Positions 1 through 64,000 of a stretch of DNA of 64,000 nt are shown one piece after another. Every line of letters starts with the position of its first letter. Position 1 is the stretch's first letter. The notes beneath the pieces were generated by a model. That model worked only from the letters and a program-made list of their open reading frames with translations. It did not search any database and was not told where the DNA came from. Made by a program: the position numbers and the translations under genes. The DNA comes from Luteococcus japonicus (GTDB taxonomy: Bacteria > Actinomycetota > Actinomycetes > Propionibacteriales > Propionibacteriaceae): the NCBI RefSeq assembly GCF_003752415.1, contig NZ_RKHG01000001.1, forward strand, positions 2,356,001-2,420,000, written 5' to 3'.

Positions 1-174
1 TTCAACGCTCGCTTTCCATGATGGGTATCACAATTCTGCGGTGGATCGGGCTCACGGAGGGGCGATGGGCGGTGGATCGCCCAGATCTTCAGTGGATGGA
101 TGGGATCCGCGGGCGACTCCCGGTGGCTCGTCGGGCAGGATGGGGGAGACCGCCCAACCACGACGGGAGATGCC

Positions 175-957
175 ATGACGCAGCAGGTGAGGGCCGAGAT
201 CAGCGATGACGTGGCGAGCATCGTGCTCAGCGCCCCGGAGACGGGAAACCGGATCGACGTCGGCTTCGTGGAGAGCCTGGTGGAGGCACTCGACGTCGTC
301 GAGGCCCACCAGGACGTGCGGGCCTTGTGGCTGCGTGCGGATGGGCAGGACTTCTCCCAGGGCGGCAACATGCGGGCCTTCCATGAGCGGATCGATGACC
401 TGCAGGGCGCCATCATGGACCTCTTCGAGAGCTTCAACCCAGCGCTGGAAAGGCTGTGGGGGCTGGGTTTGCCGTCGGTGGCGCAGGTCCAGGGCTGGTG
501 TGTCGGCGGGGCGCTGGGGATGGTCTCCATGGCCGACGTCGTGGTGGCGGGCAACTCCGCTCGTTTCCGGGCCTCCTTCCCCGGGCTGGGGATCTCCAAT
601 GCCGGTGGCTCGACGGTGGGTTTCGCATCCAGGATGGGGATTTCCGCGGCCCGCCGCTTCTGCATGCTCAACGAGCCGATGTCCGCCGACGAGGCGCTGA
701 CCGCCGGCCTGGCCGACATCGTCGTCCCGGACCAGGATGTGCCCGGACGCGCGCAGGAACTGGTGACCCAGCTTGCCGCGGGGCCCACCGTCGCCTATCG
801 CGGCATGCGGCACAACTTCGGGGCGCTGGGCCTGAGCTATGCGGAGGCCCTGCATCGGGAGAACGAGAACATGCGCTTCTGTGCCTCCTCGCAGGATGCG
901 GCCGAGGCCGTCGCTGCCTTCGTGGAGAAGCGTCGCCCGGTGATGCGGGGACGTTGA
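175..957 (+). CDS. Enoyl-CoA hydratase/isomerase (crotonase) family protein
   Basis: 260-aa crotonase-fold protein, the usual length for a single-domain member acting on acyl-CoA thioesters in the cytoplasm. The CoA-binding segment GQDFSQGGN (residues 57-65) and the oxyanion-hole region VGGALGM (110-116) are in the expected places. The usual PE-G-L-G-x-x-P segment reads FPGLGISNAGG (135-145), so one of the two catalytic glutamates of true hydratases is absent. An isomerase, hydrolase or other crotonase reaction is therefore as likely as hydration. The start at 175 follows a GGGAGA ribosome-binding site; upstream in-frame starts have none. It stands alone, with no fatty-acid oxidation genes beside it. 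Family is clear, substrate unknown. Confidence 0.85.
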   Translation: MTQQVRAEISDDVASIVLSAPETGNRIDVGFVESLVEALDVVEAHQDVRALWLRADGQDFSQGGNMRAFHERIDDLQGAIMDLFESFNPALERLWGLGLPSVAQVQGWCVGGALGMVSMADVVVAGNSARFRASFPGLGISNAGGSTVGFASRMGISAARRFCMLNEPMSADEALTAGLADIVVPDQDVPGRAQELVTQLAAGPTVAYRGMRHNFGALGLSYAEALHRENENMRFCASSQDAAEAVAAFVEKRRPVMRGR

Positions 958-1010
958 CCACCAGGTTGTCGCAATCGGTGATTCTTTGCGCGATGGGCGA
1001 AGATGGAACC

Positions 1011-2185
1011 ATGGCTGTCCCAGAGTCGCCCGACAACGGCTTGCCGCAGTCCTCGCCCGAGCCATCCGGGACTCGCGGCTGAGCCTGCGGCAGATCCAGC
1101 AGCAGCTGTGGCGCCAGGAGGGGTGCGGCTGGACCTCGCCTCCCTGAGATACTGGCGCTCGGGCGCGGCCCTTCCGGCCCAGGAGAGGGACATGCAGGCC
1201 CTGGCCGCGCTGGAATCCCTGCTGGGGCTGGGCGTCGGGCAGCTCTCCCTGCCACTGCCCGAGGACGCCATCAGCCGGTGGGATCCGGTGCGCCGTGCCA
1301 CGGCGGCCGAGCAGCTGGAAGAGACCATGTCCGTGCTGGGGCTGCACCCGCAAGGCAGTCATGACTACGCCTTCGTGCAGGACACGCTGTGGGCCTCGGA
1401 GGATCGGATGGAGCAGCGCGAACACACCCGGCCGCGGTTGCTAGCTACGCGACGTCGTCCGGCTGGAGGACCAGACCATCCTCTGCGCCAACATCCGTCT
1501 GCCCCGTCCGCTGGCCACGGGGGAGCTGCACATGTTCGACTTCACGATGGACTGGCGCTTCTCCGAGCGGAAGGACACCTACGGTTTCACCCGTGTGACC
1601 CGCGGAGAGATGCGTTACTGGGCCCTGGTGGCGCACTTCACGGAGGCGCCGCATCGGATCAGCTACGCCTTCGACTACGCCAATGCCACCAAGGACGGTT
1701 CGGTTCCGTGCGTCGTGGAGCGCACCATCTGCGTGCTCGCGCGGCCGGTGGTGGCCCGGCAAGGTGACCCGGGGGTCTGGCTGCTGGTGCCCTCGGGTGC
1801 CCGGGGGGAGGTGCTGGACCTCACTGGACGGGAGCGGCTGGCCGATCCCGTCGAGACCGGCGACGGGTGGGACCTGGTGCACCTGACCCGGCGTCGGATT
1901 TCGACGGTCACGCCCGGGCACCGACTGACCGCCGAGTACCGCCTGCGAATCACCGCGTCCCAGCCGATGGAGGCAATCCGCGTGGCGCTGCCGGAGATGG
2001 TGGAGCTGTTCACGATGGACGTCACCCTGCCGCAGACGCCCGACGCCGCGCTCCTGCTCCACCGCAGCGAGGCGGATGCGACCTCCCTGCGCAGTGCACT
2101 GGAAAGCCGCCGACATCTGCAGTACTCGTCGGCGAAGGCACCGCTGGGGATCTACGACCTGATGTGGAGTGCGCCGCGGGGCTGA
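1011..2185 (+). pseudogene. HTH-type regulator-like gene broken by three frameshifts
   Basis: Three consecutive reading frames join into one plausible protein of about 390 aa. The N-terminus reads ARAIRDSRLSLRQIQQQL, then SLRYWRSGAALP, a pattern typical of actinobacterial Xre-like helix-turn-helix proteins. The C-terminal part (frame from about 1450 to 2185, containing FDFTMDWRFSERKD) has no family I know. Shifts are needed near 1020 (one C short in CCC), near 1110 (one G short in a G-run) and near 1440-1450 (one base extra, just before a TAG). Two fall in homopolymers, so sequencing error is as possible as real decay. The segment from ATG 1532 could still be translated alone (217 aa). Confidence 0.55.
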
Positions 2186-2373
2186 AGTCAGACACGTGGC
2201 CGTATTCCCAGGGTTGGAGAATCAGACGCTGTTCCGTCATATGGAATCCTCACTACCTGAAGAGGTGCTTTCCAGTGGATGCTGGCAGTCCAGTACTTCG
2301 ACCGGTGTGCCTAGGCTGATCGGGCTCGGGGTTCGTTGCGCTCCTTTGGCGCTCCTTAGAAAGAAGACTTGCC

Positions 2374-2961
2374 ATGGGTGATCCCACCCCGCCCCCGCCA
2401 CCCATCGGATGGACCTCCGGTCCGGGACAGAGCTCGAGCCCTGTTCAGTTCAACCCGCAGTTGTCTCCTCCTGGTCCCAAGGATCCGCGTCCTCTGTACA
2501 AGAAGAAGCGGTTCTGGGCTGCGGCCGTGCCTGTCTCGTTGGTTGTGCTGAGCCTTGTTTCTCCGTCGCAGCCAGCAACCCAGCCGATGTCGGCTGCCGC
2601 CGTTCCGACAGCGACGGTCACCTTGACCGAATCAGTGGCAGCGCCAACCGCGACTGTGACGGCCACGGCCACTGCGACAGCGACGGTCACAGCCACTGTG
2701 ACGGCCACAGTCAATGCAACAACCACCGCCACGGCTACTGCGACGAAGATGATCACCGCGGCCGCCGCTGCGCCGGCGACGTCGAGGGCAGGGTTCGCTG
2801 CGCCGCAGGGCGCTGGGCCGGATGAGTCTGGGCCCACCGATCCAGATATGGGGTCGTGCAAGGCGGCGAAGGCTGCGGGCTACGGCCCCTATCGGCAAGG
2901 AGCTGACCCCGAGTACGGCTTCTATCGGGACGCGGACGACGATGGTGTCGTGTGTGAGTAG
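2374..2961 (+). CDS. Excalibur calcium-binding domain protein, membrane-anchored
   Basis: 195 aa. A Pro-rich cytoplasmic N-terminus (1-40) is followed by KKKRFW and one hydrophobic segment (about 48-65), then a low-complexity Thr-Ala-Val linker (about 72-130). The C-terminus is an Excalibur domain with CKAAKAAGYGPY, then YRDADDDGVVCE at the end. The DxDxDG loop and the two cysteines of that family are present; Excalibur domains bind calcium and are usually extracellular. The linker probably spans the cell wall. An AGAAAGAAG-like ribosome-binding site precedes ATG 2374. Role at the surface unknown. Confidence 0.85.
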   Translation: MGDPTPPPPPIGWTSGPGQSSSPVQFNPQLSPPGPKDPRPLYKKKRFWAAAVPVSLVVLSLVSPSQPATQPMSAAAVPTATVTLTESVAAPTATVTATATATATVTATVTATVNATTTATATATKMITAAAAAPATSRAGFAAPQGAGPDESGPTDPDMGSCKAAKAAGYGPYRQGADPEYGFYRDADDDGVVCE

Positions 2962-2972
2962 TAGGCACTGAC

Positions 2973-3959
2973 ATGGGCTTGCGCATGCGCCGTTCCTTCA
3001 AAGTGGCACCGGGCCTGAGAATGACGGTGACAAACAAGTCACTGGGAATCTCGGCTGGCGGCCGCGCGGCGCGGATCAACGTCAACTCGCGCCATGGGAC
3101 AACGGCCTCAGTGGGAATCCCCGGGACAGGTCTCAGTTTCAGCCAGAAGATCCGCTATCCGCTACGCCCAGAACATCCCACAGCATCCGATATTGAGACT
3201 TCTCCGGCTGGCTCGGATCGGGTCAGTCCTCGCCCGGGCCTCTGGGCGCCATCTTGGGAAAAGGAGCTGTTCGGCAGGGTCGAGAGAGGTCGCCTGGATG
3301 CGCTGCAGGACATCGCTGCCCGGTCCCCCAAGTCTCGACAAGCATGCCTTTACCTCCAAGGACTGGCGACGATGTCGGGAGAGTTGCTGGGGGAACTGTG
3401 GACCGAGGGTTTCGATCCGTCGCAGGACCCATTCATCAAGCGCTATCTCGCGTCATCGGAGACCACTGTTTGGCTGACCCGTGATGTCGTCGTGGTGATG
3501 CCTCCGCACCGGGACACCCTCGGACTGGTGCTCGCCGAGTTGCTCCAGCAGCGGGGACTCCTTGACCAGGCGATTGCCGTCGTGGAAGGCCTGTCCTCTT
3601 CGGAGGTTGTTGCAGTCTCCTTGGCTGACCTGTATCTGGCGGCTGGTCGGCCGGCAGACGTGTTGCCAATCTCTCAAGGGAACAACGCGGTCGACTCGGT
3701 GTTTACGGCCTGTCTCAGTCTCCAGCGAGCAGTGGCGCTGCGTGAGCTGGGCGATCTTGCCGGTTCGAGGCAGGTGATCGGGGTGATTCTGAGGCCGCGC
3801 TGGATGCCAGACTCCGTCCGGATGTGGGCATGGGTTGAGCGGGCCAAAACCTACGCGGCGGAGCGGAAGTCCTCGCTGGCGCGCAAGGACCTGATGCGGG
3901 TGGCCGCGCTTGATCCCGATTATCCGGGGGTGGCAGATCTCCTCGACGAACTAGCCTGA
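2973..3959 (+). CDS. DUF4236 domain protein with C-terminal helical repeats
   Basis: 328 aa. Residues 1-58 match DUF4236: MGLRMRRSFKVAPGLRM, then a Gly-Asn-Ser-rich stretch ending VGIPGTGLSFS. The rest is helical and reads like degenerate tetratricopeptide-type repeats (for example AVALRELGDLAGSRQVIGV and RAKTYAAERKSSLARKDL). It starts 11 nt after the Excalibur gene, so the two are probably co-transcribed. Its last 40 bp overlap the end of the convergent glycosyltransferase gene. DUF4236 proteins have no settled function. Confidence 0.8.
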   Translation: MGLRMRRSFKVAPGLRMTVTNKSLGISAGGRAARINVNSRHGTTASVGIPGTGLSFSQKIRYPLRPEHPTASDIETSPAGSDRVSPRPGLWAPSWEKELFGRVERGRLDALQDIAARSPKSRQACLYLQGLATMSGELLGELWTEGFDPSQDPFIKRYLASSETTVWLTRDVVVVMPPHRDTLGLVLAELLQQRGLLDQAIAVVEGLSSSEVVAVSLADLYLAAGRPADVLPISQGNNAVDSVFTACLSLQRAVALRELGDLAGSRQVIGVILRPRWMPDSVRMWAWVERAKTYAAERKSSLARKDLMRVAALDPDYPGVADLLDELA

Positions 3960-5212
3960 GGCTCAATCCAGCTAGTCATTACTTCGACGGTGAGTGCCAG
4001 GCCATCCTCGCGGCGCGCCAGCTCCCCGATCTCCCGGGCGCGTTCGGCATGGGCGTTGGCCTGCGGGCCGACGGTCAGTGCGTCGACAAGGCGGCTCAGG
4101 TCAACGGCGTCGAGGTGGTTGCGGCGCAACCGGCCGGGGGTGGGGCCAAGCCCCAGGGCATGCAGCCGCGACGCGTGGAAGGGCTGGTCGACGCCGAAGG
4201 GGACCACCGCGGTGGGGCGGCCGCTGCGCAGCGCCTCGTGGCTGGTGCCGGCGCCGCCGTGGTGGATGGTGGCGGCGACGCGGGGGTAGAGCTGGCTGAA
4301 GGGCGCTCCCGGGATGGCCAGCACGTCGTCGTCCAGATGGCCGGGGATGGTGCCCGGTGGGGCGAGCGTCAGCAATGGGCGGCCGGTGGAGCGGGCGGTG
4401 CGGATGATGGCATCCAGGTCTGCCTCGGCGGTGAACTGGGTGAAGCTGCCGAAGCCGACGAAGACGGGATCCCTGCGCAGGAAGGCAGCCAGGTCTGTGT
4501 CCGGGGTCCATTGCGGGGAGGGCGGTGCCAGATATCCGGTCCGGCGGGTGGTGGCGGGCCAGTCGTCGGCGGGCGGCACCAGCAGGGGGCTGGCGGCCAG
4601 GATGATCCGGTGCTCGTCGGCCAATCGGGTGATGTCCCGGAATCCCTTGTGGGGAAGGCTCAGGCGATGCCGGGTGGCGTTGGTCAGGGCATTGCCCAGG
4701 GAGGTGGACAGTTCCCAGCTGAACCGGGTGCCCCAGGCGTCGTAGGGCTCCCACCCGGTGAAGTACTGCGGTGAGATGAAGCTGCCGCGGTGCAGGGTGG
4801 GCAGCTGTCCGGTGAACACGACGGTGGCCAGCCGGCATCCCCTGGCCGCGACGCAGGCCATCGCGGCGCCCCGGGCCAGGACGCCGGTGACGATCGTGTC
4901 GCCCGGCCGGACCGTGGCGAGCAGGGCGTCGGTGAAGGTGCCGGCCATGCCGGAGGTCCACTTCTTCAGCAGCAGGTACTGCCCACCCAGGCTTCGGGCC
5001 GCGAGGTCCTGGACCGGGCCACGGCTCAGGGCGTCGTCGAGGCTCGCGTCTACCGGGACGAAATCTGCCTGTGGGGCAAGGGATTGCGCCAGTGGTGCGT
5101 ATTCGGCCAGCGCGATGACGGCGGCCTCGTGGCCGGCGTCGGTGAGGGCTCCCGCGAGGGTGGCCAGGGGCTGGACGTCGCCCCGGGAGCCCAGGGCCAG
5201 CAGCACGAACAT
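3920..5212 (-). CDS. GT1-family (UGT/MGT-type) glycosyltransferase
   Basis: 430 aa, normal length for macrolide- or sterol-type nucleotide-sugar glycosyltransferases. The N-terminal acceptor domain begins FVLLALGSRGDVQPLATLA. The C-terminal donor-binding signature IHHGGAGTSHEALRSGRP is followed by VPFGVDQPFHA, both diagnostic of GT1/GT28. ATG 5212 lies 3 nt after the stop of the ERCC4 gene, so the two form an operon. The product probably glycosylates a small hydrophobic acceptor in the cytosol; neither sugar nor acceptor can be read from the sequence. Its 3' end overlaps the convergent DUF4236 gene by 40 bp. Confidence 0.85.
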   Translation of the reverse strand: MFVLLALGSRGDVQPLATLAGALTDAGHEAAVIALAEYAPLAQSLAPQADFVPVDASLDDALSRGPVQDLAARSLGGQYLLLKKWTSGMAGTFTDALLATVRPGDTIVTGVLARGAAMACVAARGCRLATVVFTGQLPTLHRGSFISPQYFTGWEPYDAWGTRFSWELSTSLGNALTNATRHRLSLPHKGFRDITRLADEHRIILAASPLLVPPADDWPATTRRTGYLAPPSPQWTPDTDLAAFLRRDPVFVGFGSFTQFTAEADLDAIIRTARSTGRPLLTLAPPGTIPGHLDDDVLAIPGAPFSQLYPRVAATIHHGGAGTSHEALRSGRPTAVVPFGVDQPFHASRLHALGLGPTPGRLRRNHLDAVDLSRLVDALTVGPQANAHAERAREIGELARREDGLALTVEVMTSWIEPQASSSRRSATPG

Positions 5213-5215
5213 GTG

Positions 5216-6049
5216 TCAGTCCTGGTGCGTGAGGCGCTCGACGCGTTGCCTGGCAGCGACATCCTGCTCGTGTTCGGCCAGGGCGGTCCCGAAGAAACGG
5301 TAGGTCCATTCCTGGGCGAGGGCACGGGTCTCGGCGAAGATGATGGGCACGGTGGGGAATCGCAGGTGGCATTCGGCAATCGCATCCGCCACCGCAGCCG
5401 GTTTGGTGTGGGTCAGCTTGAAGACCGACGAGTAGCGATCCTCCACCACCACCGCCGCGTGCGGCAGCGTCGCCAAGTCCGCTAGCTGGTACTTCAGGGT
5501 CCCGTTCATCAGTGATCCGACAAGGTCCGCCAAGGACTTGCGTTCCACTGCGGCCAGCACCTCGTCATCCGAGCGGACCGCGTAGTCACCCGCCGGTAGG
5601 GCCCGCCTCTCGGTGCTGGCCTGCTGCGTCGAGAATTTCCACGGATAGCGCTCCCGGGAGTCGACGTCGATCATCATGCCCTCGACACCGGAGGCCCGGG
5701 CAGTGGGGACCTTCGCCATTGGACGGGCTTGCTTTGCGGTGTTGCGGGTCTGCCAGAAGATCGCCTCCCGGCCGCCGCGCACCCTGGTCATCACGAACTG
5801 CGACCGGTTCTCCCGGCTCCGCTCCAGCAGCAGGTCGATGGCGGCGCCGCGCCGGGTGCACGAGCGCACCGCAAGGCTGTCCACGATCTCCGGCTCGTCT
5901 GGCCAATCGGCAGGGTGGCAGTACAGCTTGCCGGTGCGGGGCCAGGTCTCCTTCACCTTGAGCACCAGCCCGTCGCCCAACGGCAGCTTCAGCAGGTAGG
6001 GCAAGGAGGTGTCGGGCTCGGGATTCTTGGCGATCACCAGCTCTGGCAT
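5216..6049 (-). CDS. ERCC4 (XPF-type) nuclease-domain protein
   Basis: 277 aa. The second half carries an ERCC4 nuclease core: IDVDSRERYPWKF, then LPAGDYAV and VERKSLADLVGSL, i.e. the GDxn-ERKxxxD arrangement of XPF/Mus81 nucleases. The N-terminal 120 residues match no family I recognise. No helicase or tandem HhH motif is visible, unlike archaeal Hef/XPF. It probably acts in DNA repair on branched DNA (family inference). The start is probably leaderless: TAGGCT (6056-6061, minus strand) ends 6 nt before the ATG. First gene of a two-gene operon with the glycosyltransferase. Confidence 0.8.
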   Translation of the reverse strand: MPELVIAKNPEPDTSLPYLLKLPLGDGLVLKVKETWPRTGKLYCHPADWPDEPEIVDSLAVRSCTRRGAAIDLLLERSRENRSQFVMTRVRGGREAIFWQTRNTAKQARPMAKVPTARASGVEGMMIDVDSRERYPWKFSTQQASTERRALPAGDYAVRSDDEVLAAVERKSLADLVGSLMNGTLKYQLADLATLPHAAVVVEDRYSSVFKLTHTKPAAVADAIAECHLRFPTVPIIFAETRALAQEWTYRFFGTALAEHEQDVAARQRVERLTHQD

Positions 6050-6055
6050 GTGCCC

Positions 6056-6061
6056 AGCCTA
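6056..6061 (-). promoter_or_regulatory. -10 box of a leaderless start (ERCC4 gene)
   Basis: TAGGCT on the minus strand ends 6 nt before the ATG at 6049 and no ribosome-binding site intervenes. The same box-to-start spacing recurs at four other genes in the window. Confidence 0.5.
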
Positions 6062-6080
6062 CGAGCAGTCTGGCAGCCGG

Positions 6081-6172
6081 CTCCACGGGAATCGACCATG
6101 GGATGCGCCTGGGTTGGCTGGCCTGAGCGTGGGCGCTCCCGGCCCGGGTGATCTGCTGGTCGATTCTCGTGG
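6081..6172. repeat. Palindromic intergenic repeat, copy A
   Basis: About 92 bp beginning CTCCACGGGAATCGACCA and ending TGGTCGATTCTCGTGG, which are near-perfect reverse complements. The core contains GAGCGTGGGCGCTCCCGG. A second diverged copy lies at 12915-13019, just upstream of the other half of the same split phoD gene. Confidence 0.6.
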
Positions 6173-6209
6173 CGGGGCGCAGGCCGTACTGGCCGCGCCC
6201 CGCCACGAG
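6166..6209 (-). terminator. Terminator-like hairpin after phoD
   Basis: CTCGTGGCGGGGCGC (6166-6180) pairs perfectly with 6195-6209, and the loop adds GGCC/GGCC. It sits 8 bp past the phoD stop. There is no T-run. Confidence 0.6.
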
Positions 6210-6217
6210 GGAAGGAA

Positions 6218-7226
6218 TCAGCGGCTGGGCTCGAGGTCCTTGCTGTAGAGCACCTCGCCCAGACCATTGCGCAGGCTGACGCTCATGGTTCCGGCGCGGT
6301 CGATCTCCACGTAGCCGAAGAACATCGCCTTCTGGTTGCGCGGGGACTGCAGCGGGTAGCTGGGCACGCCCTGGAAGAGCACCTGCGGGCCGAAGGTGGA
6401 GTCCATCTTGTTCGGGCCGAAGCCGCCGGCGCTGATCGGGCCGGCGACGAACTCGTGGAAGCCGTCGAAGTCGCTGAAGGAAGCCTTCTCCGGGTCGTAG
6501 TAGTGGGCGGCGCAGTAGTGCACGTCCGCGGTGAACCACACCACATTGCGGATCTTGCGACGCTTGATCTCCTTGAGCAGGTAGGCGAACTCCAGCTCGC
6601 GGCCGGCGGGGGCACCGGAGCGGCCATTGGCCACGGCCTCGATGTTCTTGCCGTCGGGCACGATGATGCCGATCGGCATGTCCGCGGCAATCGCCTTCCA
6701 GGTGGCCGTCGAACGCTCCAGCCCGTCGAGCAGCCACTCCACCTGGCGGTTGCCGAGGAAGGCGGTGCGCTGGTCCTCGGTGCCGGGGGTGTTGGCGTCG
6801 CGGTAGCTGCGCATGTCCAGGCAGAAGACGTCCAGCTGCGAGCCGCGCGAAAGCTCGCGGTACATCTGCGGCTGCTGCCCCAGGTCGTGGCGGCCGCGGC
6901 CATGCAGGTCCGAGATGGGCATGTTCTCGAAGAAGGCCTGGCGTCCGCGGGCCGAGAGCACGTCGGCGCGTCGTTCGATCTGGTAGCGCTCGTCGTCCAG
7001 CACCTCGCCGGGGTACCAGTTGTTGGTGGTCTCGTGGTCATCCCACTGGCTGATCACCGGGACGTCGGCGTACATGGCGCGGATGTTGGCGTCCATCTGG
7101 TTGTAGCGGTAGCGGCCGCGGAATTACTTGAGGGTCTCGGCCACCTTCTCCACCTCCGGGGTGGTGATGTTGCGCCAGACCTGGCCGTCGGGTTCGGTGA
7201 CCTCGGGCTTGATGGGGCCGTCGGCG
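6218..7226 (-). pseudogene. phoD: phoD-like alkaline phosphatase, 3' part of split gene
   Basis: C-terminal two thirds of a PhoD-type metallophosphatase, the Ca/Fe-dependent secreted phosphomonoesterase or phosphodiesterase family. Visible metal-site motifs are VISQWDDHETTNNW and ADVHYCAAHYYDP. The frame runs on upstream as YADGPIKPEVTEPDGQVW, which continues directly from SGDNI at the end of the 5' fragment at 12289-12839. An in-frame TAA (7124-7126) replaces the expected Glu codon in LKEFRGRYRYN, a second inactivating change. Translation could restart at Met 7096 but would lack the signal peptide and the first metal ligands. The two halves are 5.06 kb apart because of the composite insertion. 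Confidence 0.85.
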
Positions 7227-7228
7227 TA

Positions 7229-7332
7229 GAGCGTGTCTGACAATGTCTTGGTCCAGGCGATGACGGCGTTGAGGACGACAGCGGCGCGGTAGACCACGGC
7301 GTGCTTGTCGTAGCGGGTCGCGAGTCCTCGCC
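7229..7332 (-). mobile_element. Remnant of the right end of the IS5-family element, copy 1
   Basis: 104 bp equal to the reverse complement of 12185-12288 except for one base (C at about 7253 where the full element gives T), which alters the former transposase stop codon. The outer end GAGCGTGTCTGAC abuts TA (7227-7228). It is repeated at 7559-7662 by the tandem duplication. Confidence 0.85.
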
Positions 7333-7343
7333 GTTCACGGCAC

Positions 7344-7420
7344 GCGGGCGTAGCTCAATGGTAGAGCAGCGCCAGCTTCCCAAGCTGGACACGCGGGTTC
7401 GATTCCCGTCGCCCGCTCCA
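7344..7420 (+). tRNA. tRNA-Gly (anticodon CCC), copy 1
   Basis: Acceptor GCGGGCG pairs with CGCCCGC (7410-7416). The D-arm is TAGCTCAATGGTAGA, the anticodon stem CCAGC/GCTGG encloses TTCCCAA (anticodon CCC), and the T-arm is CGGGTTCGATTCCCG. The discriminator T is followed by an encoded CCA (7418-7420). All arms are intact, so it should be functional. Confidence 0.95.
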
Positions 7421-7424
7421 CCAC

Positions 7425-7461
7425 GGAGGGCCTTGCCAAGGAGATCTTGGCAAGGCCCTCC
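7425..7461 (+). terminator. Terminator hairpin after tRNA-Gly, copy 1
   Basis: GGAGGGCCTTGCCAAG pairs perfectly with 7446-7461 around a GAGAT loop: a 16-bp stem 4 nt past the tRNA CCA. Confidence 0.8.
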
Positions 7462-7558
7462 GAACATTTCAGTCCAGCGACGCAAAACGCTCCGTGCCCG
7501 ATGTGGGGCTCGATGCCCGCTATTCGGTGACCTCGGGCTTGATGGGGCCGTCGGCGTA

Positions 7559-7662
7559 GAGCGTGTCTGACAATGTCTTGGTCCAGGCGATGACGGCGTT
7601 GAGGACGACAGCGGCGCGGTAGACCACGGCGTGCTTGTCGTAGCGGGTCGCGAGTCCTCGCC
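7559..7662 (-). mobile_element. Remnant of the right end of the IS5-family element, copy 2
   Basis: Second copy of the 104-bp IS fragment, produced by the 330-bp tandem duplication and preceded again by phoD-derived sequence and TA. Confidence 0.85.
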
Positions 7663-7673
7663 GTTCACGGCAC

Positions 7674-7750
7674 GCGGGCGTAGCTCAATGGTAGAGCAGC
7701 GCCAGCTTCCCAAGCTGGACACGCGGGTTCGATTCCCGTCGCCCGCTCCA
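7674..7750 (+). tRNA. tRNA-Gly (anticodon CCC), copy 2
   Basis: Identical to the tRNA at 7344-7420, exactly 330 bp away, including the encoded CCA. The duplication doubles the local dose of this isoacceptor. Confidence 0.95.
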
Positions 7751-7754
7751 CCAC

Positions 7755-7791
7755 GGAGGGCCTTGCCAAGGAGATCTTGGCAAGGCCCTCC
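7755..7791 (+). terminator. Terminator hairpin after tRNA-Gly, copy 2
   Basis: Same 16-bp stem and GAGAT loop as at 7425-7461. Confidence 0.8.
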
Positions 7792-7849
7792 GAACATTTC
7801 AGTCCAGCGACGCAAAACGCTTCGTGCCCGATGTGGGGCTCGATGCCCG

Positions 7850-9586
7850 CTATTCGGTTTCCTGATGCACCTGATGCGCGGACATCCGTCCTCGGTGGGC
7901 ACGCGCTACCGGGGGTTTTGTCAACCCGGCGGCCGTCCGCGAGTACGCCTTGCCGCTGCCGGCGAGCGGGGTGGCGGGAGGCGGGTTGTCGTCGGCCGGG
8001 TCGGCTGGGCGACGCAGGTGCCAGTCAGTCACCTCTTGATAGGCCGCCGCCACCGCCAGCAGGCGGTCCTCAGCGAACGGTTGCCCTCCCAGGATGGTGC
8101 CGACCGGCAGGTTCGCGGCTGTGAAGCCGATTGGGAGAGCCAATTCCGGCAGCCCAACTCGGTCAAAGTACGACGGGTCGGTTTGCAGCACCACATCACA
8201 CGGTCCGAATACCTCCGATAGCACCCGGTCGAGGAAGAGTTCCTTGGCGCGCTGGCCCCTGACGTACTCGTCTGCACCCAGCAGGGCCCCGGCCAGCCAC
8301 GAGGTCACCGAAACCCCGAACAGACGCAGATCCCTGCGCATCGTGGGCAGAAAGGGCTCGCTGCGCTCTGGCAGGCGGACGTCGTTCATGGCCGAACCGG
8401 CCAACACGTCCCACTCATCTGGGAACGGGACCGCGACGACGCTGATGCCGGGGATGGCGTCCAGCTTTTCCAGGAACTTCTTGCGCAGCGCCAGCGTCTC
8501 CCCCGTGACGGCGAGGAAGTCAGGCAGGTATCCCACCCGAGTGGGATACCTGCACGACACTGTCCCGCCCTTGGTCACTGGCGTGGCCGCGCGAACATAG
8601 TCCGCAGGCGCCGGGAGCCCCTGTGTCCGGGGGTCGTGCGGATCTTCCCCCGCCATCACCGACAGCATGATCGCGGCATCCATTGCCGTCCGAGCCAGTG
8701 GCCCGGGATGGTCACGGGTATAGGTGAGCGGAATGATCCCATACAAGGAGACCCGGCCCATCGTGGGCTTCAGGCCGGTCAAGTTCTGCTGGTTGGACGG
8801 GGCGGTGATGGAGCCGCCGGTCTGTGTGCCCACCGAGCTCGCGGCCATCCGAGACGCCACAGCGCAGGCGGAACCCGACGACGACCCGCCCGGGTCAACC
8901 GATGGGTTCGCCGGAGACCAGGCATTCACCGTGGTGATGACACCACTCGGGGTAGTGGCGCGGGTGGTTGCCAATGGACCCATTTGAGTCTTGCCCAGCA
9001 CGATGCCCCCGGCCTGCTTGAGTCGGGCCACGGCCGTCGCATCGAAAGGCGGCACGAAGTCCTGGAAGATGAAGCTGTTGGCCGTGGTCTTGTAACCAGC
9101 TGTGTAGTAATTGTCTTTGATCGCCAGCGGTATGCCCGCCAAGATTCCGGACCCAGGTCGAGACGCGACCGCCGCGGCCATCGCGTCCTTGGCGGCCACC
9201 AGGTTGAACGCCTGCAAGGTGTCGTCGAACGCGCCGATCCGGTCGAGGTAAGCACGCAGCAGCAGGGACGGCTTGAGGCGACCCGCCTGGATCAGCGTTA
9301 TGGCCTCGGCCAACGTGGCTTCGCTCAAGTCATCCCGCACCGCCCGGCGAACGGACACCTTTGGCGCCGCAGAGGTGCGCGCGGGGGTCCGAGCTGCGGC
9401 CACCTCGGGGAGCGCGACGTTGCCCATCACGGCGAGTGCGCCGACAGCCCCCATCCGCGCCAAGAAGCTGCGTCGGTGAACCGCGGTCGGCTGCTCTGCG
9501 CACTCGGGCGCGAAGGCAGGGTCTGACGCGGTTCCGTATGGATTGGCGTCCTCATGATGGTTGGTTGGGGTGTACTGCATGGTCAT
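7850..9586 (-). CDS. Tat-exported amidase (amidase-signature family)
   Basis: 578-aa serine amidase with the Ser-cisSer-Lys triad: Lys157 in GIPLAIKDN, Ser235-237 in DPGGSSSGSA and nucleophile Ser259 in GTQTGGSI. It hydrolyses an amide of unknown identity. RRSFLA (residues 39-44) followed by a hydrophobic stretch and AAA is a twin-arginine signal, so it should fold inside and act outside the cytoplasm. ATG 9586 has a GGAGGAACT-type ribosome-binding site and overlaps the stop of the upstream small gene as ATGA, implying coupled translation. The last codons run into the duplication junction, so the C-terminus may have been altered. Part of the composite insert. Confidence 0.85.
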   Translation of the reverse strand: MTMQYTPTNHHEDANPYGTASDPAFAPECAEQPTAVHRRSFLARMGAVGALAVMGNVALPEVAAARTPARTSAAPKVSVRRAVRDDLSEATLAEAITLIQAGRLKPSLLLRAYLDRIGAFDDTLQAFNLVAAKDAMAAAVASRPGSGILAGIPLAIKDNYYTAGYKTTANSFIFQDFVPPFDATAVARLKQAGGIVLGKTQMGPLATTRATTPSGVITTVNAWSPANPSVDPGGSSSGSACAVASRMAASSVGTQTGGSITAPSNQQNLTGLKPTMGRVSLYGIIPLTYTRDHPGPLARTAMDAAIMLSVMAGEDPHDPRTQGLPAPADYVRAATPVTKGGTVSCRYPTRVGYLPDFLAVTGETLALRKKFLEKLDAIPGISVVAVPFPDEWDVLAGSAMNDVRLPERSEPFLPTMRRDLRLFGVSVTSWLAGALLGADEYVRGQRAKELFLDRVLSEVFGPCDVVLQTDPSYFDRVGLPELALPIGFTAANLPVGTILGGQPFAEDRLLAVAAAYQEVTDWHLRRPADPADDNPPPATPLAGSGKAYSRTAAGLTKPPVARAHRGRMSAHQVHQETE

Positions 9587-9882
9587 GAGTTCCTCCAGGC
9601 GGTGGCGATGGATGGGTACATCACGGGAACGGCCGTCTGCTGCTGGAGCAGCTCGCGGTCGCCCGAAACGCCACTCGGCGTCGGTGGCTGCCATCCGGCG
9701 ACGGTGGCGATTGAGCCGCGCACGAAGCGGCGCAGGCTGGCCAGAACCGTCACTTGCCCCGGGCTACCGGTGGTGGGATCGGGGATGCTGCCCTCGGGCA
9801 ACTGGGACAGGTCGATCCCGATGCTCGCCAGACGGGCCCGGATCATGGTGTCGAGCTCCGCATCAGTGGGTGGGGTGGCCAT
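9583..9882 (-). CDS. Small protein translationally coupled to the amidase
   Basis: 99 aa, not recognised. It begins MATPPTDAELDTMIRARL and contains VLASLRRFVRGSIATVAGW, with no signal peptide or membrane helix. GGAAGGAA lies at good spacing before ATG 9882, and its stop overlaps the amidase start (ATGA). Some amidases have small partner subunits (GatC or AtzG types) encoded next to them. By position this could be one, but I see no GatC or AtzG motif. Confidence 0.65.
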   Translation of the reverse strand: MATPPTDAELDTMIRARLASIGIDLSQLPEGSIPDPTTGSPGQVTVLASLRRFVRGSIATVAGWQPPTPSGVSGDRELLQQQTAVPVMYPSIATAWRNS

Positions 9883-9936
9883 TGAATTCCTTCCAGAGCG
9901 GGGATGGGTGAGGGCATGATCCTTGCCCTTTCGCAT

Positions 9937-10590
9937 GTCACGGGTGTGTCCCCTTCGTCACGGAGAGGTAACGCGAGATGCGGCGCATTTACGGCGTTGG
10001 TGGCGTCCACCCGTGCGTGATCGTGGTAGCTGCGTCCGCAAGATGAGGTCATTCGTTGCGTACGGCAATGACGAGCACACAGGGGGCGGTGGGCGGGTCC
10101 CAAGGTAGTCGTCCATGTCCTCGGCGAAGTCGTGGCCACTGAGCGGGCTCGGGGGTGCTCCCCGACGACGTCAGCTTCGACTTCACCGACCCCACCACGC
10201 GTCCGCGCAGCTGGGACGCCCCACGACCACGGCGGACGCCGTCCAACAGATCACCCACCACGCCCCTCGAACACTCGAGGCTTCATCAGCACGGGCAACG
10301 CTTCCTGGATCTGAGGACATTTGCCATCCTCCAGAGCGCAGTGTGACTGCGACTCCCGCTCCTCGCACGCATGCATCTGAGCCGGAAGGTCCCCGGACCC
10401 TCCCTCGTCGCGCCCCCGTGCCGTGGTGGTGAGGTGTTCGTCGTGCTCCATACCCATGTCAACCATGCAGGGCGTGAAGTGTGCGGGCTTTCGCCCAGGG
10501 CCCCCGCCCAGAGGGTTGCAGGAGGAGGCACCGGTTTGGCCCCCGGCGCCGTGGGCTTGGCACGCGCTGACGCGACTACCTGCTTCCGGC
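9937..10590. other. 654 bp without a convincing gene
   Basis: Short frames on both strands overlap one another, use atypical codons and lack ribosome-binding sites. The frame around 10155-10346 (DDVSFDFTDPTTRPRSWD) is the least unlike a protein and could be a decayed gene fragment. Otherwise I see nothing here. Confidence 0.4.
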
Positions 10591-11046
10591 TCAGACCAGG
10601 TCGGTGCTCCAGTTCAGTTGCTGCAGGGCGGTGTCCAGCTCGCGGTAGCGCTTGCTTGCCGCGTCCGCGTTGGCCCTGACCCGCGCCACGTCCACGGTGG
10701 AGACGAACTTCACCTCGGTGCGCGTGTAGCGGTCCATCCGAGCGGACGCTGCATCGGCGACCTCCGCGTTGAAACTCCGTCGACGGGCGGCCAGGTCACG
10801 TTCGGCGATGGCGTCGGTGATGGTGCCGATTCCCTCGAAGGGGGTCACCGAGTTGGTGGCATTGATCCGCCGCACCAACTCCGCCAGCCGGTTCATCAAC
10901 CGCTCCGCCTCAGCCATCAGCGCCGTCGGGTCTTCCTCGGGCACGTCACCTTCCTGCACCCGGGCCGACGCGACGGCCCGTCGCTTCAGCTCGTCGAGCC
11001 GCGCCTGTACTTCGGCGCGCTCGGCGAGCGCCTCAGCCAACTTCAT
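10591..11046 (-). CDS. DIP1984 family protein
   Basis: 151 aa, highly charged and helical, beginning MKLAEALAERAEVQARLDEL and containing INATNSVTPFEG; this matches the DIP1984/septicolysin-like family in length and pattern. Function is not established. GGAGGGACG directly precedes ATG 11046. It starts 8 nt after the stop of the DUF5302 gene and forms an operon with it. It lies inside the composite insert. Confidence 0.8.
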   Translation of the reverse strand: MKLAEALAERAEVQARLDELKRRAVASARVQEGDVPEEDPTALMAEAERLMNRLAELVRRINATNSVTPFEGIGTITDAIAERDLAARRRSFNAEVADAASARMDRYTRTEVKFVSTVDVARVRANADAASKRYRELDTALQQLNWSTDLV

Positions 11047-11054
11047 CGTCCCTC

Positions 11055-11243
11055 CTACCCGCCCGACTTGCGACGGAACTCACGCTTGCCCGCAGCCTTG
11101 GCGACGGCCTTGGGGCCGTGGCCCGACAGGTGCGCTGCCTGCCCATCGGCACCCTGGCGCGACTTGGCGTTCTTGGCCTCCAGGGCCGCCTTCATCCGAT
11201 CGCGGGGGTCCTGCGGCCCATCCGGTGTCGGCTTCTCAGTCAT
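11055..11243 (-). CDS. DUF5302 family small protein
   Basis: 62 aa, very basic, with MKAALEAKNAKS and the C-terminal KREFRRKSGG typical of the actinobacterial DUF5302 family. Function unknown. Start ATG 11243 begins the recognisable family sequence. Co-oriented with the DIP1984 gene 8 nt downstream. Confidence 0.75.
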   Translation of the reverse strand: MTEKPTPDGPQDPRDRMKAALEAKNAKSRQGADGQAAHLSGHGPKAVAKAAGKREFRRKSGG

Positions 11244-11349
11244 GTGGCCAACCTTGGCCCACTCCGGCCAACCTGACAAGGGACTTTCCGCGACTACGAG
11301 CGCACTGGTTCCGTCAAGGGACGATTCGCCCCGGCACCGCCAAGAACTA

Positions 11350-12288
11350 GGGCGTGTCTGACAGAGGTTTGGGGCTGCGGCTGGGAGTCTCGATGGGTGT
11401 CGCGGTTTCAGGTGCTTTCGGATGCTCAGTGGTCGTTGATCGAGGAGATGCTGCCGCGTCCCACGGGCCGGCCGGGGCGGAGGTTCTCCGACGCCCGCAC
11501 GATGGTCGAGGGCATCGTCTACCGTTACCGGACAGGGATCGCGTGGCGTGATCTGCCAGAGGTATTCGGTCCCTGGCAGACGGTGTGGACCTGGCATCGC
11601 CGGATGGCGTTCGATGGGACGTGGGATCGGGTGGCCGCGAAGATCGTCGCTGCCGCGGACGCTGCGGGGATGGTCGATTGGTCGCTGTCGGTGGACTCCA
11701 CTATTGCCCGTGCGCATCAGCATGCGACGAACACGACCCGGCTCACAGGGGGCTGGATCGAATTACAAGGATCTGACGCTCGAGCCGCCTGATCACGGCA
11801 TCGGCCGCTCCCGAGGCGGCTTGTCGACGAAGATCCATCAGCTCGTCGATGGCAACGGGCTCCCGCTGGTCACGTTGATCACCCCAGGCCAGGCGGGTGA
11901 CTCGCCGATGTTCCTGCCGCTGATGGCGCAGCTACGAGTCGGGCGCGAGACGGGCCGGCCCAGAACTCGGCCCGACGCGGTCCGTGCCGACAAGGCCTAT
12001 TCGTCTCGCGCGATCCGAGGGCACCTGCGTTCCCGCGGGATCAAGACCGTGATCCCTGAACCGGACGATCAGAAGGGACACCGCAAACGACGCGGGTCAC
12101 GCGGCGGACGACCGGTCGGACTGGACGCTTCCGACTACAAGAACAGGAACGTCATCGAACGCGGCTACTGCCGAATCAAGCAGTGGCGAGGACTCGCGAC
12201 CCGCTACGACAAGCACGCCGTGGTCTACCGCGCCGCTGTCGTCCTCAACGCCGTCATCGCCTGAACCAAGACATTGTCAGACACGCTC
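11350..12288 (+). mobile_element. IS5-family (IS427-group-like) insertion sequence
   Basis: 939 bp. Ends GGGCGTGTCTGAC (11350-11362) and, inverted, GAGCGTGTCTGAC (12288-12276) form the terminal repeats. TA lies on both sides (11348-11349, 12289-12290), the target usual for this group. It contains a two-frame transposase. Confidence 0.85.
11397..12264 (+). CDS. IS5-family transposase in two overlapping frames
   Basis: The first frame (GTG 11397 to 11792) gives the N-terminal domain SDAQWSLIEEMLPRP and the first catalytic Asp in WSLSVDSTIARAHQHA. The second (same strand, to 12264) supplies GRSRGGLSTKIHQLVDGNG, VRADKAYSSRAIR with the second Asp, and NVIERGYCRIKQWRGLATRYDK with the Glu. The switch is needed near 11755-11775. 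IS427-group elements normally fuse two frames by programmed frameshifting, so this arrangement is probably functional. Confidence 0.85.
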
Positions 12289-12839
12289 TAGATGTTGTCG
12301 CCCGAGTGGATCAGGAAGTCAGGGCGCAGCGCGTGCATGGCGCGGTAGGCCACCATGCCCTCGAGGTCCGGGTTGATGCCGTAGCCCTGGCCGGCGGTGT
12401 CACCGGTCCACACGAAGCTCTGCGGGGCACTGCCCAACGACGGGGTGCTGAAGTGACCCACCTCCTCCTTGCCCAGCCGGCCGTCGGTGTCCTCGAACTG
12501 GATGCGGTACTCGTACTCGCGGCCCGGGCGCAGGCCCTTGAGCTCCAGCTTGGCGGTGAGGTCGGTCTTCGGGGTGGCCCACGGGCCCTTGTGGGTGCGG
12601 CGTCCGCCGCGTCGGCCGGTGGACAGCTCGACGAGCATCCGGCCGGGGCGGTCCGAGCGGGCCCACAGCATGGCGCCACGCGGGGTGACGTCGCCGGACT
12701 GGATGCCGCTGGGCAGGGTGCCGCGCGACGGGATGAGGGACGAGGTGGCCTGGGCGCGCGGCTCGGGCGAGCCAACCGCGAGGAGGGCGGCGCCACCGAG
12801 GGAGCCGCCGAGCAGCGTGCGTCGTGAGGTCTTGGTCAT
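12289..12839 (-). pseudogene. phoD: phoD-like alkaline phosphatase, 5' part of split gene
   Basis: Encodes the N-terminal 182 residues. A twin-arginine signal (TSRRTLLGGSLGGAALLAVG) is followed by the PhoD N-terminal domain (SGIQSGDVTPRGAMLWARS) and FLIHSGDNI, part of the first metal site. The frame then hits TAG, created where the IS end joins the gene at the duplicated TA. The missing C-terminus is at 6218-7226. It would have been a Tat-exported phosphatase of about 500 aa. Confidence 0.85.
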
Positions 12840-12914
12840 GCCCTCGACCCTGTCGGGGCCGGGTGGCGTTCAGCTGAGCTTCAGGTGAAGCCTCGGCGAA
12901 TTGTGCCCGGGCGG

Positions 12915-13019
12915 GCTTCCACGGGAATCGGCCACGGGATCCGCCGGGGCGAGTGGCAGGAGGCAGTGCTGAGCGTGGGCGCTCCCGGGGGTCCGGAACC
13001 GGTGGTCGGTTCTCGGGGC
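12915..13019. repeat. Palindromic intergenic repeat, copy B
   Basis: Diverged copy of 6081-6172: it starts CTTCCACGGGAATCGGCCA, keeps GAGCGTGGGCGCTCCCGG, and ends GGTGGTCGGTTCTCGGGG. Together the copies bracket the original phoD gene. Confidence 0.55.
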
Positions 13020-13111
13020 GGGGCTCCGGCGACGTGGTCACCTGGTCATCCCGCTGAGCAATCCGCATCGCCCGCGATTGGCGAACGGAACTCATCTGGC
13101 AGGCTGGATCC

Positions 13112-14029
13112 ATGGACATCGCCGTCATCGGATCGAACATGGTGGACCTGGTCACCTACACCGCGCGGATGCCCCAGCTGGGGGAAACCCTTGCGGGGCA
13201 GGACTTCCAGATGGGGTGCGGGGGCAAGGGCGCCAACCAGGCCATCGCCGCCAGCCGGCTGGGGTCACAGGTGTTGATGCTCACCAGGGTGGGCGAGGAC
13301 CTGTTCGCGCAGAACACGGTGCGCAATTTCGAGGAGAACGGGATCGACACGCGGCATGTGCTCTCGACGTCTGGGCCGTCGGGGGTGGCGCCGATCTTCG
13401 TCGACGAGCAGGGCCGCAACTCCATCGTCATCGTCAAGGGTGCGAATGACCTGCTCACCCCGGCCGACATCGACGCCGCTCGTGACGAGATTTCCCGCTG
13501 CCGGTTGATCGTGCTGCAGCTCGAGGTGCCGCTGGAGACCGTGTACCACGCGATCCAGACCGGGCAGGAGCTCGGCATTCCCGTGCTGCTGAACCCGGCG
13601 CCGGCCACGCCCGAGCTGGACTACGCCCGGATTGCGACGGTGGACTGGTTCATGCCCAATGAGTCCGAACTGGCGCTGCTCACCGGGCTGCCCACCACCA
13701 CCCTCGACGAGGTGGAGGCCGCCGCTCGTTCCTTGGTGGGCAAGGGGATGCGCAATGTGGTGGTCACGCTGGGTGAGCGCGGCGTGCTGTGGCTGTCTGC
13801 GGAGGAGAAGCACCTGGTGGAGCCGGTCTCGGTGCAGGCCGTTGACACGACGGGCGCCGGCGACGCCTTCATCGGCTGCTTCAGCCACGCCCTGGTCAGC
13901 GGGAAGGAAGCGCTGGAGGCGTTGCGCTTGGCCAATGCCTATGCCGCGGACTCGGTGACCCGTCGCGGGACCCAGACGTCGTATGCGACGGCGGAGGGAT
14001 TCAGGGACAACACCCGATTGAAGGTTTAG
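13112..14029 (+). CDS. rbsK: Ribokinase (PfkB family)
   Basis: 305 aa, the usual ribokinase length. Phosphorylates D-ribose with ATP in the cytoplasm. PfkB signatures are GGKGANQAIAASRLG near residue 40 (sugar site) and DTTGAGDAFIGCF (245 onward) with catalytic Asp251. NPAPATPELD and NESELALLTG are typical of ribokinases rather than fructokinases. No ribose transporter is adjacent. The start is probably leaderless: CAGGCT (13100-13105) ends 6 nt before ATG 13112. A related pentose or nucleoside kinase is possible. Confidence 0.85.
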   Translation: MDIAVIGSNMVDLVTYTARMPQLGETLAGQDFQMGCGGKGANQAIAASRLGSQVLMLTRVGEDLFAQNTVRNFEENGIDTRHVLSTSGPSGVAPIFVDEQGRNSIVIVKGANDLLTPADIDAARDEISRCRLIVLQLEVPLETVYHAIQTGQELGIPVLLNPAPATPELDYARIATVDWFMPNESELALLTGLPTTTLDEVEAAARSLVGKGMRNVVVTLGERGVLWLSAEEKHLVEPVSVQAVDTTGAGDAFIGCFSHALVSGKEALEALRLANAYAADSVTRRGTQTSYATAEGFRDNTRLKV

Positions 14030-14033
14030 GGCA

Positions 14034-14063
14034 AGAAAAAACCCAGGCCACGAGGGCCTGGGT
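14034..14063 (-). terminator. Intrinsic terminator of the NYN gene
   Basis: ACCCAGGCC and GGCCTGGGT (14041-14049, 14055-14063) form a perfect 9-bp stem, followed on the minus strand by a run of six T. It may also stop rbsK from the other side. Confidence 0.8.
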
Positions 14064-14147
14064 GAGTATGTGGAGAGTATAGGCATACACAGGTACACAT
14101 CACCAGTCTTCCGGGCGGAGCTGGTTTCCCACGGAATCGGGAAGCTG

Positions 14148-14834
14148 TCAGGCTCGAAGTTGTTCTTCCTGCAACTGCACCCACACATGCCCGCCAACGC
14201 CCTCCGTTGGTGTGCCCTTGAGCGCACCGGCCAAGCGACCGCTCTGCGGATTCACCAAGCACAGGGGGACGGACTCCCGGGCCATGCGCAAGGGGAGTGC
14301 CAAGTCGGAGTCGTTGGAAACCACCATGGCTGCATCCACGCGGTTGGTGAGCACATCACGGAGCAGGTGAGCAGCGACGTTGACATCACTGCCCTTCTCT
14401 TCGAGGTGCAGGTACTGAACCAAGAATCGCCCCTCGCGGACAGGGTTTCCTTCGGCGTCTTGAAGCATGACTGGCCAGCCGGACGTTGCGATGTGGGGGC
14501 GATGCGTCTTCGGATCACGGGTGGCGAGCAGGCCTGTCTTCGCGCGGGCCACATACGTCCCGTACTCGATCCAGTCGACAGACTGGGCCGTGACCAGTGC
14601 CTTCAGATAGATGTCCTGATCTTTGAACGCATCGGCGTTGGTTCTGCTGTCGACTCGGGCAGTGCAGTAGACGATGCGATCGATCGTCGCCTCTGCCCAT
14701 CTGGTTCCCCTGGGGAGCAGCAGCTCTGTCACAGCCCGGATGTCCAGCCACTTCCAACCGGGCGTTCCTCGTCCGCACAGCGAGCGCGCTCCGTAGTAGA
14801 GGTTGTAGCCATCGACATACACACCGACCTTCAT
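14148..14834 (-). CDS. NYN (LabA-like PIN) domain protein
   Basis: 228 aa from the second Met (a Met 10 codons upstream is an alternative). VYVDGYNLYYGA at the N-terminus, KGSDVNVAAHLLRDVLTNRV in the middle and VVSNDSDLALPLRMA carry the conserved Asp residues of the NYN/PIN nuclease fold, which binds a divalent metal. Family members cut RNA or act as ribonuclease-like regulators; the target is unknown. A single-gene unit ending at an intrinsic terminator. Confidence 0.8.
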   Translation of the reverse strand: MKVGVYVDGYNLYYGARSLCGRGTPGWKWLDIRAVTELLLPRGTRWAEATIDRIVYCTARVDSRTNADAFKDQDIYLKALVTAQSVDWIEYGTYVARAKTGLLATRDPKTHRPHIATSGWPVMLQDAEGNPVREGRFLVQYLHLEEKGSDVNVAAHLLRDVLTNRVDAAMVVSNDSDLALPLRMARESVPLCLVNPQSGRLAGALKGTPTEGVGGHVWVQLQEEQLRA

Positions 14835-14900
14835 GCCGGGAACGCTATCGCCAGCCACTGACATTTCTTGCGGTGATCGTGATGCAGTGCTGGGCCAACA

Positions 14901-15269
14901 TCATCCGTTGAGGACCGCCCAGCCGATCAGGTTGTCGATCTTGCGCACGTCGACGCCCTTGCCGAGCTTGATCTTGATGTGGCCGGCGCGGGTCCACAGC
15001 TCCACCTCGGCGTTGAAGTCCAGGGTGCCGGCGTTCTCCGTCGACCACATGTTGATGGAGCTGTAGGGCAGCGAGTACATCTCCACCTTCTTGCCGGTGA
15101 TGCCTTGGGCGTCGCGCACGATGAGGCGCTTGGTGGTGAAGACCGCGGTGTCACGGAAGGTCTTGTATGCGGCGACCGGGCGTTCGTCGCCCACCATCAG
15201 CGGAGCGATGTCATGAGGGATGGGGCACTCGTCGACGAGGGTCCATGCGGCGATGGGGGCCATTTCCAT
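14901..15269 (-). CDS. Bacterial PH-like domain protein
   Basis: 122 aa, one domain. The pattern AAYKTFRDTAVFTTKRLIV, then VEMYSLPYSSINMWSTENAG and FNAEVELWTRAGHIKIKL matches the bacterial pleckstrin-homology (bPH_1) family, soluble proteins of unknown role. AAAGGAG precedes ATG 15269. A strong hairpin separates it from the OB-fold gene upstream, so it probably has its own promoter. Confidence 0.75.
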   Translation of the reverse strand: MEMAPIAAWTLVDECPIPHDIAPLMVGDERPVAAYKTFRDTAVFTTKRLIVRDAQGITGKKVEMYSLPYSSINMWSTENAGTLDFNAEVELWTRAGHIKIKLGKGVDVRKIDNLIGWAVLNG

Positions 15270-15310
15270 GGTGCTTTGCTCCTTTTGGCGCTATCGGTTT
15301 CTCGCGAGCA

Positions 15311-15342
15311 GGAGGCCCCGGGAAATGTCTCTCGGGGCCTCC
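15311..15342 (-). terminator. Terminator hairpin after the OB-fold gene
   Basis: GGAGGCCCCG (15311-15320) pairs perfectly with CGGGGCCTCC (15333-15342), 30 bp past the stop at 15373. Confidence 0.7.
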
Positions 15343-15372
15343 ATCTGGTGCTCGTCAAGCAGGCGTCGTGGC

Positions 15373-16098
15373 CTACTTGATGGTGTCCGCCTTGATCGAG
15401 TAGCCCAAGAACTCACCGACGTCAGAGACGCGTCCGGTGGCGGTCACCGTCTGTCCCTCGGAGAACTCACTGACAAGTGCCTTCTGTTCCTCGTTGATGA
15501 AGATCTGGATGTTGGTCAGGGTGTACTCGTCAGTGCCACGCACCGTGAAGTAGTCACCTTGGGCATCGATGTTTCGAACTCGGCCCGTGACCGTGACGAG
15601 CTTGTCCTTGTAGGTGCTGTTCGCCTTCAGAGCGTTCTTCTCAAGGTCCTGGATCAGCTTGTCGGCCGTCACCACGAGCACCGTCTCAGCGGGGGCCGCA
15701 ACCTCGGCTTCCTTCTGCTGCTCTGCGGGTGCTTTCGCCTCCGCCTTGTTCTTGGGAGCGGCAGCGACGGTGCCCTCCTTGGGCTTGGCGGGGGTGTCCG
15801 AGCCGCCGCCCAGCGCGGATCCAATGATCAGCAGGAGGAGCAGGCCAAGAGCCCAGAAGCGCTTCTTCTGGAACCACGGGCGGGTGGCCTTGGCATAGGC
15901 CTTGGCCGCTTTGGCCTGGGCCTTGGGATCCATCGGCGGCATGCCGGGGGCAGCGGGCTGGCCAAAGGCGTACTGCTGCTGGCCAGGCTGGGGCTGGCCG
16001 GGGTACTGGTCTCCCTGCTGCTGAAAGCCCTGCTGGGGGACGTTGTTGGGCTTGCTGGGCGGATTGAAGCCGCTGGGCTGGTTTGGGGGCGTGGTCAC
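15373..16098 (-). CDS. Membrane-anchored OB-fold (tRNA_anti-like) protein
   Basis: 241 aa. A Pro/Gln/Gly-rich cytoplasmic tail (1-70) precedes KKRFW and one membrane helix (about 80-95), then an Ala/Lys/Glu-rich linker (about 100-145). The C-terminal OB-fold-like domain contains DKLVTVTGRVRNID and EGQTVTATGRVSDVG, the pattern of the tRNA_anti-like family found in small exported proteins. GTG 16098 is preceded by AGGAG. The layout (proline-rich tail, KKRFW, helix, linker, small outer domain) resembles the Excalibur protein at 2374. Function unknown. Confidence 0.75.
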   Translation of the reverse strand: MTTPPNQPSGFNPPSKPNNVPQQGFQQQGDQYPGQPQPGQQQYAFGQPAAPGMPPMDPKAQAKAAKAYAKATRPWFQKKRFWALGLLLLLIIGSALGGGSDTPAKPKEGTVAAAPKNKAEAKAPAEQQKEAEVAAPAETVLVVTADKLIQDLEKNALKANSTYKDKLVTVTGRVRNIDAQGDYFTVRGTDEYTLTNIQIFINEEQKALVSEFSEGQTVTATGRVSDVGEFLGYSIKADTIK

Positions 16099-16212
16099 CG
16101 GTACTCCTGATGAGGGCGCAAGTTTGCGCGAATTCTGCTGAGCAACAAATATGTCGCTTCAAATGGCCAGGGCACCTTTTTGGGGGTTTTGGTTCAGCCG
16201 TGCTTCAGGAAA

Positions 16213-16241
16213 GGAGCCGCCCCCTGTGGGGGGGCGGCTCC
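16213..16241 (-). terminator. Terminator hairpin after the Nramp-like gene
   Basis: GGAGCCGCCCCC pairs with GGGGGCGGCTCC around a short loop, 15 bp past the stop at 16256. Confidence 0.75.
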
Positions 16242-16255
16242 GGGGTGAGGAGTGG

Positions 16256-17542
16256 CTACTGGAAGAAGCCGATGACGAGCTGGATCCAGAACCAGGTGAC
16301 GATCAGGACGGCAGCGATGCCCAGTGCGGTCTGCCACGTCTTGCTACGCAGGGATCCCATCAGGTCCCTCCTGCTCGCCAGGTAGACCAGCAGTGCTGCG
16401 AGGATCGGCGCGGTCAGGACGGTCAGTGACTGGGCGAGCACGATCAGTTGTACTGGCGACTTGCCTCCAAAGATCGCTGTGATGGCGATTCCCCACGTCA
16501 AGATGAAGCCGGAAACAACCCGGGCAGTCTTGGTGTTGGAGGAGGCGCCTCGGCCGAGGGCATCGCTGAGCATCGTGCCGCCTGCCGTCGCGTTGGCCGT
16601 CATGGCGGAAAAGGCCGCGGCGAAGTACCCGAGTGCGAAGATCCATACGCCGACGGGTCCGGCGACCGGTTCGAAGACCTTCGAGAGGCCTCCGATGCTG
16701 GACACCATGTTCTCCGCGCCGAGCGGGCCGCCGAAGATCTTGGCTGCCACGAGGACCACCAAGGACGTCATGATGCCGGGCGCCACGATGCCCGGGACGG
16801 TGTCGGCAATGGTGAGGTCGCGGTACTGCTCTGCGGTGCGACGGCGTTCGCGTGTGCCGTAGGCGGTGAAGAAGGCAGCGTTGGCGGACAGGCAGGTGCC
16901 GATGAGCGCGATGACGACCGTCGTGGATCCCAGCGGGACGGTGGGAACCATGCCTTCAGCGGCTTTCCACATGTCGGGGCGGGCGGCCACGGTGCTGATG
17001 ACGAAGACCAGGGCCATGAGGGCCATGCAGGCCACCATGACCTTCTCCATGACGCGATAGACGTTGCGCAGCACGAGCAGTGCGGCGACCAGGATGGTGC
17101 ACAGGACGGTTCCAGCGATGGCCGGCATGCCTGTGAGCATGGAGAGCGCCAGACCCGATCCGACGGCGTTTCCCACGGAGAACATCAGGGTGATCACGAA
17201 GATCGCACCACCTGCCAAGTAGCCGACCCAGGTTCCGAGGCGGTCCTTGACGGTGCTGAGCAGGGAGGCCGGCGCTTGGATCCCGATGCGTACGCTCATG
17301 TCGGCCAGAGTGAGCATGAGAAGCGTCGATACCACGGGGACCCACACCAGGGCGTAGCCAAAGCCGGAGCCCGCCTGGATCGACGTGGTGAGGTTGCCGG
17401 GGCCGAATCCCCAGCAGCCGACGACGAAGGCTGGTCCAGCCATGGCCAGTAGTCGCAACCCATGGGGTCGCTCTTGGGATCTTGCGGGCGCGCTCGCCGG
17501 GAGCTGGGCGCTGTGGGCGGTGACGCGATGAACTGCTGACAT
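16256..17542 (-). CDS. Nramp-fold transporter lacking the canonical metal ligands
   Basis: 428 aa with about 11 hydrophobic segments. The fold is that of Nramp divalent-metal/H+ symporters (FGPGNLTTSIQAGSGFGYAL in helix 1). Two signatures deviate: the helix-1 DPGN is GPGN (47-50), and the helix-6 MPH position reads CLSANA (217-222), so the Asp and Met that bind Mn/Fe are both missing. The substrate may not be a transition metal. It is divergent from the DHDPS-family aldolase, with shared operators, so it may import that enzyme's substrate (inference). Start ATG 17542 follows GGAGGT; upstream starts lack one. Confidence 0.8.
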   Translation of the reverse strand: MSAVHRVTAHSAQLPASAPARSQERPHGLRLLAMAGPAFVVGCWGFGPGNLTTSIQAGSGFGYALVWVPVVSTLLMLTLADMSVRIGIQAPASLLSTVKDRLGTWVGYLAGGAIFVITLMFSVGNAVGSGLALSMLTGMPAIAGTVLCTILVAALLVLRNVYRVMEKVMVACMALMALVFVISTVAARPDMWKAAEGMVPTVPLGSTTVVIALIGTCLSANAAFFTAYGTRERRRTAEQYRDLTIADTVPGIVAPGIMTSLVVLVAAKIFGGPLGAENMVSSIGGLSKVFEPVAGPVGVWIFALGYFAAAFSAMTANATAGGTMLSDALGRGASSNTKTARVVSGFILTWGIAITAIFGGKSPVQLIVLAQSLTVLTAPILAALLVYLASRRDLMGSLRSKTWQTALGIAAVLIVTWFWIQLVIGFFQ

Positions 17543-17594
17543 GGCTGACCTCCATTGGCCGCGATCGAGTCTCGCTGGGAACGAAATATGCAAT

Positions 17595-17608
17595 CGTTCC
17601 CGGGAACG
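17595..17608. promoter_or_regulatory. LacI-type operator 1
   Basis: CGTTCCCGGGAACG, a perfect 14-bp palindrome within GCAATCGTTCCCGGGAACG, 53 bp upstream of the transporter start. Its CG-centred symmetry fits the LacI/GalR family, and a LacI gene lies next to this pair. Confidence 0.75.
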
Positions 17609-17733
17609 CAATCATCATGCGACGGGGTGGAGTTCAGGGTCAAGGGTTTCACGCAAAGTCGGATACGGGACCGCCATGTCTTGATTGAGTGAAGGGGCAT
17701 TGACATGAGGCGAAATCGGAGCATACTTGCAAT

Positions 17734-17747
17734 CGTTCCCGGGAACG
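17734..17747. promoter_or_regulatory. LacI-type operator 2
   Basis: Same 14-bp palindrome and the same 19-bp context as operator 1, 34 bp upstream of the aldolase start. The pair would let one regulator control both divergent genes, possibly by looping over 139 bp. Confidence 0.75.
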
Positions 17748-17781
17748 CTGTCAGAGCGTTCCAGCTCAGTGAGGAGTAGAC

Positions 17782-18717
17782 ATGCCCATCGATCTTCGCG
17801 GACTCGTCCCCGCACCCGTCACCCCGTTCACTCGCGATGGAGACATCGACGTGGAGGCCATCCACCGCCTCGGCTCATGGCTCGGCTCCTTTGAAGGCGT
17901 CAAGGGCCTGGTGGTGCTCGGTCACGCCGGTGAAGGCACCTTCTGCACCGCCGATGAGCAGGTCAAGGTGATCGAGGAGTTCGTCGCATCCACGGATGGA
18001 CGGGTCCCCGTCATTGCTGGCATCACCGGCGAAGGCACCAAGGTTGCCGTCGAGGAGTCCAAGCGCGCTGTCGCCGCTGGCGCCAAGGCTGGCCTGATCT
18101 ACCCGTCGCATGGTTGGCTGCGTTTCGGCTTCCAGAAGGGAGCACCCCAGGAACGCTACAAGGCCATCTACGAGGAGGCCGGTCTTGACTGCATCCTCTT
18201 CCAGTACCCGGATGTCACCAAGGCCAGCTACGACCTCGACACCCAGCTCGAGATCGCCGGCCAGGAAGGCGTCCACTGGACCAAGAACGGTGTGCGCAAC
18301 ATGAAGCGCTGGGACACCGAGATCCCGGCCTTGCGTGAGGCCCACCCCGAGCTGACGGTCCTGTCGTGCCACGACGAGTACCTGCTGCACACCATCATGG
18401 ACGTCGACGGTCTGCTGGTGGGCTACGGCAACATCGCGCCAGAACTGCTGTTGAAGCTGATCGAGGCCGGCAAGGCCCAGGACTGGCCGGCCGCCAAGGC
18501 CGTGCACAACCAAATGTTCCCGGTGACCCAGAACGTCTACCACCGCGGGTCGCACATGGAGGGCACGGTCTGCCTCAAGGAGGCTCTTGTGCATCGTGGC
18601 GTGCTCGAGCACGCAACCGTGCGCTCGCCGCTGCTGCCACTTGCTCCTGGTGCCCACGAGGAGATCGCTGCCGCGCTGGACAAGGCGGGTCTGGGCAAGG
18701 CGGAAATTCCTGCCTGA
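17782..18717 (+). CDS. DHDPS/NAL-family class I aldolase, subfamily unknown
   Basis: 311-aa (beta/alpha)8 aldolase of the dihydrodipicolinate synthase/N-acetylneuraminate lyase superfamily, forming a Schiff base with a 2-keto acid. Lys168 (VHWTKNG) is the likely Schiff-base lysine. The GTTGE motif reads GHAGE (47-51) and the YNxP segment reads FQYPD (140-144), so it is neither a standard DapA nor NanA. The context is catabolic: divergent transporter, LacI repressor, shared operators. It may cleave or dehydrate a sugar acid or related keto acid; the substrate is unknown. GTGAGGAG precedes ATG 17782. Confidence 0.8.
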   Translation: MPIDLRGLVPAPVTPFTRDGDIDVEAIHRLGSWLGSFEGVKGLVVLGHAGEGTFCTADEQVKVIEEFVASTDGRVPVIAGITGEGTKVAVEESKRAVAAGAKAGLIYPSHGWLRFGFQKGAPQERYKAIYEEAGLDCILFQYPDVTKASYDLDTQLEIAGQEGVHWTKNGVRNMKRWDTEIPALREAHPELTVLSCHDEYLLHTIMDVDGLLVGYGNIAPELLLKLIEAGKAQDWPAAKAVHNQMFPVTQNVYHRGSHMEGTVCLKEALVHRGVLEHATVRSPLLPLAPGAHEEIAAALDKAGLGKAEIPA

Positions 18718-18725
18718 CCCATACA

Positions 18726-18770
18726 GCGAACGCGTCGGCGCCCCTTTCGTCAGGGTGTCGACGCGTTCGC
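18726..18770 (+). terminator. Terminator-like hairpin after the aldolase gene
   Basis: GCGAACGCGTCG (18726-18737) pairs perfectly with CGACGCGTTCGC (18759-18770); no T-run. Confidence 0.6.
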
Positions 18771-18831
18771 GTGTCTGCTGAGCAGGTGACACTATTCGTT
18801 TAAGGATGCCGAACGACGAGGGGATGGGCCG

Positions 18832-19824
18832 ATGGTGACTCTCAAGGATGTTGCCCAAGCGGCAGGGGTCAGCACGTCGACGGCCTCTCGTGTGCTCGAT
18901 GAGCGGCTGCCAAGGTCCAAGACTGCTGCTGCGCAGCGGGTGCGGGAGGCTGCCGCTGAACTTGGCTACGTTCGCGACCCGTTTGCGGCTGCCCTTCGTC
19001 GTACCGGCACGAGCACGATTGGCATCGTGGTGCCGCGCTTGACGGACACCGTGATGGCCCTGATGTATGAGGAACTGTCGGCTGCAGCGGCAGCCAGAGG
19101 GTTGTTCGCCGTCGTCGCCAGCACCCATGACGATCCTGCTCGCGAGCGGGTGGCGGTGGAAACACTGCTGCGGCGCAAGGTGGACGGCATCATCCGGACC
19201 ACCGCACGCACCGACGCGCCGCTGGAGCCATTCGCGCAGGCTCCCCACGTGCGCCAGGTTCTGGCCCTGCGCGGTGACGGACAGTCCTCCGAGGCCGTGG
19301 GCGATGACGTGCTCGGTGGTCGCCTGGCCACTCGGCACCTGCTTGACCTGGGACATCGTGACATTGCGCTGGTGAACGGCCCCAGCTACGCCACCAGTGC
19401 TGCTGGGCGGCGGGACGGGTTCATGGCCTCCCTTGCCGAGGCAAAGATCGAGCCAGATCCCTTCCTGGTCGTCGAAGGCGACTACTCGACCGAGGCAGGG
19501 GAGCAGGCTGCGCTGCAGTTGCTGACCCGGACGCCACGCCCCACCGCGATCTTCGCTGCCAATGACAAGCTGGCCATTGGCATCGTCTCCATCGCGGCGC
19601 GGCTGGGGCTCAGGATTCCCGAGGACTTGTCACTTGTGGGGTACAACGACATTCCGGTCGTGTCGAAGCTCCCGACTCCGTTGACCACGGTTCGCGTCCC
19701 CTTCCAGCAGATCGCTGCTGGCGCCCTCAAGCTGCTGCTGGATGACTCGTCAGAGGAGCGCCAGAGCTTGGTCTACGCCCCGACCTTGATCCCGAGACAT
19801 TCGACGGCGCCGTTGGGGCGTTGA
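18832..19824 (+). CDS. LacI-family transcriptional regulator
   Basis: 330 aa. The N-terminal HTH VTLKDVAQAAGVSTSTASRV with hinge is followed by a periplasmic-binding-protein-like effector domain (GIVVPRLTDTVM, VDGIIRTTARTD, LVGYNDIPVVSKLPTPLTTV). It probably represses the divergent transporter/aldolase pair through the twin palindromes at 17595 and 17734, using the pathway substrate as inducer. No copy of that palindrome lies directly upstream of it, so autoregulation is not evident. Confidence 0.85.
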   Translation: MVTLKDVAQAAGVSTSTASRVLDERLPRSKTAAAQRVREAAAELGYVRDPFAAALRRTGTSTIGIVVPRLTDTVMALMYEELSAAAAARGLFAVVASTHDDPARERVAVETLLRRKVDGIIRTTARTDAPLEPFAQAPHVRQVLALRGDGQSSEAVGDDVLGGRLATRHLLDLGHRDIALVNGPSYATSAAGRRDGFMASLAEAKIEPDPFLVVEGDYSTEAGEQAALQLLTRTPRPTAIFAANDKLAIGIVSIAARLGLRIPEDLSLVGYNDIPVVSKLPTPLTTVRVPFQQIAAGALKLLLDDSSEERQSLVYAPTLIPRHSTAPLGR

Positions 19825-19867
19825 GCCCGGAAGGGAAAGGTGCCTAGACCCGCCGCGCAGAGGATAT

Positions 19868-20760
19868 TCAGCCCTTGACAACGTCGCCCATCGTCAGGCC
19901 CAGCTTCTTCAGCAGGAGAGCCAAGGGCAACCCCAGAAGGGCTGTTGTCAGCGTCCCTGCCCAGCTCCCGAAAGAGTGCTGTGCGACCGCCACAGCCCCG
20001 ACGAGAGCTAGAGCCAGCAGCCATGTTCTGAACGTGTCTTCGCGCTTGGGGCTGTGCTCTGACAGGCTGGCCTCGGGCAGGTCCAGCCAGCGTCCTTCGG
20101 CCATCGTGGCGAGCAGTGGAGCCAGATGGCCAACCAGCTCGGCTCGGGTGGTGGGCGTGGGTGAGAAGAGCTGACCGTTGAATTGGCGCAGGTAGTCGGC
20201 GCGTCGCCGCATCTCGTCAGTGATATTTCGTCTCCAGACGTCATCACGGATCATGAAGGGCCGGCAGGCAGCTTCAGTTTCACGAGCCACGCTTTCCAGC
20301 TGTGTGCAGAAGCTCTTCCTTGCGGCAGGGCGCTTCCAAGCTTCCGAGTCCATGGTCTCGATATCGGCAATGAGGATGGTCAGCGTTCGTAGTAAGTACT
20401 GAACGCTCGGCCCTGTGGTCACTCGAAGCATCAGGAAGATCTGGAGCAAGTAGACGGAACCCATCAAGGCTGTCACGACCGCCCCCGCTAACAGGGGTAT
20501 CCGTTGGCCGGGATCCGGCCGGAACAGAGCCTCGATGAACTGGAGTGGACCCGTACCGTCAGGCACGTTTGAGTCAATGAGAGCGCACACCACCATCGCC
20601 GCGATGGCGTAGCAGGCGAAACCGGTCCAGCGGTGGACTGATTGTCGGGCTTCGTCCAGGTGATGCTGTCGGACGGCTTCGAGTAGCGGCACTCCTCGGC
20701 CCTGCAAGGCGTGCAGCGCGGGCGATGAATGAAGAGTGCGGCGTAAGGTTCTCAATCGCA
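19868..20760 (-). pseudogene. Unknown membrane protein, 3' part, split by IS256
   Basis: Encodes the last 294 residues of a membrane protein I do not recognise. Hydrophobic segments are visible at YAIAAMVVCALIDS, GAVVTALMGSVYLLQIFLML and, near the C-terminus, WLLALALVGAVAVA plus LTTALLGLPLALLL. The frame enters the 8-bp duplication CAATCGCA (20753-20760), where the IS256-family element begins. The 54 N-terminal codons are at 22188-22349. Joining the parts across one copy of the duplication keeps the frame (348 aa), so the split is clean and otherwise undamaged. Confidence 0.8.
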
Positions 20761-22187
20761 GGTTGAGTCCATAAGAGTGGTGTACGAGTTGGTGACCGTG
20801 TCGCTCACGACGTGAGCGGCGGTCACCGGTGATTCTTCGAGAGATCTTCCACAACCACCTCGAAGAAGGAGCACACGATGACCGCCGGACCCCACGATAT
20901 TGACCCTGCCCGGTTTCTGCAGGACCAGCTCACCCAGGCCTCACCGGATCTGATGCGTGACATGCTGGCCACGTTCATCAACGCGTTGCTGTCGGCGCAG
21001 GCCGACAGTGTCTGCGGCGCGGAGTACGGCACCCGTGACCCCGACCGGGTCAACTCCCGCAACGGGTACCGCCACCGCGAGTTGGACACCCGGGTCGGGA
21101 CACTCGATGTCGCGATCCCCAAGCTGCGCGAGGGCAGCATGTTCCCCGGGTGGCTGCTGGAACGCCACCGCCGCGCCGAGCAGGCGCTGACGACCGTGGT
21201 CGCGACCTGCTACCTGCTTGGGGTGTCGACCCGCCGGATGGACAAGCTGGTCCAAACCCTGGGGATCACCGGCCTGTCCAAGTCCCAAGTCAGCGTGATG
21301 GCCAAGGACCTCGACGCCCAGGTCGAGGCGTTCCGTACCCGCCCGTTGGACGCCGGCCCCTACACCTTCGTCGCCGCGGACGCGTTGACGATGAAGGTCC
21401 GGGAGAACAAGCGCGTGGTCAAGATCGCGGTGATGATCGCGACCGGCGTCAACGCCGAGGGGCACCGCGAAATCCTTGGCGTGCATACCAGTTCGACCGA
21501 GTCCGGACCTGGATGGCTCAGCTTCTTCCGAGACCTGGTCGCCCGCGGCCTGACCAGCGCGGGCCGGGTTGGGCTCGTCACCTCCGACGCGCACGCCGGG
21601 CTGCTCGAGGCGATCGGTGCGACCCTGCCCGGCACCGGCTGGCAGCGGTGCCGCACCCATTACGCCGCGAACCTGATGTCCGCGACCCCCAAGTCCTCAT
21701 GGCCGTGGGTGAAGGCGTTACTGCACAGCGTGTACGACCAACCCGACGCCGACGCGGTCCACGCCCAGTTCGACCGGATCCACGACACCCTCATCGACAA
21801 GCTCCCCGCCGTGGCCGAGCACCTGGAGTCCGCCCGCGAGGACATCCTCGCGTTCACCGTCTTCCCCAAGGCGTGCTGGCGGCAGATCTGGTCCAACAAC
21901 CCCAACGAACGGTTGAACCGGGAAGTGCGGCGACGCACCGACGTCGTCGGGATCTTCCCCGACCGGTCCGCGGTCATCCGCCTCGTCGGCGCCGTCCTTG
22001 CCGAGCAACACGACGAGTGGATCGAGATGCGCCGTTACCTCGGACTGGACCTGCTCAAACAATGCCGCGCCGCCCTCACGAACACCCCCGACACCGACCA
22101 AGGAGACGACACCATCATCGCCGCGATCAGCGCCTAACCAACCCGAACGAACGAATCACCCTGTACACCACGCAGCAGGACTTGACC
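20761..22187 (+). mobile_element. IS256-family insertion sequence with 8-bp target duplication
   Basis: 1427 bp. The left end GGTTGAGTCCATAAGAGTGG and the right end (inverted) GGTCAAGTCCTGCTGCGTGG are imperfect terminal repeats, both continuing TGTAC. CAATCGCA is duplicated exactly at 20753-20760 and 22188-22195. One intact transposase gene; probably a recent insertion. Confidence 0.95.
20878..22137 (+). CDS. IS256-family (mutator-type) transposase
   Basis: 419 aa, full length. Characteristic segments are RNGYRHRELDTRVGTLDVAI, VAADALTMKVRENKRV (first Asp), GLVTSDAHAGLLEAIG (second Asp), TGWQRCRTHYAANLMS and WSNNPNERLNREVRRR (Glu region). Intact, so the element should be active. Confidence 0.95.
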   Translation: MTAGPHDIDPARFLQDQLTQASPDLMRDMLATFINALLSAQADSVCGAEYGTRDPDRVNSRNGYRHRELDTRVGTLDVAIPKLREGSMFPGWLLERHRRAEQALTTVVATCYLLGVSTRRMDKLVQTLGITGLSKSQVSVMAKDLDAQVEAFRTRPLDAGPYTFVAADALTMKVRENKRVVKIAVMIATGVNAEGHREILGVHTSSTESGPGWLSFFRDLVARGLTSAGRVGLVTSDAHAGLLEAIGATLPGTGWQRCRTHYAANLMSATPKSSWPWVKALLHSVYDQPDADAVHAQFDRIHDTLIDKLPAVAEHLESAREDILAFTVFPKACWRQIWSNNPNERLNREVRRRTDVVGIFPDRSAVIRLVGAVLAEQHDEWIEMRRYLGLDLLKQCRAALTNTPDTDQGDDTIIAAISA

Positions 22188-22349
22188 CAATCGCATGTCG
22201 ACGTACCACTCACTGGCTCGGCCACGAAAGCGCGGCCGGGGCCGGTCCTTGATCTCTCGCTGCTTGATCTTCGCTCCACACGTGGGGCAGGGGGAGCTGG
22301 GATGCAGGGTCTGAGCCTCGGAGGGTGGACCGCCGTGAGCTTCTGTCAT
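22188..22349 (-). pseudogene. Unknown membrane protein, 5' part, split by IS256
   Basis: ATG 22349 opens 54 codons with a half zinc ribbon (CPTCGAKIKQREI) and a basic stretch, ending EWYVDMRL at the duplicated CAATCGCA. It continues in frame at 20752. If translated now, it reads about 18 codons into the IS before a stop. The original promoter stays with this fragment. Confidence 0.75.
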
Positions 22350-22389
22350 GTCAGGGAAACATAGACGTGACCTCTGACAAACATGATGG

Positions 22390-22592
22390 TAGGAGTCTCG
22401 TGGAGTCGTGACCCTGCCTCTGACTGGTGCCCTGCTGGGCTACCGACAAACTGATCAGTCTGGCTCCACGAGGCCCAGGGGCGACGACCGCCCGGCCATG
22501 ACCTAATACGAGCCTGATCGCGAGTCCGGTGTATGTCCTGTCTGGTCGAAGCGGCCGCCGCCTGACCCACTCACCGAGTCCAGGAGCAGGCC
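22390..22592 (+). ncRNA. Putative IS110 bridge (seek) RNA region
   Basis: About 200 bp of non-coding DNA at the element's left end. CTCGTGGAG (22398-22406) and CTCCACGAG (about 22462-22470) can pair to close a long stem. IS110-group elements encode their target-choosing RNA in this position. No transcript can be shown from sequence alone. Confidence 0.4.
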
Positions 22593-23801
22593 ATGACCAT
22601 CATCCCAGAGCCCCACCACCACGTCGCAGGAATCGACTCCCACACCGAGACCATCCACATCGCGGTCATCACCGCCACCGGGCTCGAGGTCGACGACCAC
22701 GAGTTCACCACCACCACTACCGGCTACCGCAAGGCAGTGGCCTGGCTGGTCGAGCACGGACCTATTGCAGCTGTCGGCATCGAGGGCACCTCCAGCTACG
22801 GCATCGGCATCACAGCAGCACTACGAGCCGCGGGCATCACCGTCATCGAGGTCAACCGCACCCGCCCCGCCGAACGCCGCAAGCACGGCAAGACCGACCG
22901 TCTCGACGCCTACCGCGCCGCTCGCTCCGTGATCTCTGGAGAAGCGGCCACCCATCCCAAACACGACTCCATCGAGCCCCTTCGAGCCCTGCTGGTCACT
23001 CGACGCAGCGCCAACAAGGCCCTCCAAGCCTGCTGGCGCCAAATCCGCAGCCTCTTGGTCAACGCACCCGCCACGCTACGAGACAAATACCGCCAAACCA
23101 GCCGCGACAAGCTCATCCGTCATCTCGCTGCCAGCCGCCCCGACCAGATCCATGACGCCGCCCAGGCCCTCACCATGCGAGCCCTGCGATCCCTGGCCCG
23201 ACGCCACCAGTTCCTGCACGACGAACTGGTCGACCTGGAAGCCCAGCTCGACGAACTCACCACAACCAAGAACCCCGGGCTGCGCGCCATGCACGGAGTC
23301 GGGCCGGTCACTGCCGCTGTCCTGCTGGTCACGGCCGGCGACAATCCCGCCCGCCTCGCCACCCCTGCCGGGTTCGCGGCGCTCTGCGGTACCAGCCCGA
23401 TCCCCGTGTCCTCGGGCAAGACCCAACGCCACCGCCTCTCACGCGGCGGCGACAGGCAGGCCAACTGGGCGCTCCACCAAATCGTGAAGGTCCGCATGGT
23501 CCACGACCAACGCACCCGCGACTACCGCGACAAGCACCTCGAAGCAGGCTGGACCCTCGCAGCCGTCTACCGGGCACTCAAACGAGCGGTCGCCCGCGAA
23601 GTGTTCCGAGCACTCACCGGCAACTGCGAGATCCCGAACTACACCGATCTGCGCCCCGCCCGCCAGGCCAAGAACCTCACCCTCACCCACGCTGCCCAGC
23701 ACTTCAACGTCTGGCCCGCCCACATCTCCGAGATCGAGCTCGGCAAACGCCGAGACGACACGCTGGCCCAGAACTACCGAGAATGGCTCCGAGCCGCTTG
23801 A
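22593..23801 (+). CDS. IS110-family transposase (DEDD) with extra C-terminal HTH
   Basis: 402 aa. The N-terminal RuvC-like DEDD domain shows VAGIDSHTETIHIAVI (Asp), GIEGTSSYG (Glu) and KTDRLDAYRAAR (Asp pair). The C-terminal Tnp_20 domain has MHGVGPVTAAVLL, FAALCGTSPIPVSSGKTQRH and the serine that forms the DNA link. Beyond it, about 45 residues (LTLTHAAQHFNVWPAHISEI and on) look like a small helix-turn-helix absent from the shortest members. Intact and probably active. Confidence 0.9.
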   Translation: MTIIPEPHHHVAGIDSHTETIHIAVITATGLEVDDHEFTTTTTGYRKAVAWLVEHGPIAAVGIEGTSSYGIGITAALRAAGITVIEVNRTRPAERRKHGKTDRLDAYRAARSVISGEAATHPKHDSIEPLRALLVTRRSANKALQACWRQIRSLLVNAPATLRDKYRQTSRDKLIRHLAASRPDQIHDAAQALTMRALRSLARRHQFLHDELVDLEAQLDELTTTKNPGLRAMHGVGPVTAAVLLVTAGDNPARLATPAGFAALCGTSPIPVSSGKTQRHRLSRGGDRQANWALHQIVKVRMVHDQRTRDYRDKHLEAGWTLAAVYRALKRAVAREVFRALTGNCEIPNYTDLRPARQAKNLTLTHAAQHFNVWPAHISEIELGKRRDDTLAQNYREWLRAA

Positions 23802-23895
23802 CGGGAGATAGGAGCATCAATTTTCGGAATCGCAGTGCGCCTGTGGCTAGGTGACTCTCCTGGGGATAAAGCGCCTCGAGAGCGGGGGTAGTTCC

Positions 23896-24969
23896 CTAGG
23901 CCCACGACTGGAGGTGGTCGTCCACATTGGGAATCCCCTTGGCAAGAGTGGTCCGCCACTCCAGTTTGCCGTTGTGCTGCAGGTTTCCGATCACCAAGGC
24001 GGGGGCCACCTCGAGTCTCTCGGCCAGCTCGGTTACGGTGGCCAACGTGATGGCTCCTGAAATCTCTACTGAGCCACCCAACGCCCAACGCTCAGCCAGC
24101 GTGTTTGCTTCGTCCTCGAGCTGAGGTCGCCCTTCGGCGTCTGCGCCGTCGATGGTGATCCCTTCGGTCAAATGTCCTGCGACGACGTGTGCCGTCTCGT
24201 GCATCAACGCGAAGACGACCTTGTCAAGACGTTTGCCGCGACCTGAGATCGCGATGACTGGGGTGTCCCCCATCAAGAACGCTGCGCCATCAATCTTGCC
24301 GCCGGGGAGCTGTTCCACGAAAACGAGGATTACACCGCATTGCCGATAGCGAGTCGGCAAGTCGTCAAAGTCGGATGGCTCTCGAAGCGCGTGTGGCAGT
24401 TCTTCGGCCAAGCTCTGGAGCTTCTCGGGGGAGTAACGGTCCGGCGGGACGGCTCCTCGCGCTTTCTGAGCTGCAGCCCACAACCATCCCCGCTGAAGAA
24501 GTGAGACCTCGTCCTGGGAGTTGGAGCGCTTGGCGGCGAGCGCAAACTGGGGGGTGTCATCGGTGGACGCCATGTTGAAGTCACGCAGGACCTGCCGCTT
24601 CAACTCGTGCACGTCTGCATCGCGGTCGATGACTCCGCGCTTCTCGAGTGCAACGAGGGGGATGATCTTCGCGATCTCGGCGCGCGCTGCACCCCGGTCA
24701 ACCTTTGCCACGGCAGCGCTGTCCTGCTCCAGAAGCCAAAGGTTGTAGCGATTCTGGAGGTTCAGCCAGAACTCCGGCGACGTTTCGAGGGCGGCGCCGA
24801 TCTGCTGCGCGGACTCTGCTGTCAGCTCCTTCTTCCCGTTGATGATCTCGGACACGAACTGGACCGGACGGCCGATGATGCCGGCGAAGTCCGCCTGTGA
24901 CCAGTCGCGTGCCTCCAGCTCGTCGGCCAAGTACTCCCCGGGCGCGAACGCCTCAGCTACCTTCATCAT
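23896..24969 (-). CDS. HigA-like HTH/ImmA-type metallopeptidase antitoxin
   Basis: 357 aa. An N-terminal Xre HTH of the HigA type (EYLADELEARDWSQADFAGI to FWLNLQNRYNLW, about 12-80) is followed by a C-terminal zinc-peptidase domain with HETAH (257-261), as in ImmA/IrrE proteins. Fusions like this usually pair with a HigB/RelE toxin, encoded here 21 nt upstream. Expected to neutralise the toxin and repress the operon. Whether the HExxH site is active is unknown. Confidence 0.85.
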   Translation of the reverse strand: MMKVAEAFAPGEYLADELEARDWSQADFAGIIGRPVQFVSEIINGKKELTAESAQQIGAALETSPEFWLNLQNRYNLWLLEQDSAAVAKVDRGAARAEIAKIIPLVALEKRGVIDRDADVHELKRQVLRDFNMASTDDTPQFALAAKRSNSQDEVSLLQRGWLWAAAQKARGAVPPDRYSPEKLQSLAEELPHALREPSDFDDLPTRYRQCGVILVFVEQLPGGKIDGAAFLMGDTPVIAISGRGKRLDKVVFALMHETAHVVAGHLTEGITIDGADAEGRPQLEDEANTLAERWALGGSVEISGAITLATVTELAERLEVAPALVIGNLQHNGKLEWRTTLAKGIPNVDDHLQSWA

Positions 24970-24990
24970 GATTCCCTCTCCCTCCAGTCG

Positions 24991-25296
24991 CTAGTGATAG
25001 TCGACGATTTCGATGACGACCACGACTCGGCCGGCCTGGTCAGTTCGGAACGTCACGATCAGCCGGTAGCCGCCGTGAAGACGTAGGGAGCTGTGCCCTG
25101 CTCGGTCGCCCTTCAGCTTCTCCAGTCGGAGTGCTTTGAGGTTGCGCAGCTCTTGGTCGTCTTGGGACGCGTAGAGGGCGCCGACCACCTTTCGATAGGC
25201 CCGCACCACCTCAGCACCCAGCCTGGGGTGATGGTAGGAGGCGTCCTCGTACAAGCGCTTCAGTCGAGCGTCACTAAACTCCACTAGCACTTGCAC
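24991..25296 (-). CDS. HigB/RelE-family toxin
   Basis: 101 aa, the usual size for ribosome-dependent mRNA interferases of the RelE/HigB fold. Core segments are LKALRLEKLKGDRAGHSSLR and GGYRLIVTFRTDQAG, followed by VVVIEIVDYH, the HigB-type C-terminus. GTG 25296 follows GAAGGGG. First gene of the toxin-antitoxin operon, the usual higBA order. A clear promoter lies 26-53 bp upstream. Confidence 0.85.
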   Translation of the reverse strand: MQVLVEFSDARLKRLYEDASYHHPRLGAEVVRAYRKVVGALYASQDDQELRNLKALRLEKLKGDRAGHSSLRLHGGYRLIVTFRTDQAGRVVVVIEIVDYH

Positions 25297-25321
25297 TTAC
25301 CCCTTCACCCTTGACATGAAG

Positions 25322-25349
25322 ATCATATCGCGTACTCTGAATTATGCAA
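25322..25349 (-). promoter_or_regulatory. Promoter of the higBA-like operon
   Basis: On the minus strand TTGCAT (25349-25344) and TATGAT (25327-25322) are 16 bp apart, a good vegetative-type promoter. It lies in a locally AT-richer stretch. Confidence 0.55.
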
Positions 25350-25384
25350 GCCTCGATGGCTCAAGGGTCACGAGCAGGCGGAAT

Positions 25385-25426
25385 CAATATGTAGTGCTTG
25401 ACTTAGCGCTAAACCACTACATATTG
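25385..25426 (+). promoter_or_regulatory. Palindromic operator/promoter upstream of the 25569 gene
   Basis: CAATATGTAGTG (25385-25396) and CACTACATATTG (25415-25426) are perfect reverse complements around an 18-bp spacer that holds the inner palindrome TTAGCGCTAA. A possible -35 TTGACT (25398-25403) lies inside it. GTAGTGCTTGAC (25391-25402) recurs exactly at 38431-38442 in front of the restriction operon. Confidence 0.6.
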
Positions 25427-25568
25427 TGTCTCTATCGAAGCCGTTTGGCCTTCGATACAACAACAGCCCCACCCGGGCTGGGCCGGAGGGGCTGGTGTCT
25501 GCTTGGTAGGCGACATCGAGACTACCTCCTACGTTCGTCCCGGGGAAGGCCCGACATTAGGAGACGCC

Positions 25569-26483
25569 GTGAGGATCACGGAGTACTACGGCATCGAGGG
25601 GGAAGTCCCCTTCCTCGACGTCCGAATCGACCGGGACAACAAGCTGTTCATTGACCCCTTTGTGGTCCGACATGCGGTGGCGCCGTCACCTCACGCCGAG
25701 AGCGCACGGACGTGTCTCGACACATTTTTCGCGGAGGTGACGAGCTGCAGTCTCAGCGAGGATGATGGAAGGCGGCGGCGTGGAGCGCAGCTGCTGTCCT
25801 CTTTCAAGGAGCCGAAGGAGACGCGGCTTGGGCTGGCTCAGCACGGATTTGATGGACACGGCGCAGCCGTGGATATCGGTGACCGCATCTGGGGCGCGCT
25901 GAACGTCAGCCTGGCAGCACTGGTCTCGGTGGGCCTGTTGCGGCGTGTAGAGCAGCTGCCCCTCTTCGTAGAGGGGGTCGGCAACGACGTCACGTCGGAT
26001 CTTACGACGCGGCTCATCATGCAGCCGCTGCTCGACTTCACTGCCGAGATGGTCGGCATCTTCCCAGAGTTCGCCTCTCAGGGAATGGTGACCTCGGAGA
26101 TGACTGTTTGGAGCGGTGGCGACTTGGATTGGGCTGTGAAGCCGACGAAGCTTCCCGCGCCGTCGGGCCATCCCCTGGTCTTGGTGCCGGCAGGCTGGGT
26201 CTCCACGGCTCTCGAAGTCCGGGGAACTCGGTTCTACGAGAAGGCGATCCTTGATTTCGCTCAGGCGGAGAATCTCTCCATGGATCGCAGGGGCAAGGTC
26301 GTGAAGGTTGCCAAGCCCAAGTTGATGCTCGATCCGCGCTACGACCGTGCGACGCAGAACCAGATCGAGATCATCCTTCGCGCCTTTGACCAGGATGTGG
26401 ATCTTCTGGAGCGGTTCGATCAGTTCGTTTCTGCCAAGTACGACGGCCCGGATCAGGACCGCATTTCGCGGCGCATCGCGTGA
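25569..26483 (+). CDS. Unknown defence-island protein convergent to the R-M operon
   Basis: 304 aa, not recognised. It begins VRITEYYGIEGEVPFLDVRI and contains DNKLFIDPFVVRHAV, an Asp-rich beta-type segment that might be structural or catalytic, and MVTSEMTVWSGGDLDWAVKP. It is soluble, with no membrane helix. GTG 25569 was chosen because AGGAGA lies 6 nt upstream; an in-frame TTG at 25503 has no such site. It is separated from the higBA-like pair by a palindromic promoter, and the sequence element shared with the restriction operon suggests common control. Confidence 0.6.
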   Translation: MRITEYYGIEGEVPFLDVRIDRDNKLFIDPFVVRHAVAPSPHAESARTCLDTFFAEVTSCSLSEDDGRRRRGAQLLSSFKEPKETRLGLAQHGFDGHGAAVDIGDRIWGALNVSLAALVSVGLLRRVEQLPLFVEGVGNDVTSDLTTRLIMQPLLDFTAEMVGIFPEFASQGMVTSEMTVWSGGDLDWAVKPTKLPAPSGHPLVLVPAGWVSTALEVRGTRFYEKAILDFAQAENLSMDRRGKVVKVAKPKLMLDPRYDRATQNQIEIILRAFDQDVDLLERFDQFVSAKYDGPDQDRISRRIA

Positions 26484-26487
26484 AGTT

Positions 26488-26523
26488 GTGGGAGGCGGAC
26501 CGCTCATGCGGCCCGCCTCCCAC
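26488..26523. terminator. Bidirectional terminator between convergent genes
   Basis: GTGGGAGGCGG (26488-26498) pairs perfectly with CCGCCTCCCAC (26513-26523), between the stops at 26483 and 26527. Confidence 0.75.
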
Positions 26524-26526
26524 CGG

Positions 26527-28362
26527 TCACTCTTCCGCTGTGTCTTCCAGCAGATCGTTCGGGTCGAAGTGCTCGGAGTCTTCGGTGGCCAAGCCGGCGC
26601 TCACGTCTCGCTGGACCTGCTTGCCCATCGCTGCTTCGACGAGGAGGCACAGGGCTTCACGCCGTTCGTCGAAGTAGGCGTCAAAGTCGTCGGAGCGCAA
26701 GCGTTCGCTCGGCACCAAGTGGCTCTCGAGGAGGGACTCCAAGCGCTCGGGCGAGATCTGGGCCTTGCGCTCAATGACCGGCAGATAGGCGGACGGCGCG
26801 ACGCCACCGATGGTCCGGTTTGTGCGGGCGCTGATCGCGGTCTTGTTGATGATGCTCTCACGCCGCTCGTCATCGATCCCGTACTCGTTGCACCACTTCT
26901 GCGGGAAGATGTGGTGAATGTCCACGGCAAGATCGACGTACTGGATTTTGTCGAGTGCCTTGTCCTCCATCCAGTCGCGAGCACCGTTGGCGAGGATCAG
27001 AGCGGAGATGCCCTTGTATGCCGCCGCGTTGCGGGTGCGCAGCGAATGGAGACGTGACTCAGTGAAGCTCGCGTCCTGAACGGTTCGAGGCGCCGGTTGG
27101 CTGTCGTCACGAGCCCACAAGGGCACGCTCTCAAGATCCCGGACGAAACGCGTCTCAATGGTCGATCCGTACAGCTCACCCAGCACCCCACACCAGTACC
27201 AGCGCGTGAGTCGTTCCTTGACGCCGATCAGGTCGGCATCATTGCCCAGCAACACCTTGATTGCTGCCAGGGGGACAAGCTGCTTCGGGTACGGAACGTC
27301 GCGCGGGGCGAAGATGTGTCGATCAGCCAGGAATGTGGAAGCCCAGATGAAGGCATCCCGCAGCGGTGCTCGCCATTCCAGATAGTCGGCCAAGGTCAGT
27401 TTGAGGACGTCCTCGCGCTTGGCAGAGACCGCTGGCGGGCGGCCGGAGGAGTCGTCACGGTTGCGGCGCCACGTGGTCAGCATGGTGACGGCCTGCAGAA
27501 AGTCGGTGTTCTCTACCGAGTCGAGAACGGGGTGTGCCGCCCAGAGCGCCCTGGTCTCGTGCCAGTCGTCGTTCAGGCGGAAGTCTTCGCCGGTGGCCGC
27601 GTAGTGGTCTGCGTCTCCCGCGAACACCGCCGTGAGGAGCTCAAACACGTTGAGTGGAAGGCCGCCGATGTTGACCTTCTCGAAGACCGTCGCGACGGCC
27701 GCCTTGTCGGTGTCCTCGTCCAGCACGATTGCGGGGATGTCGTAGGTGGCGGCCGGCTTGATGAACTGTTCGTGGAACCGCCTGCCCAGATCGTGGTCTT
27801 CAAGGCCGAAGACCCACGTCATGTAGTCCCCGTAGAGCAGGTTCAGCGGGAAGTAACCCTCCGCCTGCTGCTTCTCAGGAGTGCTGAGGTCGAGGACGAC
27901 GTCCTTGCCGAAGTTCGTTCGGATGATCGCGTCGCCCGGGATGCTGATGATGGCTTCGTCGACACGATTGGCGTCAGACAGCGCCGTTTCCATGTGGACG
28001 AAGTAGCGTCGTTCCATCAGCTTCCCGCGGTTGTCCTTCGTCGCGACGACGCCGTTGCCGGCCAAGGCTTGGGTCAGCGAGGTGAGCCGCTGCTGCCCGT
28101 CGAGTAGGAGGTACTTGGCTTCCACTCCAGCCGGCACACCGGAACCTTCGATGGGGCGGGGCTTGAACCGAACTTGGGAGTTGCCCGTCTTCAACAGCAT
28201 GACGGCGCCCAGGGGGTGTCCACGCAGCACGGTCACGAGAAGCTGGCGGATGCGCTCGTCCTCCCACTTGTAGCCGCGCTGGAAGTCGGGGAGTTGGATC
28301 TCGCCGGATCGCGTCCACTTCAGGTATTCGCCGAGTTCGTACATCGGGGTCAGGAATCCCAT
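26527..28362 (-). CDS. GmrSD-like DUF262/HNH restriction protein
   Basis: 611 aa. The N-terminal DUF262 (ParB/Srx-like, NTP-using) domain has LPDFQRGYKW and YLLLDGQQRLTSL with the DGQQR motif. The C-terminus carries an HNH nuclease of the DUF1524 type: DIHHIFPQKWC (His 483-484), then INKTAISARTNRTIGG. This is the single-chain layout of GmrSD-type restriction factors, which cut modified phage DNA or respond to it. Last gene of the operon, 2 nt after the PD-(D/E)xK nuclease. It may be a second, modification-dependent nuclease beside the type III enzyme (inference). Confidence 0.85.
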   Translation of the reverse strand: MGFLTPMYELGEYLKWTRSGEIQLPDFQRGYKWEDERIRQLLVTVLRGHPLGAVMLLKTGNSQVRFKPRPIEGSGVPAGVEAKYLLLDGQQRLTSLTQALAGNGVVATKDNRGKLMERRYFVHMETALSDANRVDEAIISIPGDAIIRTNFGKDVVLDLSTPEKQQAEGYFPLNLLYGDYMTWVFGLEDHDLGRRFHEQFIKPAATYDIPAIVLDEDTDKAAVATVFEKVNIGGLPLNVFELLTAVFAGDADHYAATGEDFRLNDDWHETRALWAAHPVLDSVENTDFLQAVTMLTTWRRNRDDSSGRPPAVSAKREDVLKLTLADYLEWRAPLRDAFIWASTFLADRHIFAPRDVPYPKQLVPLAAIKVLLGNDADLIGVKERLTRWYWCGVLGELYGSTIETRFVRDLESVPLWARDDSQPAPRTVQDASFTESRLHSLRTRNAAAYKGISALILANGARDWMEDKALDKIQYVDLAVDIHHIFPQKWCNEYGIDDERRESIINKTAISARTNRTIGGVAPSAYLPVIERKAQISPERLESLLESHLVPSERLRSDDFDAYFDERREALCLLVEAAMGKQVQRDVSAGLATEDSEHFDPNDLLEDTAEE

Positions 28363-28364
28363 GA

Positions 28365-29519
28365 TCAGTGCCTCTCCAAGTTCGTGTCCAAAGCACCTTC
28401 GACGAGGTACTTCAAAGTGGCGTCCAACAGGTTTGTGAGATCGACGGCATTGATGCGGTCGAGGTTCAGCGCGATCACTGCCTCAAACCGGAGGGTTCCG
28501 TCACCGGCGAACGGTGGTCGGGTGCTGCGACGGTTTCCTTCAACCCCGCCGGGGTTGTCCTTCGTGCGGAACCCGCGCTCAATGACCGCGTCCCAGTCTC
28601 CTCGGGCCTTCGCCGGCACATGTCGGCCCAACGCCTGTGCTGGGTCAGGAAATCCGCTGCTCTTGAGGTGCGCTTCCAGAGCCGCGCGGCTCATCTTGCT
28701 CATCAGCCTGGTTGCCAGGTCGAACGCTTCTCTGCGGTGGGCGGCGGTACTGGGGAGATCTGAATAGTCGACACCGAAACGGAGCTCCGCGCCCGCCATG
28801 TCCTTCCACCAGCGCATTTCCGCGATCACGTGGCGCCACCCTTGGACGTCAAGGGGGGCCCACGCCTGGATGATTGGCAACCCGCCACCACTCGTGACAC
28901 TTGGTCGAGTGACGCGTGCGGGGTCTCGTTCCAGAACCAGCGCGCCGACACGGCGGGTGAGGGCTTGGCCAAGGAACCGCTCACGGATCGTGGACAACGC
29001 CTCTCCATCAGATCCAAGCACGCCGGTGAGAGCGGCGTCCCAGTGGGCGAGCGTGGCCGCACACCGGTCGGCGAGTTGGGCGGTGAACTCCTCTGAGGAG
29101 TCGTGCCATTGCCGGAACACGTCGGCCAGCGCCTGGAACTGCCAGTTCGGGTCGGCTTCCGGCACGAGGGCCCGGTCTGTTGATAGCCCGAGGAGGAAGA
29201 CGGGGGAGTCGTGGCTGGTTGCCCACTCGGTGTAGCGGGTGCGCTGGTCGTCGCTCAGTACGTGGCCGAGCTTCACCTCGATGAGGGCACGCTGGCCACC
29301 GTCGCCTTCCAGCAGGACATCCGCATTCCCCAAGGAGCGCCCAGAGCCCGCAGCGTGCAGCCGCTGTTCGCGGAGGACCCGTGTTGGCGCGAATCCGACG
29401 AGCCGTCGCCACGGTGCGGGATCGAGCTCGCTGAGCTCCTGCAGGAGGTTCGACACGTTGGATTCCTGGGCAAGGACCCGGTCGAACCCGCGAAGCCCCG
29501 CGGCGCTCCCTTCCGACAT
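28365..29519 (-). CDS. Stand-alone PD-(D/E)xK nuclease
   Basis: 384 aa. The N-terminal third contains a complete PD-(D/E)xK core: Asp67 in NADVLLEG, Glu81 and Lys83 in ALIEVKLGH, and the QxxxY motif Gln92/Tyr96 in DQRTRY. The rest has no family I know; it contains AWAPLDVQGWRHVIAEMRWW. ATG 29519 overlaps the Res stop as TGATG (a GTG 3 nt upstream is the alternative). Immediate coupling to the type III restriction gene suggests it supplies or augments DNA cleavage for that system. Confidence 0.75.
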   Translation of the reverse strand: MSEGSAAGLRGFDRVLAQESNVSNLLQELSELDPAPWRRLVGFAPTRVLREQRLHAAGSGRSLGNADVLLEGDGGQRALIEVKLGHVLSDDQRTRYTEWATSHDSPVFLLGLSTDRALVPEADPNWQFQALADVFRQWHDSSEEFTAQLADRCAATLAHWDAALTGVLGSDGEALSTIRERFLGQALTRRVGALVLERDPARVTRPSVTSGGGLPIIQAWAPLDVQGWRHVIAEMRWWKDMAGAELRFGVDYSDLPSTAAHRREAFDLATRLMSKMSRAALEAHLKSSGFPDPAQALGRHVPAKARGDWDAVIERGFRTKDNPGGVEGNRRSTRPPFAGDGTLRFEAVIALNLDRINAVDLTNLLDATLKYLVEGALDTNLERH

Positions 29520-32182
29520 CACATCCCCTCGATCAGTGACGACTGATCAGCGCTGACGGTTCCGCCCGAGTGGGCAGGTGCAGGTAGATCAGGTCGAGAA
29601 GGAGTGCCGCGGGAGGTGTAGAGGTTGTCCAAGGAGCGGGTCTCGTTCCACCGCAGCACGTGCTCCTGCACGGTGGGCGACTTCAGGTCGAGGGTCCACC
29701 GCTTGGATCCGAGCTCGATGGTCGACTCGATTCTGTGGAACTTGTCTCCGTGTTGCTGGGCAAAGGTGGTCAGGGCCCGCAGCTTGCTGACGGCATCATC
29801 AAGGTCAAAACGGTGCGGGTCAACGATGGACGGCTTGATCAGGCCGTCAACCCGCTCGAACAGGATGAAGTCGGGGTACAGACCGCGCCAGTTGCCGATT
29901 TCATTCCGGTAGGCGACGCAGAGTGAGTCCCCGGCCGATCGAGGCGGGTTGCGGTACCAGGCAACGAGGTCGGCTCGGCTCACTTCGTCAAGGATGAGCC
30001 GTCGTTCCCACAGGTTGAGCTTGCCGAGCGGGTAGTTGCCGTCCTCGTCCGACATGAGATGCTTCGGGGCCAACGGTGCCGCAACGGGCGCGTCGTTGCG
30101 GTCCAGTTCCAGATACGACTCCATGCGGTTGCGAGGCGTCACCATGCTGGCGTCCTGTGGCTCGGGGTCTTGCGCCTTGATGTCGCGGTACCGCTCGCGG
30201 CGCAGGTCACTGAGCAGCTCGATGGCGTCGCCGTGTTCCCAGTCCCAGTCGCCGAAAATGCTGTTGGCGCGGTGCTCCACGGAGGCGCGGACGTGAGGTG
30301 CCGTCGCCAGGGCGGAGATGCGGATCATCGCCTCACGCTCGGGGTTGGCAAAGTCGTCTTCCTCCCGGGCCGTCTCTCGGTTCACGAAGGCGCGGGCGAC
30401 ATCGCTGAACACGGCGACGGCGTTCTTGTAGGCGATGGCCACCGCTTGGTCGTCCGCCTCCAAGGCGAACTCCTCGTAACTGAGGCGCTCCTCCCCGGTG
30501 GTTCCCGAGATGGACATGCCGCGAATGGTCTCCACCTCGCGACGTGACAGTTCGATCTCCTTGCGGTTCAGCTTCCCGAACGCCTCCAGCGCGATGAGGC
30601 ACTCCTCCTCGGCTTCCGCCACCGCTCCAGGGCGGATGCCGTCCGTCTCCAACTCCGTCGCGAACTGGAGCAGGCGGCTGACGGGTTTCACGCCCCGCTG
30701 CGGGAGCGTCTGGGTCGGAAGCGCCCGCCACGCGTCCCACACGGCTTCGGCGTCCTCGATGTGCGGGTTGACGCTCATCTCGCGCGCGTCGAGCAGGACT
30801 TCCTTGCCGGAACCGGGGACGTCCTTGGCGGTGCCGGTGAGCTCTCGCACCACCTTGCCGGCCGTGGTGCGGTCGAAGTGTGGGAGCAGGCAGTTGACGG
30901 AGTTGAGGCGCTCGTCGCCCGGCACTCGACGGGCCAGTGGGTTGCGCACCATGCGGCCGAGAATCTGGGTGATGTGGTCCTTCTCCTTGGCCGTTCGGAA
31001 ACTCACCATCACCTCCGCGCGCGGACAGTCCCACCCGGTGCTGATCGCCTCCTTGGCGATGAGGACGCGGATCTCGGTCTTCTCCTGCACGTCCTGTGCG
31101 GGAATCCAGCCGACGCGCCAGCTGCCGAACTCTTGGTCAGAGTGCTCACCGAGAACGTGACGCACGTTGCTGTCGATGATGTTCGGCATCACTTCACGGA
31201 TGACGTCGAGGGCGCGGCCCACTTCGTCATGGTCCGGCCTGTTGGGGATCTGGAGGACGAGCAGTGGAACCACATGGGTGCTCGGGTCCTGCTGAACGCG
31301 GGCGTACTCCCGCCACGCCTCGGTGGCGTTCCGGAGTCGTTCGGCGCCCTTTCTCACGAGCGCGCGGTCGAAAACGCCGTTCTCGGTGGTGAAGTCGACC
31401 ACCACGGTGTCTTTCAGAAGACCAGACTCCTGCACCCGCTCGCCGTCAACGTTCACCGGCTCCAGCGCCTTGCGGTTGGACTGGAAGTCAGCGTCGCTCA
31501 TGGCGGTGGCGAACTTGCCGATGGTGGCCGAGATGCCGACCACGATCGGTGCTGGCTGGACCAGGTTCGACCCGTTGACCAGTCGCTTCACGATGGTCGA
31601 CTTGTCGCGCGTGGTCTTGGCCCCGAATCCGCGGTGCGCCTCGTCGAGAAACAGGTACAGCGTCAGGTTGGGGTCGGCGATGGTGTTGTTGATGGTTTCC
31701 CAGATGGTCCACGCCTGGTCATCCGGCTGCAGCGAGTCCACCATCGCGTCCTGCAAGTCTTCGGCGGGGGCCCCGCGGGTCAGCTTCGACTTCGCCCCCA
31801 GCTTCTGGGTGTTCAGGAAGTACACTTTCCCGGCTTCGAGCCGTGGCTGGGCGAATGGCGGCTCGATCGTCACCAGATCGGACCGCACGAGCTTGTCGGA
31901 CGCGTCCATGAGTCGCTGCTTGGTCTGGGCGTTCAGCTCGGGGCTGTCGGAGAACCAGATGACGACGGCCGTCTCGTCCTGCTCGAACTCGAACTCGTCG
32001 GACCCGTTGAAAAGCGCCTCGATGACGGCCGCGGACATGACGGTCTTGCCAGCACCAGTCGTGGCGCACAGGCTCACCGACGAGCGCTCGTCGAAGCTGC
32101 GGAACTGCGAGCGGGCACTCTCCAGCCGCTCGAGCAGTGCAGAGACGGCGTCGGCCTGGTAGTCCTTCAGGGTGAACTTCAT
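29519..32182 (-). CDS. Type III restriction enzyme Res subunit (SF2 helicase)
   Basis: 887 aa. Type III-style SF2 translocase: Walker A ATTGAGKT (40-47), DEAH box LFLDEAH (177-183), VVGISAT, and motif VI QILGRMVRNP. In type III systems it works with Mod, translocates on ATP and cuts beside the site. The C-terminal nuclease candidate is YPDFILFER (Pro770-Asp771), but where E-x-K is expected I read IVDPHRF, so the usual catalytic Lys is not evident. Start ATG 32182 overlaps the Mod stop as ATGA; sequence upstream of it in this frame lies inside mod. Confidence 0.85.
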   Translation of the reverse strand: MKFTLKDYQADAVSALLERLESARSQFRSFDERSSVSLCATTGAGKTVMSAAVIEALFNGSDEFEFEQDETAVVIWFSDSPELNAQTKQRLMDASDKLVRSDLVTIEPPFAQPRLEAGKVYFLNTQKLGAKSKLTRGAPAEDLQDAMVDSLQPDDQAWTIWETINNTIADPNLTLYLFLDEAHRGFGAKTTRDKSTIVKRLVNGSNLVQPAPIVVGISATIGKFATAMSDADFQSNRKALEPVNVDGERVQESGLLKDTVVVDFTTENGVFDRALVRKGAERLRNATEAWREYARVQQDPSTHVVPLLVLQIPNRPDHDEVGRALDVIREVMPNIIDSNVRHVLGEHSDQEFGSWRVGWIPAQDVQEKTEIRVLIAKEAISTGWDCPRAEVMVSFRTAKEKDHITQILGRMVRNPLARRVPGDERLNSVNCLLPHFDRTTAGKVVRELTGTAKDVPGSGKEVLLDAREMSVNPHIEDAEAVWDAWRALPTQTLPQRGVKPVSRLLQFATELETDGIRPGAVAEAEEECLIALEAFGKLNRKEIELSRREVETIRGMSISGTTGEERLSYEEFALEADDQAVAIAYKNAVAVFSDVARAFVNRETAREEDDFANPEREAMIRISALATAPHVRASVEHRANSIFGDWDWEHGDAIELLSDLRRERYRDIKAQDPEPQDASMVTPRNRMESYLELDRNDAPVAAPLAPKHLMSDEDGNYPLGKLNLWERRLILDEVSRADLVAWYRNPPRSAGDSLCVAYRNEIGNWRGLYPDFILFERVDGLIKPSIVDPHRFDLDDAVSKLRALTTFAQQHGDKFHRIESTIELGSKRWTLDLKSPTVQEHVLRWNETRSLDNLYTSRGTPSRPDLPAPAHSGGTVSADQSSLIEGM

Positions 32183-34203
32183 CGGGCGCTCCTGGCTGCG
32201 TCGATCTCGAAGTTGCGCAGGTAGCTCTCGTACAGGCGCACGGGTTCCACGTGGTCGGGCAAGTCGGCGCACACCGTCTGGAAGCGTCGCTCGTCATCCG
32301 TGACGACGTAGGCGAGCTTCGCCTCGGGGTTGGCTTCGAGCGCCGCGACGAATTGGTCCACGCGCTCGAGTCGGTCGATGACGCCGTAGGAGTCGGCGAC
32401 GTCCCACCCGTTCGGCAGTTCCTCGATGCGGCGCCCGCGGGCCCCGGCGCGCAACCACAGCAGCGGGGCAATACGCAGGAAGTCGTGGTGCGACTTCACC
32501 TTGAGCGGCGCCTCGTAGGTGAGCTTGAAGAACTCCACGTTGGCAGGAACCGTGTCCTCGAAGGTGCTCCCGTCGGGGCGCTCGCCCGTGGTGACCGCCA
32601 CGATGCGGGGTTTGGTCACCCAGTCGTGGACGCCCACCGCTTCCCACTCGGGGTCGCCCTGGCGATGGCCTTCCTTGACGAGGCGCTTGGCCTCCTTTGC
32701 GCCGACCTCGTTGTTGGTGACGAGGATGCACTGGCGCGTGCCGCCGTCCTGGGCGTTGAGTCGGGCGACGGCCTCCAGCGTGGAGCCCGAACCGCCGAAG
32801 AAGTCGAGGACAGTTGCATGAGACCCTGCAACGAGGCTGATCCAACGCATGAGGACGTTGTGGTCCTTGGGATTGGGGAATCGAGTGTCGCCCAAGACTT
32901 TTCTAGCGCGGGTATTTGCAGCCTTTCGGTCCTGCTGAAAGACCGAGAGAGGCACCTCAGACTCGACTTCGCTGAGGTACGTGATTCCGCGGGGGATGAC
33001 GGACGCATCGCTCCCGAACCACACGCGCCCGGCTGCGATCTGGTCATGCATCTTAGATTCGTTGAATCGCCAACCAGTCAGCGGTTTCTTGACCGGCTCG
33101 CCTGTGATGGGGTGTGGAACTTCGTAATAGTGCCCTCCATTGCCAGGCCATGTGATGTTTCCGTAGGTGTTGATGGGCTCGCCGTCATCGCTCAAGACGT
33201 CAAATCGTGCAACCGAATCGCTGAGGGTTCCCGCCGCCTTTGCCACCTTGAGCCATGTCTTCCATGCCTTGGCAAGCTCCGGCCCGGGGGAGTGCGTGCT
33301 TCTCAGCTCTGCCGCCTTCTTGCGCGCCTCTGCGAGCCCTTGCTTGGTCTCACGCCAGCGGATTCCGGACTCACGGAGAGCCTCACTTCTCTTGGCGAAG
33401 ATCAGCATGTAGTCGGCGCCATTGGAGACGTAGCGAGAGTCGTTCTTGCGTCCGCCCTGCCAGACAACGTCAGAGATGAAGTTCTCCGCGCCGAAGGTCT
33501 GGTCCATGAGCATCCGCAGGCGGTGGTGCTCGTCGTCGCCGATCGCGACGATGATGACGCCAGTGTCCTTCGACAACTCCTTGGCGAGCACCAGGCGCCG
33601 CTCCATGAAGCTGAGCCATTTGGAGTGGCGGTAGAGGTCCTCGCCGCCTACGTAGCGGTCGGAGTAGATCCAGTCGTCATTGCCGGTGTTGTAGGGAGGG
33701 TCGATGTAGATGCAGTCGATGCTCGCCCGGTGGGTGTACAGCAGGGCCTTGAGGGCGTGCAGGTTCTCGGCGTTGACGACGGTGTGGAACGGCTTGTTCC
33801 CGTCCAGCTCGATGCGACGGGTGCTCTCCAGGCCGGGATAGATCACGTCGTTGCTCTCGGCGACCACGACGAGTTCGGGCAACGGGTGCTCGGCGGTGTC
33901 CCCGGTCGCGTCGTCGCGAAGCTGGACGATCCGACCATCTCCCGCGCCTGTCGCTCCGGTCACCTTCCACAGCCGGGTGTCGGGTGCGGCCGTTTCACCG
34001 CGCGGCGCGAGCATGCGCACCTTGTCGCCCATCCGGATGGGGCGGCCGAACAGGTCGACCGCCTCGGGGGCGTGCCGCTCGAAGTTGAGGCCGAAGGCGC
34101 GGCGATCCTGAAGGTGCTTGACCTCCTTGTCGATGGCTTCGCCCAATTCGGGGTTGAGACGCTTCGCCTCCTGGATGAGGTCGGTCAGACGAGACACGCT
34201 CAC
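32179..34203 (-). CDS. Type III DNA methyltransferase (Mod), beta class
   Basis: 674 aa. DNA N6-adenine or N4-cytosine methyltransferase with the catalytic motif DPPYNTG (168-174) upstream of the AdoMet motif DFFGGSGST (about 470), i.e. beta-class order, as in type III Mod. An N-terminal extension of about 110 residues precedes the catalytic region. It protects self DNA and provides specificity to the Res protein encoded next. GTG 34203 overlaps the helicase stop as GTGA. The recognition sequence cannot be read from the protein. Confidence 0.88.
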   Translation of the reverse strand: MSVSRLTDLIQEAKRLNPELGEAIDKEVKHLQDRRAFGLNFERHAPEAVDLFGRPIRMGDKVRMLAPRGETAAPDTRLWKVTGATGAGDGRIVQLRDDATGDTAEHPLPELVVVAESNDVIYPGLESTRRIELDGNKPFHTVVNAENLHALKALLYTHRASIDCIYIDPPYNTGNDDWIYSDRYVGGEDLYRHSKWLSFMERRLVLAKELSKDTGVIIVAIGDDEHHRLRMLMDQTFGAENFISDVVWQGGRKNDSRYVSNGADYMLIFAKRSEALRESGIRWRETKQGLAEARKKAAELRSTHSPGPELAKAWKTWLKVAKAAGTLSDSVARFDVLSDDGEPINTYGNITWPGNGGHYYEVPHPITGEPVKKPLTGWRFNESKMHDQIAAGRVWFGSDASVIPRGITYLSEVESEVPLSVFQQDRKAANTRARKVLGDTRFPNPKDHNVLMRWISLVAGSHATVLDFFGGSGSTLEAVARLNAQDGGTRQCILVTNNEVGAKEAKRLVKEGHRQGDPEWEAVGVHDWVTKPRIVAVTTGERPDGSTFEDTVPANVEFFKLTYEAPLKVKSHHDFLRIAPLLWLRAGARGRRIEELPNGWDVADSYGVIDRLERVDQFVAALEANPEAKLAYVVTDDERRFQTVCADLPDHVEPVRLYESYLRNFEIDAARSAR

Positions 34204-35726
34204 GCTCCCTGGTTCTGCTGCTCTGAAAGGTCGATCTTGCCACGTGCGAAGCTGCCCAGAATCCGCTGGTGCGTCTGCCGAGGCAACTGTCGGAAGCCGG
34301 GTTCGCCAAACGGTGTTCCCGGGCGGGCCGGTGCGGTTTCGAGGAGGTCATCGAGCCCCGTCCTGCTGAGCACGAGCAATCCATGGGTGGCGCGGGTGCA
34401 GGTGACGGCCAACCGCCCGAACGCGGAGTTGAAGTCGTCCAGTTGCGTCGCGCCTGTCAAGGGGTGGAAGGCGATGGTCAACGCGTTGGTTCGGCCCTGC
34501 CAGGAGTCCACCGTGGACGCGACCAGGTCGCGCTCCTGCAGCCCGTGCTTCTCGCGCAGCCGCTCCGCCACGGCGTGCAGGTCGTCGACGGCCTGGTTGC
34601 GAGTCGCCAACAGCACGACCAGCGGGTCACCTGTGGCGGTGCCTCCCGGATTGTCGGTCTTCACCTCTCCCGTGGGCTGCGCGTCCGACGCGTACTCGGC
34701 GGTCTCGACGGTGAAGCCGTCGCTGAACAGATCATCCAGCCAGCCCTCAAGGGCCAGCGTGAGCGGAAGGTCGACGTCGGGAGCCTCCGAGTCGGGCAAC
34801 CCGTCCACCTTGAGGAGAGTCGGGACTCCCGTGCCCACCTGCCGCCACAACGGCGCCGACGGTCCGTTGCCGTGGGGAACGATCCGGCGATCGCCCGGCG
34901 CGGCGACGGAGTTCAGCTCGCCCCATCCCGGGTAGAAGGCGCGCCACAGTCCCAGCGCTTCCCCCGCCGGACGCCACACCGCGGGCAGTTCCCGCTCCCA
35001 GGTCGAGGACTTTCCGTGGAAGGCGATCGGCCACGCGCGGTAGGGGTTGTGGCCAGAGTCACCGCGCCACGGATTCGTGCCAACCTCCAACGGCGGGAGC
35101 TGACCCACGTCACCGACGCCGACGATTACCGGCGCGAGCCTGCCGACAACGTCGAACAGGTGGTGCGGCATCTGCCACGCCTCGTCCACGAACAGCACGT
35201 GGAACAGGGGATGCCCCTCTTCCACGCCCAACGCGTCCGCGATGCGCCCCTTTTCGCCGGGGGCCTTGAGCTTGTGGGCGGTGGCGACGAGGACGTCGCA
35301 GGAGGCTGGGATGTCCTTCGCCTTGGTGACCACCGTCACCTGCTGCTCGACGTCTGGAGGCAGCTGGTCCATCGCGTTCTGTGACAGGTGCAGGCAGACG
35401 CGTGCCCGACCCAACTCCTTCGCGAGCCCCACGGCCAACGGCCGGATCTGGTTGTTGGTGAAGGCGGTGACACCGACAGCGCGAGAACCGGGGGAGCCCG
35501 CCGCGGCCACGATCAGCTGCCGCAGGGCGTAGGACTTGCCGGCGCCAGCCGCCGCCTTCAGCAGCAGGTGCGTGATTCCCTCGCCTGCCAGCTCCGCATG
35601 GGCAAGAGCCGTCAACAGGGTCGCTTTCGCCTCGGCGACCACTGCCGTGTTCCCGGCCGCCGCCTCAGCGTGGTGTTTTCCCGCCTCGGCCGGGCCTGTG
35701 GTGAAGGTGACCTCACTCCAGCTCAT
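34200..35726 (-). CDS. SF1 DNA helicase (UvrD/Dna2/Upf1-like AAA)
   Basis: 508 aa. Superfamily 1 helicase: Walker A AAAGAGKS (58-65), Walker B VLFVDEAWQMP (Asp181-Glu182), motif III GDVGQLPPL (205-213), and C-terminal TVDSWQGRTNALTIAF with RLAVTCTRATHGLLVLSR. There is no nuclease domain in this chain, but the gene overlaps the preceding Cas4-like nuclease gene by 14 bp. Together they have the parts of a Dna2-type nuclease-helicase. Not a standard component of type III restriction. Confidence 0.8.
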   Translation of the reverse strand: MSWSEVTFTTGPAEAGKHHAEAAAGNTAVVAEAKATLLTALAHAELAGEGITHLLLKAAAGAGKSYALRQLIVAAAGSPGSRAVGVTAFTNNQIRPLAVGLAKELGRARVCLHLSQNAMDQLPPDVEQQVTVVTKAKDIPASCDVLVATAHKLKAPGEKGRIADALGVEEGHPLFHVLFVDEAWQMPHHLFDVVGRLAPVIVGVGDVGQLPPLEVGTNPWRGDSGHNPYRAWPIAFHGKSSTWERELPAVWRPAGEALGLWRAFYPGWGELNSVAAPGDRRIVPHGNGPSAPLWRQVGTGVPTLLKVDGLPDSEAPDVDLPLTLALEGWLDDLFSDGFTVETAEYASDAQPTGEVKTDNPGGTATGDPLVVLLATRNQAVDDLHAVAERLREKHGLQERDLVASTVDSWQGRTNALTIAFHPLTGATQLDDFNSAFGRLAVTCTRATHGLLVLSRTGLDDLLETAPARPGTPFGEPGFRQLPRQTHQRILGSFARGKIDLSEQQNQGA

Positions 35727-38403
35727 CGGTGGTCACTCCTTCGGGGGCGGTGGTGGTGAACGGTTCGACGCTGCGTGATGTCGGTTTGTGTGCAGCCGGC
35801 ACCTCGAACCCGTCGTCGTCCCGGACGGGTGGCCACACCTCGGGGTTCAGCTCCCGACGGGCGCGACGGATAGCGATCTCGTCGGAGAAGTCCCGTTCCA
35901 CGGCCTCGTGCGGCTTGCAGCACCACTTGTGCGCCTCCGAGTCGGCGGAGAAGGAGCCGGGTTCACACGACTTCTTGGGAGCGGCGTTCTCGTCCTGGCT
36001 CGGCCGGGGGAGGTTGAATTCCTTCGACGTCTTCAGCTCACCGAAACCGGCGAGACGAGCGATCACCAGACGGTCACCGACCTCGACTCCCGGGTCGATG
36101 GCGGGCTGCCAGACGAACTGCTCCGCGGTCGGCTCCGGGACGGTCTCCTCCAGCGCAGCGATGGGGAAGTTCCTCAGTCGGACGCTGCCCTTCTGCGGGG
36201 TCACGACCACGGGGGCGGACTCCACCCACGCGGCGTCGGCCTTGGACAGCATGATCACGCGGTCGCCTGCGCCGAACTGGCGTGACTCCACGCTGAGCGT
36301 CAGGGGCTGGAGCGCGGTCACTTGAGCCCAGCAGGCGTCACGGCTGCCAGCGTCCGTGGCCACGGCGGCTGCGCTCAACGGGTTCACGAGCATCGCGACC
36401 TGCGCCTGGCACGTAGCGTCAGCCTGGATCACGTCCACCAACTGGTTGCGCCAGTACGGGTACGTGCGCCCGAAACGAACCAGGTCGGAGGCTCGCAGAC
36501 GCATGCGGCGCCGCCACACGCGCTGGGCGTCCCCCTCGAAAGTCCGATAGGCCGGCTGGAGCTTCGAGTCGGGGACTGTTTGCAGCGCGCGAACGGCGGC
36601 GTCGAAGGTGGCGGTGCGGTACTGCAGCTCAGCCATCACCAACTCGTCGTAGTTGTCACCCCGAGCGCCAGTGCGGGCCGCCATCATCGCGGCGTGGATG
36701 CGGTTCGAAGACTCGTTGGACAGGCGAGCGCCTGGAGTCAGGAGGGATTCCTCAATCGAGTCGGTGACACTTCGGTGATCGACTGTCTCGTGTGCGGCCG
36801 CCCACGAGACCGCGTAGTCCAGACGGCGGGCCTGGCTCGAAGCCCCGCCGGGGACGAAGTAGCGCGACATCAATGACGTGAGGTCGACCAGCGGTTCACG
36901 CAGGGACAGCATCCGCGCCCGGTCCTGCTCCAACAGGAAGGAGACGGCCACTCGGCGAGACCCGTCCAGAGTCTTCGGCATGGTCGCTTCCTCACCGTTG
37001 TAGGTGAGGATGGGGCGTCCCATCTCCTTGTCACGTTGCCACCGCAGGCGACTCAGCTCGACGCCGGCGAGCAAGTCGGCCGTGCTGGCGAGCAGGTCGG
37101 CCGTTACCCCATCCGGGACGACGATGTGTACCGGCAGGGGTGAGTCGGTGTCCGCTTCCCGCAGCTCGCGCATCGCAAGCTCGATCGCGTTGCCGATCTG
37201 GGCCATGACGCTGCGACGGGTGAGGTCCGCCTGTGGGTCCGGGAACGTCTTGTAGGTCCACTCAGTGGTGCTTTGGTTGGTCACGCGGCTCACGGCCAGT
37301 CCATGGAAACCCAAGGCGGCTGCGTCGCTCTTGACCGCCACCACGTTCACGGTGCCGGGACGACCCACGGGATCGAGACGCAGTTGCCCGGTGCGACCGA
37401 CGTGCCCCGACACCGTGGCCGTGACGCGACGAACCAGCGTCGGGTCAGCAGCGGGACCGGGGTTCCCACCGGAGAGGATTGCCTCCACCCCTGCGCGTTC
37501 AGCGACGGGGACGCCGATTTCTCGCAGAAGCGCGTCAGGGTCCTGCTTTCCGCGCAGCTCGCTGCGGCAGTAGCGGAACAACGAGCAGGAGGGGCACGTG
37601 TTGGGGTCGAACCCGGGATCCAGCGGGGCCACGAGCTGCTCGGCCGTTCCGTTGACGGTCTCTGGAAGGTCGAGCGCGTCCAAGCGGTTCTGCCACTGCG
37701 TCTCGACCTCCTGGAGGTGGTCAGTCAGGTCTTCGACTTCGACCGTGGGCTGGAGGAAGACGCTGCGCGGCACAGCAAGAAACCCGTGGCTGCTCACTTC
37801 AAGCCCGCCAGGACGGGTAGGCCACTGGGAGAACGCGAAAGCGCCCATCGCCACTTGCAGGAATCCCTTGAGCAGGCGGCCGTCGTCGATACGGGACCGG
37901 ACCCGCTCGTAGTCCTTGACGTCGCCGACGATCAACGTGGGGCCGTTGGGGCCACGGGCAACAACGGCCAGGTCAGGAAGGACGGTTGTCGCGTCCCCCT
38001 CGGTGAAACCCGGGTACGGGAAGGCCAGCTTGTAAAGGAGGGTCGCTGAGCCAACTCGGGCCCGTTCCGCTGCGGTGTGCAGAGCCTCGCGAGTGTCCAC
38101 CACGCTGACGTTGCAGTCGTGGCGATAGACGTCAGCGGGTCGCTCGAAGCCGCTCCAACCGGTGGCGCGGGCCGTCACCTCTCCCGCAAAGGCCCCGTCG
38201 TGGCAGAGACGCTCGAAGATCATCGCGCGGGTCCAGCGGGCATCCGGAATGCCGGCGGTGGCGTCGGGCGCTCCCAGCTCCTTGGCGAGCAGCCTTCGCG
38301 ATTTCCCTGTGACCATCGGGTCCGTGCCGCGGTAACGCTCGCACCCAGAATGGACGGCCCAAGAGGCTGCGCTCGATGCGCCGCCGGCAATAGTCTTCTG
38401 CAC
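35713..38403 (-). CDS. Large Cas4/AddB-like Fe-S nuclease protein
   Basis: 896 aa. The N-terminal part is a RecB-type nuclease with a likely [4Fe-4S] cluster: Cys21, then Asp144 (LPDLAVV), Asp161 and Lys163 (VGDVKDY), Gln183, then CPSCSLFRYC giving Cys270, Cys273 and Cys279. This is the Cas4, AddB and Dna2 nuclease arrangement, also seen in TM0106-type proteins. The remaining 600 residues are of unknown fold, with a Cys-rich tail (CCKPHEAVERDF) near the C-terminus. GTG 38403 was chosen because TAGGAG lies just upstream. First gene of the six-gene operon. Confidence 0.75.
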   Translation of the reverse strand: MQKTIAGGASSAASWAVHSGCERYRGTDPMVTGKSRRLLAKELGAPDATAGIPDARWTRAMIFERLCHDGAFAGEVTARATGWSGFERPADVYRHDCNVSVVDTREALHTAAERARVGSATLLYKLAFPYPGFTEGDATTVLPDLAVVARGPNGPTLIVGDVKDYERVRSRIDDGRLLKGFLQVAMGAFAFSQWPTRPGGLEVSSHGFLAVPRSVFLQPTVEVEDLTDHLQEVETQWQNRLDALDLPETVNGTAEQLVAPLDPGFDPNTCPSCSLFRYCRSELRGKQDPDALLREIGVPVAERAGVEAILSGGNPGPAADPTLVRRVTATVSGHVGRTGQLRLDPVGRPGTVNVVAVKSDAAALGFHGLAVSRVTNQSTTEWTYKTFPDPQADLTRRSVMAQIGNAIELAMRELREADTDSPLPVHIVVPDGVTADLLASTADLLAGVELSRLRWQRDKEMGRPILTYNGEEATMPKTLDGSRRVAVSFLLEQDRARMLSLREPLVDLTSLMSRYFVPGGASSQARRLDYAVSWAAAHETVDHRSVTDSIEESLLTPGARLSNESSNRIHAAMMAARTGARGDNYDELVMAELQYRTATFDAAVRALQTVPDSKLQPAYRTFEGDAQRVWRRRMRLRASDLVRFGRTYPYWRNQLVDVIQADATCQAQVAMLVNPLSAAAVATDAGSRDACWAQVTALQPLTLSVESRQFGAGDRVIMLSKADAAWVESAPVVVTPQKGSVRLRNFPIAALEETVPEPTAEQFVWQPAIDPGVEVGDRLVIARLAGFGELKTSKEFNLPRPSQDENAAPKKSCEPGSFSADSEAHKWCCKPHEAVERDFSDEIAIRRARRELNPEVWPPVRDDDGFEVPAAHKPTSRSVEPFTTTAPEGVTTDELE

Positions 38404-38430
38404 GGTCACTCCTATGTGTTGGCCGTCATA

Positions 38431-38442
38431 GTAGTGCTTGAC
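38431..38442 (-). promoter_or_regulatory. Shared motif at the restriction operon promoter
   Basis: GTAGTGCTTGAC here, 28 bp before the GTG start of the nuclease gene, is identical to 25391-25402. On the minus strand TACTAT (38434-38429) could be the -10. A common regulator site is likely but not proven. Confidence 0.45.
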
Positions 38443-38450
38443 GGGTTGGG

Positions 38451-38837
38451 TTAGACCGGCTGTCGGCAGTCGGGGCAAACAACATCGCCAGCCCTCTCGG
38501 GCCACAGCCGAAGGAGTTCGGAGACCGTCTCCTCCCACTCTTTGACGCGGGAGGTCGGAACGTTCACAGCCGAGGTTCGGCCGTGTAACACATCACAGGT
38601 GGTTGCGTAGCAGTACCGCGCGCGGCGCACGGCGAGATAGCGGACATCCCAATCAGGGGCATCGGGGGCAGGTAAGAGAGTGAGCAGGCGCGCTCCCACT
38701 GAGCGGTGCCTGGTGATCGTCGTGCCCGTCTTGTTACCGAAGGCCGCGGCAGAAATGAGCTCCAGCTGGTTGCGCAGCTGGTGGGCTCGCAACCGCGTGA
38801 CGGTGGCGGCGGGCAAGCAGGTCGGCAGTTCACACAT
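38451..38837 (-). CDS. Unknown small protein coupled to the half-ATPase gene
   Basis: 128 aa, not recognised. Contains RAHQLRNQLELISAAAFGNK, RARYCYATTCDVLHGRTSAV and a C-terminal CPDC pair. The LHG after an Arg-rich helix faintly recalls HEPN-type R-x-H motifs, too weak to assign. It overlaps the upstream ATPase gene by 8 bp and ends 48 bp before the Cas4-like gene, in the same orientation. Confidence 0.55.
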   Translation of the reverse strand: MCELPTCLPAATVTRLRAHQLRNQLELISAAAFGNKTGTTITRHRSVGARLLTLLPAPDAPDWDVRYLAVRRARYCYATTCDVLHGRTSAVNVPTSRVKEWEETVSELLRLWPERAGDVVCPDCRQPV

Positions 38838-40062
38838 GATGGGTCCCGGTAAGCGTTTCGCCGATCGCTTCGGCTGTGTCGAGCTCCGCCTCGGTCACCT
38901 TCTCCTTGCCAGGGCACTGAGAGGGTTGTCCGTGCGCGGCCCGGTTCCACGGCTCTTCGTAGTCCGTCAATAAGGCCTTGGCCTTTGCCAGAGCGTTGAG
39001 TCCAGCCGCATCGATGCCGGGGCGCCTGGCCGCACTGAAACGGTCCGACAATTTGTTCACATTCACGGCGTCGAGCTGGCCAAGCCACGCGTCTGGCGAG
39101 GCTCCATTCTTGGCCGCCTGCTGAGTCACGAACAGGCGAAGCGCGTTGTCGACGGCCTGCCGGCACAGCCCCCTGATCGACGTCGAAAGTGGTGTCAGAT
39201 GGCCCAGCCCAAAGAGACGCCGGGCGTCCTCCAGCAGGAGACGCCACACGGCGTCGGCGCTCAGAACCTCCAGCGTGCCGCTGGAGTTGCGCGAGATGCT
39301 GCGGACGTCGACGTCGACGCTTGCGGCAAGGAGCTGCTCCTTGAGGCGTTCGTCGTGAGTCAGGACGATCACGCGACGCGCCCGCGCGATCTGCACCAAC
39401 GCCTTCGCCGTACGGTCCACTCGCAGTTCGTCGAAGGCGTGGACCGGGTCATCCAGGATCATGAATCCGAAAGGGCCGTTCTCGGCCACCGCCAGCGCGG
39501 GAGCAAGGATGACCGCGTTGCGTTGCCCCGCGCTCAACATGCCCAACTGGATTTCTCGACTGTCCTGGGTATCGCTGTCGGAAGCTCCAGAAGCGCGCTC
39601 CAGGACGAAGTCGGCTCGACTCTTCTGCACTTTCACGTTACGAACGTTGAGACCTGCGTCATCGAGCAAGTTGGAGACAAAGGAATCAACACGACGCGCG
39701 AGGTCTGACTCGCGGTTCTGCTTCAACTGGTCCTCAACCTTGTCGAGGTACTTGTTCGCCCACTGCCATGCGGCCTTGTCAGCCGGCGCTCCATGGTGTT
39801 CACGCCATACGTCGTAGAACTGGGTGGCGGCTGCGTGGATCTTTCGGTTGATTACGCTGGTTTGCTCAATAGCCTGAACTGCCGCGTCGAGGTCTTCCTT
39901 AGTTCTTGCAGGGCTCTTTGCTCCAGATCCTCTACCTGCGAATTTGGTGAGCTCAACGTCAACAGAGCGGTGGATACCCACAGCGTCAGGATGACGCCAG
40001 CGAGTGACAGTGCCGTGTTCGAAGCGTCCAGCCCCAGTTGGGAGTTGTGCCACGTTCGCCAT
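38830..40062 (-). CDS. C-terminal half of a RecF/SMC-like ABC-type ATPase
   Basis: Up to 410 aa. A coiled region is followed by the ABC signature (IQLGMLSAGQRNAVILAPAL), Walker B with D-loop (GFMILDDPVHAFDELRVD) and switch His (VIVLTHDER). No Walker A or N-terminal ATPase lobe is present, so as it stands the site is incomplete. A C-terminal helical region includes EEPWNRAAHG. Homology-like sequence starts near RTKEDLDAAVQ (about 39920), inside the end of the two-helix membrane protein gene read in another frame. A frameshift joining the two, or loss of the N-terminal half, would explain this. Confidence 0.55.
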   Translation of the reverse strand: MANVAQLPTGAGRFEHGTVTRWRHPDAVGIHRSVDVELTKFAGRGSGAKSPARTKEDLDAAVQAIEQTSVINRKIHAAATQFYDVWREHHGAPADKAAWQWANKYLDKVEDQLKQNRESDLARRVDSFVSNLLDDAGLNVRNVKVQKSRADFVLERASGASDSDTQDSREIQLGMLSAGQRNAVILAPALAVAENGPFGFMILDDPVHAFDELRVDRTAKALVQIARARRVIVLTHDERLKEQLLAASVDVDVRSISRNSSGTLEVLSADAVWRLLLEDARRLFGLGHLTPLSTSIRGLCRQAVDNALRLFVTQQAAKNGASPDAWLGQLDAVNVNKLSDRFSAARRPGIDAAGLNALAKAKALLTDYEEPWNRAAHGQPSQCPGKEKVTEAELDTAEAIGETLTGTHHV

Positions 40063-40256
40063 AGGGAATCAAGCAAGGCTGCGTCAGGCGATGACGCAAA
40101 GGCGATCACCGCCAGCATTGTGAAGCCGGAGCCAAGGATGAGTCCGAGCAGTATCGTCCATGTCATTTGCGTCACTTTCGCCCTTCGGATCTTGTCCAGC
40201 CGGGCTACTACGTGACGCGCTGACGCTTCGGTGTCAGGGATGACCATGCCGTACAT
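39852..40256 (-). CDS. Two-helix membrane protein, possibly frameshifted into the ATPase
   Basis: 134 aa from ATG 40256. Two membrane helices are visible (TWTILLGLILGSGFTMLAVI and ALSLAGVILTLWVSTALLTL), then a charged helix QVEDLEQRALQELRKT. A -1 shift near 39915-39925 would continue this helix as KEDLDAAVQAIEQ into the ATPase frame, giving a membrane-anchored coiled-coil ATPase half. There is no clear ribosome-binding site. Unrecognised otherwise. Confidence 0.5.
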   Translation of the reverse strand: MYGMVIPDTEASARHVVARLDKIRRAKVTQMTWTILLGLILGSGFTMLAVIAFASSPDAALLDSLWRTWHNSQLGLDASNTALSLAGVILTLWVSTALLTLSSPNSQVEDLEQRALQELRKTSTRQFRLLSKPA

Positions 40257-40536
40257 GCAAGCAGGATGGTCTGGCCGAGGGAACACCCTCGCTGCTCGAG
40301 GGCATTGGACCTGACCGGGACTTGGCCTGGATCGAGGGGCAGACAACGCCGACCGGGCACTGGCTGGCCAGCCAGTCGTCGACCCCGGTCTCGCGTGACG
40401 CTGAAGGTGGGCTCTGTCGTTCTTGTCAGACCCACCCGACACGCTGGTCCCATGGAACAACCCCTGGGGTTCAGCATGGTGTGCCCGGTCGAGACCGAGG
40501 GAGATCTCGTCTGGGCGTGGCACGTGCTCGAGCGCG
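40257..40536. other. Stretch without a convincing gene
   Basis: Divergent promoter space between the membrane-protein gene and the gene at 40537. No clear operator or RNA seen; short frames on both strands look like noise. Confidence 0.3.
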
Positions 40537-40950
40537 ATGGATCAGGACTTCTGGGCGCAATCGCCGCCCGGTGCCGAGGGAACGCGCGAGGCGGTCTTCT
40601 TGGCGCATTGGCTGACGGAGGCGGGAAACAGCAGCGCCTTCCAGCGCATCGCCGACGGTCGGCCTCCGCTCCGCTCCGAGGAGCATGCCCGCCTGCTGGA
40701 GGCGCTCCACGCGGATGCTCTCGCCTACCAGCAGCTCGTCCGTGATGGGCTTCCCCGCCGGATGCCCGTCGCCGAGAACAGCTCGCTGGTTCCCGTGGTC
40801 ATCCATCTGATTCGTGGTTGGTACCCCATCGAGGACGTGCTGGAGTCCTTCCGTGTCCTCGCAGCGTGGGAGGCAGAAGCCACCCACGAGGACTCTCTCG
40901 ATGTGCTGGATTCCCTCCGCATCTGGAACTGCCCACACACTCCGTGCTGA
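40537..40950 (+). CDS. Unknown small acidic protein
   Basis: 137 aa, not recognised. It begins MDQDFWAQSPPGAEGTREAV and contains VIHLIRGWYPIEDVLESFRV; soluble and acidic. Codon use and hydrophobic pattern look real, but there is no strong ribosome-binding site before ATG 40537. An isolated gene at the edge of the defence island. Confidence 0.5.
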   Translation: MDQDFWAQSPPGAEGTREAVFLAHWLTEAGNSSAFQRIADGRPPLRSEEHARLLEALHADALAYQQLVRDGLPRRMPVAENSSLVPVVIHLIRGWYPIEDVLESFRVLAAWEAEATHEDSLDVLDSLRIWNCPHTPC

Positions 40951-41069
40951 CGCGAATCCGGCGTCCGCCGATCAAGCCACAGCGGGCTGGCACAGGCGAG
41001 CCTGTGCCCTTGCAGGACGCCCTGTGGCTCACCCTCGAGGAGATCTGTATGGACCCGCTGCAGAGGCTC

Positions 41070-42077
41070 TCAGCGTGACGCCGTCGACTTGCGCACCTTC
41101 AGTTCCGGCGTGATCCGAACCGGCTGGATCGGGACGTCGGTGATCAACCCGATGAGCCCCTCCACGCAGGCCTCGCCGAGCTTCTCGAAGGGCTGGCGGA
41201 CGCTGGTGAGCGGCGGGAGGAAGTAGGAGGCACCGGGGCTGTCGTCGTGGCCCACCACGGAGACCTGCCCGGGTACGGACACCGCCGCGTCGTGCAGCGC
41301 AGACATCAGTCCCAAGGCCATCTGGTCATTTGCGGAGACCACCGCTTCGGGCAGCCCGTCCTTGAGCAGCGCCACCCCGGCGCGGTGGCCGGATTCGGCA
41401 CTCCAGTCGCCGTCCAGCACGTCGCGCACGGGAAGGCCTGCCGCGGTCATGGCGTCGCGCCAGCCGCGTTCGCGTTCCAGGGCGTCGAACCAGGTCACCG
41501 GCCCGCGCAGGTGGGCGATGTCGCGATGTCCCAACTCGATCAGGTGGTTGGTGGCCATCATGGCGGCGGCGTGCTGGTCGACGGAGACGGTGAGCATCCC
41601 CTCCAGGGGCTCCACTCCGTCGGCCACCAGCACCTGCGGCACCTCGCCGGCCAGCACCGTGAGGCGGTCCATCAGCTGCACCTGGGGCGCGATGACGATG
41701 ATGCCGTCCACCCGGTGGTCCAGGAAGAGGTCCAGCACCTGCTGGATCTCGGCCTGGCTGGTGTCGCGGATGGCAGCAACCAGGGTGGCGTATCCCTGCT
41801 CGCGGGCGGCCATCTGGATTGACGACGAGGTCTGGCTGGGGCCGTAGTAGCCGCCCTGGTCCACGATGACGCCCAGGATGCGGCTGCGGCTGGTGGCCAA
41901 CGCCCGAGCACCCATGTTGCGGCGATAGCCCAACGCGGAAATGGCCTGCTGCACGCGCTCCCGGGTGCCGGGGGCGACGCTGTCGGGCTGGTTCAGGACG
42001 CGGGAGACCGTCTGGTGGGAGACCCCGGCCGCGCGAGCAACATCGGCCATCCCGGGCCGACGTGGCGCTGTGGTCAT
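41070..42077 (-). CDS. LacI-family regulator of the arabinose genes
   Basis: 335 aa. The HTH GMADVARAAGVSHQTVSRVL with hinge precedes a sugar-binding domain (GVIVDQGGYYGPSQTS, IIVIAPQVQLMDRL, VVGHDDSPGASYFLPPLTSV). It was originally divergent from the transporter-araD-araA-araB operon. Two matching operators at 42222 and 43757 flank the IS3-family element now between them, so it most likely represses both its own gene and the operon, with L-arabinose or a derivative as inducer (inference from position). Confidence 0.8.
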   Translation of the reverse strand: MTTAPRRPGMADVARAAGVSHQTVSRVLNQPDSVAPGTRERVQQAISALGYRRNMGARALATSRSRILGVIVDQGGYYGPSQTSSSIQMAAREQGYATLVAAIRDTSQAEIQQVLDLFLDHRVDGIIVIAPQVQLMDRLTVLAGEVPQVLVADGVEPLEGMLTVSVDQHAAAMMATNHLIELGHRDIAHLRGPVTWFDALERERGWRDAMTAAGLPVRDVLDGDWSAESGHRAGVALLKDGLPEAVVSANDQMALGLMSALHDAAVSVPGQVSVVGHDDSPGASYFLPPLTSVRQPFEKLGEACVEGLIGLITDVPIQPVRITPELKVRKSTASR

Positions 42078-42221
42078 TTCGTGCCTCTTTCACCTGTGCT
42101 CGTGGGCTGGGCCGCTGCCCGCGACTGTAGCGGGTGGCCGGGCGCGCGCCCCGCGCCGTCCGGATCATGCCGCCCGCAAGGAGTTCCCGTCGACTTACTG
42201 GGGACCCCTTGCAATCGCGTC

Positions 42222-42241
42222 GATGTGAGCGTTAACATCGA
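42222..42241. promoter_or_regulatory. Arabinose-regulator operator 1
   Basis: GATGTGAGCGTTAACATCGA, an imperfect palindrome 145 bp upstream of the regulator gene. It differs from operator 2 at two positions. Confidence 0.7.
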
Positions 42242-42256
42242 TCTCAGCGGAAGCTG

Positions 42257-43330
42257 TCAACCTGTGTGGAGACACTCGCGGCGGGTTTGCTCGTCGAGGA
42301 TGCCGTCGGGGTTGAGCCAGGCATGTGCGGGTGGTGTGGCCAGGTGGGGTGGCTGAGTGAATCGTTGGGGATATCGGTGGGCGAGGGCCTCAAGAGTGGC
42401 TTGGCGTCGGTGGTGGACCTGGTGCCAGGTGCCGTCGTGAACCGACTGGGGCGTGTGGCCGGCCAGGGATGAGTGGGCGTGGTGCTGGTTGTAGTCGGTG
42501 ACCCGACGTGCGGCCCAAGACCGGGCGGCGTCGAGGTCGGTGAAGTATCCGGGCCAGTCACGGTGGTACTTCGCGGTCTTGAACCATGACTCCATGTGGG
42601 GGTTGTCGTTGGAGACCCGCGGCCGGTTGCGGGAGCGGGTGATGCCCATCGCGCGGAACACGCGGGCGAGTTCGTCGGACATCATCGACGGACCTCCATC
42701 GGAGTGGACGATGCGGGGATGGACGCCGTGCGTGGTGAATGCGGTGGTGAACATGTCGGCAGCCAGCTGGTCATCCTCGCAGTCCTCGACACGCCAAGCC
42801 ATGATCCGGCGGGAGAACACGTCAATGACGGCATACAGGTTGAACCATTGGCCCTTGTACCGGCCGGGCAGCTTGGTGATGTCCCAGCACCACACCTGGT
42901 TGGGGCCGGTGGCATGCCACTGCGGCATCGCCGACGAGCGCTTGCGGGAACGTCGAGCAGTGGTGCAACGGATCCGTTCGGCGCGGGCGATGCGGTACCA
43001 GGTCGACAACGACGCCACCGGATCCCCGGCGTCCAACGCGTCGAACCACGCCTGATACGCGCTGATTCCCTGCTGCGCCGCCGAGCGCAACAGGCCGATG
43101 ATGCGCTGCTGGTCCTGCTCCCCGACCCGGTTCGGGTAGGCCCGCCCCCGGTGTGGTGTCGGGCTGGCGATCCCGGGACGGGGATGACTGCGGTAGTGCC
43201 ACGACGAACGCGACAACCCGATCACCGACAACGATCGCCGCAGGCTCCAACCCGCCTGGCGCAGGTCGTCCACCAGCGCCTGTTCGGCCGCCAAGAACCG
43301 CTCCTGCTCGGCGCTGACCTGCCCCGTCAC
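42257..43330 (-). CDS. IS3-family transposase OrfB (DDE integrase domain)
   Basis: 357 aa. The DDE core shows VWCWDITKLPGRYKGQWF (Asp), RIVHSDGGPSM (Asp) and NPHMESWFKTAKYH (Glu); an HTH_21-like N-terminal region precedes it. GTG 43330 overlaps the orfA stop as GTGA. Intact. Family-typical expression is as an OrfAB fusion by frameshifting, although here the overlap would also permit coupled translation. Confidence 0.9.
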   Translation of the reverse strand: MTGQVSAEQERFLAAEQALVDDLRQAGWSLRRSLSVIGLSRSSWHYRSHPRPGIASPTPHRGRAYPNRVGEQDQQRIIGLLRSAAQQGISAYQAWFDALDAGDPVASLSTWYRIARAERIRCTTARRSRKRSSAMPQWHATGPNQVWCWDITKLPGRYKGQWFNLYAVIDVFSRRIMAWRVEDCEDDQLAADMFTTAFTTHGVHPRIVHSDGGPSMMSDELARVFRAMGITRSRNRPRVSNDNPHMESWFKTAKYHRDWPGYFTDLDAARSWAARRVTDYNQHHAHSSLAGHTPQSVHDGTWHQVHHRRQATLEALAHRYPQRFTQPPHLATPPAHAWLNPDGILDEQTRRECLHTG

Positions 43331-43707
43331 TCGCCGTTGGTGGGCCCCTGCCTGACGGACAGCTGCTGCAAGAGCCCGATAGCTTTTCCCAACGCATCAT
43401 TGGCCCGGGTCAACGACTCGATCTGCTCCCGAGCCTGCCGCGCCTCTTCCTCACGAGCCTGACGCTCGATGGCCAACTGCGCCTTCAACCGGGCGAACTC
43501 CGCCCCATCCGTGGCACTCATACGCGCAGTATCGCGAGGCTCCAACCCCAACTCCAAGTCCCCATACAAGTACTGCCGACGCCACGACTGCATCCGCCGC
43601 TGGGAAACCCCATGCTCATCTAGCCACCGCCCCTTCGACCCCTGCGGCAACACCAAGTACTCAGCCACCAACTCCGCCCGCTCCCTCGCGGTCCGCTGCT
43701 CAATCAT
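43327..43707 (-). CDS. IS3-family OrfA (HTH and leucine-zipper)
   Basis: 126 aa from ATG 43707 (a GTG one codon upstream follows GGAGG and may be the true start). The N-terminal helix-turn-helix GRWLDEHGVSQRRMQSWRRQ is followed by a coiled coil rich in Glu, Arg and Ala. Standard first frame of an IS3-type transposase. Confidence 0.85.
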   Translation of the reverse strand: MIEQRTARERAELVAEYLVLPQGSKGRWLDEHGVSQRRMQSWRRQYLYGDLELGLEPRDTARMSATDGAEFARLKAQLAIERQAREEEARQAREQIESLTRANDALGKAIGLLQQLSVRQGPTNGE

Positions 43708-43756
43708 CACGGCACCTCCCTGACTCACAACCAGCTTGCCAATCAGGGCAGAACAA

Positions 43757-43776
43757 GATGTTAGCGTTCACATCGA
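43757..43776. promoter_or_regulatory. Arabinose-regulator operator 2
   Basis: GATGTTAGCGTTCACATCGA, 54 bp upstream of the transporter start and 16 bp past the IS3 end. It matches operator 1 at 18 of 20 positions. Confidence 0.7.
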
Positions 43777-43829
43777 ACGAACGCATCCACCTCATCTCAC
43801 AGTCAATGACGACAGGAGTTGCTTCTCCC

Positions 43830-45233
43830 ATGAGTCTCCGCACGGAAGCCGCAGCAGCGCCCACGCAGACCGAGCAGCGCAAGATCCCGGCCCGTTTCAT
43901 CTACTTCTTCGGATCCTTCGGCGGGATCCTGTTCGGCTACGACATCGGCGTGATGACCGGCGCGCTTCCCTTCCTCACCAAGGACTGGGGCCTCACCGGC
44001 AATGCGGCCGCCATCGGCTGGATCACCTCGTCGCTGATGCTCGGCGCCATCTTCGGCGGCGCCATGTCCGGCCAGCTCGCCGACAAGCTCGGCCGTCGAC
44101 GCAGCATCCTCGTCGCGGCCATCATCTTCGCCGTCGCCTCCCTGGCCCTGGGCGTCTCGCCCCACGGGAGCCTCGCGTACATGATCGTGATGCGTGTGGT
44201 GCTGGGCCTGGCCGTCGGAGCCGCCTCCGCCCTGGTCCCCGCCTACATGGCAGAGATGGCCCCCGCGGGAGTGCGCGGCCGGCTGTCCGGACTGAACCAG
44301 ACGATGATCGTCTCCGGCATGCTGCTCAGCTACATCGTCGCCTGGTTCCTGCAGCACCTGCCCACCACCTGGGCCTGGCGCTCGATGCTGGCGGTGGCCG
44401 CCATCCCCGCCGTCATCCTCTTCCTCGGCGTGCTGAAGCTGCCCGAATCGCCCCGCTTCCTGGTGCGCAACGGCCAGGAGGGCATGGCGCGCGCCGTGCT
44501 CGGCATGATCCGCAAGCCCGAGCAGGTGGAGCCCGAACTCCGCGAGATCCAGCAGGCCATCGAGGCCGAGACCAATGCCCAGCAGAGCACCTCGTGGGCC
44601 ACCCTGCTCAACCCCCGCTACCGCTACCTGCTGATCGCCGGCGTCGGCGTCGCGGCCTTCCAGCAGTTCCAGGGCGCCAACGCGATCTTCTACTACATCC
44701 CGCTGATCGTGGAGCAGGCCAGCGGCAAGGAGGCCAGCTCGGCCCTGATGTGGCCCATCATCCAGGGCGTCATCCTGGTGCTCGGCTCCCTGCTGTTCAT
44801 GGCCATCGCGGACCGCTTCAACCGTCGCACCCTGCTCACGCTGGGCGGCAGCGTGATGGGCATCTCCTTCATCCTGCCGGCCGTGATCGCCAAGATCGCC
44901 CCCGACGCGAACCCGATGCTGATCGTGGTCTTCCTCAGCATCTACGTGGCCTTCTACTCCTTCACCTGGGCGCCGCTGACCTGGGTGCTGGTGGGCGAGG
45001 TCTTCCCGCTGGTCATCCGCGGGCGCGCCGCCGGCATGGCCTCCTCCTTCAACTGGATCGGCTCCTTCGCCGTCGGCCTGCTCTTCCCGATCATGACCGC
45101 CCACATGCCGCAGGCCGCAGTCTTCGCCATCTTCGGCGCCATCTGCATCGCCGGTGTCCTGTTCGTGCGCACCTGCGTCCCCGAGACCAAGGGCCGCTCC
45201 CTCGAGGAGATCGAGGCCGCGGGCAGCCGCTGA
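43830..45233 (+). CDS. Sugar:H+ symporter, probably L-arabinose (AraE-like)
   Basis: 467 aa, MFS sugar-porter family with 12 predicted helices. Signatures are GYDIGVMTGALPF in helix 1, DKLGRRR in the first loop, PESPRFL after helix 6, GANAIFYYIPLI in helix 7 and PETKGRSLEE at the C-terminus. First gene of the arabinose operon, hence the likely substrate. ATG 43830 follows AGGAG; earlier in-frame Met codons (43758, 43806) overlap or abut the operator and lack a site. Now directly downstream of the IS3-family element. Confidence 0.88.
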   Translation: MSLRTEAAAAPTQTEQRKIPARFIYFFGSFGGILFGYDIGVMTGALPFLTKDWGLTGNAAAIGWITSSLMLGAIFGGAMSGQLADKLGRRRSILVAAIIFAVASLALGVSPHGSLAYMIVMRVVLGLAVGAASALVPAYMAEMAPAGVRGRLSGLNQTMIVSGMLLSYIVAWFLQHLPTTWAWRSMLAVAAIPAVILFLGVLKLPESPRFLVRNGQEGMARAVLGMIRKPEQVEPELREIQQAIEAETNAQQSTSWATLLNPRYRYLLIAGVGVAAFQQFQGANAIFYYIPLIVEQASGKEASSALMWPIIQGVILVLGSLLFMAIADRFNRRTLLTLGGSVMGISFILPAVIAKIAPDANPMLIVVFLSIYVAFYSFTWAPLTWVLVGEVFPLVIRGRAAGMASSFNWIGSFAVGLLFPIMTAHMPQAAVFAIFGAICIAGVLFVRTCVPETKGRSLEEIEAAGSR

Positions 45234-45274
45234 CCCGGCCCCACTCCGCCAGACCCACACCCAGGAAGGCAACC

Positions 45275-45979
45275 ATGACCATCGTCCTTGCAGAACTCGA
45301 CCAGCAGACCCAGCAGCGGGTCGCCGAGACCCGCCAGCGCGTGAGTGACCTGCACGCCGAACTGCCCCGTAACCAGCTGGTGGTGTGGACCGCCGGCAAT
45401 GTCTCCGAACGCGTCCCGGGCGCCGAGCTGTTCGTGATCAAGCCGTCGGGCGTCTCCTACGACGAGCTCGCCCCCGAGTCGATGGTCGTCTGCACTCTCG
45501 ACGGCAACAAGATCGACGACGGAACCCCCGCCAAGCTGCAGCCCTCGTCGGACACCGCGGCCCACGCCTACGTTTACCGCGAGATGCCCGAGGTGGGCGG
45601 CGTCGTGCACACCCACTCCACCTACGCGACAGCCTGGGCCGCCCGCGGCGAGGAGATCCCCTGCGTGCTGACCATGATGGGCGACGAGTTCGGCGGCCCC
45701 ATCCCCGTCGGCCCCTTCGCCATCATCGGCGACGACTCGATCGGCCGCGGCATCGTCGAGACCCTCAAGGGATCGCGCTCCCGGGCGGTGCTGATGCAGA
45801 ACCACGGCCCCTTCACCATCGGCAAGGACGCCCGCGACGCCGTCAAGGCCGCCGTGATGTGCGAGGAGGTGGCCCGCACCGTGCACATCGCGTGCCAGCT
45901 GGGCACCCCGATCCCGATCGAGCAGGGCCACATCGACAGCCTCTACAACCGCTACCAGAACGTCTACGGACAGCACTGA
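45275..45979 (+). CDS. araD: L-ribulose-5-phosphate 4-epimerase
   Basis: 234 aa, normal for AraD. Class II aldolase fold with zinc site: GNVSERV and KPSGVSYDEL (substrate phosphate), HTHSTYATAWA (zinc histidines, about 112-114) and QNHGPFTIGKD (third His). Converts L-ribulose-5-P to D-xylulose-5-P for the pentose phosphate pathway. ATG 45275 lies 5 nt after AGGAAGG. Third step of arabinose breakdown, encoded before araA and araB. Confidence 0.92.
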   Translation: MTIVLAELDQQTQQRVAETRQRVSDLHAELPRNQLVVWTAGNVSERVPGAELFVIKPSGVSYDELAPESMVVCTLDGNKIDDGTPAKLQPSSDTAAHAYVYREMPEVGGVVHTHSTYATAWAARGEEIPCVLTMMGDEFGGPIPVGPFAIIGDDSIGRGIVETLKGSRSRAVLMQNHGPFTIGKDARDAVKAAVMCEEVARTVHIACQLGTPIPIEQGHIDSLYNRYQNVYGQH

Positions 45980-46054
45980 CCAGCAACACCTGACCATCCC
46001 TGCGGCCCGGATCGGCCGGGCCGCACCCGACATGCCAAAGGAGGCATGATTCCC

Positions 46055-47563
46055 ATGAACAACCCCTTCGAGAATCGCGAGATCTGGTTCCTCACCGGAA
46101 GCCAGGGCCTGTACGGACCCGAAACCCTCGAGCAGGTGGCCGAGCAGTCCCAGGCCGTCGCCGGGCTCCTCGACGATGCCGAGCAGATCCCTGTCCCAGT
46201 CGTCTGGAAGCCGGTGCTGACCGACCGCGACGCCATCCGTCGCATCGCGCTGGAGGCCAATGCCGACGACCGCTGCGTAGGCGTGATCGTGTGGATGCAC
46301 ACCTTCTCCCCGGCCAAGATGTGGATCCAGGGCCTCGACGCGCTGGCCAAGCCGATGCTGCACCTGCACACGCAGTACAAGGCGGAACTGCCGTGGAGCA
46401 CCATCGACATGGACTACATGAACCTGAACCAGGCCGCCCACGGCGACCGCGAGTTCGGCTACATCGCCACCCGGCTGGGCGTTGCCCGCAAGACCGTCGT
46501 CGGTCACGCGGCCACTGAGCAGACCCGTCAGCGGATCGGCCACTGGACCCGTGCCGCCGTCGGCTGGGCCGAGCTGCACCAGATGCGGCTGGCCCGCTTC
46601 GGCGACAACATGCGCAATGTCGCCGTCACCGAGGGCGACAAGACCGAGGCCGAGCTGCGGCTGGGCGTCTCGGTCAACACCTGGGGCGTCAACGACCTGG
46701 TCGCCGCCGTCGAGGCCGTCGAGGAGTCCGCCGTTGACGAGCTGGTGGCCACCTACGAGCAGGACTACGACGTCGCCGTCGAGCTGCGCCGCGGTGGGGA
46801 ACGCCACGACTCCCTGCGCTACGGCGCCCGGCAGGAACTGGGCCTGCGCAGCTTCCTGGAGGAGGGCGGCTTCGGCGCCTTCACCACCAACTTCGAGGAC
46901 CTCGGCGCCCTCAAGCAGCTGCCCGGCCTGGCCGTGCAGCGCCTGATGGCCGACGGCTACGGCTTCGGCGCGGAGGGCGACTGGAAGACCGCCATCCTGG
47001 TGCGGCTGGCCAAGGTGATGGGCCACGGGCTGCCCGGCGGCGCCTCCCTGATGGAGGACTACTGCTACGAGATGACGCCCGGCAAGGAGAAGATCCTGGG
47101 CGCCCACATGCTGGAGGTCTGCCCGTCGTTGACCCAGGGCCGCGCCAGCCTGGAGATCCACCCGCTGGCCATCGGCGACCGTGAGGACCCGGTGCGCCTG
47201 CGCTTCACCGCCGACCCCGGCAAGGGCCTGGTGGTGGCACTGTCCGACATGCGTGACCGCTTCCGGATGGTGGTCAACAGCGTCGACATCGTCGATCCCG
47301 ACGAGTCGCTGCCCCAGCTGCCCGTCGCCTGCGCGGTCTGGCAGCCCAAGCCCGACTTCCACACCTCCGCGGAGTGCTGGTTGACCGCCGGTGCCGCCCA
47401 CCACACGGTCATGACCCAGGCCGTCGACCTGGAGGTCTTCCGCGACTTCGCCACCATCGCCGGCATCGAACTGGCCGAGATCGGCGAGGACACCACGGTG
47501 CGCGGCTTCGCCCAGGAACTGCGCGTCGGGCAGGTCTACCACCGCCTGGCCCAGGGGATGTGA
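46055..47563 (+). CDS. araA: L-arabinose isomerase
   Basis: 502 aa, the usual AraA length. [18 protein letters not shown] at the N-terminus, [15 protein letters not shown] and [11 protein letters not shown] are diagnostic; metal and catalytic positions include Glu in TNFEDLG and His in [15 protein letters not shown]. Isomerises L-arabinose to L-ribulose using Mn. ATG 46055 is preferred because AAAGGAGG is 9-10 nt upstream; the ATG at 46046 is too close to it. Confidence 0.95.
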
Positions 47564-47568
47564 GCGCG

Positions 47569-49191
47569 ATGACCGGCACCGACAAGGCTGCCGTGGACGG
47601 CGCGAGCGTCATCCGCGACGGCAAGGCCCACCTGGGCATCGAGTTCGGTTCCACCCGGATCAAGGCGGCCCTGGTGGACGCCGATGGGCAGCTGCTCGGC
47701 TCCGGCGCCCACGACTGGGAGAACCGTTGCGTCGACGACAACTGGACCTACGGCCTGGACGAGGTGTGGGGCGGGCTGCAGACCTGCGTCGCCGCTCTGC
47801 AGGCCGACGTGGAGGCCCGCTGGGGCGTCCACCTCGAACGGCTCGGCGGGCTGGGCATCTCCGCGATGATGCACGGCTACCTCGCCTTCGACGCGCAGGG
47901 CGAGCAGCTGGTGGACTTCCGGACCTGGCGCAACACCTACACCACCACGGCCGCCGCCCGGCTGACGCAGGCCTTCGGGCAGAACATCCCGCTGCGCTGG
48001 AGCGTCTCCCACCTGCTGCACGCCGTGCTGGAGGGCGAAGAGCACATCGAGCGGCTGGACCACATCACCACCCTGGCCGGCTACGTCCACTGGAAGCTGA
48101 CCGGACGCAAGGTGCTCGGTGTGGGCGATGCCAGCGGCGTCTTCCCCATCGACTCCGCCACCGGCAGCTACGACGCCACGATGATGGACGCCTTCGACGC
48201 CCTGCCGGAGGTGGCCCAGATGCCGTGGAAGATCGGCGACCTGCTGCCCCAGGTGCTTCCCGCCGGGGCCGACGCCGGCAGCCTGACCGACGAGGGTGCA
48301 CGCCTGCTGGACCCCAGTGGCTCGCTGCAGGCGGGGGCTCCGGTGGCGCCGCCGGAGGGCGACGCCGGCACCGGAATGGTGGCCACCAACAGCATCCGTC
48401 CCGGCACCGGCAATGTCAGCGCCGGCACCAGCGCCTTCGCGATGGTGGTGCTGGACCGGGAGCTGAACGGGATCCGTGAGGAGATCGACCTGGTCGCGAC
48501 CCCCGCCGGGGACCCCGTCGCCATGATCCACACCAACAACTGCACGGGAGACCTCGACGCCTGGCTGGGCATGCTCGGTGAGCTGCCGTCCCTGATGGGT
48601 CTGGAGGTGGACCGGGAGGAGTTCTACCGTCGCCTCTTCGGGCACGCGCTGGAGGCACCGGCCGACTGCGACGGCCTGCTGTCCTACAACTACCTGTCCG
48701 GTGAGCACCAGACCGGTGTGGCCACGGGGCGTCCGCTCTTCCTGCGGGGGCAGGACAGCGGCCTGAAGCTGGCCAGTTTCATGCGGGCGCAGCTCAACGC
48801 GGCCTTCGCCGCGCTGGCCTGCGGCATGAAGGTGCTGCTGGACGAGGAGAAGGTGCCGCTCACCTCGCTCTTCGCCCACGGCGGCATCTTCCGCACCGAA
48901 GGCGTTGCGCAGCAGGTGCTGGCCGAAGCACTCGACACTCCCGTCGCGGTGGGGGACACCGCGGGTGAGGGCGGCGCGTGGGGCATGGCCGTGTTGGCGG
49001 CCTTCGCCGCACGTCCCGAGGCAGAACGGGAGGGTGGTCTGGCTGGCTACCTGGAGGAGCGGGTCTTCTCCGACGCCCAGGTGACCACCCGTGATCCCGA
49101 AGCCGAGGGTGTCGCCGGCTACGCGTCCTGGCTGGAGCGCTACCAGGCCGGGCTTGCCGTGGAGCGGTTGGCAGGGGAGGTCCTGGCCTGA
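47569..49191 (+). CDS. araB: FGGY-family kinase, L-ribulokinase by context
   Basis: 540 aa. FGGY sugar kinase: LGIEFGSTRIKAALVDADG (N-terminal phosphate loop), ISAMMHGYLAFD, GVGDASGVFPID and AHGGIFRTEGVAQQVLAEAL near the C-terminus with GEGGAWGMA. It follows araA almost directly (araA ends TGA 47561-47563; a GTG at 47560 overlapping that stop is the alternative start). Position makes it the L-ribulokinase, although the sequence is of the less typical actinobacterial type and a xylulokinase activity cannot be excluded. Confidence 0.85.
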   Translation: MTGTDKAAVDGASVIRDGKAHLGIEFGSTRIKAALVDADGQLLGSGAHDWENRCVDDNWTYGLDEVWGGLQTCVAALQADVEARWGVHLERLGGLGISAMMHGYLAFDAQGEQLVDFRTWRNTYTTTAAARLTQAFGQNIPLRWSVSHLLHAVLEGEEHIERLDHITTLAGYVHWKLTGRKVLGVGDASGVFPIDSATGSYDATMMDAFDALPEVAQMPWKIGDLLPQVLPAGADAGSLTDEGARLLDPSGSLQAGAPVAPPEGDAGTGMVATNSIRPGTGNVSAGTSAFAMVVLDRELNGIREEIDLVATPAGDPVAMIHTNNCTGDLDAWLGMLGELPSLMGLEVDREEFYRRLFGHALEAPADCDGLLSYNYLSGEHQTGVATGRPLFLRGQDSGLKLASFMRAQLNAAFAALACGMKVLLDEEKVPLTSLFAHGGIFRTEGVAQQVLAEALDTPVAVGDTAGEGGAWGMAVLAAFAARPEAEREGGLAGYLEERVFSDAQVTTRDPEAEGVAGYASWLERYQAGLAVERLAGEVLA

Positions 49192-49200
49192 CGATGACTG

Positions 49201-49232
49201 TTGGGGCTGCCCTCCACGGAGGGCGGCCCCAA
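49201..49232 (+). terminator. Terminator of the arabinose operon
   Basis: TTGGGGC-GCCCTCC and GGAGGGC-GCCCCAA pair in a long hairpin 10 bp after the araB stop. Confidence 0.75.
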
Positions 49233-49303
49233 CATGTCACTCAGGATGGTCGCGGCTCCTGCGCTCCTTGGCACCTTCGGATGTCAGGTCACCTGGGATG
49301 CGA

Positions 49304-49810
49304 TCACAGGCAACTCTGCGACGCGTGCGGCTCCAGGGCCCTTGTCATCGCAAGCCAGGTGCGTCCGTGATCGGCTTCCTCCCCTGTGACGTTGAAGTCC
49401 AGCGACTCGTACAGCCGTCTCGCAGCAACGTTGCCCGACGCGACATTGAGCGTCGCGCGCAGACAGCGGGCCAGTTCAGGGCTGTGCAGGCGGGCATGTT
49501 CGAGCAGTTCGGTGACCAGCACCCGCCCCAGCCCCTCGCCCTGCCGCTGGGGATCGACCATCAGTCGGCCCAGGTGCACCGCGCCGTCACGCAGCGTGAA
49601 CGACCCGGTTCCCACCAACCGCCCTTCGAAGAACAGGGAACGCACCTGCCACCCCTCAAGGCTGGTGTCGAGCAGGGCCTGTGGATCAAGCGGGAAGCGC
49701 AGCTTGGGCCCGGCGAAGGTCAGCAGCTCTTCGGGGCTGGAGACCCAGCTGCTGACCAGTGTCGCGTCAGCGAAGGTGGTGGCGCGCAGTTCCACGGGAC
49801 GAGTGTTCAC
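49304..49810 (-). CDS. GNAT-family N-acetyltransferase
   Basis: 168 aa from GTG 49810 (an ATG at 49852 is an alternative). GNAT core: LGRLMVDPQRQGEGLGRVLV (acetyl-CoA pyrophosphate loop, Q-x-x-G-x-G/A pattern) and NVAARRLYESLDFNVTGE (motif B). Transfers acetyl from acetyl-CoA to an unknown amine, in the cytoplasm. Convergent with the arabinose operon. Confidence 0.8.
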   Translation of the reverse strand: MNTRPVELRATTFADATLVSSWVSSPEELLTFAGPKLRFPLDPQALLDTSLEGWQVRSLFFEGRLVGTGSFTLRDGAVHLGRLMVDPQRQGEGLGRVLVTELLEHARLHSPELARCLRATLNVASGNVAARRLYESLDFNVTGEEADHGRTWLAMTRALEPHASQSCL

Positions 49811-49931
49811 CCGGCAAGTCTGGCAGGCGCGAACTGCCCCTCGTCTTGTCATGCACCGGTCATCCGCCCGACGCCAACCCGCTACCCGCCCACGATTTCC
49901 TTGCAAGTTTCAACACCCACAAGGAGAACCC

Positions 49932-50774
49932 ATGTCCCGCAAGATCCTCGCGCTGTTCACATCCCTGCTCGCGGCGCTGCTGCTCGCCGCCGGCCTCACC
50001 CCGGCCCACGCCAAGAGCGCGCCCGCCGACCTCGGCGCCCCGGTCGCCCAGACCCATGCCCACAATGACTACGAACACACCCGTCCGCTGTACGACGCCC
50101 TGTCCCACGGATTCGTGTCCGTCGAGGCCGACGTGTGGCTGGTCGACGGCGAGCTGCTGATCGCCCACGACAAGGAAGACCTCGACCCCACCCGCACGCT
50201 CAAGGGCCTCTACCTGGAGCCGCTGCGCGAGATCGCCAAGGGCAAGGGCCGCAGCGCCTACCCCGGCTGGGACGGATCGCTGCAGCTGCTGATCGACATC
50301 AAGACCGATGGTGAGTCCACCTACGCCGCCATCGAGAAGGCCCTGGCCGAGTACCCGCAGGTCTTCACCAAGTACAGCCACGGCAAGGTGAAGCAGGGCC
50401 CGGTCACCGCTGTCATCTCCGGCAACCGTCCGCTGCAGACCATGACCGATGCCACCGTGCGTCGCGGCTTCTACGACGGCCGCAGCACCGACCTGCGCTC
50501 CGGGATCAGCCCCTGCCTGATGCCGCTGGTCAGCGAGAACTGGACCAAGCTGTTCACTTGGCAGGGCGTCGGCGAGATGCCGGCCGCCGAGCGCGCCAAG
50601 CTCGTCGACTACGTCACCACCGCCCACGACGCCGGCTACACGGTGCGCTTCTGGGCCACCAACGACGTCGACGGCCCCGCCCGCGAGGCGCTGTGGAAGG
50701 AGCTGGCCGCCGCTGGCGTCGACTACATCAACACCGACGACCTGGCCGGTCTGGAAGCCTTCCTGACCGCTTGA
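49932..50774 (+). CDS. Secreted GDPD/PI-PLC-like phosphodiesterase
   Basis: 280 aa with a clear Sec signal peptide (MSRKILALFTSLLAALLLAA, cleavage after AHA near residue 27). The mature TIM-barrel starts THAHNDYEHTRPLYDALSHG, then VSVEADVWLVDGELLIAHD, the two-His plus Glu/Asp metal site of the PI-PLC/GDPD superfamily. DYINTDDLAGLEAFL at the C-terminus is GDPD-like. It probably hydrolyses a phosphodiester outside the cell. AAGGAG precedes ATG 49932. Confidence 0.82.
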   Translation: MSRKILALFTSLLAALLLAAGLTPAHAKSAPADLGAPVAQTHAHNDYEHTRPLYDALSHGFVSVEADVWLVDGELLIAHDKEDLDPTRTLKGLYLEPLREIAKGKGRSAYPGWDGSLQLLIDIKTDGESTYAAIEKALAEYPQVFTKYSHGKVKQGPVTAVISGNRPLQTMTDATVRRGFYDGRSTDLRSGISPCLMPLVSENWTKLFTWQGVGEMPAAERAKLVDYVTTAHDAGYTVRFWATNDVDGPAREALWKELAAAGVDYINTDDLAGLEAFLTA

Positions 50775-50785
50775 TCCGCTGTCTC

Positions 50786-50821
50786 GGCGCCCCGGTTCCC
50801 ACGACGTGGGGCCGGGGCGCC
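50786..50821 (+). terminator. Terminator hairpin after the phosphodiesterase gene
   Basis: GGCGCCCCGG (50786-50795) pairs perfectly with CCGGGGCGCC (50812-50821); the loop can add CCAC/GTGG. Confidence 0.7.
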
Positions 50822-50862
50822 CTTGCGCGCACGTGAGGAGGGATCCGGGTTCCAATCCCGAC

Positions 50863-50918
50863 CCAATGTATCTAGTATTAGATGCATTGGGTCGCCCTGT
50901 GGGTGGTCAATGCATCTA
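50863..50918 (+). promoter_or_regulatory. Three-half-site operator before the fic gene
   Basis: CCAATGTATCTA (50863-50874) and TAGATGCATTGG (50879-50890) form an inverted repeat with one mismatch around GTAT. A third half-site, CAATGCATCTA, lies at 50908-50918, 15 bp before the fic start. Probably binds a winged-helix protein, perhaps the Fic protein itself. Confidence 0.6.
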
Positions 50919-50933
50919 GAACAAGGGGCATTC

Positions 50934-52124
50934 ATGGCCGAGATCTACCGCGCCCCGCTGTTGGGCGACCACGACCGGAACGTCGCCGCCGAGATCAACG
51001 GGATGAAGCGCGAACTGAGTTCCAGGCTGCGAACGCCACGGCGTTGGCACGGTGGGCTGCGTCGCAGCGCCCAAGCACGTGCCGTGCAGGGCTCGAACAC
51101 CATCGAGGGATACACCATCACTCCCGAGGATGCGCTGGCCGCGATGGACGACGAGGAGCCCTTGTCTGCGGACCAGAAGACATGGGCTGAAATCACCGGC
51201 TATCGACGGGTCCTCACCTACGTGATCAACCTCGCCACGGCCCCGGGCTTCACCATTGACGCGCAGACCTTGCGCACCATGCACTTCATGCTGTTGGAGC
51301 ACGACTTCTCCAAGTCGCCTGGCTGCTATCGCACCAGCGAGATCTACGTCCGGTATGACAGGGGAGATCGCACTGTCTACCAAGGGCCCGATCCGGAGCT
51401 CGTGCCCGACCTGATGGAATCCTTGGTTGCTTCTCTGGCGAGCCCAGCGCCGGTCGATCCCATGGTTCGCGCTGCCATGGCCCACCTGAACCTGGTGATG
51501 ATCCACCCCTTCCGCGATGGCAACGGCCGCATGGCTCGGGCACTCCAGACCATGGTGATGGCGCGCGACAAGGTGATCACTCCGGAGTTCTCCAGCATCG
51601 AGGAGTGGTTGGGCAGCAACACCGACGACTACTACCGGATTCTCGCAGCGACCGGACAGGGAGCCTGGCATCCAGAGAATGACGCGACGCTCTGGATCCA
51701 GTTCAACCTGCGAGCCCATCACATGCAGGCCCAGACCTTGCGCCGCCGATTCAGTGAGGCCGAAGTGTTGTGGGGGGAGCTGGACCAGCTGGTCGCCACG
51801 TTCGGGCTGCCGGATCGTGCGGCCGACGTGCTCTTCGACGCCTATCAAGGGCGACGCGTCACACGCGCGAGCCACATGGAAAGATCTGGCGGCATCGATC
51901 CTCGGACAGCCACCAAGGACCTGCAGCGCATGGCCGAGGTCGGGCTGCTCACCGCCCGCGGTGAGACTCGTGCCCGGCATTACGTCAGCGGGCCGACGCT
52001 GGGTGAACTGACCGATCAGATCCGGAGCGGTCGGCAGCCCCTCGGCGACCCCTATCCCGATCTCGAGGCGCGGCTCCGACTGCCCGGGGCAACGGGTGGA
52101 GCCCCCGTGGCCTCCCTGTTCTAG
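50934..52124 (+). CDS. Fic-domain protein (likely AMPylase), self-inhibited
   Basis: 396 aa. The Fic core HPFRDGNGRMAR (191-202) is the full HPFx(D/E)GNGR catalytic motif, and SNTIEG (54-59) fits the inhibitory S/T-x-x-x-E-G/N helix, placed N-terminally as in class II Fic proteins. The C-terminal region (about 300-370, ERSGGIDPRTATKDLQRMAE) looks like a winged helix, so it may bind DNA and control its own promoter. Transfers AMP or another phosphoryl group to a target protein; no separate antitoxin gene is present. Confidence 0.88.
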   Translation: MAEIYRAPLLGDHDRNVAAEINGMKRELSSRLRTPRRWHGGLRRSAQARAVQGSNTIEGYTITPEDALAAMDDEEPLSADQKTWAEITGYRRVLTYVINLATAPGFTIDAQTLRTMHFMLLEHDFSKSPGCYRTSEIYVRYDRGDRTVYQGPDPELVPDLMESLVASLASPAPVDPMVRAAMAHLNLVMIHPFRDGNGRMARALQTMVMARDKVITPEFSSIEEWLGSNTDDYYRILAATGQGAWHPENDATLWIQFNLRAHHMQAQTLRRRFSEAEVLWGELDQLVATFGLPDRAADVLFDAYQGRRVTRASHMERSGGIDPRTATKDLQRMAEVGLLTARGETRARHYVSGPTLGELTDQIRSGRQPLGDPYPDLEARLRLPGATGGAPVASLF

Positions 52125-52545
52125 CCCGGCGCAGCAGCCTCGATTCCCTGTGCATCCCCTGATGGGTGGCGCACTGCGACGAATGGTTGGCTCCCCGTCC
52201 TGTCACTCTGGAGTCCGGTCCATGGAGTCTTGGGGAGGCTCCGCATCGACTCCACGCAAGGAATCGCCATGATCAACCCGTTCGCCCCGTCGCGTGATTC
52301 GCTCGTCCGGGAGCAGCTGCCCGAATGGCTCCGCCTTGGATCACAGCGCGCCGAGTCCTCACTTCAGCAGGCCCCGTGGCCGCCGGTGAAGACCGCCACC
52401 CAGCGCGAGGCGGCGCAGGCTGGCTGGCTGACCCGGGCCGCACCCCCCACTCGGCATTCCGCCAGCGCCTGAACTCACCCCAGCCGCACGAACTGGACCC
52501 CCGAGGCCCAGGTTCGGCGACCCCGCGGGCGCGTGGCGTCCAGAC
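52125..52545. other. 421-bp stretch with at most one small gene
   Basis: Holds one possible 67-codon gene (52269-52472, listed separately). I see no tRNA, strong terminator or repeat in it. Confidence 0.3.
52269..52472 (+). CDS. Possible small protein, unknown
   Basis: 67 aa from ATG 52269, preceded by AAGGAATCGCC, a fair ribosome-binding site. The first part (INPFAPSRDSLVREQLPEWL) could be a real amphipathic helix; the Arg/Ala-rich tail looks less so. No family. Confidence 0.3.
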   Translation: MINPFAPSRDSLVREQLPEWLRLGSQRAESSLQQAPWPPVKTATQREAAQAGWLTRAAPPTRHSASA

Positions 52546-53835
52546 ATGGACACCGCCACGACGGTTCTGTTCAACCCGATCGGGCTGAACCTGGCCGAAG
52601 TCACCCGCATGGTGGAGGTGGCACGCGCCCTTCGCAACCACTCCGGCATGCGCCCCGTCTTCCTGGTGCACGACAAGGGCTTCGACCACCTCGTCACCCA
52701 GGCCGGCTTCACGCGCCTTCCCGGCGCCACACCGTTCACCGACGAGCAGGCCCGTCAGGTGGTTGCCTTCGACCAGGGCCGCACACTGCGCCACCCGTTC
52801 ACCCTCGAGCGGGTGCGCGAACGCGTCGCGGTGGAGCGCGCCGCCATTCGGGATCTCGGGGCAGCGGCCGTCGTGCACGGCACCAACCCCACCACGCCCA
52901 TCTCCGCCCGCGCCGAGGGCGTCCCACTCTTCTATCCGGTGCCATACGCCCTCAGCGCCGCGCACCTCGCCTCGGGCCGCGGCCTGCCGATCCTGCCACC
53001 CCACGGCCCCGGAAGGCTGCTGAACAAGGGACTCGCCAGCCTCGCCGCCCGCCTCGTCGGCGGCGCGCCACTGCTCCCGTCATCCTTCCAGCGCGTCGGC
53101 CGGGAGAACGACGTGCGGATGCGCAGCCTGGGTGACCTGCTCGGCGCGGACCACGTCCTGCTCACCGCCATGCCCGACGAGGTGGGCAGCTCCCCACTGC
53201 CCGCGGGGCGCCATCGCGTCGGCCCGGTCTTCGCCAGGCTGGACGCCCCGATGCCCGGCATCGTCGACGAACTGGTGGCCGGCGAACGCCGCGTCGTCTA
53301 CTGCGCCTTCGGATCCTCCGGGAGCCCAGAGCTGGCGCGCCATGCCCTGCGCGCCCTGGCCGAGGCGCCCGTCGAGGTGATCGCACCGCTGCGCCAGTAC
53401 CTCACGCCCGAGGAGGAGTCCCGGCTCCCCGGAAACATCCACGTCACGGATCTCGTCCCCGCGCACCGCCTCGAAGGGCTGGTGGACGCCGCAGTGCTGC
53501 ACGGTGGGCAGGGGACCGTGCAGACCGCCTGCGCCACCGGAATCCCCTTCATCGGGATGGGGCTCAGCGCCGAACAGCGGTGGAATGTGGACGTCTGGGC
53601 CCGTCGCGGCAATGCAATCGCCCTGTCCCCGCGGGCACTGCGCGGCGACGCCCGGCGCTTCCGCGACGCCCTGTGTCGCCTGCTGGGGGATCCCGGGATC
53701 CTGCAGGCCGCCAGACAGGTTGCCCGCGAGCACGAGGGTGTCGACGGGGCCGCCGAGTGTGCCCGGATCATTGCCGATGAAGTTGGAAGAAGTAGGGTTC
53801 CAACCCGCGGGCGTCCATCAACCCCAACAGCGTGA
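52546..53835 (+). CDS. GT1-family glycosyltransferase (MGT-like), second in window
   Basis: 429 aa. The N-terminus VLFNPIGLNLAEVTRMVEVA differs from the enzyme at 3920. The donor-binding half has VVYCAFGSSGSPELARH and AAVLHGGQGTVQTACATGIP, with IGMGLSAEQRWNVDVWARRG, the UDP-sugar-binding pattern of GT1/GT28. It probably glycosylates a small molecule or lipid. Its 3' end overlaps the convergent GXWXG gene by 68 bp, so its last 20 residues may be dispensable. No ribosome-binding site is obvious. Confidence 0.8.
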   Translation: MDTATTVLFNPIGLNLAEVTRMVEVARALRNHSGMRPVFLVHDKGFDHLVTQAGFTRLPGATPFTDEQARQVVAFDQGRTLRHPFTLERVRERVAVERAAIRDLGAAAVVHGTNPTTPISARAEGVPLFYPVPYALSAAHLASGRGLPILPPHGPGRLLNKGLASLAARLVGGAPLLPSSFQRVGRENDVRMRSLGDLLGADHVLLTAMPDEVGSSPLPAGRHRVGPVFARLDAPMPGIVDELVAGERRVVYCAFGSSGSPELARHALRALAEAPVEVIAPLRQYLTPEEESRLPGNIHVTDLVPAHRLEGLVDAAVLHGGQGTVQTACATGIPFIGMGLSAEQRWNVDVWARRGNAIALSPRALRGDARRFRDALCRLLGDPGILQAARQVAREHEGVDGAAECARIIADEVGRSRVPTRGRPSTPTA

Positions 53836-54271
53836 CCTCGTCCAGACGCCGGAAGTGGTCGATGATCGGCAGCGCGTCGTAGACCATCGCCGCACTCACC
53901 ATTCCCCGGTGCTCGACGCGGCGCAGCCGCGCTCCCGGACGACGGGTGGTGGCCACCCGTAACAGGCCCCGCCGTGACAATGACTCCGCGACGCGGCCCA
54001 CAGCACCGCTGGTGAGCACCCCGGCGTGCGGCAGCAACCGTGCGGGCAGCCATGCCGGGTCCACCAGGAACTCTCCCCGGGAATCGGCGAAGACCAGCGG
54101 ATGCACCGTCTCCTGGTCCTCGAAGCGCTTTCCCTTCCAGCCCAAGGTTTCCAGCAGCCCGTCGAGCCGGTGCCCGGTGGGCAGGCCACTACCTGCCCAG
54201 CTACCGATCATCTCGTCGTTTCGTACCGCGGGAAGCTGGTCGAAGCGTTCCAGAGCCTGCTTGGTGTCCAT
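53768..54271 (-). CDS. GXWXG/DUF4334 family protein
   Basis: 167 aa. N-terminal GXWXG segment: MIGSWAGSGLPTGHRLDGLL; C-terminal DUF4334: LRRVEHRGMVSAAMVYDALP, then PIIDHFRRLDEVTLLGLMDA. This pairing is standard for the family, whose role is unknown (a lipocalin-like fold is likely). ATG 54271 follows GGATGGAGGGC. Convergent with the glycosyltransferase. Confidence 0.85.
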   Translation of the reverse strand: MDTKQALERFDQLPAVRNDEMIGSWAGSGLPTGHRLDGLLETLGWKGKRFEDQETVHPLVFADSRGEFLVDPAWLPARLLPHAGVLTSGAVGRVAESLSRRGLLRVATTRRPGARLRRVEHRGMVSAAMVYDALPIIDHFRRLDEVTLLGLMDARGLEPYFFQLHRQ

Positions 54272-54451
54272 GCCCTCCATCCTGCCTCCCACGAGAATCC
54301 GCCACGGGGTGGACCCCGGGCCGCCTCTCCCCTCGGGCCCACAGCCCGCAGGCCAATCTGGAGGTTGATTCCCGGATTGCCGCAAAATTCACCACCGACG
54401 GCCATAGTGTGGACGCAGCCCTGTGCAGGATTTCCTATCTGAGGAGAGCCC

Positions 54452-56431
54452 GTGAGCCACCCAGAGCCCCGCTCCCGTTCCCGCAAGCGCGCCGTGCAGA
54501 AGGCACAACGGGAGGCGGCCCGGGCGGAGAAGCGGCGTTCCCACCCGCGTCGTCGCCCCTCGAGCACCTTCCTGCGGGAGGTGAACTACCCGCACAGCAT
54601 CCACCCGGCCCTCGTCCCGGGCGTCTCCGTCGAGGACCAGAGGATTCGTTATGGCGTGGACAAGGCGATCCTGGGCGTGGTCGGCGCACTGATCATCGGC
54701 TTCGTCGCATGGGGCCTGGCCGCACCGCAGCAGGTCTTCGACACCTCCACCGCAACCCTCCAGTGGGTGATGCGCAATCTGGGCTGGGCCTTCAACGTCC
54801 TGGCCATCGGAATGATCCTCTTCCTGCTGGTGATTGCCTTCTCCCGCTTCGGGAAGATCACCCTTGGCCTCGACGGCGAGAAGCCCGAGTATTCAACAGG
54901 CTCGTGGGCGGCGATGCTCTTCGGCGCAGGAATCGGCATCGGCATCATCTTCTTCGGCCCCTACGAGCCGCTCACCTACTACCTCAGTCCACGTCCTGGT
55001 GCGCACTACGACGCCAACACGGCGCAGGCCGTCAAGGGAGCCATCGCGCAGGCGGCACTGCACTGGGGGCTCAATGCCTGGGCCATCTACGCCATCGTCG
55101 GGCTCGCCGTGGCCTATGTCTCCTACCGGCGCGGCAAGGTGCCGCTGATGAGCGCCGTGGTCACTTCCCTGTGGGGCGGCCGTACGGACTCGCCGGTGGC
55201 CCGCCTCATCGATGCGCTGGCCATCATCGCGACGCTCTTCGGCACCGCCGCCACGCTGGGCATCGGTTCCTTGCAGATCGCGCGCGGCGTGGAGGTCGTC
55301 GCGGGGCTCGGGCCCACCGGAAACCGGCTGGCCCTGGGGATCATCGGAGTGCTGACCATTGCGACGATCGCCTCGGCCGTCTCCGGCGTCGCCAAGGGCA
55401 TCCGCTGGCTCAGCAACATCAACATGGTGATGGCGCTCGGGCTGGCCTTGTTCTTCTTCGTCGCGGGTCCCACGGCCTTCCTGATGAACATGGTCCCGGC
55501 CGCCATCGTCGACTACTTCGGGCACATGCCGGACATGCTCAGCGCCAACATGTCCGAGGGGCCGGAGATGGAGACCTTCCTGTCGGCCTGGACCACCTTC
55601 TACTGGGCGTGGTGGGTGAGCTGGGCACCCTTCGTCGGCGTCTTCACCGCGAAGATCTCCCGCGGGCGCACCATCCGGCAGTTCGTGCTGGGGGTGCTGC
55701 TGATCCCCTCGTCGATCATCGTGTTGGCCTTCGCAATCCTGGGCGGTACGGCCATCTTCCTGCAACGCAAGGCCGAAGCGGCCGGGGACGCCGCGCACAT
55801 GATCGCGCCCGACGGCACTGCGGCCTCGCTGCCACTGCCCGCCGAGATCTTCTACACCGTGGTGGACCAGCTACCGGGTGGCGGTGTGGTGTCCGCCCTG
55901 GTGATCGTGATGCTGGGCGTCTTCTTCGTGACCACCTCGGACTCGGCGTCGCTGGTCAACTCGCAGCTGGCGCAGAAGGGCAATCCGGAACCCAACAAGC
56001 TGATCACGGCCTTCTTCGCCATCTGCATGGCCGGCATTGCCGTCGTCATCCTGCTCTTCGGTGGCCGAAATGCCCTGCAGGGCTTGCAGAACCTGGTGGT
56101 GATCACGGCCCTGCCCTTTGCCCTGGTGCTGGTCCTGATGGCCGTCGCGCTGGTCAAGCTGCTGCGCAATGACCCGCAGGCCATCCGTGAGCACTACCAG
56201 GAGAAGGCCATCCAGAAGGCCGTGAAGCACGGCGTCACCGAGTACGGCGACAACTTCGCCCTGGCCGTCGAGCCCACCGACGAGGCCGACGAGCGCGCCA
56301 CCGGCGGTGACTTCGACTCCACCGCCCCAGAGGTCACCGAGTGGTACACCCGCACCGACGAGGACGGCAACCCCGTGGAGTACGACTACGGCAAGGGCGA
56401 ATATGTGGAGAAGGACACGCTCGACGGCTGA
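54452..56431 (+). CDS. BCCT-family betaine/carnitine/choline transporter
   Basis: 659 aa, 12 helices. The Trp-rich BCCT signature is clear (TFYWAWWVSWAPFVGVFTAK), as are helix 3 GIGIGIIFFGPYEPLTYY and the start of the core VDKAILGVVGALI. A basic 40-residue N-terminal tail and an acidic 80-residue C-terminal tail may be osmosensory, as in Corynebacterium BetP (family knowledge). Imports quaternary amines such as glycine betaine, with Na+ or H+. GTG 54452 follows GAGGAGAG. Confidence 0.9.
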   Translation: MSHPEPRSRSRKRAVQKAQREAARAEKRRSHPRRRPSSTFLREVNYPHSIHPALVPGVSVEDQRIRYGVDKAILGVVGALIIGFVAWGLAAPQQVFDTSTATLQWVMRNLGWAFNVLAIGMILFLLVIAFSRFGKITLGLDGEKPEYSTGSWAAMLFGAGIGIGIIFFGPYEPLTYYLSPRPGAHYDANTAQAVKGAIAQAALHWGLNAWAIYAIVGLAVAYVSYRRGKVPLMSAVVTSLWGGRTDSPVARLIDALAIIATLFGTAATLGIGSLQIARGVEVVAGLGPTGNRLALGIIGVLTIATIASAVSGVAKGIRWLSNINMVMALGLALFFFVAGPTAFLMNMVPAAIVDYFGHMPDMLSANMSEGPEMETFLSAWTTFYWAWWVSWAPFVGVFTAKISRGRTIRQFVLGVLLIPSSIIVLAFAILGGTAIFLQRKAEAAGDAAHMIAPDGTAASLPLPAEIFYTVVDQLPGGGVVSALVIVMLGVFFVTTSDSASLVNSQLAQKGNPEPNKLITAFFAICMAGIAVVILLFGGRNALQGLQNLVVITALPFALVLVLMAVALVKLLRNDPQAIREHYQEKAIQKAVKHGVTEYGDNFALAVEPTDEADERATGGDFDSTAPEVTEWYTRTDEDGNPVEYDYGKGEYVEKDTLDG

Positions 56432-56432
56432 T

Positions 56433-56453
56433 CCGCCGCTTTCTGGGCGGCGG
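56433..56453 (+). terminator. Terminator-like hairpin after the BCCT gene
   Basis: CCGCCG and CGGCGG arms flank CTTTCTGGG directly after the BCCT stop. Confidence 0.5.
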
Positions 56454-56515
56454 TCGAGGGGGTCGCGCCGATGGTCGGTTTGCGTCAGGGGCGCTGAGGG
56501 CGCAAAGTCGAGATC

Positions 56516-59500
56516 ATGTCCGCGAAGCAATACCCCAGCTGGGTCCTCGATCTGACCGACGAGGAGCTCCGCTGGACCTTCGGCGCCCCCACCTTCTTCC
56601 GGGGCTCCGACTACGCCAAACAGAAGCGGGTTGGCCACGTCACCGTCGCCGGCGACCGGATCGTCACCGCACAGGTGCGCGGCAGCGAACACGGCGCCTA
56701 CTACACCTCGCTCGCCTGGGACGGAAGCCAGGTCAGCAATACCTGCACCTGCCCGGTGCGCCGGGACTGCAAGCACGGCGTCGCGCTGGTCCTGCACCTG
56801 CGCGAGGCCGCGTCCCGGCAGCGGATGCCCAAATGGCAGCGGGATCTGGCGCTCGTCCTCGGGTCCGACGAGGACTCCGCCTTCTCCGCGGGAACCCCAC
56901 TCGCCATCCAGTACACGCTCCTGCTGCACGACGTCGAACTACGCCCCATGTACTGGGGTGCACGCAATACCTGGGTCCGCGGGCAGGCAACCTGGGACGA
57001 GATGACGCGCGCCCGCAATGCCGGCCATGATCCGGCGCACCGGCAGGCTTTGGCCCGGCTGCACGCCGCCGCCCAGGAGAGCCACACGAACCGCTGGGGT
57101 TTCGGGCCGCGCGGCGGGCACCTGCTGGTCTCGGAGTTGGGGCACGAGGGCTGGCGGTTGATCCAGGAGGCCCAGTCCGTCGGGGTGGAGTTCATTCCCG
57201 CCAAGGAATCGCGGACCGTCACCTTCCGCGGCCCGGAGCTGGAGCTCACCGCGGAACTGACCAGCTCCGACGACGGCGGGCTCAACGTGCAGCGCGTGCT
57301 CACGCTCGACGGGGAAGCCGTCACCCCGGTGAACCTGCTCGGCATGCCCCCGCACGGCGCGATGTTGCCCGCAGAGAAGGGGGACCGGATCGTCGTCGGC
57401 TTCAGCCGGCCCCTGGACGAGTCGGCCAGGGCACTGGCCCAGCTGCCGTCGGTCCAGATCCCGGCCCCCGACGTGGGGCAGTTCGCGCTGGAATACCTGC
57501 CACGGCTGAAGCGCGTCGCTCCGGTCCGTCAGCCCGAGGGCTTGACTCTTCCCACCGTCGGCACCCCCGAGTTGCTGGTGACCGTGGAGCAGACGCCCAC
57601 CGAGACCGGAATCACCGGGACGGTGGAGATCGGCTTCCGGTACGGCTACGAGGGGAGCACAGCCAAGCCCGTCGACATCACGACGCGAGGCGGGCGAAGC
57701 TTCGCGGGCCGAGACATGGTGGCCGAACAGGAGCTTCGTCCCGTGGTGGAAGAGCTGCTCGGTGGGCCAGCCCCCAAGGTGCTCCCGGCCACGGTGCTCC
57801 GTGAGGGGCGGGCTTTTCTCGAGCTCTGGCCGCGGCTTGATGATCTTGCAGAACGTGATGATGTGATCTTGGTCATCACGGAGGGGACCCGCGGCTACCA
57901 GCAGCTGGAGGAGGCCCCTCAGATCTCGCTGAGGGTAAATGAAAAGGCTGACTGGGACTGGTTTGATCTTGAGGTGAGCGTCACGGTGGGCGAGGTGAAG
58001 GCGCCGCTCCCGGACCTGCTGCGGGCCATCAGCGCGGGTGATGACCACCTCATCCTGGACAACGGGGACTGGTTCAGTCTGGACCATCCGGAACTGCAAC
58101 GGCTGCGGGACCTGCTGGCCGAGGCACGTCTGCTCACGGACCCGGACAGTGACGGTTCGGTGATCCGGCTCCGCCCGGAGAATGCCGGCTGGTGGGAGGA
58201 GCTCGTCGAACTGGGCGTCGTCGCGCGGGACAGCGAGGCGTGGAACCGGGTGACGACGCGACTGCTGCAGGCCACCGGCGCGCCGGAGATCGAGGCACCG
58301 AGCAGCCTCCGGGCAGACCTGCGTGGTTACCAGCTGACGGGGCTGCGCTGGATGGACTTCCTGCGTAGCGTCGGGCTGGGCGGCATCTTGGCCGATGACA
58401 TGGGTCTCGGCAAGACCCTGCAGGCACTGGCGCTGATCTGCTCCCTCCAGGAGCGCGACCTGCTGACCGGCCCCGTGCTGGTGGTGGCGCCCTCCAGCGT
58501 CGTCGGGGCCTGGGCGGAGCAGGCGGTCCGCTTCACTCCGGACCTCACGGTGACCACGCTGTCCGAGACCTCCCGCAAGCGCGGCAGCACCGTGCAGGAG
58601 GCCATCGACGGGGCACAGCTCGTGTTGGCCAGTTATGCCGTCGCCCGGCTGGACGTCGAACAGTTCGAGCAGACCCACTGGCAGCTGGTGCTCCTCGACG
58701 AGGCGCAGTTCGTCAAGAACAGGCAGTCCCGCACCTATCAGGCGGTGCGTCGAATCCCTGCTGGGGCACGCTTTGTGCTGTCCGGCACACCGTTGGAGAA
58801 CAACCTGATGGACCTGTGGTCCATGCTCTCCCTCACCACGCCCGGTCTCTTCCCGGACCCGCGGGTCTTCACCGAGACCTACCGCAAGCCCATTGAGGAG
58901 GGCGACGACGAGGCGGGCGCGATGCTGGCCCAGTTGCTGCGCCGGATCAAGCCGGTGCTCTTGCGCCGCACCAAGGAACTCGTCGCCCCGGAGTTGCCTC
59001 CGCGTCAGGAGCAGGTGGTTCCGGTGGAGCTCAATGCGGCCCACCGTCGCGTCTATGACCGGCACCTGAACCGGGAACGCCAGCGGGTGATGGGGCTGGT
59101 GGGGGATCTGCAGAAGAACCGGATCACCATCCTGCGGTCGCTGACCCTGCTGCGCCAGCTGAGCCTGTCGCCGGGGCTGGTGGAGGCCGAGCATGCCGAC
59201 ATCGCCGCCAGCAAGATCGACGTCCTGCTGGAGTTGCTGGCCGATGTGGTGGCTGGCGGCCACCGCGCCCTGGTCTTCAGTCAGTTCACGAGCTTCCTCG
59301 GGCTGGTCAAGGAGCGGTTGAACGCCGAGGGGATCGAGACGGTCTACCTCGACGGGCGCACCCGCAATCGTCAGGCCCGCGTCGACGAGTTCCGGCAGGG
59401 GAGTGCCCCGGCCTTCCTGATCAGCCTGAAGGCGGGCGGTTTCGGGCTGACGCTGACCGAGGCGGACTATGTCTTCGTGCTGGATCCGTGGTGGAATCCG

Positions 59501-59716
59501 GCCGCCGAGGCCCAAGCCGTGGACCGGGCGCACCGCATCGGCCAGGACAAGCCGGTGATGGTCTACCGGCTGGTGGCCAGCAACACCATCGAGGCGAAGG
59601 TGGTGGCGCTGCAGGAACGCAAGCGCGAGTTGTTCAACCAGGTGGTGGATGCCGGCGACGGTGCGGTGGCCGGTGCGCTGAGCGCCGACGACATCCGTGG
59701 CCTGCTGGACATGTGA
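56516..59716 (+). CDS. SWIM zinc-finger SNF2-family DNA-dependent ATPase
   Basis: 1066 aa. The SWIM zinc finger CTCPVRRDCKHGVALVL lies near residues 76-92. A middle region of unknown fold is followed by the SNF2 motor: DDMGLGKTLQALAL (Walker A), VLLDEAQFVKN (DEAQ), SGTPLENNLMDLWSML, LVFSQFTSFLGLV, SLKAGGFGLTLTEAD and DRAHRIGQDKPVMVYRL. Bacterial SWIM-SNF2 proteins resemble RapA/HepA and remodel protein-DNA or RNA-polymerase complexes. A single-gene unit of housekeeping character with no defence gene beside it. Confidence 0.92.
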   Translation: MSAKQYPSWVLDLTDEELRWTFGAPTFFRGSDYAKQKRVGHVTVAGDRIVTAQVRGSEHGAYYTSLAWDGSQVSNTCTCPVRRDCKHGVALVLHLREAASRQRMPKWQRDLALVLGSDEDSAFSAGTPLAIQYTLLLHDVELRPMYWGARNTWVRGQATWDEMTRARNAGHDPAHRQALARLHAAAQESHTNRWGFGPRGGHLLVSELGHEGWRLIQEAQSVGVEFIPAKESRTVTFRGPELELTAELTSSDDGGLNVQRVLTLDGEAVTPVNLLGMPPHGAMLPAEKGDRIVVGFSRPLDESARALAQLPSVQIPAPDVGQFALEYLPRLKRVAPVRQPEGLTLPTVGTPELLVTVEQTPTETGITGTVEIGFRYGYEGSTAKPVDITTRGGRSFAGRDMVAEQELRPVVEELLGGPAPKVLPATVLREGRAFLELWPRLDDLAERDDVILVITEGTRGYQQLEEAPQISLRVNEKADWDWFDLEVSVTVGEVKAPLPDLLRAISAGDDHLILDNGDWFSLDHPELQRLRDLLAEARLLTDPDSDGSVIRLRPENAGWWEELVELGVVARDSEAWNRVTTRLLQATGAPEIEAPSSLRADLRGYQLTGLRWMDFLRSVGLGGILADDMGLGKTLQALALICSLQERDLLTGPVLVVAPSSVVGAWAEQAVRFTPDLTVTTLSETSRKRGSTVQEAIDGAQLVLASYAVARLDVEQFEQTHWQLVLLDEAQFVKNRQSRTYQAVRRIPAGARFVLSGTPLENNLMDLWSMLSLTTPGLFPDPRVFTETYRKPIEEGDDEAGAMLAQLLRRIKPVLLRRTKELVAPELPPRQEQVVPVELNAAHRRVYDRHLNRERQRVMGLVGDLQKNRITILRSLTLLRQLSLSPGLVEAEHADIAASKIDVLLELLADVVAGGHRALVFSQFTSFLGLVKERLNAEGIETVYLDGRTRNRQARVDEFRQGSAPAFLISLKAGGFGLTLTEADYVFVLDPWWNPAAEAQAVDRAHRIGQDKPVMVYRLVASNTIEAKVVALQERKRELFNQVVDAGDGAVAGALSADDIRGLLDM

Positions 59717-59725
59717 GGCCTCGTC

Positions 59726-60730
59726 TCAGCGGGTGACGACGGAGGCCAGTTGTCCCACCTCCACGGTGCGGCTGGCGCTGCGTTCCATGGTGACCAGTCC
59801 GGCTTGTCCGAGGGCGGCCCACTCGACGGCCCAGATGTTGGTGGCGGTCACGTCGTAGGTGCCGGCGGTGAGCCAGGTGTGGCCGCAGTCCGGGGATTCG
59901 GCCATCGGCTCCGCGTAGGCGGGCCGCGGGGTGGCGGTCTTGCAGCTCAGCGTGGTGCCGTCGCCGAGGCTGATCTCGGTGCGGACCAGGTGGGCGGTGA
60001 GGGTGATGGGTATTCCTTGCTGGGTGGTGGATGCGTCGATCTGCGCCGGGGTGTTCGTCCAGATCCAGACGGGCAGTCCGACGGCGAGCATCTTCCACTC
60101 GTTGACGTCCGGTTCGGGGCCCAGGTGGGGCTCTGGGGTGGGGAGTTGCAGGGTGGCGACGGCGGCGTTGACAAGGGCAGCGACGTCGATGACAGGGGCC
60201 GGTGGGGGCGCGGGGGCTGCTCCGCCCGCGGGTGCCGGTTGGCCAGGTGCTGCGGCCGGTGCGGCGGGGTTGGGTGCGGCGGCCGGCGGAGGAGCCGCGA
60301 CGTTGAACTCTTCGAAGCCACACGGGTTGGTTGCCGTGGCAACACAGGCGCCGACGATCCGCTGCTCCGCCGAGTACGACTGCAGCCGCTGGGGAAGAGG
60401 GACCACCGTCGGGAGACCCCCTCCGGATGTCGCCCGCGAGCCATTGCCGGCCCGCGATCCACTTCCGCCCCCGACGAAGGGGTTGGTCGCCGGTCCGGGG
60501 ATGTAGTTGTGGATGCTTGGCCCCCTTCGTGGGTGCACGGACCGTGACCGACGCGTGACGGATACTGTCCTGGTCGCACTCACTTGGGCCTTTCCGTTTC
60601 CCGTCTGCACACGTGTGCCGAATCGGGTTTGGGACCTGGAGTCTGGTGGGGTCTCTGTCTTCGCTGGGTAGAAATTTAGTGACGCTGCGATTGGGAGAAG
60701 TAGAGCGGCAGAAATCAAGGTATGGGGCAT
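59726..60730 (-). CDS. Exported Ala/Pro-rich protein, unknown
   Basis: 334 aa. The N-terminal signal-like segment (HTLISAALLLPIAASLNF) is followed by a basic Ser/Arg-rich region, then a Pro/Ala linker (about 145-185) that suggests cell-wall crossing. The C-terminal domain reads CGHTWLTAGTYDVTATNIWA, similar to PKD-type beta domains in its G-x-Y-x-V-T edge. It overlaps the upstream lipoprotein gene by 16 bp and is co-transcribed with it. Function unknown. Confidence 0.7.
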   Translation of the reverse strand: MPHTLISAALLLPIAASLNFYPAKTETPPDSRSQTRFGTRVQTGNGKAQVSATRTVSVTRRSRSVHPRRGPSIHNYIPGPATNPFVGGGSGSRAGNGSRATSGGGLPTVVPLPQRLQSYSAEQRIVGACVATATNPCGFEEFNVAAPPPAAAPNPAAPAAAPGQPAPAGGAAPAPPPAPVIDVAALVNAAVATLQLPTPEPHLGPEPDVNEWKMLAVGLPVWIWTNTPAQIDASTTQQGIPITLTAHLVRTEISLGDGTTLSCKTATPRPAYAEPMAESPDCGHTWLTAGTYDVTATNIWAVEWAALGQAGLVTMERSASRTVEVGQLASVVTR

Positions 60731-61269
60731 TTCATCACCCCATCTGCCTGCTCCGCAAATGCCCTGAGATGGGCGCCCGACCGTTTGAAGAACACCTCCG
60801 AGTAGGTCAATGATCCCGTGCCTACTACGTCATTTGTGGAAGGATCGATGATCTGCTGGCGTGTGGCATCCACGCACACTCGGATGCTCACAGTCGAACC
60901 CCCATTCGAGATCCCGGGGTTTGGAGCGAATTTCAGAGTGGTGCTCCGGGAGGATTGTTGGAATCGAAGCCCGGTGGCTTTGTCAGCCTTGTATCCTGCT
61001 TCCACTGATTCCTTCATCGTGCCCGTCACGTAGGGGTCAATTGCGGGCGAGAGAGAAGCCGGCTTGAATCCGCTCATTTCCGCCTTGTCCACTTCGGCGA
61101 AGAACTTCTTGTACACGTCCACGGCCTCGAGGTAGAGCGGGTCGGTGCTCGGGTCGACGGACGGGGTCCCGGCCAACGTGGGCGTGGGAGCCCCCGTCGG
61201 GGCGGGCTCGCTGGGGGAGCAGGCGGTCACGGCGCATCCCAGCGCCACCAGAAGGACGAGTTTGCGCAT
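60715..61269 (-). CDS. Putative lipoprotein, unknown
   Basis: 184 aa with a lipoprotein signal: MRKLVLLVALGCAVTAC, the Cys at 17 being the lipidation site. A Pro/Thr linker is followed by a small alpha/beta domain with YLEAVDVYKKFFAEVDKAEM and CVDATRQQIIDPSTNDVVG, resembling the wall-associated lipoproteins common in actinobacteria. First gene of a two-gene operon with the exported protein at 59726. Confidence 0.75.
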   Translation of the reverse strand: MRKLVLLVALGCAVTACSPSEPAPTGAPTPTLAGTPSVDPSTDPLYLEAVDVYKKFFAEVDKAEMSGFKPASLSPAIDPYVTGTMKESVEAGYKADKATGLRFQQSSRSTTLKFAPNPGISNGGSTVSIRVCVDATRQQIIDPSTNDVVGTGSLTYSEVFFKRSGAHLRAFAEQADGVMKCPIP

Positions 61270-61406
61270 GGGATCTCCCCGGGTCGGCAACACCGTCAAT
61301 GTGCCAGTACCTCGCGATTGTGCCAACCCTCATAACGCGTCGTGGGTGCGGCCGGAGATCGCAAATTCAATGAGCGTTGGGAAGCAGCGTCGCCAAACGT
61401 GTCCCG

Positions 61407-61412
61407 TAGGCT
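61407..61412 (+). promoter_or_regulatory. -10 box of a leaderless start (aldo/keto reductase)
   Basis: TAGGCT ends 6 nt before ATG 61419 with no ribosome-binding site between. Confidence 0.5.
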
Positions 61413-61418
61413 CGACCC

Positions 61419-62297
61419 ATGAAGACCAATTCCTTCGGTGACACCGGATTGTCCGTCAGCGTCCTCGGTCTGGGAGCCGGTCAGGTGGGTGCCGGCGGCC
61501 TCGGCGAGACCGAGGCCGCCGCCGTCCTCAACACGGCGCTGGACCTGGGCATCACACTGATCGACACCGCAGACTGCTATGGCCTCTCGGAGGAGCGGAT
61601 CGGCCGCCACCTGCGGGCTCGCCGCGACGAGTTCGTGCTCTCCAGCAAGTGCGGCCATGACGTCCCCGGGACGCAGGACTGGACCCCGGAGAATGTCCGC
61701 GCCAGCGTCGAACGCTCCCTGCAGCGTCTGCAGACGGACCACATCGACATCCTCCACCTGCACTCCTGCACGCAGGACAAGCTCGCCGATGGCAGCCTCG
61801 TCGACGCCATGGATGAGCTTGTCAGCGCCGGGAAGGTGCGCTTCGTCGCCTATTCCGGGGAGAACGAGCACCTGGTTGCGGCCATCACCTCCGGTCGCTT
61901 CGCGTCGGTGGAGACGAGCGTCAACATCGCAGACCAGTGGAGCCTGCACCACGCTCTGCCGCTGGCTCAGGAACACGGCCTCGGGGTGATCGCCAAGCGC
62001 CCGATTGCCAATGCGGTCTGGAAGTACGACACCCGTCCCGACGGTGTCTATGGCGAGGTCTACTGGGACCGGCTGCAGCAGCTGTCGCTTGATCTTGGCG
62101 ACGATCCCCTGGCCTTCGCCCTGCGGTTCAGCGCCTTCGCGCCGGGTGTCTGCGCGGCCATCATGGGCACCGCAAAGGTCGACAACCTCAGAAAGGCCGT
62201 CGCCACAGTGGAACAAGGGCCCCTGCCCGAGGACCAGCTCGCCGACGTCGAGCGCCGCTGGTCCCAGAACGGGCAAGGCTTCGACGGGCAGGTCTGA
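61419..62297 (+). CDS. Aldo/keto reductase
   Basis: 292 aa. NADPH-dependent (beta/alpha)8 reductase with the full tetrad: Asp49 and Tyr54 in IDTADCYG, Lys77 in SSKCGH and His115 in ILHLHS. IMGTAKVDNLRKAV near the C-terminus binds the cofactor phosphate. Substrate unknown; the sequence resembles the group often found with oxidoreductases of sugar metabolism. Probably leaderless. Confidence 0.9.
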   Translation: MKTNSFGDTGLSVSVLGLGAGQVGAGGLGETEAAAVLNTALDLGITLIDTADCYGLSEERIGRHLRARRDEFVLSSKCGHDVPGTQDWTPENVRASVERSLQRLQTDHIDILHLHSCTQDKLADGSLVDAMDELVSAGKVRFVAYSGENEHLVAAITSGRFASVETSVNIADQWSLHHALPLAQEHGLGVIAKRPIANAVWKYDTRPDGVYGEVYWDRLQQLSLDLGDDPLAFALRFSAFAPGVCAAIMGTAKVDNLRKAVATVEQGPLPEDQLADVERRWSQNGQGFDGQV

Positions 62298-62321
62298 GAC
62301 GCAGGCGCCAGCCCCTGCCTC

Positions 62322-62327
62322 TAGGCT
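62322..62327 (+). promoter_or_regulatory. -10 box of a leaderless start (phosphotransferase)
   Basis: TAGGCT ends 7 nt before GTG 62335 with no ribosome-binding site between. Confidence 0.5.
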
Positions 62328-62334
62328 CAACGAT

Positions 62335-63066
62335 GTGAGCATCCCCAGCCTGCCCCGCGCCATTCCGGAACTCGTACTCCGGGAAGCCGCAGGGCAGCGG
62401 GTTGAGGCCGTCTGGACCAATGGATTGGGCGGCACGACATGGCAGATCGGAGAAGGGGAAGATCGGGACTTCATCAAGATGGGTCCCGAGCACCCGGAAT
62501 TCGACATTACCGGTGAGATCCAGCGGCTCGACTGGTTGGCGGAATTCCTGCCGGTGCCCTCTCTGGTCAGCTGTGGCTTTGATGACGACGGGGTGTGGAT
62601 CAGGACCAAGGGCCTGCCGGGGAGCAATGCCGTCGCTCCGCGGAATGTGACCAATGCCGCGCCCGTCGTTCCCGCACTTGGCCGGGGACTTCGCCGTTTC
62701 CACGACGCACTTCCCGTCGACGAATGCCCCTTCGACTGGTCCGTCGAGAGCCGTTCGTCCTTGCTGCGAAATCCATTCGAGGTGAGCATTCCCGCCCCAC
62801 GAGCGGAGCATGTGGTGGTCTGCCACGGCGACGCCTGCAATCCCAACTTCCTGATCGGCGACGACGGGGAGGTCAGCGGCTTTGTGGACCTGGGCCGGAC
62901 GGGCGTCGCGGACCGCCATGCAGACCTTGCGCCAGCGGTCCTGAGCCTGGGCTGGAACTTCGGTGACGGGTGGACGGACGCCTTCCTGAGTGCCTACTGC
63001 GCGGATGGCCTCACCGTCGACCGGGATCTGCTGGAGCTCTACATCCGCCTGTGGAATGCGGAATAG
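62335..63066 (+). CDS. APH(3')-like aminoglycoside/small-molecule phosphotransferase
   Basis: 243 aa, protein-kinase-like fold. Brenner motif HGDACNPN (His164, catalytic Asp166, Asn171) and the metal site GFVDLGRTGVADRHADLA (Asp185) are close to those of the APH(3') family. The N-terminal lobe is short but contains FIKMGP (ATP-binding Lys48). It would phosphorylate a hydroxyl of an aminoglycoside or another small molecule; resistance cannot be assumed, as chromosomal homologues often have other substrates. Leaderless GTG start. Confidence 0.75.
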   Translation: MSIPSLPRAIPELVLREAAGQRVEAVWTNGLGGTTWQIGEGEDRDFIKMGPEHPEFDITGEIQRLDWLAEFLPVPSLVSCGFDDDGVWIRTKGLPGSNAVAPRNVTNAAPVVPALGRGLRRFHDALPVDECPFDWSVESRSSLLRNPFEVSIPAPRAEHVVVCHGDACNPNFLIGDDGEVSGFVDLGRTGVADRHADLAPAVLSLGWNFGDGWTDAFLSAYCADGLTVDRDLLELYIRLWNAE

Positions 63067-63072
63067 CCGACC

Positions 63073-63696
63073 TCACAGACCCAGCAGCGGGCGAAGCTCG
63101 TCGAGGGTGGCGACGGTGTACTCGGCATCGTCGTCCACGGGTGCCTCGGCAGACTCCAGCATGGCGGCGGCCATCCCCGCGCGATGGGCGGCTGTCGCGT
63201 CGATCGGGCGGTCTCCGACGGCCAGGCAGTCCGAAGCCCGCAGCCCGTGCCGCTCCAGGAGCACCTGGTACATCGTCGGGTCGGGCTTGCGGGGGAACCC
63301 GTCGGCGGTGGAGATGAGGTCGTCGACGGCCAGCCCGAGACCGCCGAGCAATGCCGTCGCGCTCACACGATCCCGGTGGGTGACAACCAGGTTGAGCCCT
63401 CGTCCGAGGGCGATGTCCCGCATCAGGGTCTTGGCGCCCGGCATGGACGGTGGGGGGTCGTGTTCCCACAGGTTCTTCAGCTGCTGGTTGGCGCTCTCGA
63501 AAAGACCGATGTCCAGGCCGAAGCGCTCCGAAAGGGCGGCCATTGCCGCGTGCGTGGAGCGGCGCGTCAGCTGCGCCACTTCCTGGACGATTACCTCTCC
63601 ACCGCCGCGGCGAACCACCTCCACGAAGGCGGCGTCCAGCTGTGGGTAGGTGTCGACGAGGGTTCCGCCCAGGTCCCAGAAGACGTTGCGGTACAT
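63073..63696 (-). CDS. HAD-family hydrolase with DxG in place of DxD
   Basis: 207 aa from ATG 63696 (GTG 63705 is the alternative). HAD motifs: nucleophile Asp8 in FWDLGGTLVDT, Thr in VVTHRDRV, Lys in FPRKPDPTMY and GDRPID. The second Asp of the usual DxD is Gly10, which normally weakens phosphatase activity. TAGAGT lies 7 nt before ATG 63696, so a leaderless start is likely. The upstream GNAT gene ends just before, and both may also be co-transcribed. Confidence 0.8.
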   Translation of the reverse strand: MYRNVFWDLGGTLVDTYPQLDAAFVEVVRRGGGEVIVQEVAQLTRRSTHAAMAALSERFGLDIGLFESANQQLKNLWEHDPPPSMPGAKTLMRDIALGRGLNLVVTHRDRVSATALLGGLGLAVDDLISTADGFPRKPDPTMYQVLLERHGLRASDCLAVGDRPIDATAAHRAGMAAAMLESAEAPVDDDAEYTVATLDELRPLLGL

Positions 63697-63706
63697 GGCG
63701 CCCACT

Positions 63707-64000
63707 CTACGGGCGCGGGTCGTCTGCGAGGCGGCTGAACAGCACCAGGTCGGTCGGCCCGGCGTGGGTGAATCCGGCGCGACGCATCAGCCCTTCCTCG
63801 ATGAATCCGGCACGACGGGCGACGCCCAGGGAGGCCCCATTCTCCGGCGCCACGTGCGCCTCCACCCGCCCGATGCCCTGGGTGTCCAGCGCCCAGTCCG
63901 TCAGCAGGCGCAAGGCCCTCGTCATCACTCCCTGCCCGCGGCCCCACGGAGCCAGCCAGTACCCGGCCTCGGTCTTCGCGGCCGCCCGGCTGGTCTCCTT
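63707..64000 (-). CDS. GNAT-family N-acetyltransferase, partial at window end
   Basis: Only the C-terminal 97 residues lie in the window; the start is beyond 64000. APWGRGQGVMTRALRLLTDW (acetyl-CoA loop) and VARRAGFIEEGLMRRAGF place it with the RimJ/RimL-like acetyltransferases. Its stop is 10 nt before the HAD start at 63696. Confidence 0.8.
   Translation of the reverse strand, partial: KETSRAAAKTEAGYWLAPWGRGQGVMTRALRLLTDWALDTQGIGRVEAHVAPENGASLGVARRAGFIEEGLMRRAGFTHAGPTDLVLFSRLADDPRP

Follow-up and report, generated by a model that had tools for sequence, protein, structure and literature searches.

Restriction-modification (R-M) is commonly pictured as a methylase and a nuclease, while the job of clearing up falls to housekeeping enzymes of the RecBCD/AdnAB type. 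In type III systems, Mod methylates host sites, and Res together with Mod cuts unmethylated invading DNA. The closest precedent for the operon analyzed here is the UvrD-Cas4 fusion, whose commonest neighbors are Mod and Res and for which an ancillary unwinding and cutting role was proposed (Hudaiberdiev et al. 2017, PMC5704561). The idea is the same, but the protein family is different. Like our gene pair A-B, the fusion brings together a nuclease of the Cas4 kind and a helicase of SF1. It lies most often beside Mod-Res, and its proposed ancillary role extends to several defense contexts. UvrD-Cas4 is a single UvrD + PF12705 chain, whereas A and B are two genes, A without PF12705 and B Dna2/Upf1-like; as far as covered here, the account of the fusion includes neither coupling to type ISP R-M nor a split form (PMC5704561).

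With type III R-M of the EcoP1I/EcoP15I kind, the operon shares adjacent Mod and Res genes with methylase and ResIII helicase domains; it differs in having two extra conserved genes and a Res with DPH instead of (D/E)xK. With Dna2/AddAB, the A-B pair shares the Fe-S Cas4-type nuclease motif and an SF1 helicase, but it is split over two genes, has an extra middle domain and a C-terminal C/H cluster, and occurs in an R-M rather than a housekeeping context. No open-access full-text paper on A-B or its type ISP coupling was found; most subscription papers lie outside this coverage.

Genes of the operon and the split form of the pair

The locus occupies positions 26527-38403 of the Luteococcus japonicus window, by which we mean the whole 64,000-nucleotide stretch analyzed. 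All six minus-strand ORFs reported there by the initial annotation are intact, and the tight junctions can be read directly: A and B overlap by 14 bp, B/Mod by GTGA, Mod/Res by ATGA, and Res/E by GTGATG, while E and F are separated by a 2-nt gap. The start of gene A was set at 38403, since a longer ORF start at 38538 is unsupported by the alignment of homologs. The host genome is a single 3.45-Mb contig with one copy of gene A. The features, including two genes upstream of A, are as follows.

Gene A, 35713..38403, minus strand: 896 aa; Cas4/AddB/Dna2-type Fe-S PD-(D/E)xK nuclease, middle domain and C-terminal C-H-C-C-H cluster
Gene B, 34200..35726, minus strand: 508 aa; SF1B (Dna2/Upf1-type) helicase
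Mod, 32179..34203, minus strand: type III DNA methyltransferase whose translation contains DPPY
Res, 29519..32182, minus strand: type III restriction subunit with helicase and nuclease parts; nuclease motif PDF...DPH
Gene E, 28365..29522, minus strand: accessory PD-(D/E)xK nuclease (D68, E82-x-K84), outside the conserved core
Gene F, 26527..28362, minus strand: accessory DUF262/ParB-HNH (GmrSD-like) protein
Gene V, 38451..38837, minus strand: 128 aa, between U and A; no above-threshold match among neighboring small ORFs
Gene U, 38830..40062, minus strand: probably what is left of an SMC-like ATPase, its Walker A half missing; outside the core

Mod matched the PADLOC MTase_III profile (4.6e-149) and Pfam N6_N4_Mtase (1.8e-28). 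Res matched ResIII (4.5e-13), and its Walker A and DEAH motifs are visible in the alignment. A methylase with DPPY adjoins a Res with an SF2 helicase domain, in line with the initial assignment of the two genes to type III R-M. In the relatives examined, the C-terminal nuclease region of Res reads PDF...DPH rather than (D/E)xK, with Lys changed to His. The idea that Res is inactive and needs gene A as a substitute nuclease was dropped because DPH is equally present in Res proteins that lack A-B. BREX, DISARM, and MADS were also considered and rejected, as the PADLOC matches amounted to no more than weak resemblances among ATPases or methylases.

The N-terminal part of gene A (residues ~1-300) carries a Cas4/AddB/Dna2 signature: P143-D144, D161-x-K163, and cysteines spaced C-x2-C-x5-C. 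Among 47 homologs, C21, C270, C273, C279, D144, and K163 are invariant, and D161 is present in 46, so the PD...D-x-K residues and four Cys bear out the original description of a Cas4/AddB-like nuclease. No Pfam, NCBIfam, or PADLOC match was found for gene A; none of the 47 members matched PF12705 or a Cas4 family profile, and no Pfam family recurs among them, stray matches being confined to one or two members. Structure prediction gave a confident AlphaFold model (pLDDT 88.3, pTM 0.89), for which Foldseek ranked PD-(D/E)xK exonucleases first (MGME1, lambda exonuclease, and RecE), none at E < 0.001. When folded alone, the middle domain (~335-690) reached a pLDDT of 91.5, and its matches were mostly RNase H-fold proteins (the UvrC C-terminal half, PhoExo I, Argonaute, and the PolC exonuclease). 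Because none of these fell below 0.001, the RNase H-like fold is a suggestion from modeling. For the same reason we do not claim a catalytic RNase H in this domain; its acidic positions also looked different by eye in the middle proteins of the split form. At the C terminus, the C813-H825-C828-C829-H832 cluster is nearly invariant.

In gene B, the positions of the GAGK, DEAW, GDVGQLPP, STxDxxQG, and GRLAVxxTR motifs are invariant in 31 of 31 homologs. Searches of Pfam, NCBIfam, and PADLOC returned SF1 matches below cut-off only, AAA_11 and AAA_12 included, and a gene B profile matched DNA2 structures weakly (E = 0.0066). In PADLOC 2.0.0 (2023), neither A nor B matched a specific profile, B giving only a weak mad8 match (0.0016). 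A-B is a family that the Pfam, NCBIfam, and PADLOC models missed here. AAA_11 and AAA_12 mark Upf1/Dna2 helicases, and the split-form homologs of gene B score above both cut-offs. With the catalytic residues of A and the SF1 motifs of B conserved, the proposal that the two genes make up a Dna2-like pair held; given the weak DNA2 profile match and the AAA_11/AAA_12 matches of the split form, the term is a fair account of appearance, not of family membership.

Weak gene B matches within the class, in genomes resembling Streptomyces and in others, led to the split form. It encodes the Cas4-like nuclease, the middle protein, and the helicase as three genes, and this triplet was found in seven of eight loci examined as well as on a Streptomyces plasmid and in Nonomuraea. 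Because nuclease and middle protein exist separately in these loci, we regard A as a fusion of the two. Split homologs are frequent in Streptomyces, where the named cases are plasmids. In two genomes of the window's own order (L121 and L122), a divergently oriented triplet replaces A-B beside Mod-Res. In the few Streptomyces split loci examined, no neighboring gene was recognized as type III or ISP, except for a partial ISP-like helicase match in L166. Wadjet jet genes lie beside the triplet in two loci (L161:2318-7207 and L166), with a further 281-aa gene upstream.

Genomic partners of the A-B pair

Of the order's 392 genomes, 12 carry gene A, and B adjoins it in each of them. When 84,980 species genomes were scanned, 63 loci emerged, which belong to Actinomycetota according to their titles. 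B directly follows A wherever the contig continues, the two exceptions (L066 and L079) being contig ends, and nuclease and helicase are separate genes in the A-B loci examined. A-B was also found on mobilizable and conjugative plasmids. No gene A relatives were found in IMG/VR contigs and no gene B relatives in phage records.

To describe the partners of the pair, we used the 68 A-B loci of the gene A tree. Mod-Res lies directly downstream in 22 of them, two of which are on Rhodococcus plasmids, and a diverged Res-Mod pair is present in another two. In all 20 chromosomal or contig loci and in both plasmids, Mod-Res comes immediately after A-B, in the same orientation and without an intervening gene. 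Sixteen loci adjoin type ISP R-M, a single-chain enzyme (Mrr_cat_2, ResIII, coupler, and Type_ISP_C) unlike Mod-Res; it is upstream and head-to-head in 14, upstream on the same strand in one, and downstream in one. The window's own genome yielded no type ISP R-M. The remaining 28 loci have neither type III nor ISP genes adjoining, and hence A-B can exist without R-M. Most neighbors of these 28 loci do not look defense-like. The 28 include a group of Actinopolyspora loci, several of which share flanking gene families. In L052, B is still followed by a fragment of Mod, and therefore at least one lone A-B has probably lost its R-M.

Within the order, A-B adjoins R-M in 11 of the 12 A-bearing genomes (six type III and five ISP), and the probability of A and Res co-occurring in six genomes by chance is 2e-6. 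Partner type changes 12 times on the gene A tree, compared with 32 changes when labels are shuffled. Pairwise distances correlate for A-Res (r = 0.60), Mod-Res (r = 0.63), and A-ISP (r = 0.885), all values being inflated by shared host ancestry; the correlation of A with Res is nearly as close as that of Mod with Res.

To avoid the bias of starting from A, we also used Res as the query. Among the 392 genomes of the order, eight Res proteins were at least 51% identical to it; six have A-B upstream, and two, those of L121 and L122, have the split form. Eight more distant full-length Res of the order were inspected, and neither A-B nor the split form accompanied them. Of the plasmid-encoded Res, two at 50% identity carry A-B, while for five at ~45% no A-B-sized genes are annotated before Mod-Res, plasmid annotation being incomplete. 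In the Res tree, 24 module-bearing Res lie on one side of a 100/100 branch, and eight relatives without the module fall outside. Most A-B rows of this tree came through A; the rows free of that bias are the ones supplied by the Res search. Overall, A-B and Mod-Res form an operon conserved well beyond close relatives, in 22 of 68 A-B loci across Actinomycetota and with one Res clade.

The conserved unit is this four-gene operon, A-B-Mod-Res, and not six genes. In gene E, D68...E82-x-K84 is invariant in three homologs. Outside the host, 395 genomes of the class gave four matches, of which the two good ones are solo genes, and at the thresholds used, E is absent from every other A-B locus. Gene F scores 99.6 bits for GmrSD_N (cut-off 33.2) and 14.5 bits for GmrSD_C (cut-off 23). 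It shares the DUF262 domain with GmrSD type IV systems, in keeping with its initial reading as DUF262-HNH, and its C terminus looks HNH-like but scores below the GmrSD_C cut-off. F is 78% identical to a solo DUF262 gene on Rhodococcus plasmids, one of which also carries A-B-Mod-Res ~20 kb away from the F homolog, and ~40% identical to homologs in Cyanobacteria and Sphingomonads; it was not found beside the core in the other A-B loci surveyed. Two Microbacterium loci carry a DUF262-GmrSD-RAMA protein of a different family directly after Res. Orthology of F to this protein was rejected, the two being 23 to 29% identical over partial stretches only; nuclease accessories after Res may nonetheless be a theme. 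The initial annotation had treated all six genes as one fixed machine and suggested checking the co-occurrence of the outer genes. This check favored A and B, which are regularly found beside this Mod-Res clade, but not E, absent from other A-B loci, or F, a separate solo gene elsewhere. E and F are most readily understood as accessories that belong to this copy of the operon.

Genes of the UvrD-Cas4 cluster occur in 12 A-B loci; in L025, where the fusion domains were confirmed, the fusion is distinct from A-B. Some type III loci may thus carry two helicase-nuclease units. A DUF6361 + PLD + DEAD-helicase gene set, possibly another defense system, recurs near A-B loci (L021:11690-17893, L019:1790-4838, L015, and others).

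Proposed role and alternatives

On balance, sequence and gene order lead us to read A-B-Mod-Res as a defense operon in which A-B would be a second-stage partner of R-M, degrading DNA after restriction. Mod would methylate host sites, and Res with Mod would cut unmethylated invading DNA. Acting together like a split Dna2/AddAB, A and B would then take over: B would unwind DNA starting at the break or at translocation intermediates, and A, with its Fe-S nuclease, would degrade the exposed strand, so that a reparable cut would become destruction of the invader. E and F would be extra nucleases that joined this copy. The initial annotation had itself arrived at a marks-self, cuts, and degrades scheme by inference. 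Gene content, conservation, catalytic residues, and the clade-specific association were observed directly; a physical or functional coupling of A-B to R-M, its substrate and polarity, and defense itself are what we infer. The chief counter-evidence to this role is the set of 28 loci without type III or ISP R-M, together with how often the split form occurs in other Actinomycetes; the unusual nuclease motif of Res also counts against it. In other genomes the pair would work with a type ISP enzyme, which would make it a processing partner that can be exchanged among R-M systems in which methylation protects self. More tentatively, A-B and its split form may together be an undescribed Dna2-like immunity module recruited by at least two methylation-guided restriction enzymes of different biochemistry, type III and type ISP, as a dedicated degrading second stage, and it may also act alone.

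A different role, in which A-B is an Actinomycetota repair or recombination helicase-nuclease that mends or trims R-M breaks in under-methylated host DNA instead of attacking invaders, would fit the 28 loci without type III or ISP, including the Actinopolyspora group with its partly shared flanking families. It would also fit the frequency of split homologs in Streptomyces and the fact that the AddB, RecB, and Dna2 relatives of the nuclease are repair enzymes (PMC5704561). However, the patchy occurrence of A in the order, the presence of A-B on mobilizable and conjugative plasmids, and its tie to one Res clade make such a role rather unlikely. It is less probable still that A-B is an independent defense system that merely neighbors R-M in defense islands, its operon reflecting co-transfer and not joint action. 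A-B does occur alone, the split form does lie beside Wadjet genes in two loci, and UvrD-Cas4, SMC, DUF262, and DUF6361-PLD-helicase genes are found near some loci; yet order and strand are fixed (20 of 20 for A-B-Mod-Res and 14 of 16 head-to-head for ISP), no more than two kinds of R-M recur, and which kind is the partner goes with the gene A tree.

The layered six-gene machine of the initial annotation, sensing both unmodified and modified DNA, draws on the overlapping or abutting junctions that run through E and F and on the Microbacterium loci with a different DUF262-GmrSD-RAMA family directly after Res. We consider it very improbable, given that E and F are not beside the core elsewhere and that F is only distantly related to the Microbacterium family and stands alone on plasmids. 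If a second-stage role for A-B is true, some R-M systems, namely one type III clade and type ISP, carry their own degradation stage in the form of a partly plasmid-borne pair, and its presence with two kinds of R-M suggests a reusable DNA-shredding add-on.

Surroundings of the operon

Gene U, upstream of the operon, aligns solely to residues ~496-746 of SMC proteins of 705 to 859 aa; full-length SMC-like ATPases of one cluster lie near several other A-B loci. Transposase genes of the Mutator, IS110, and rve types (window positions 20878-22137, 22593-23801, and 42257-43330) lie to either side of the operon, a hint that the region is mobile or rearranged. Just downstream of F, a HigB-like toxin gene (24991-25296) precedes an HTH + IrrE-like (M78) gene (23896-24969) of the same orientation, and the two are a probable toxin-antitoxin pair. 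The window also contains two tRNA-Gly(CCC) genes (7344-7420 and 7674-7750) ~250 bp apart.
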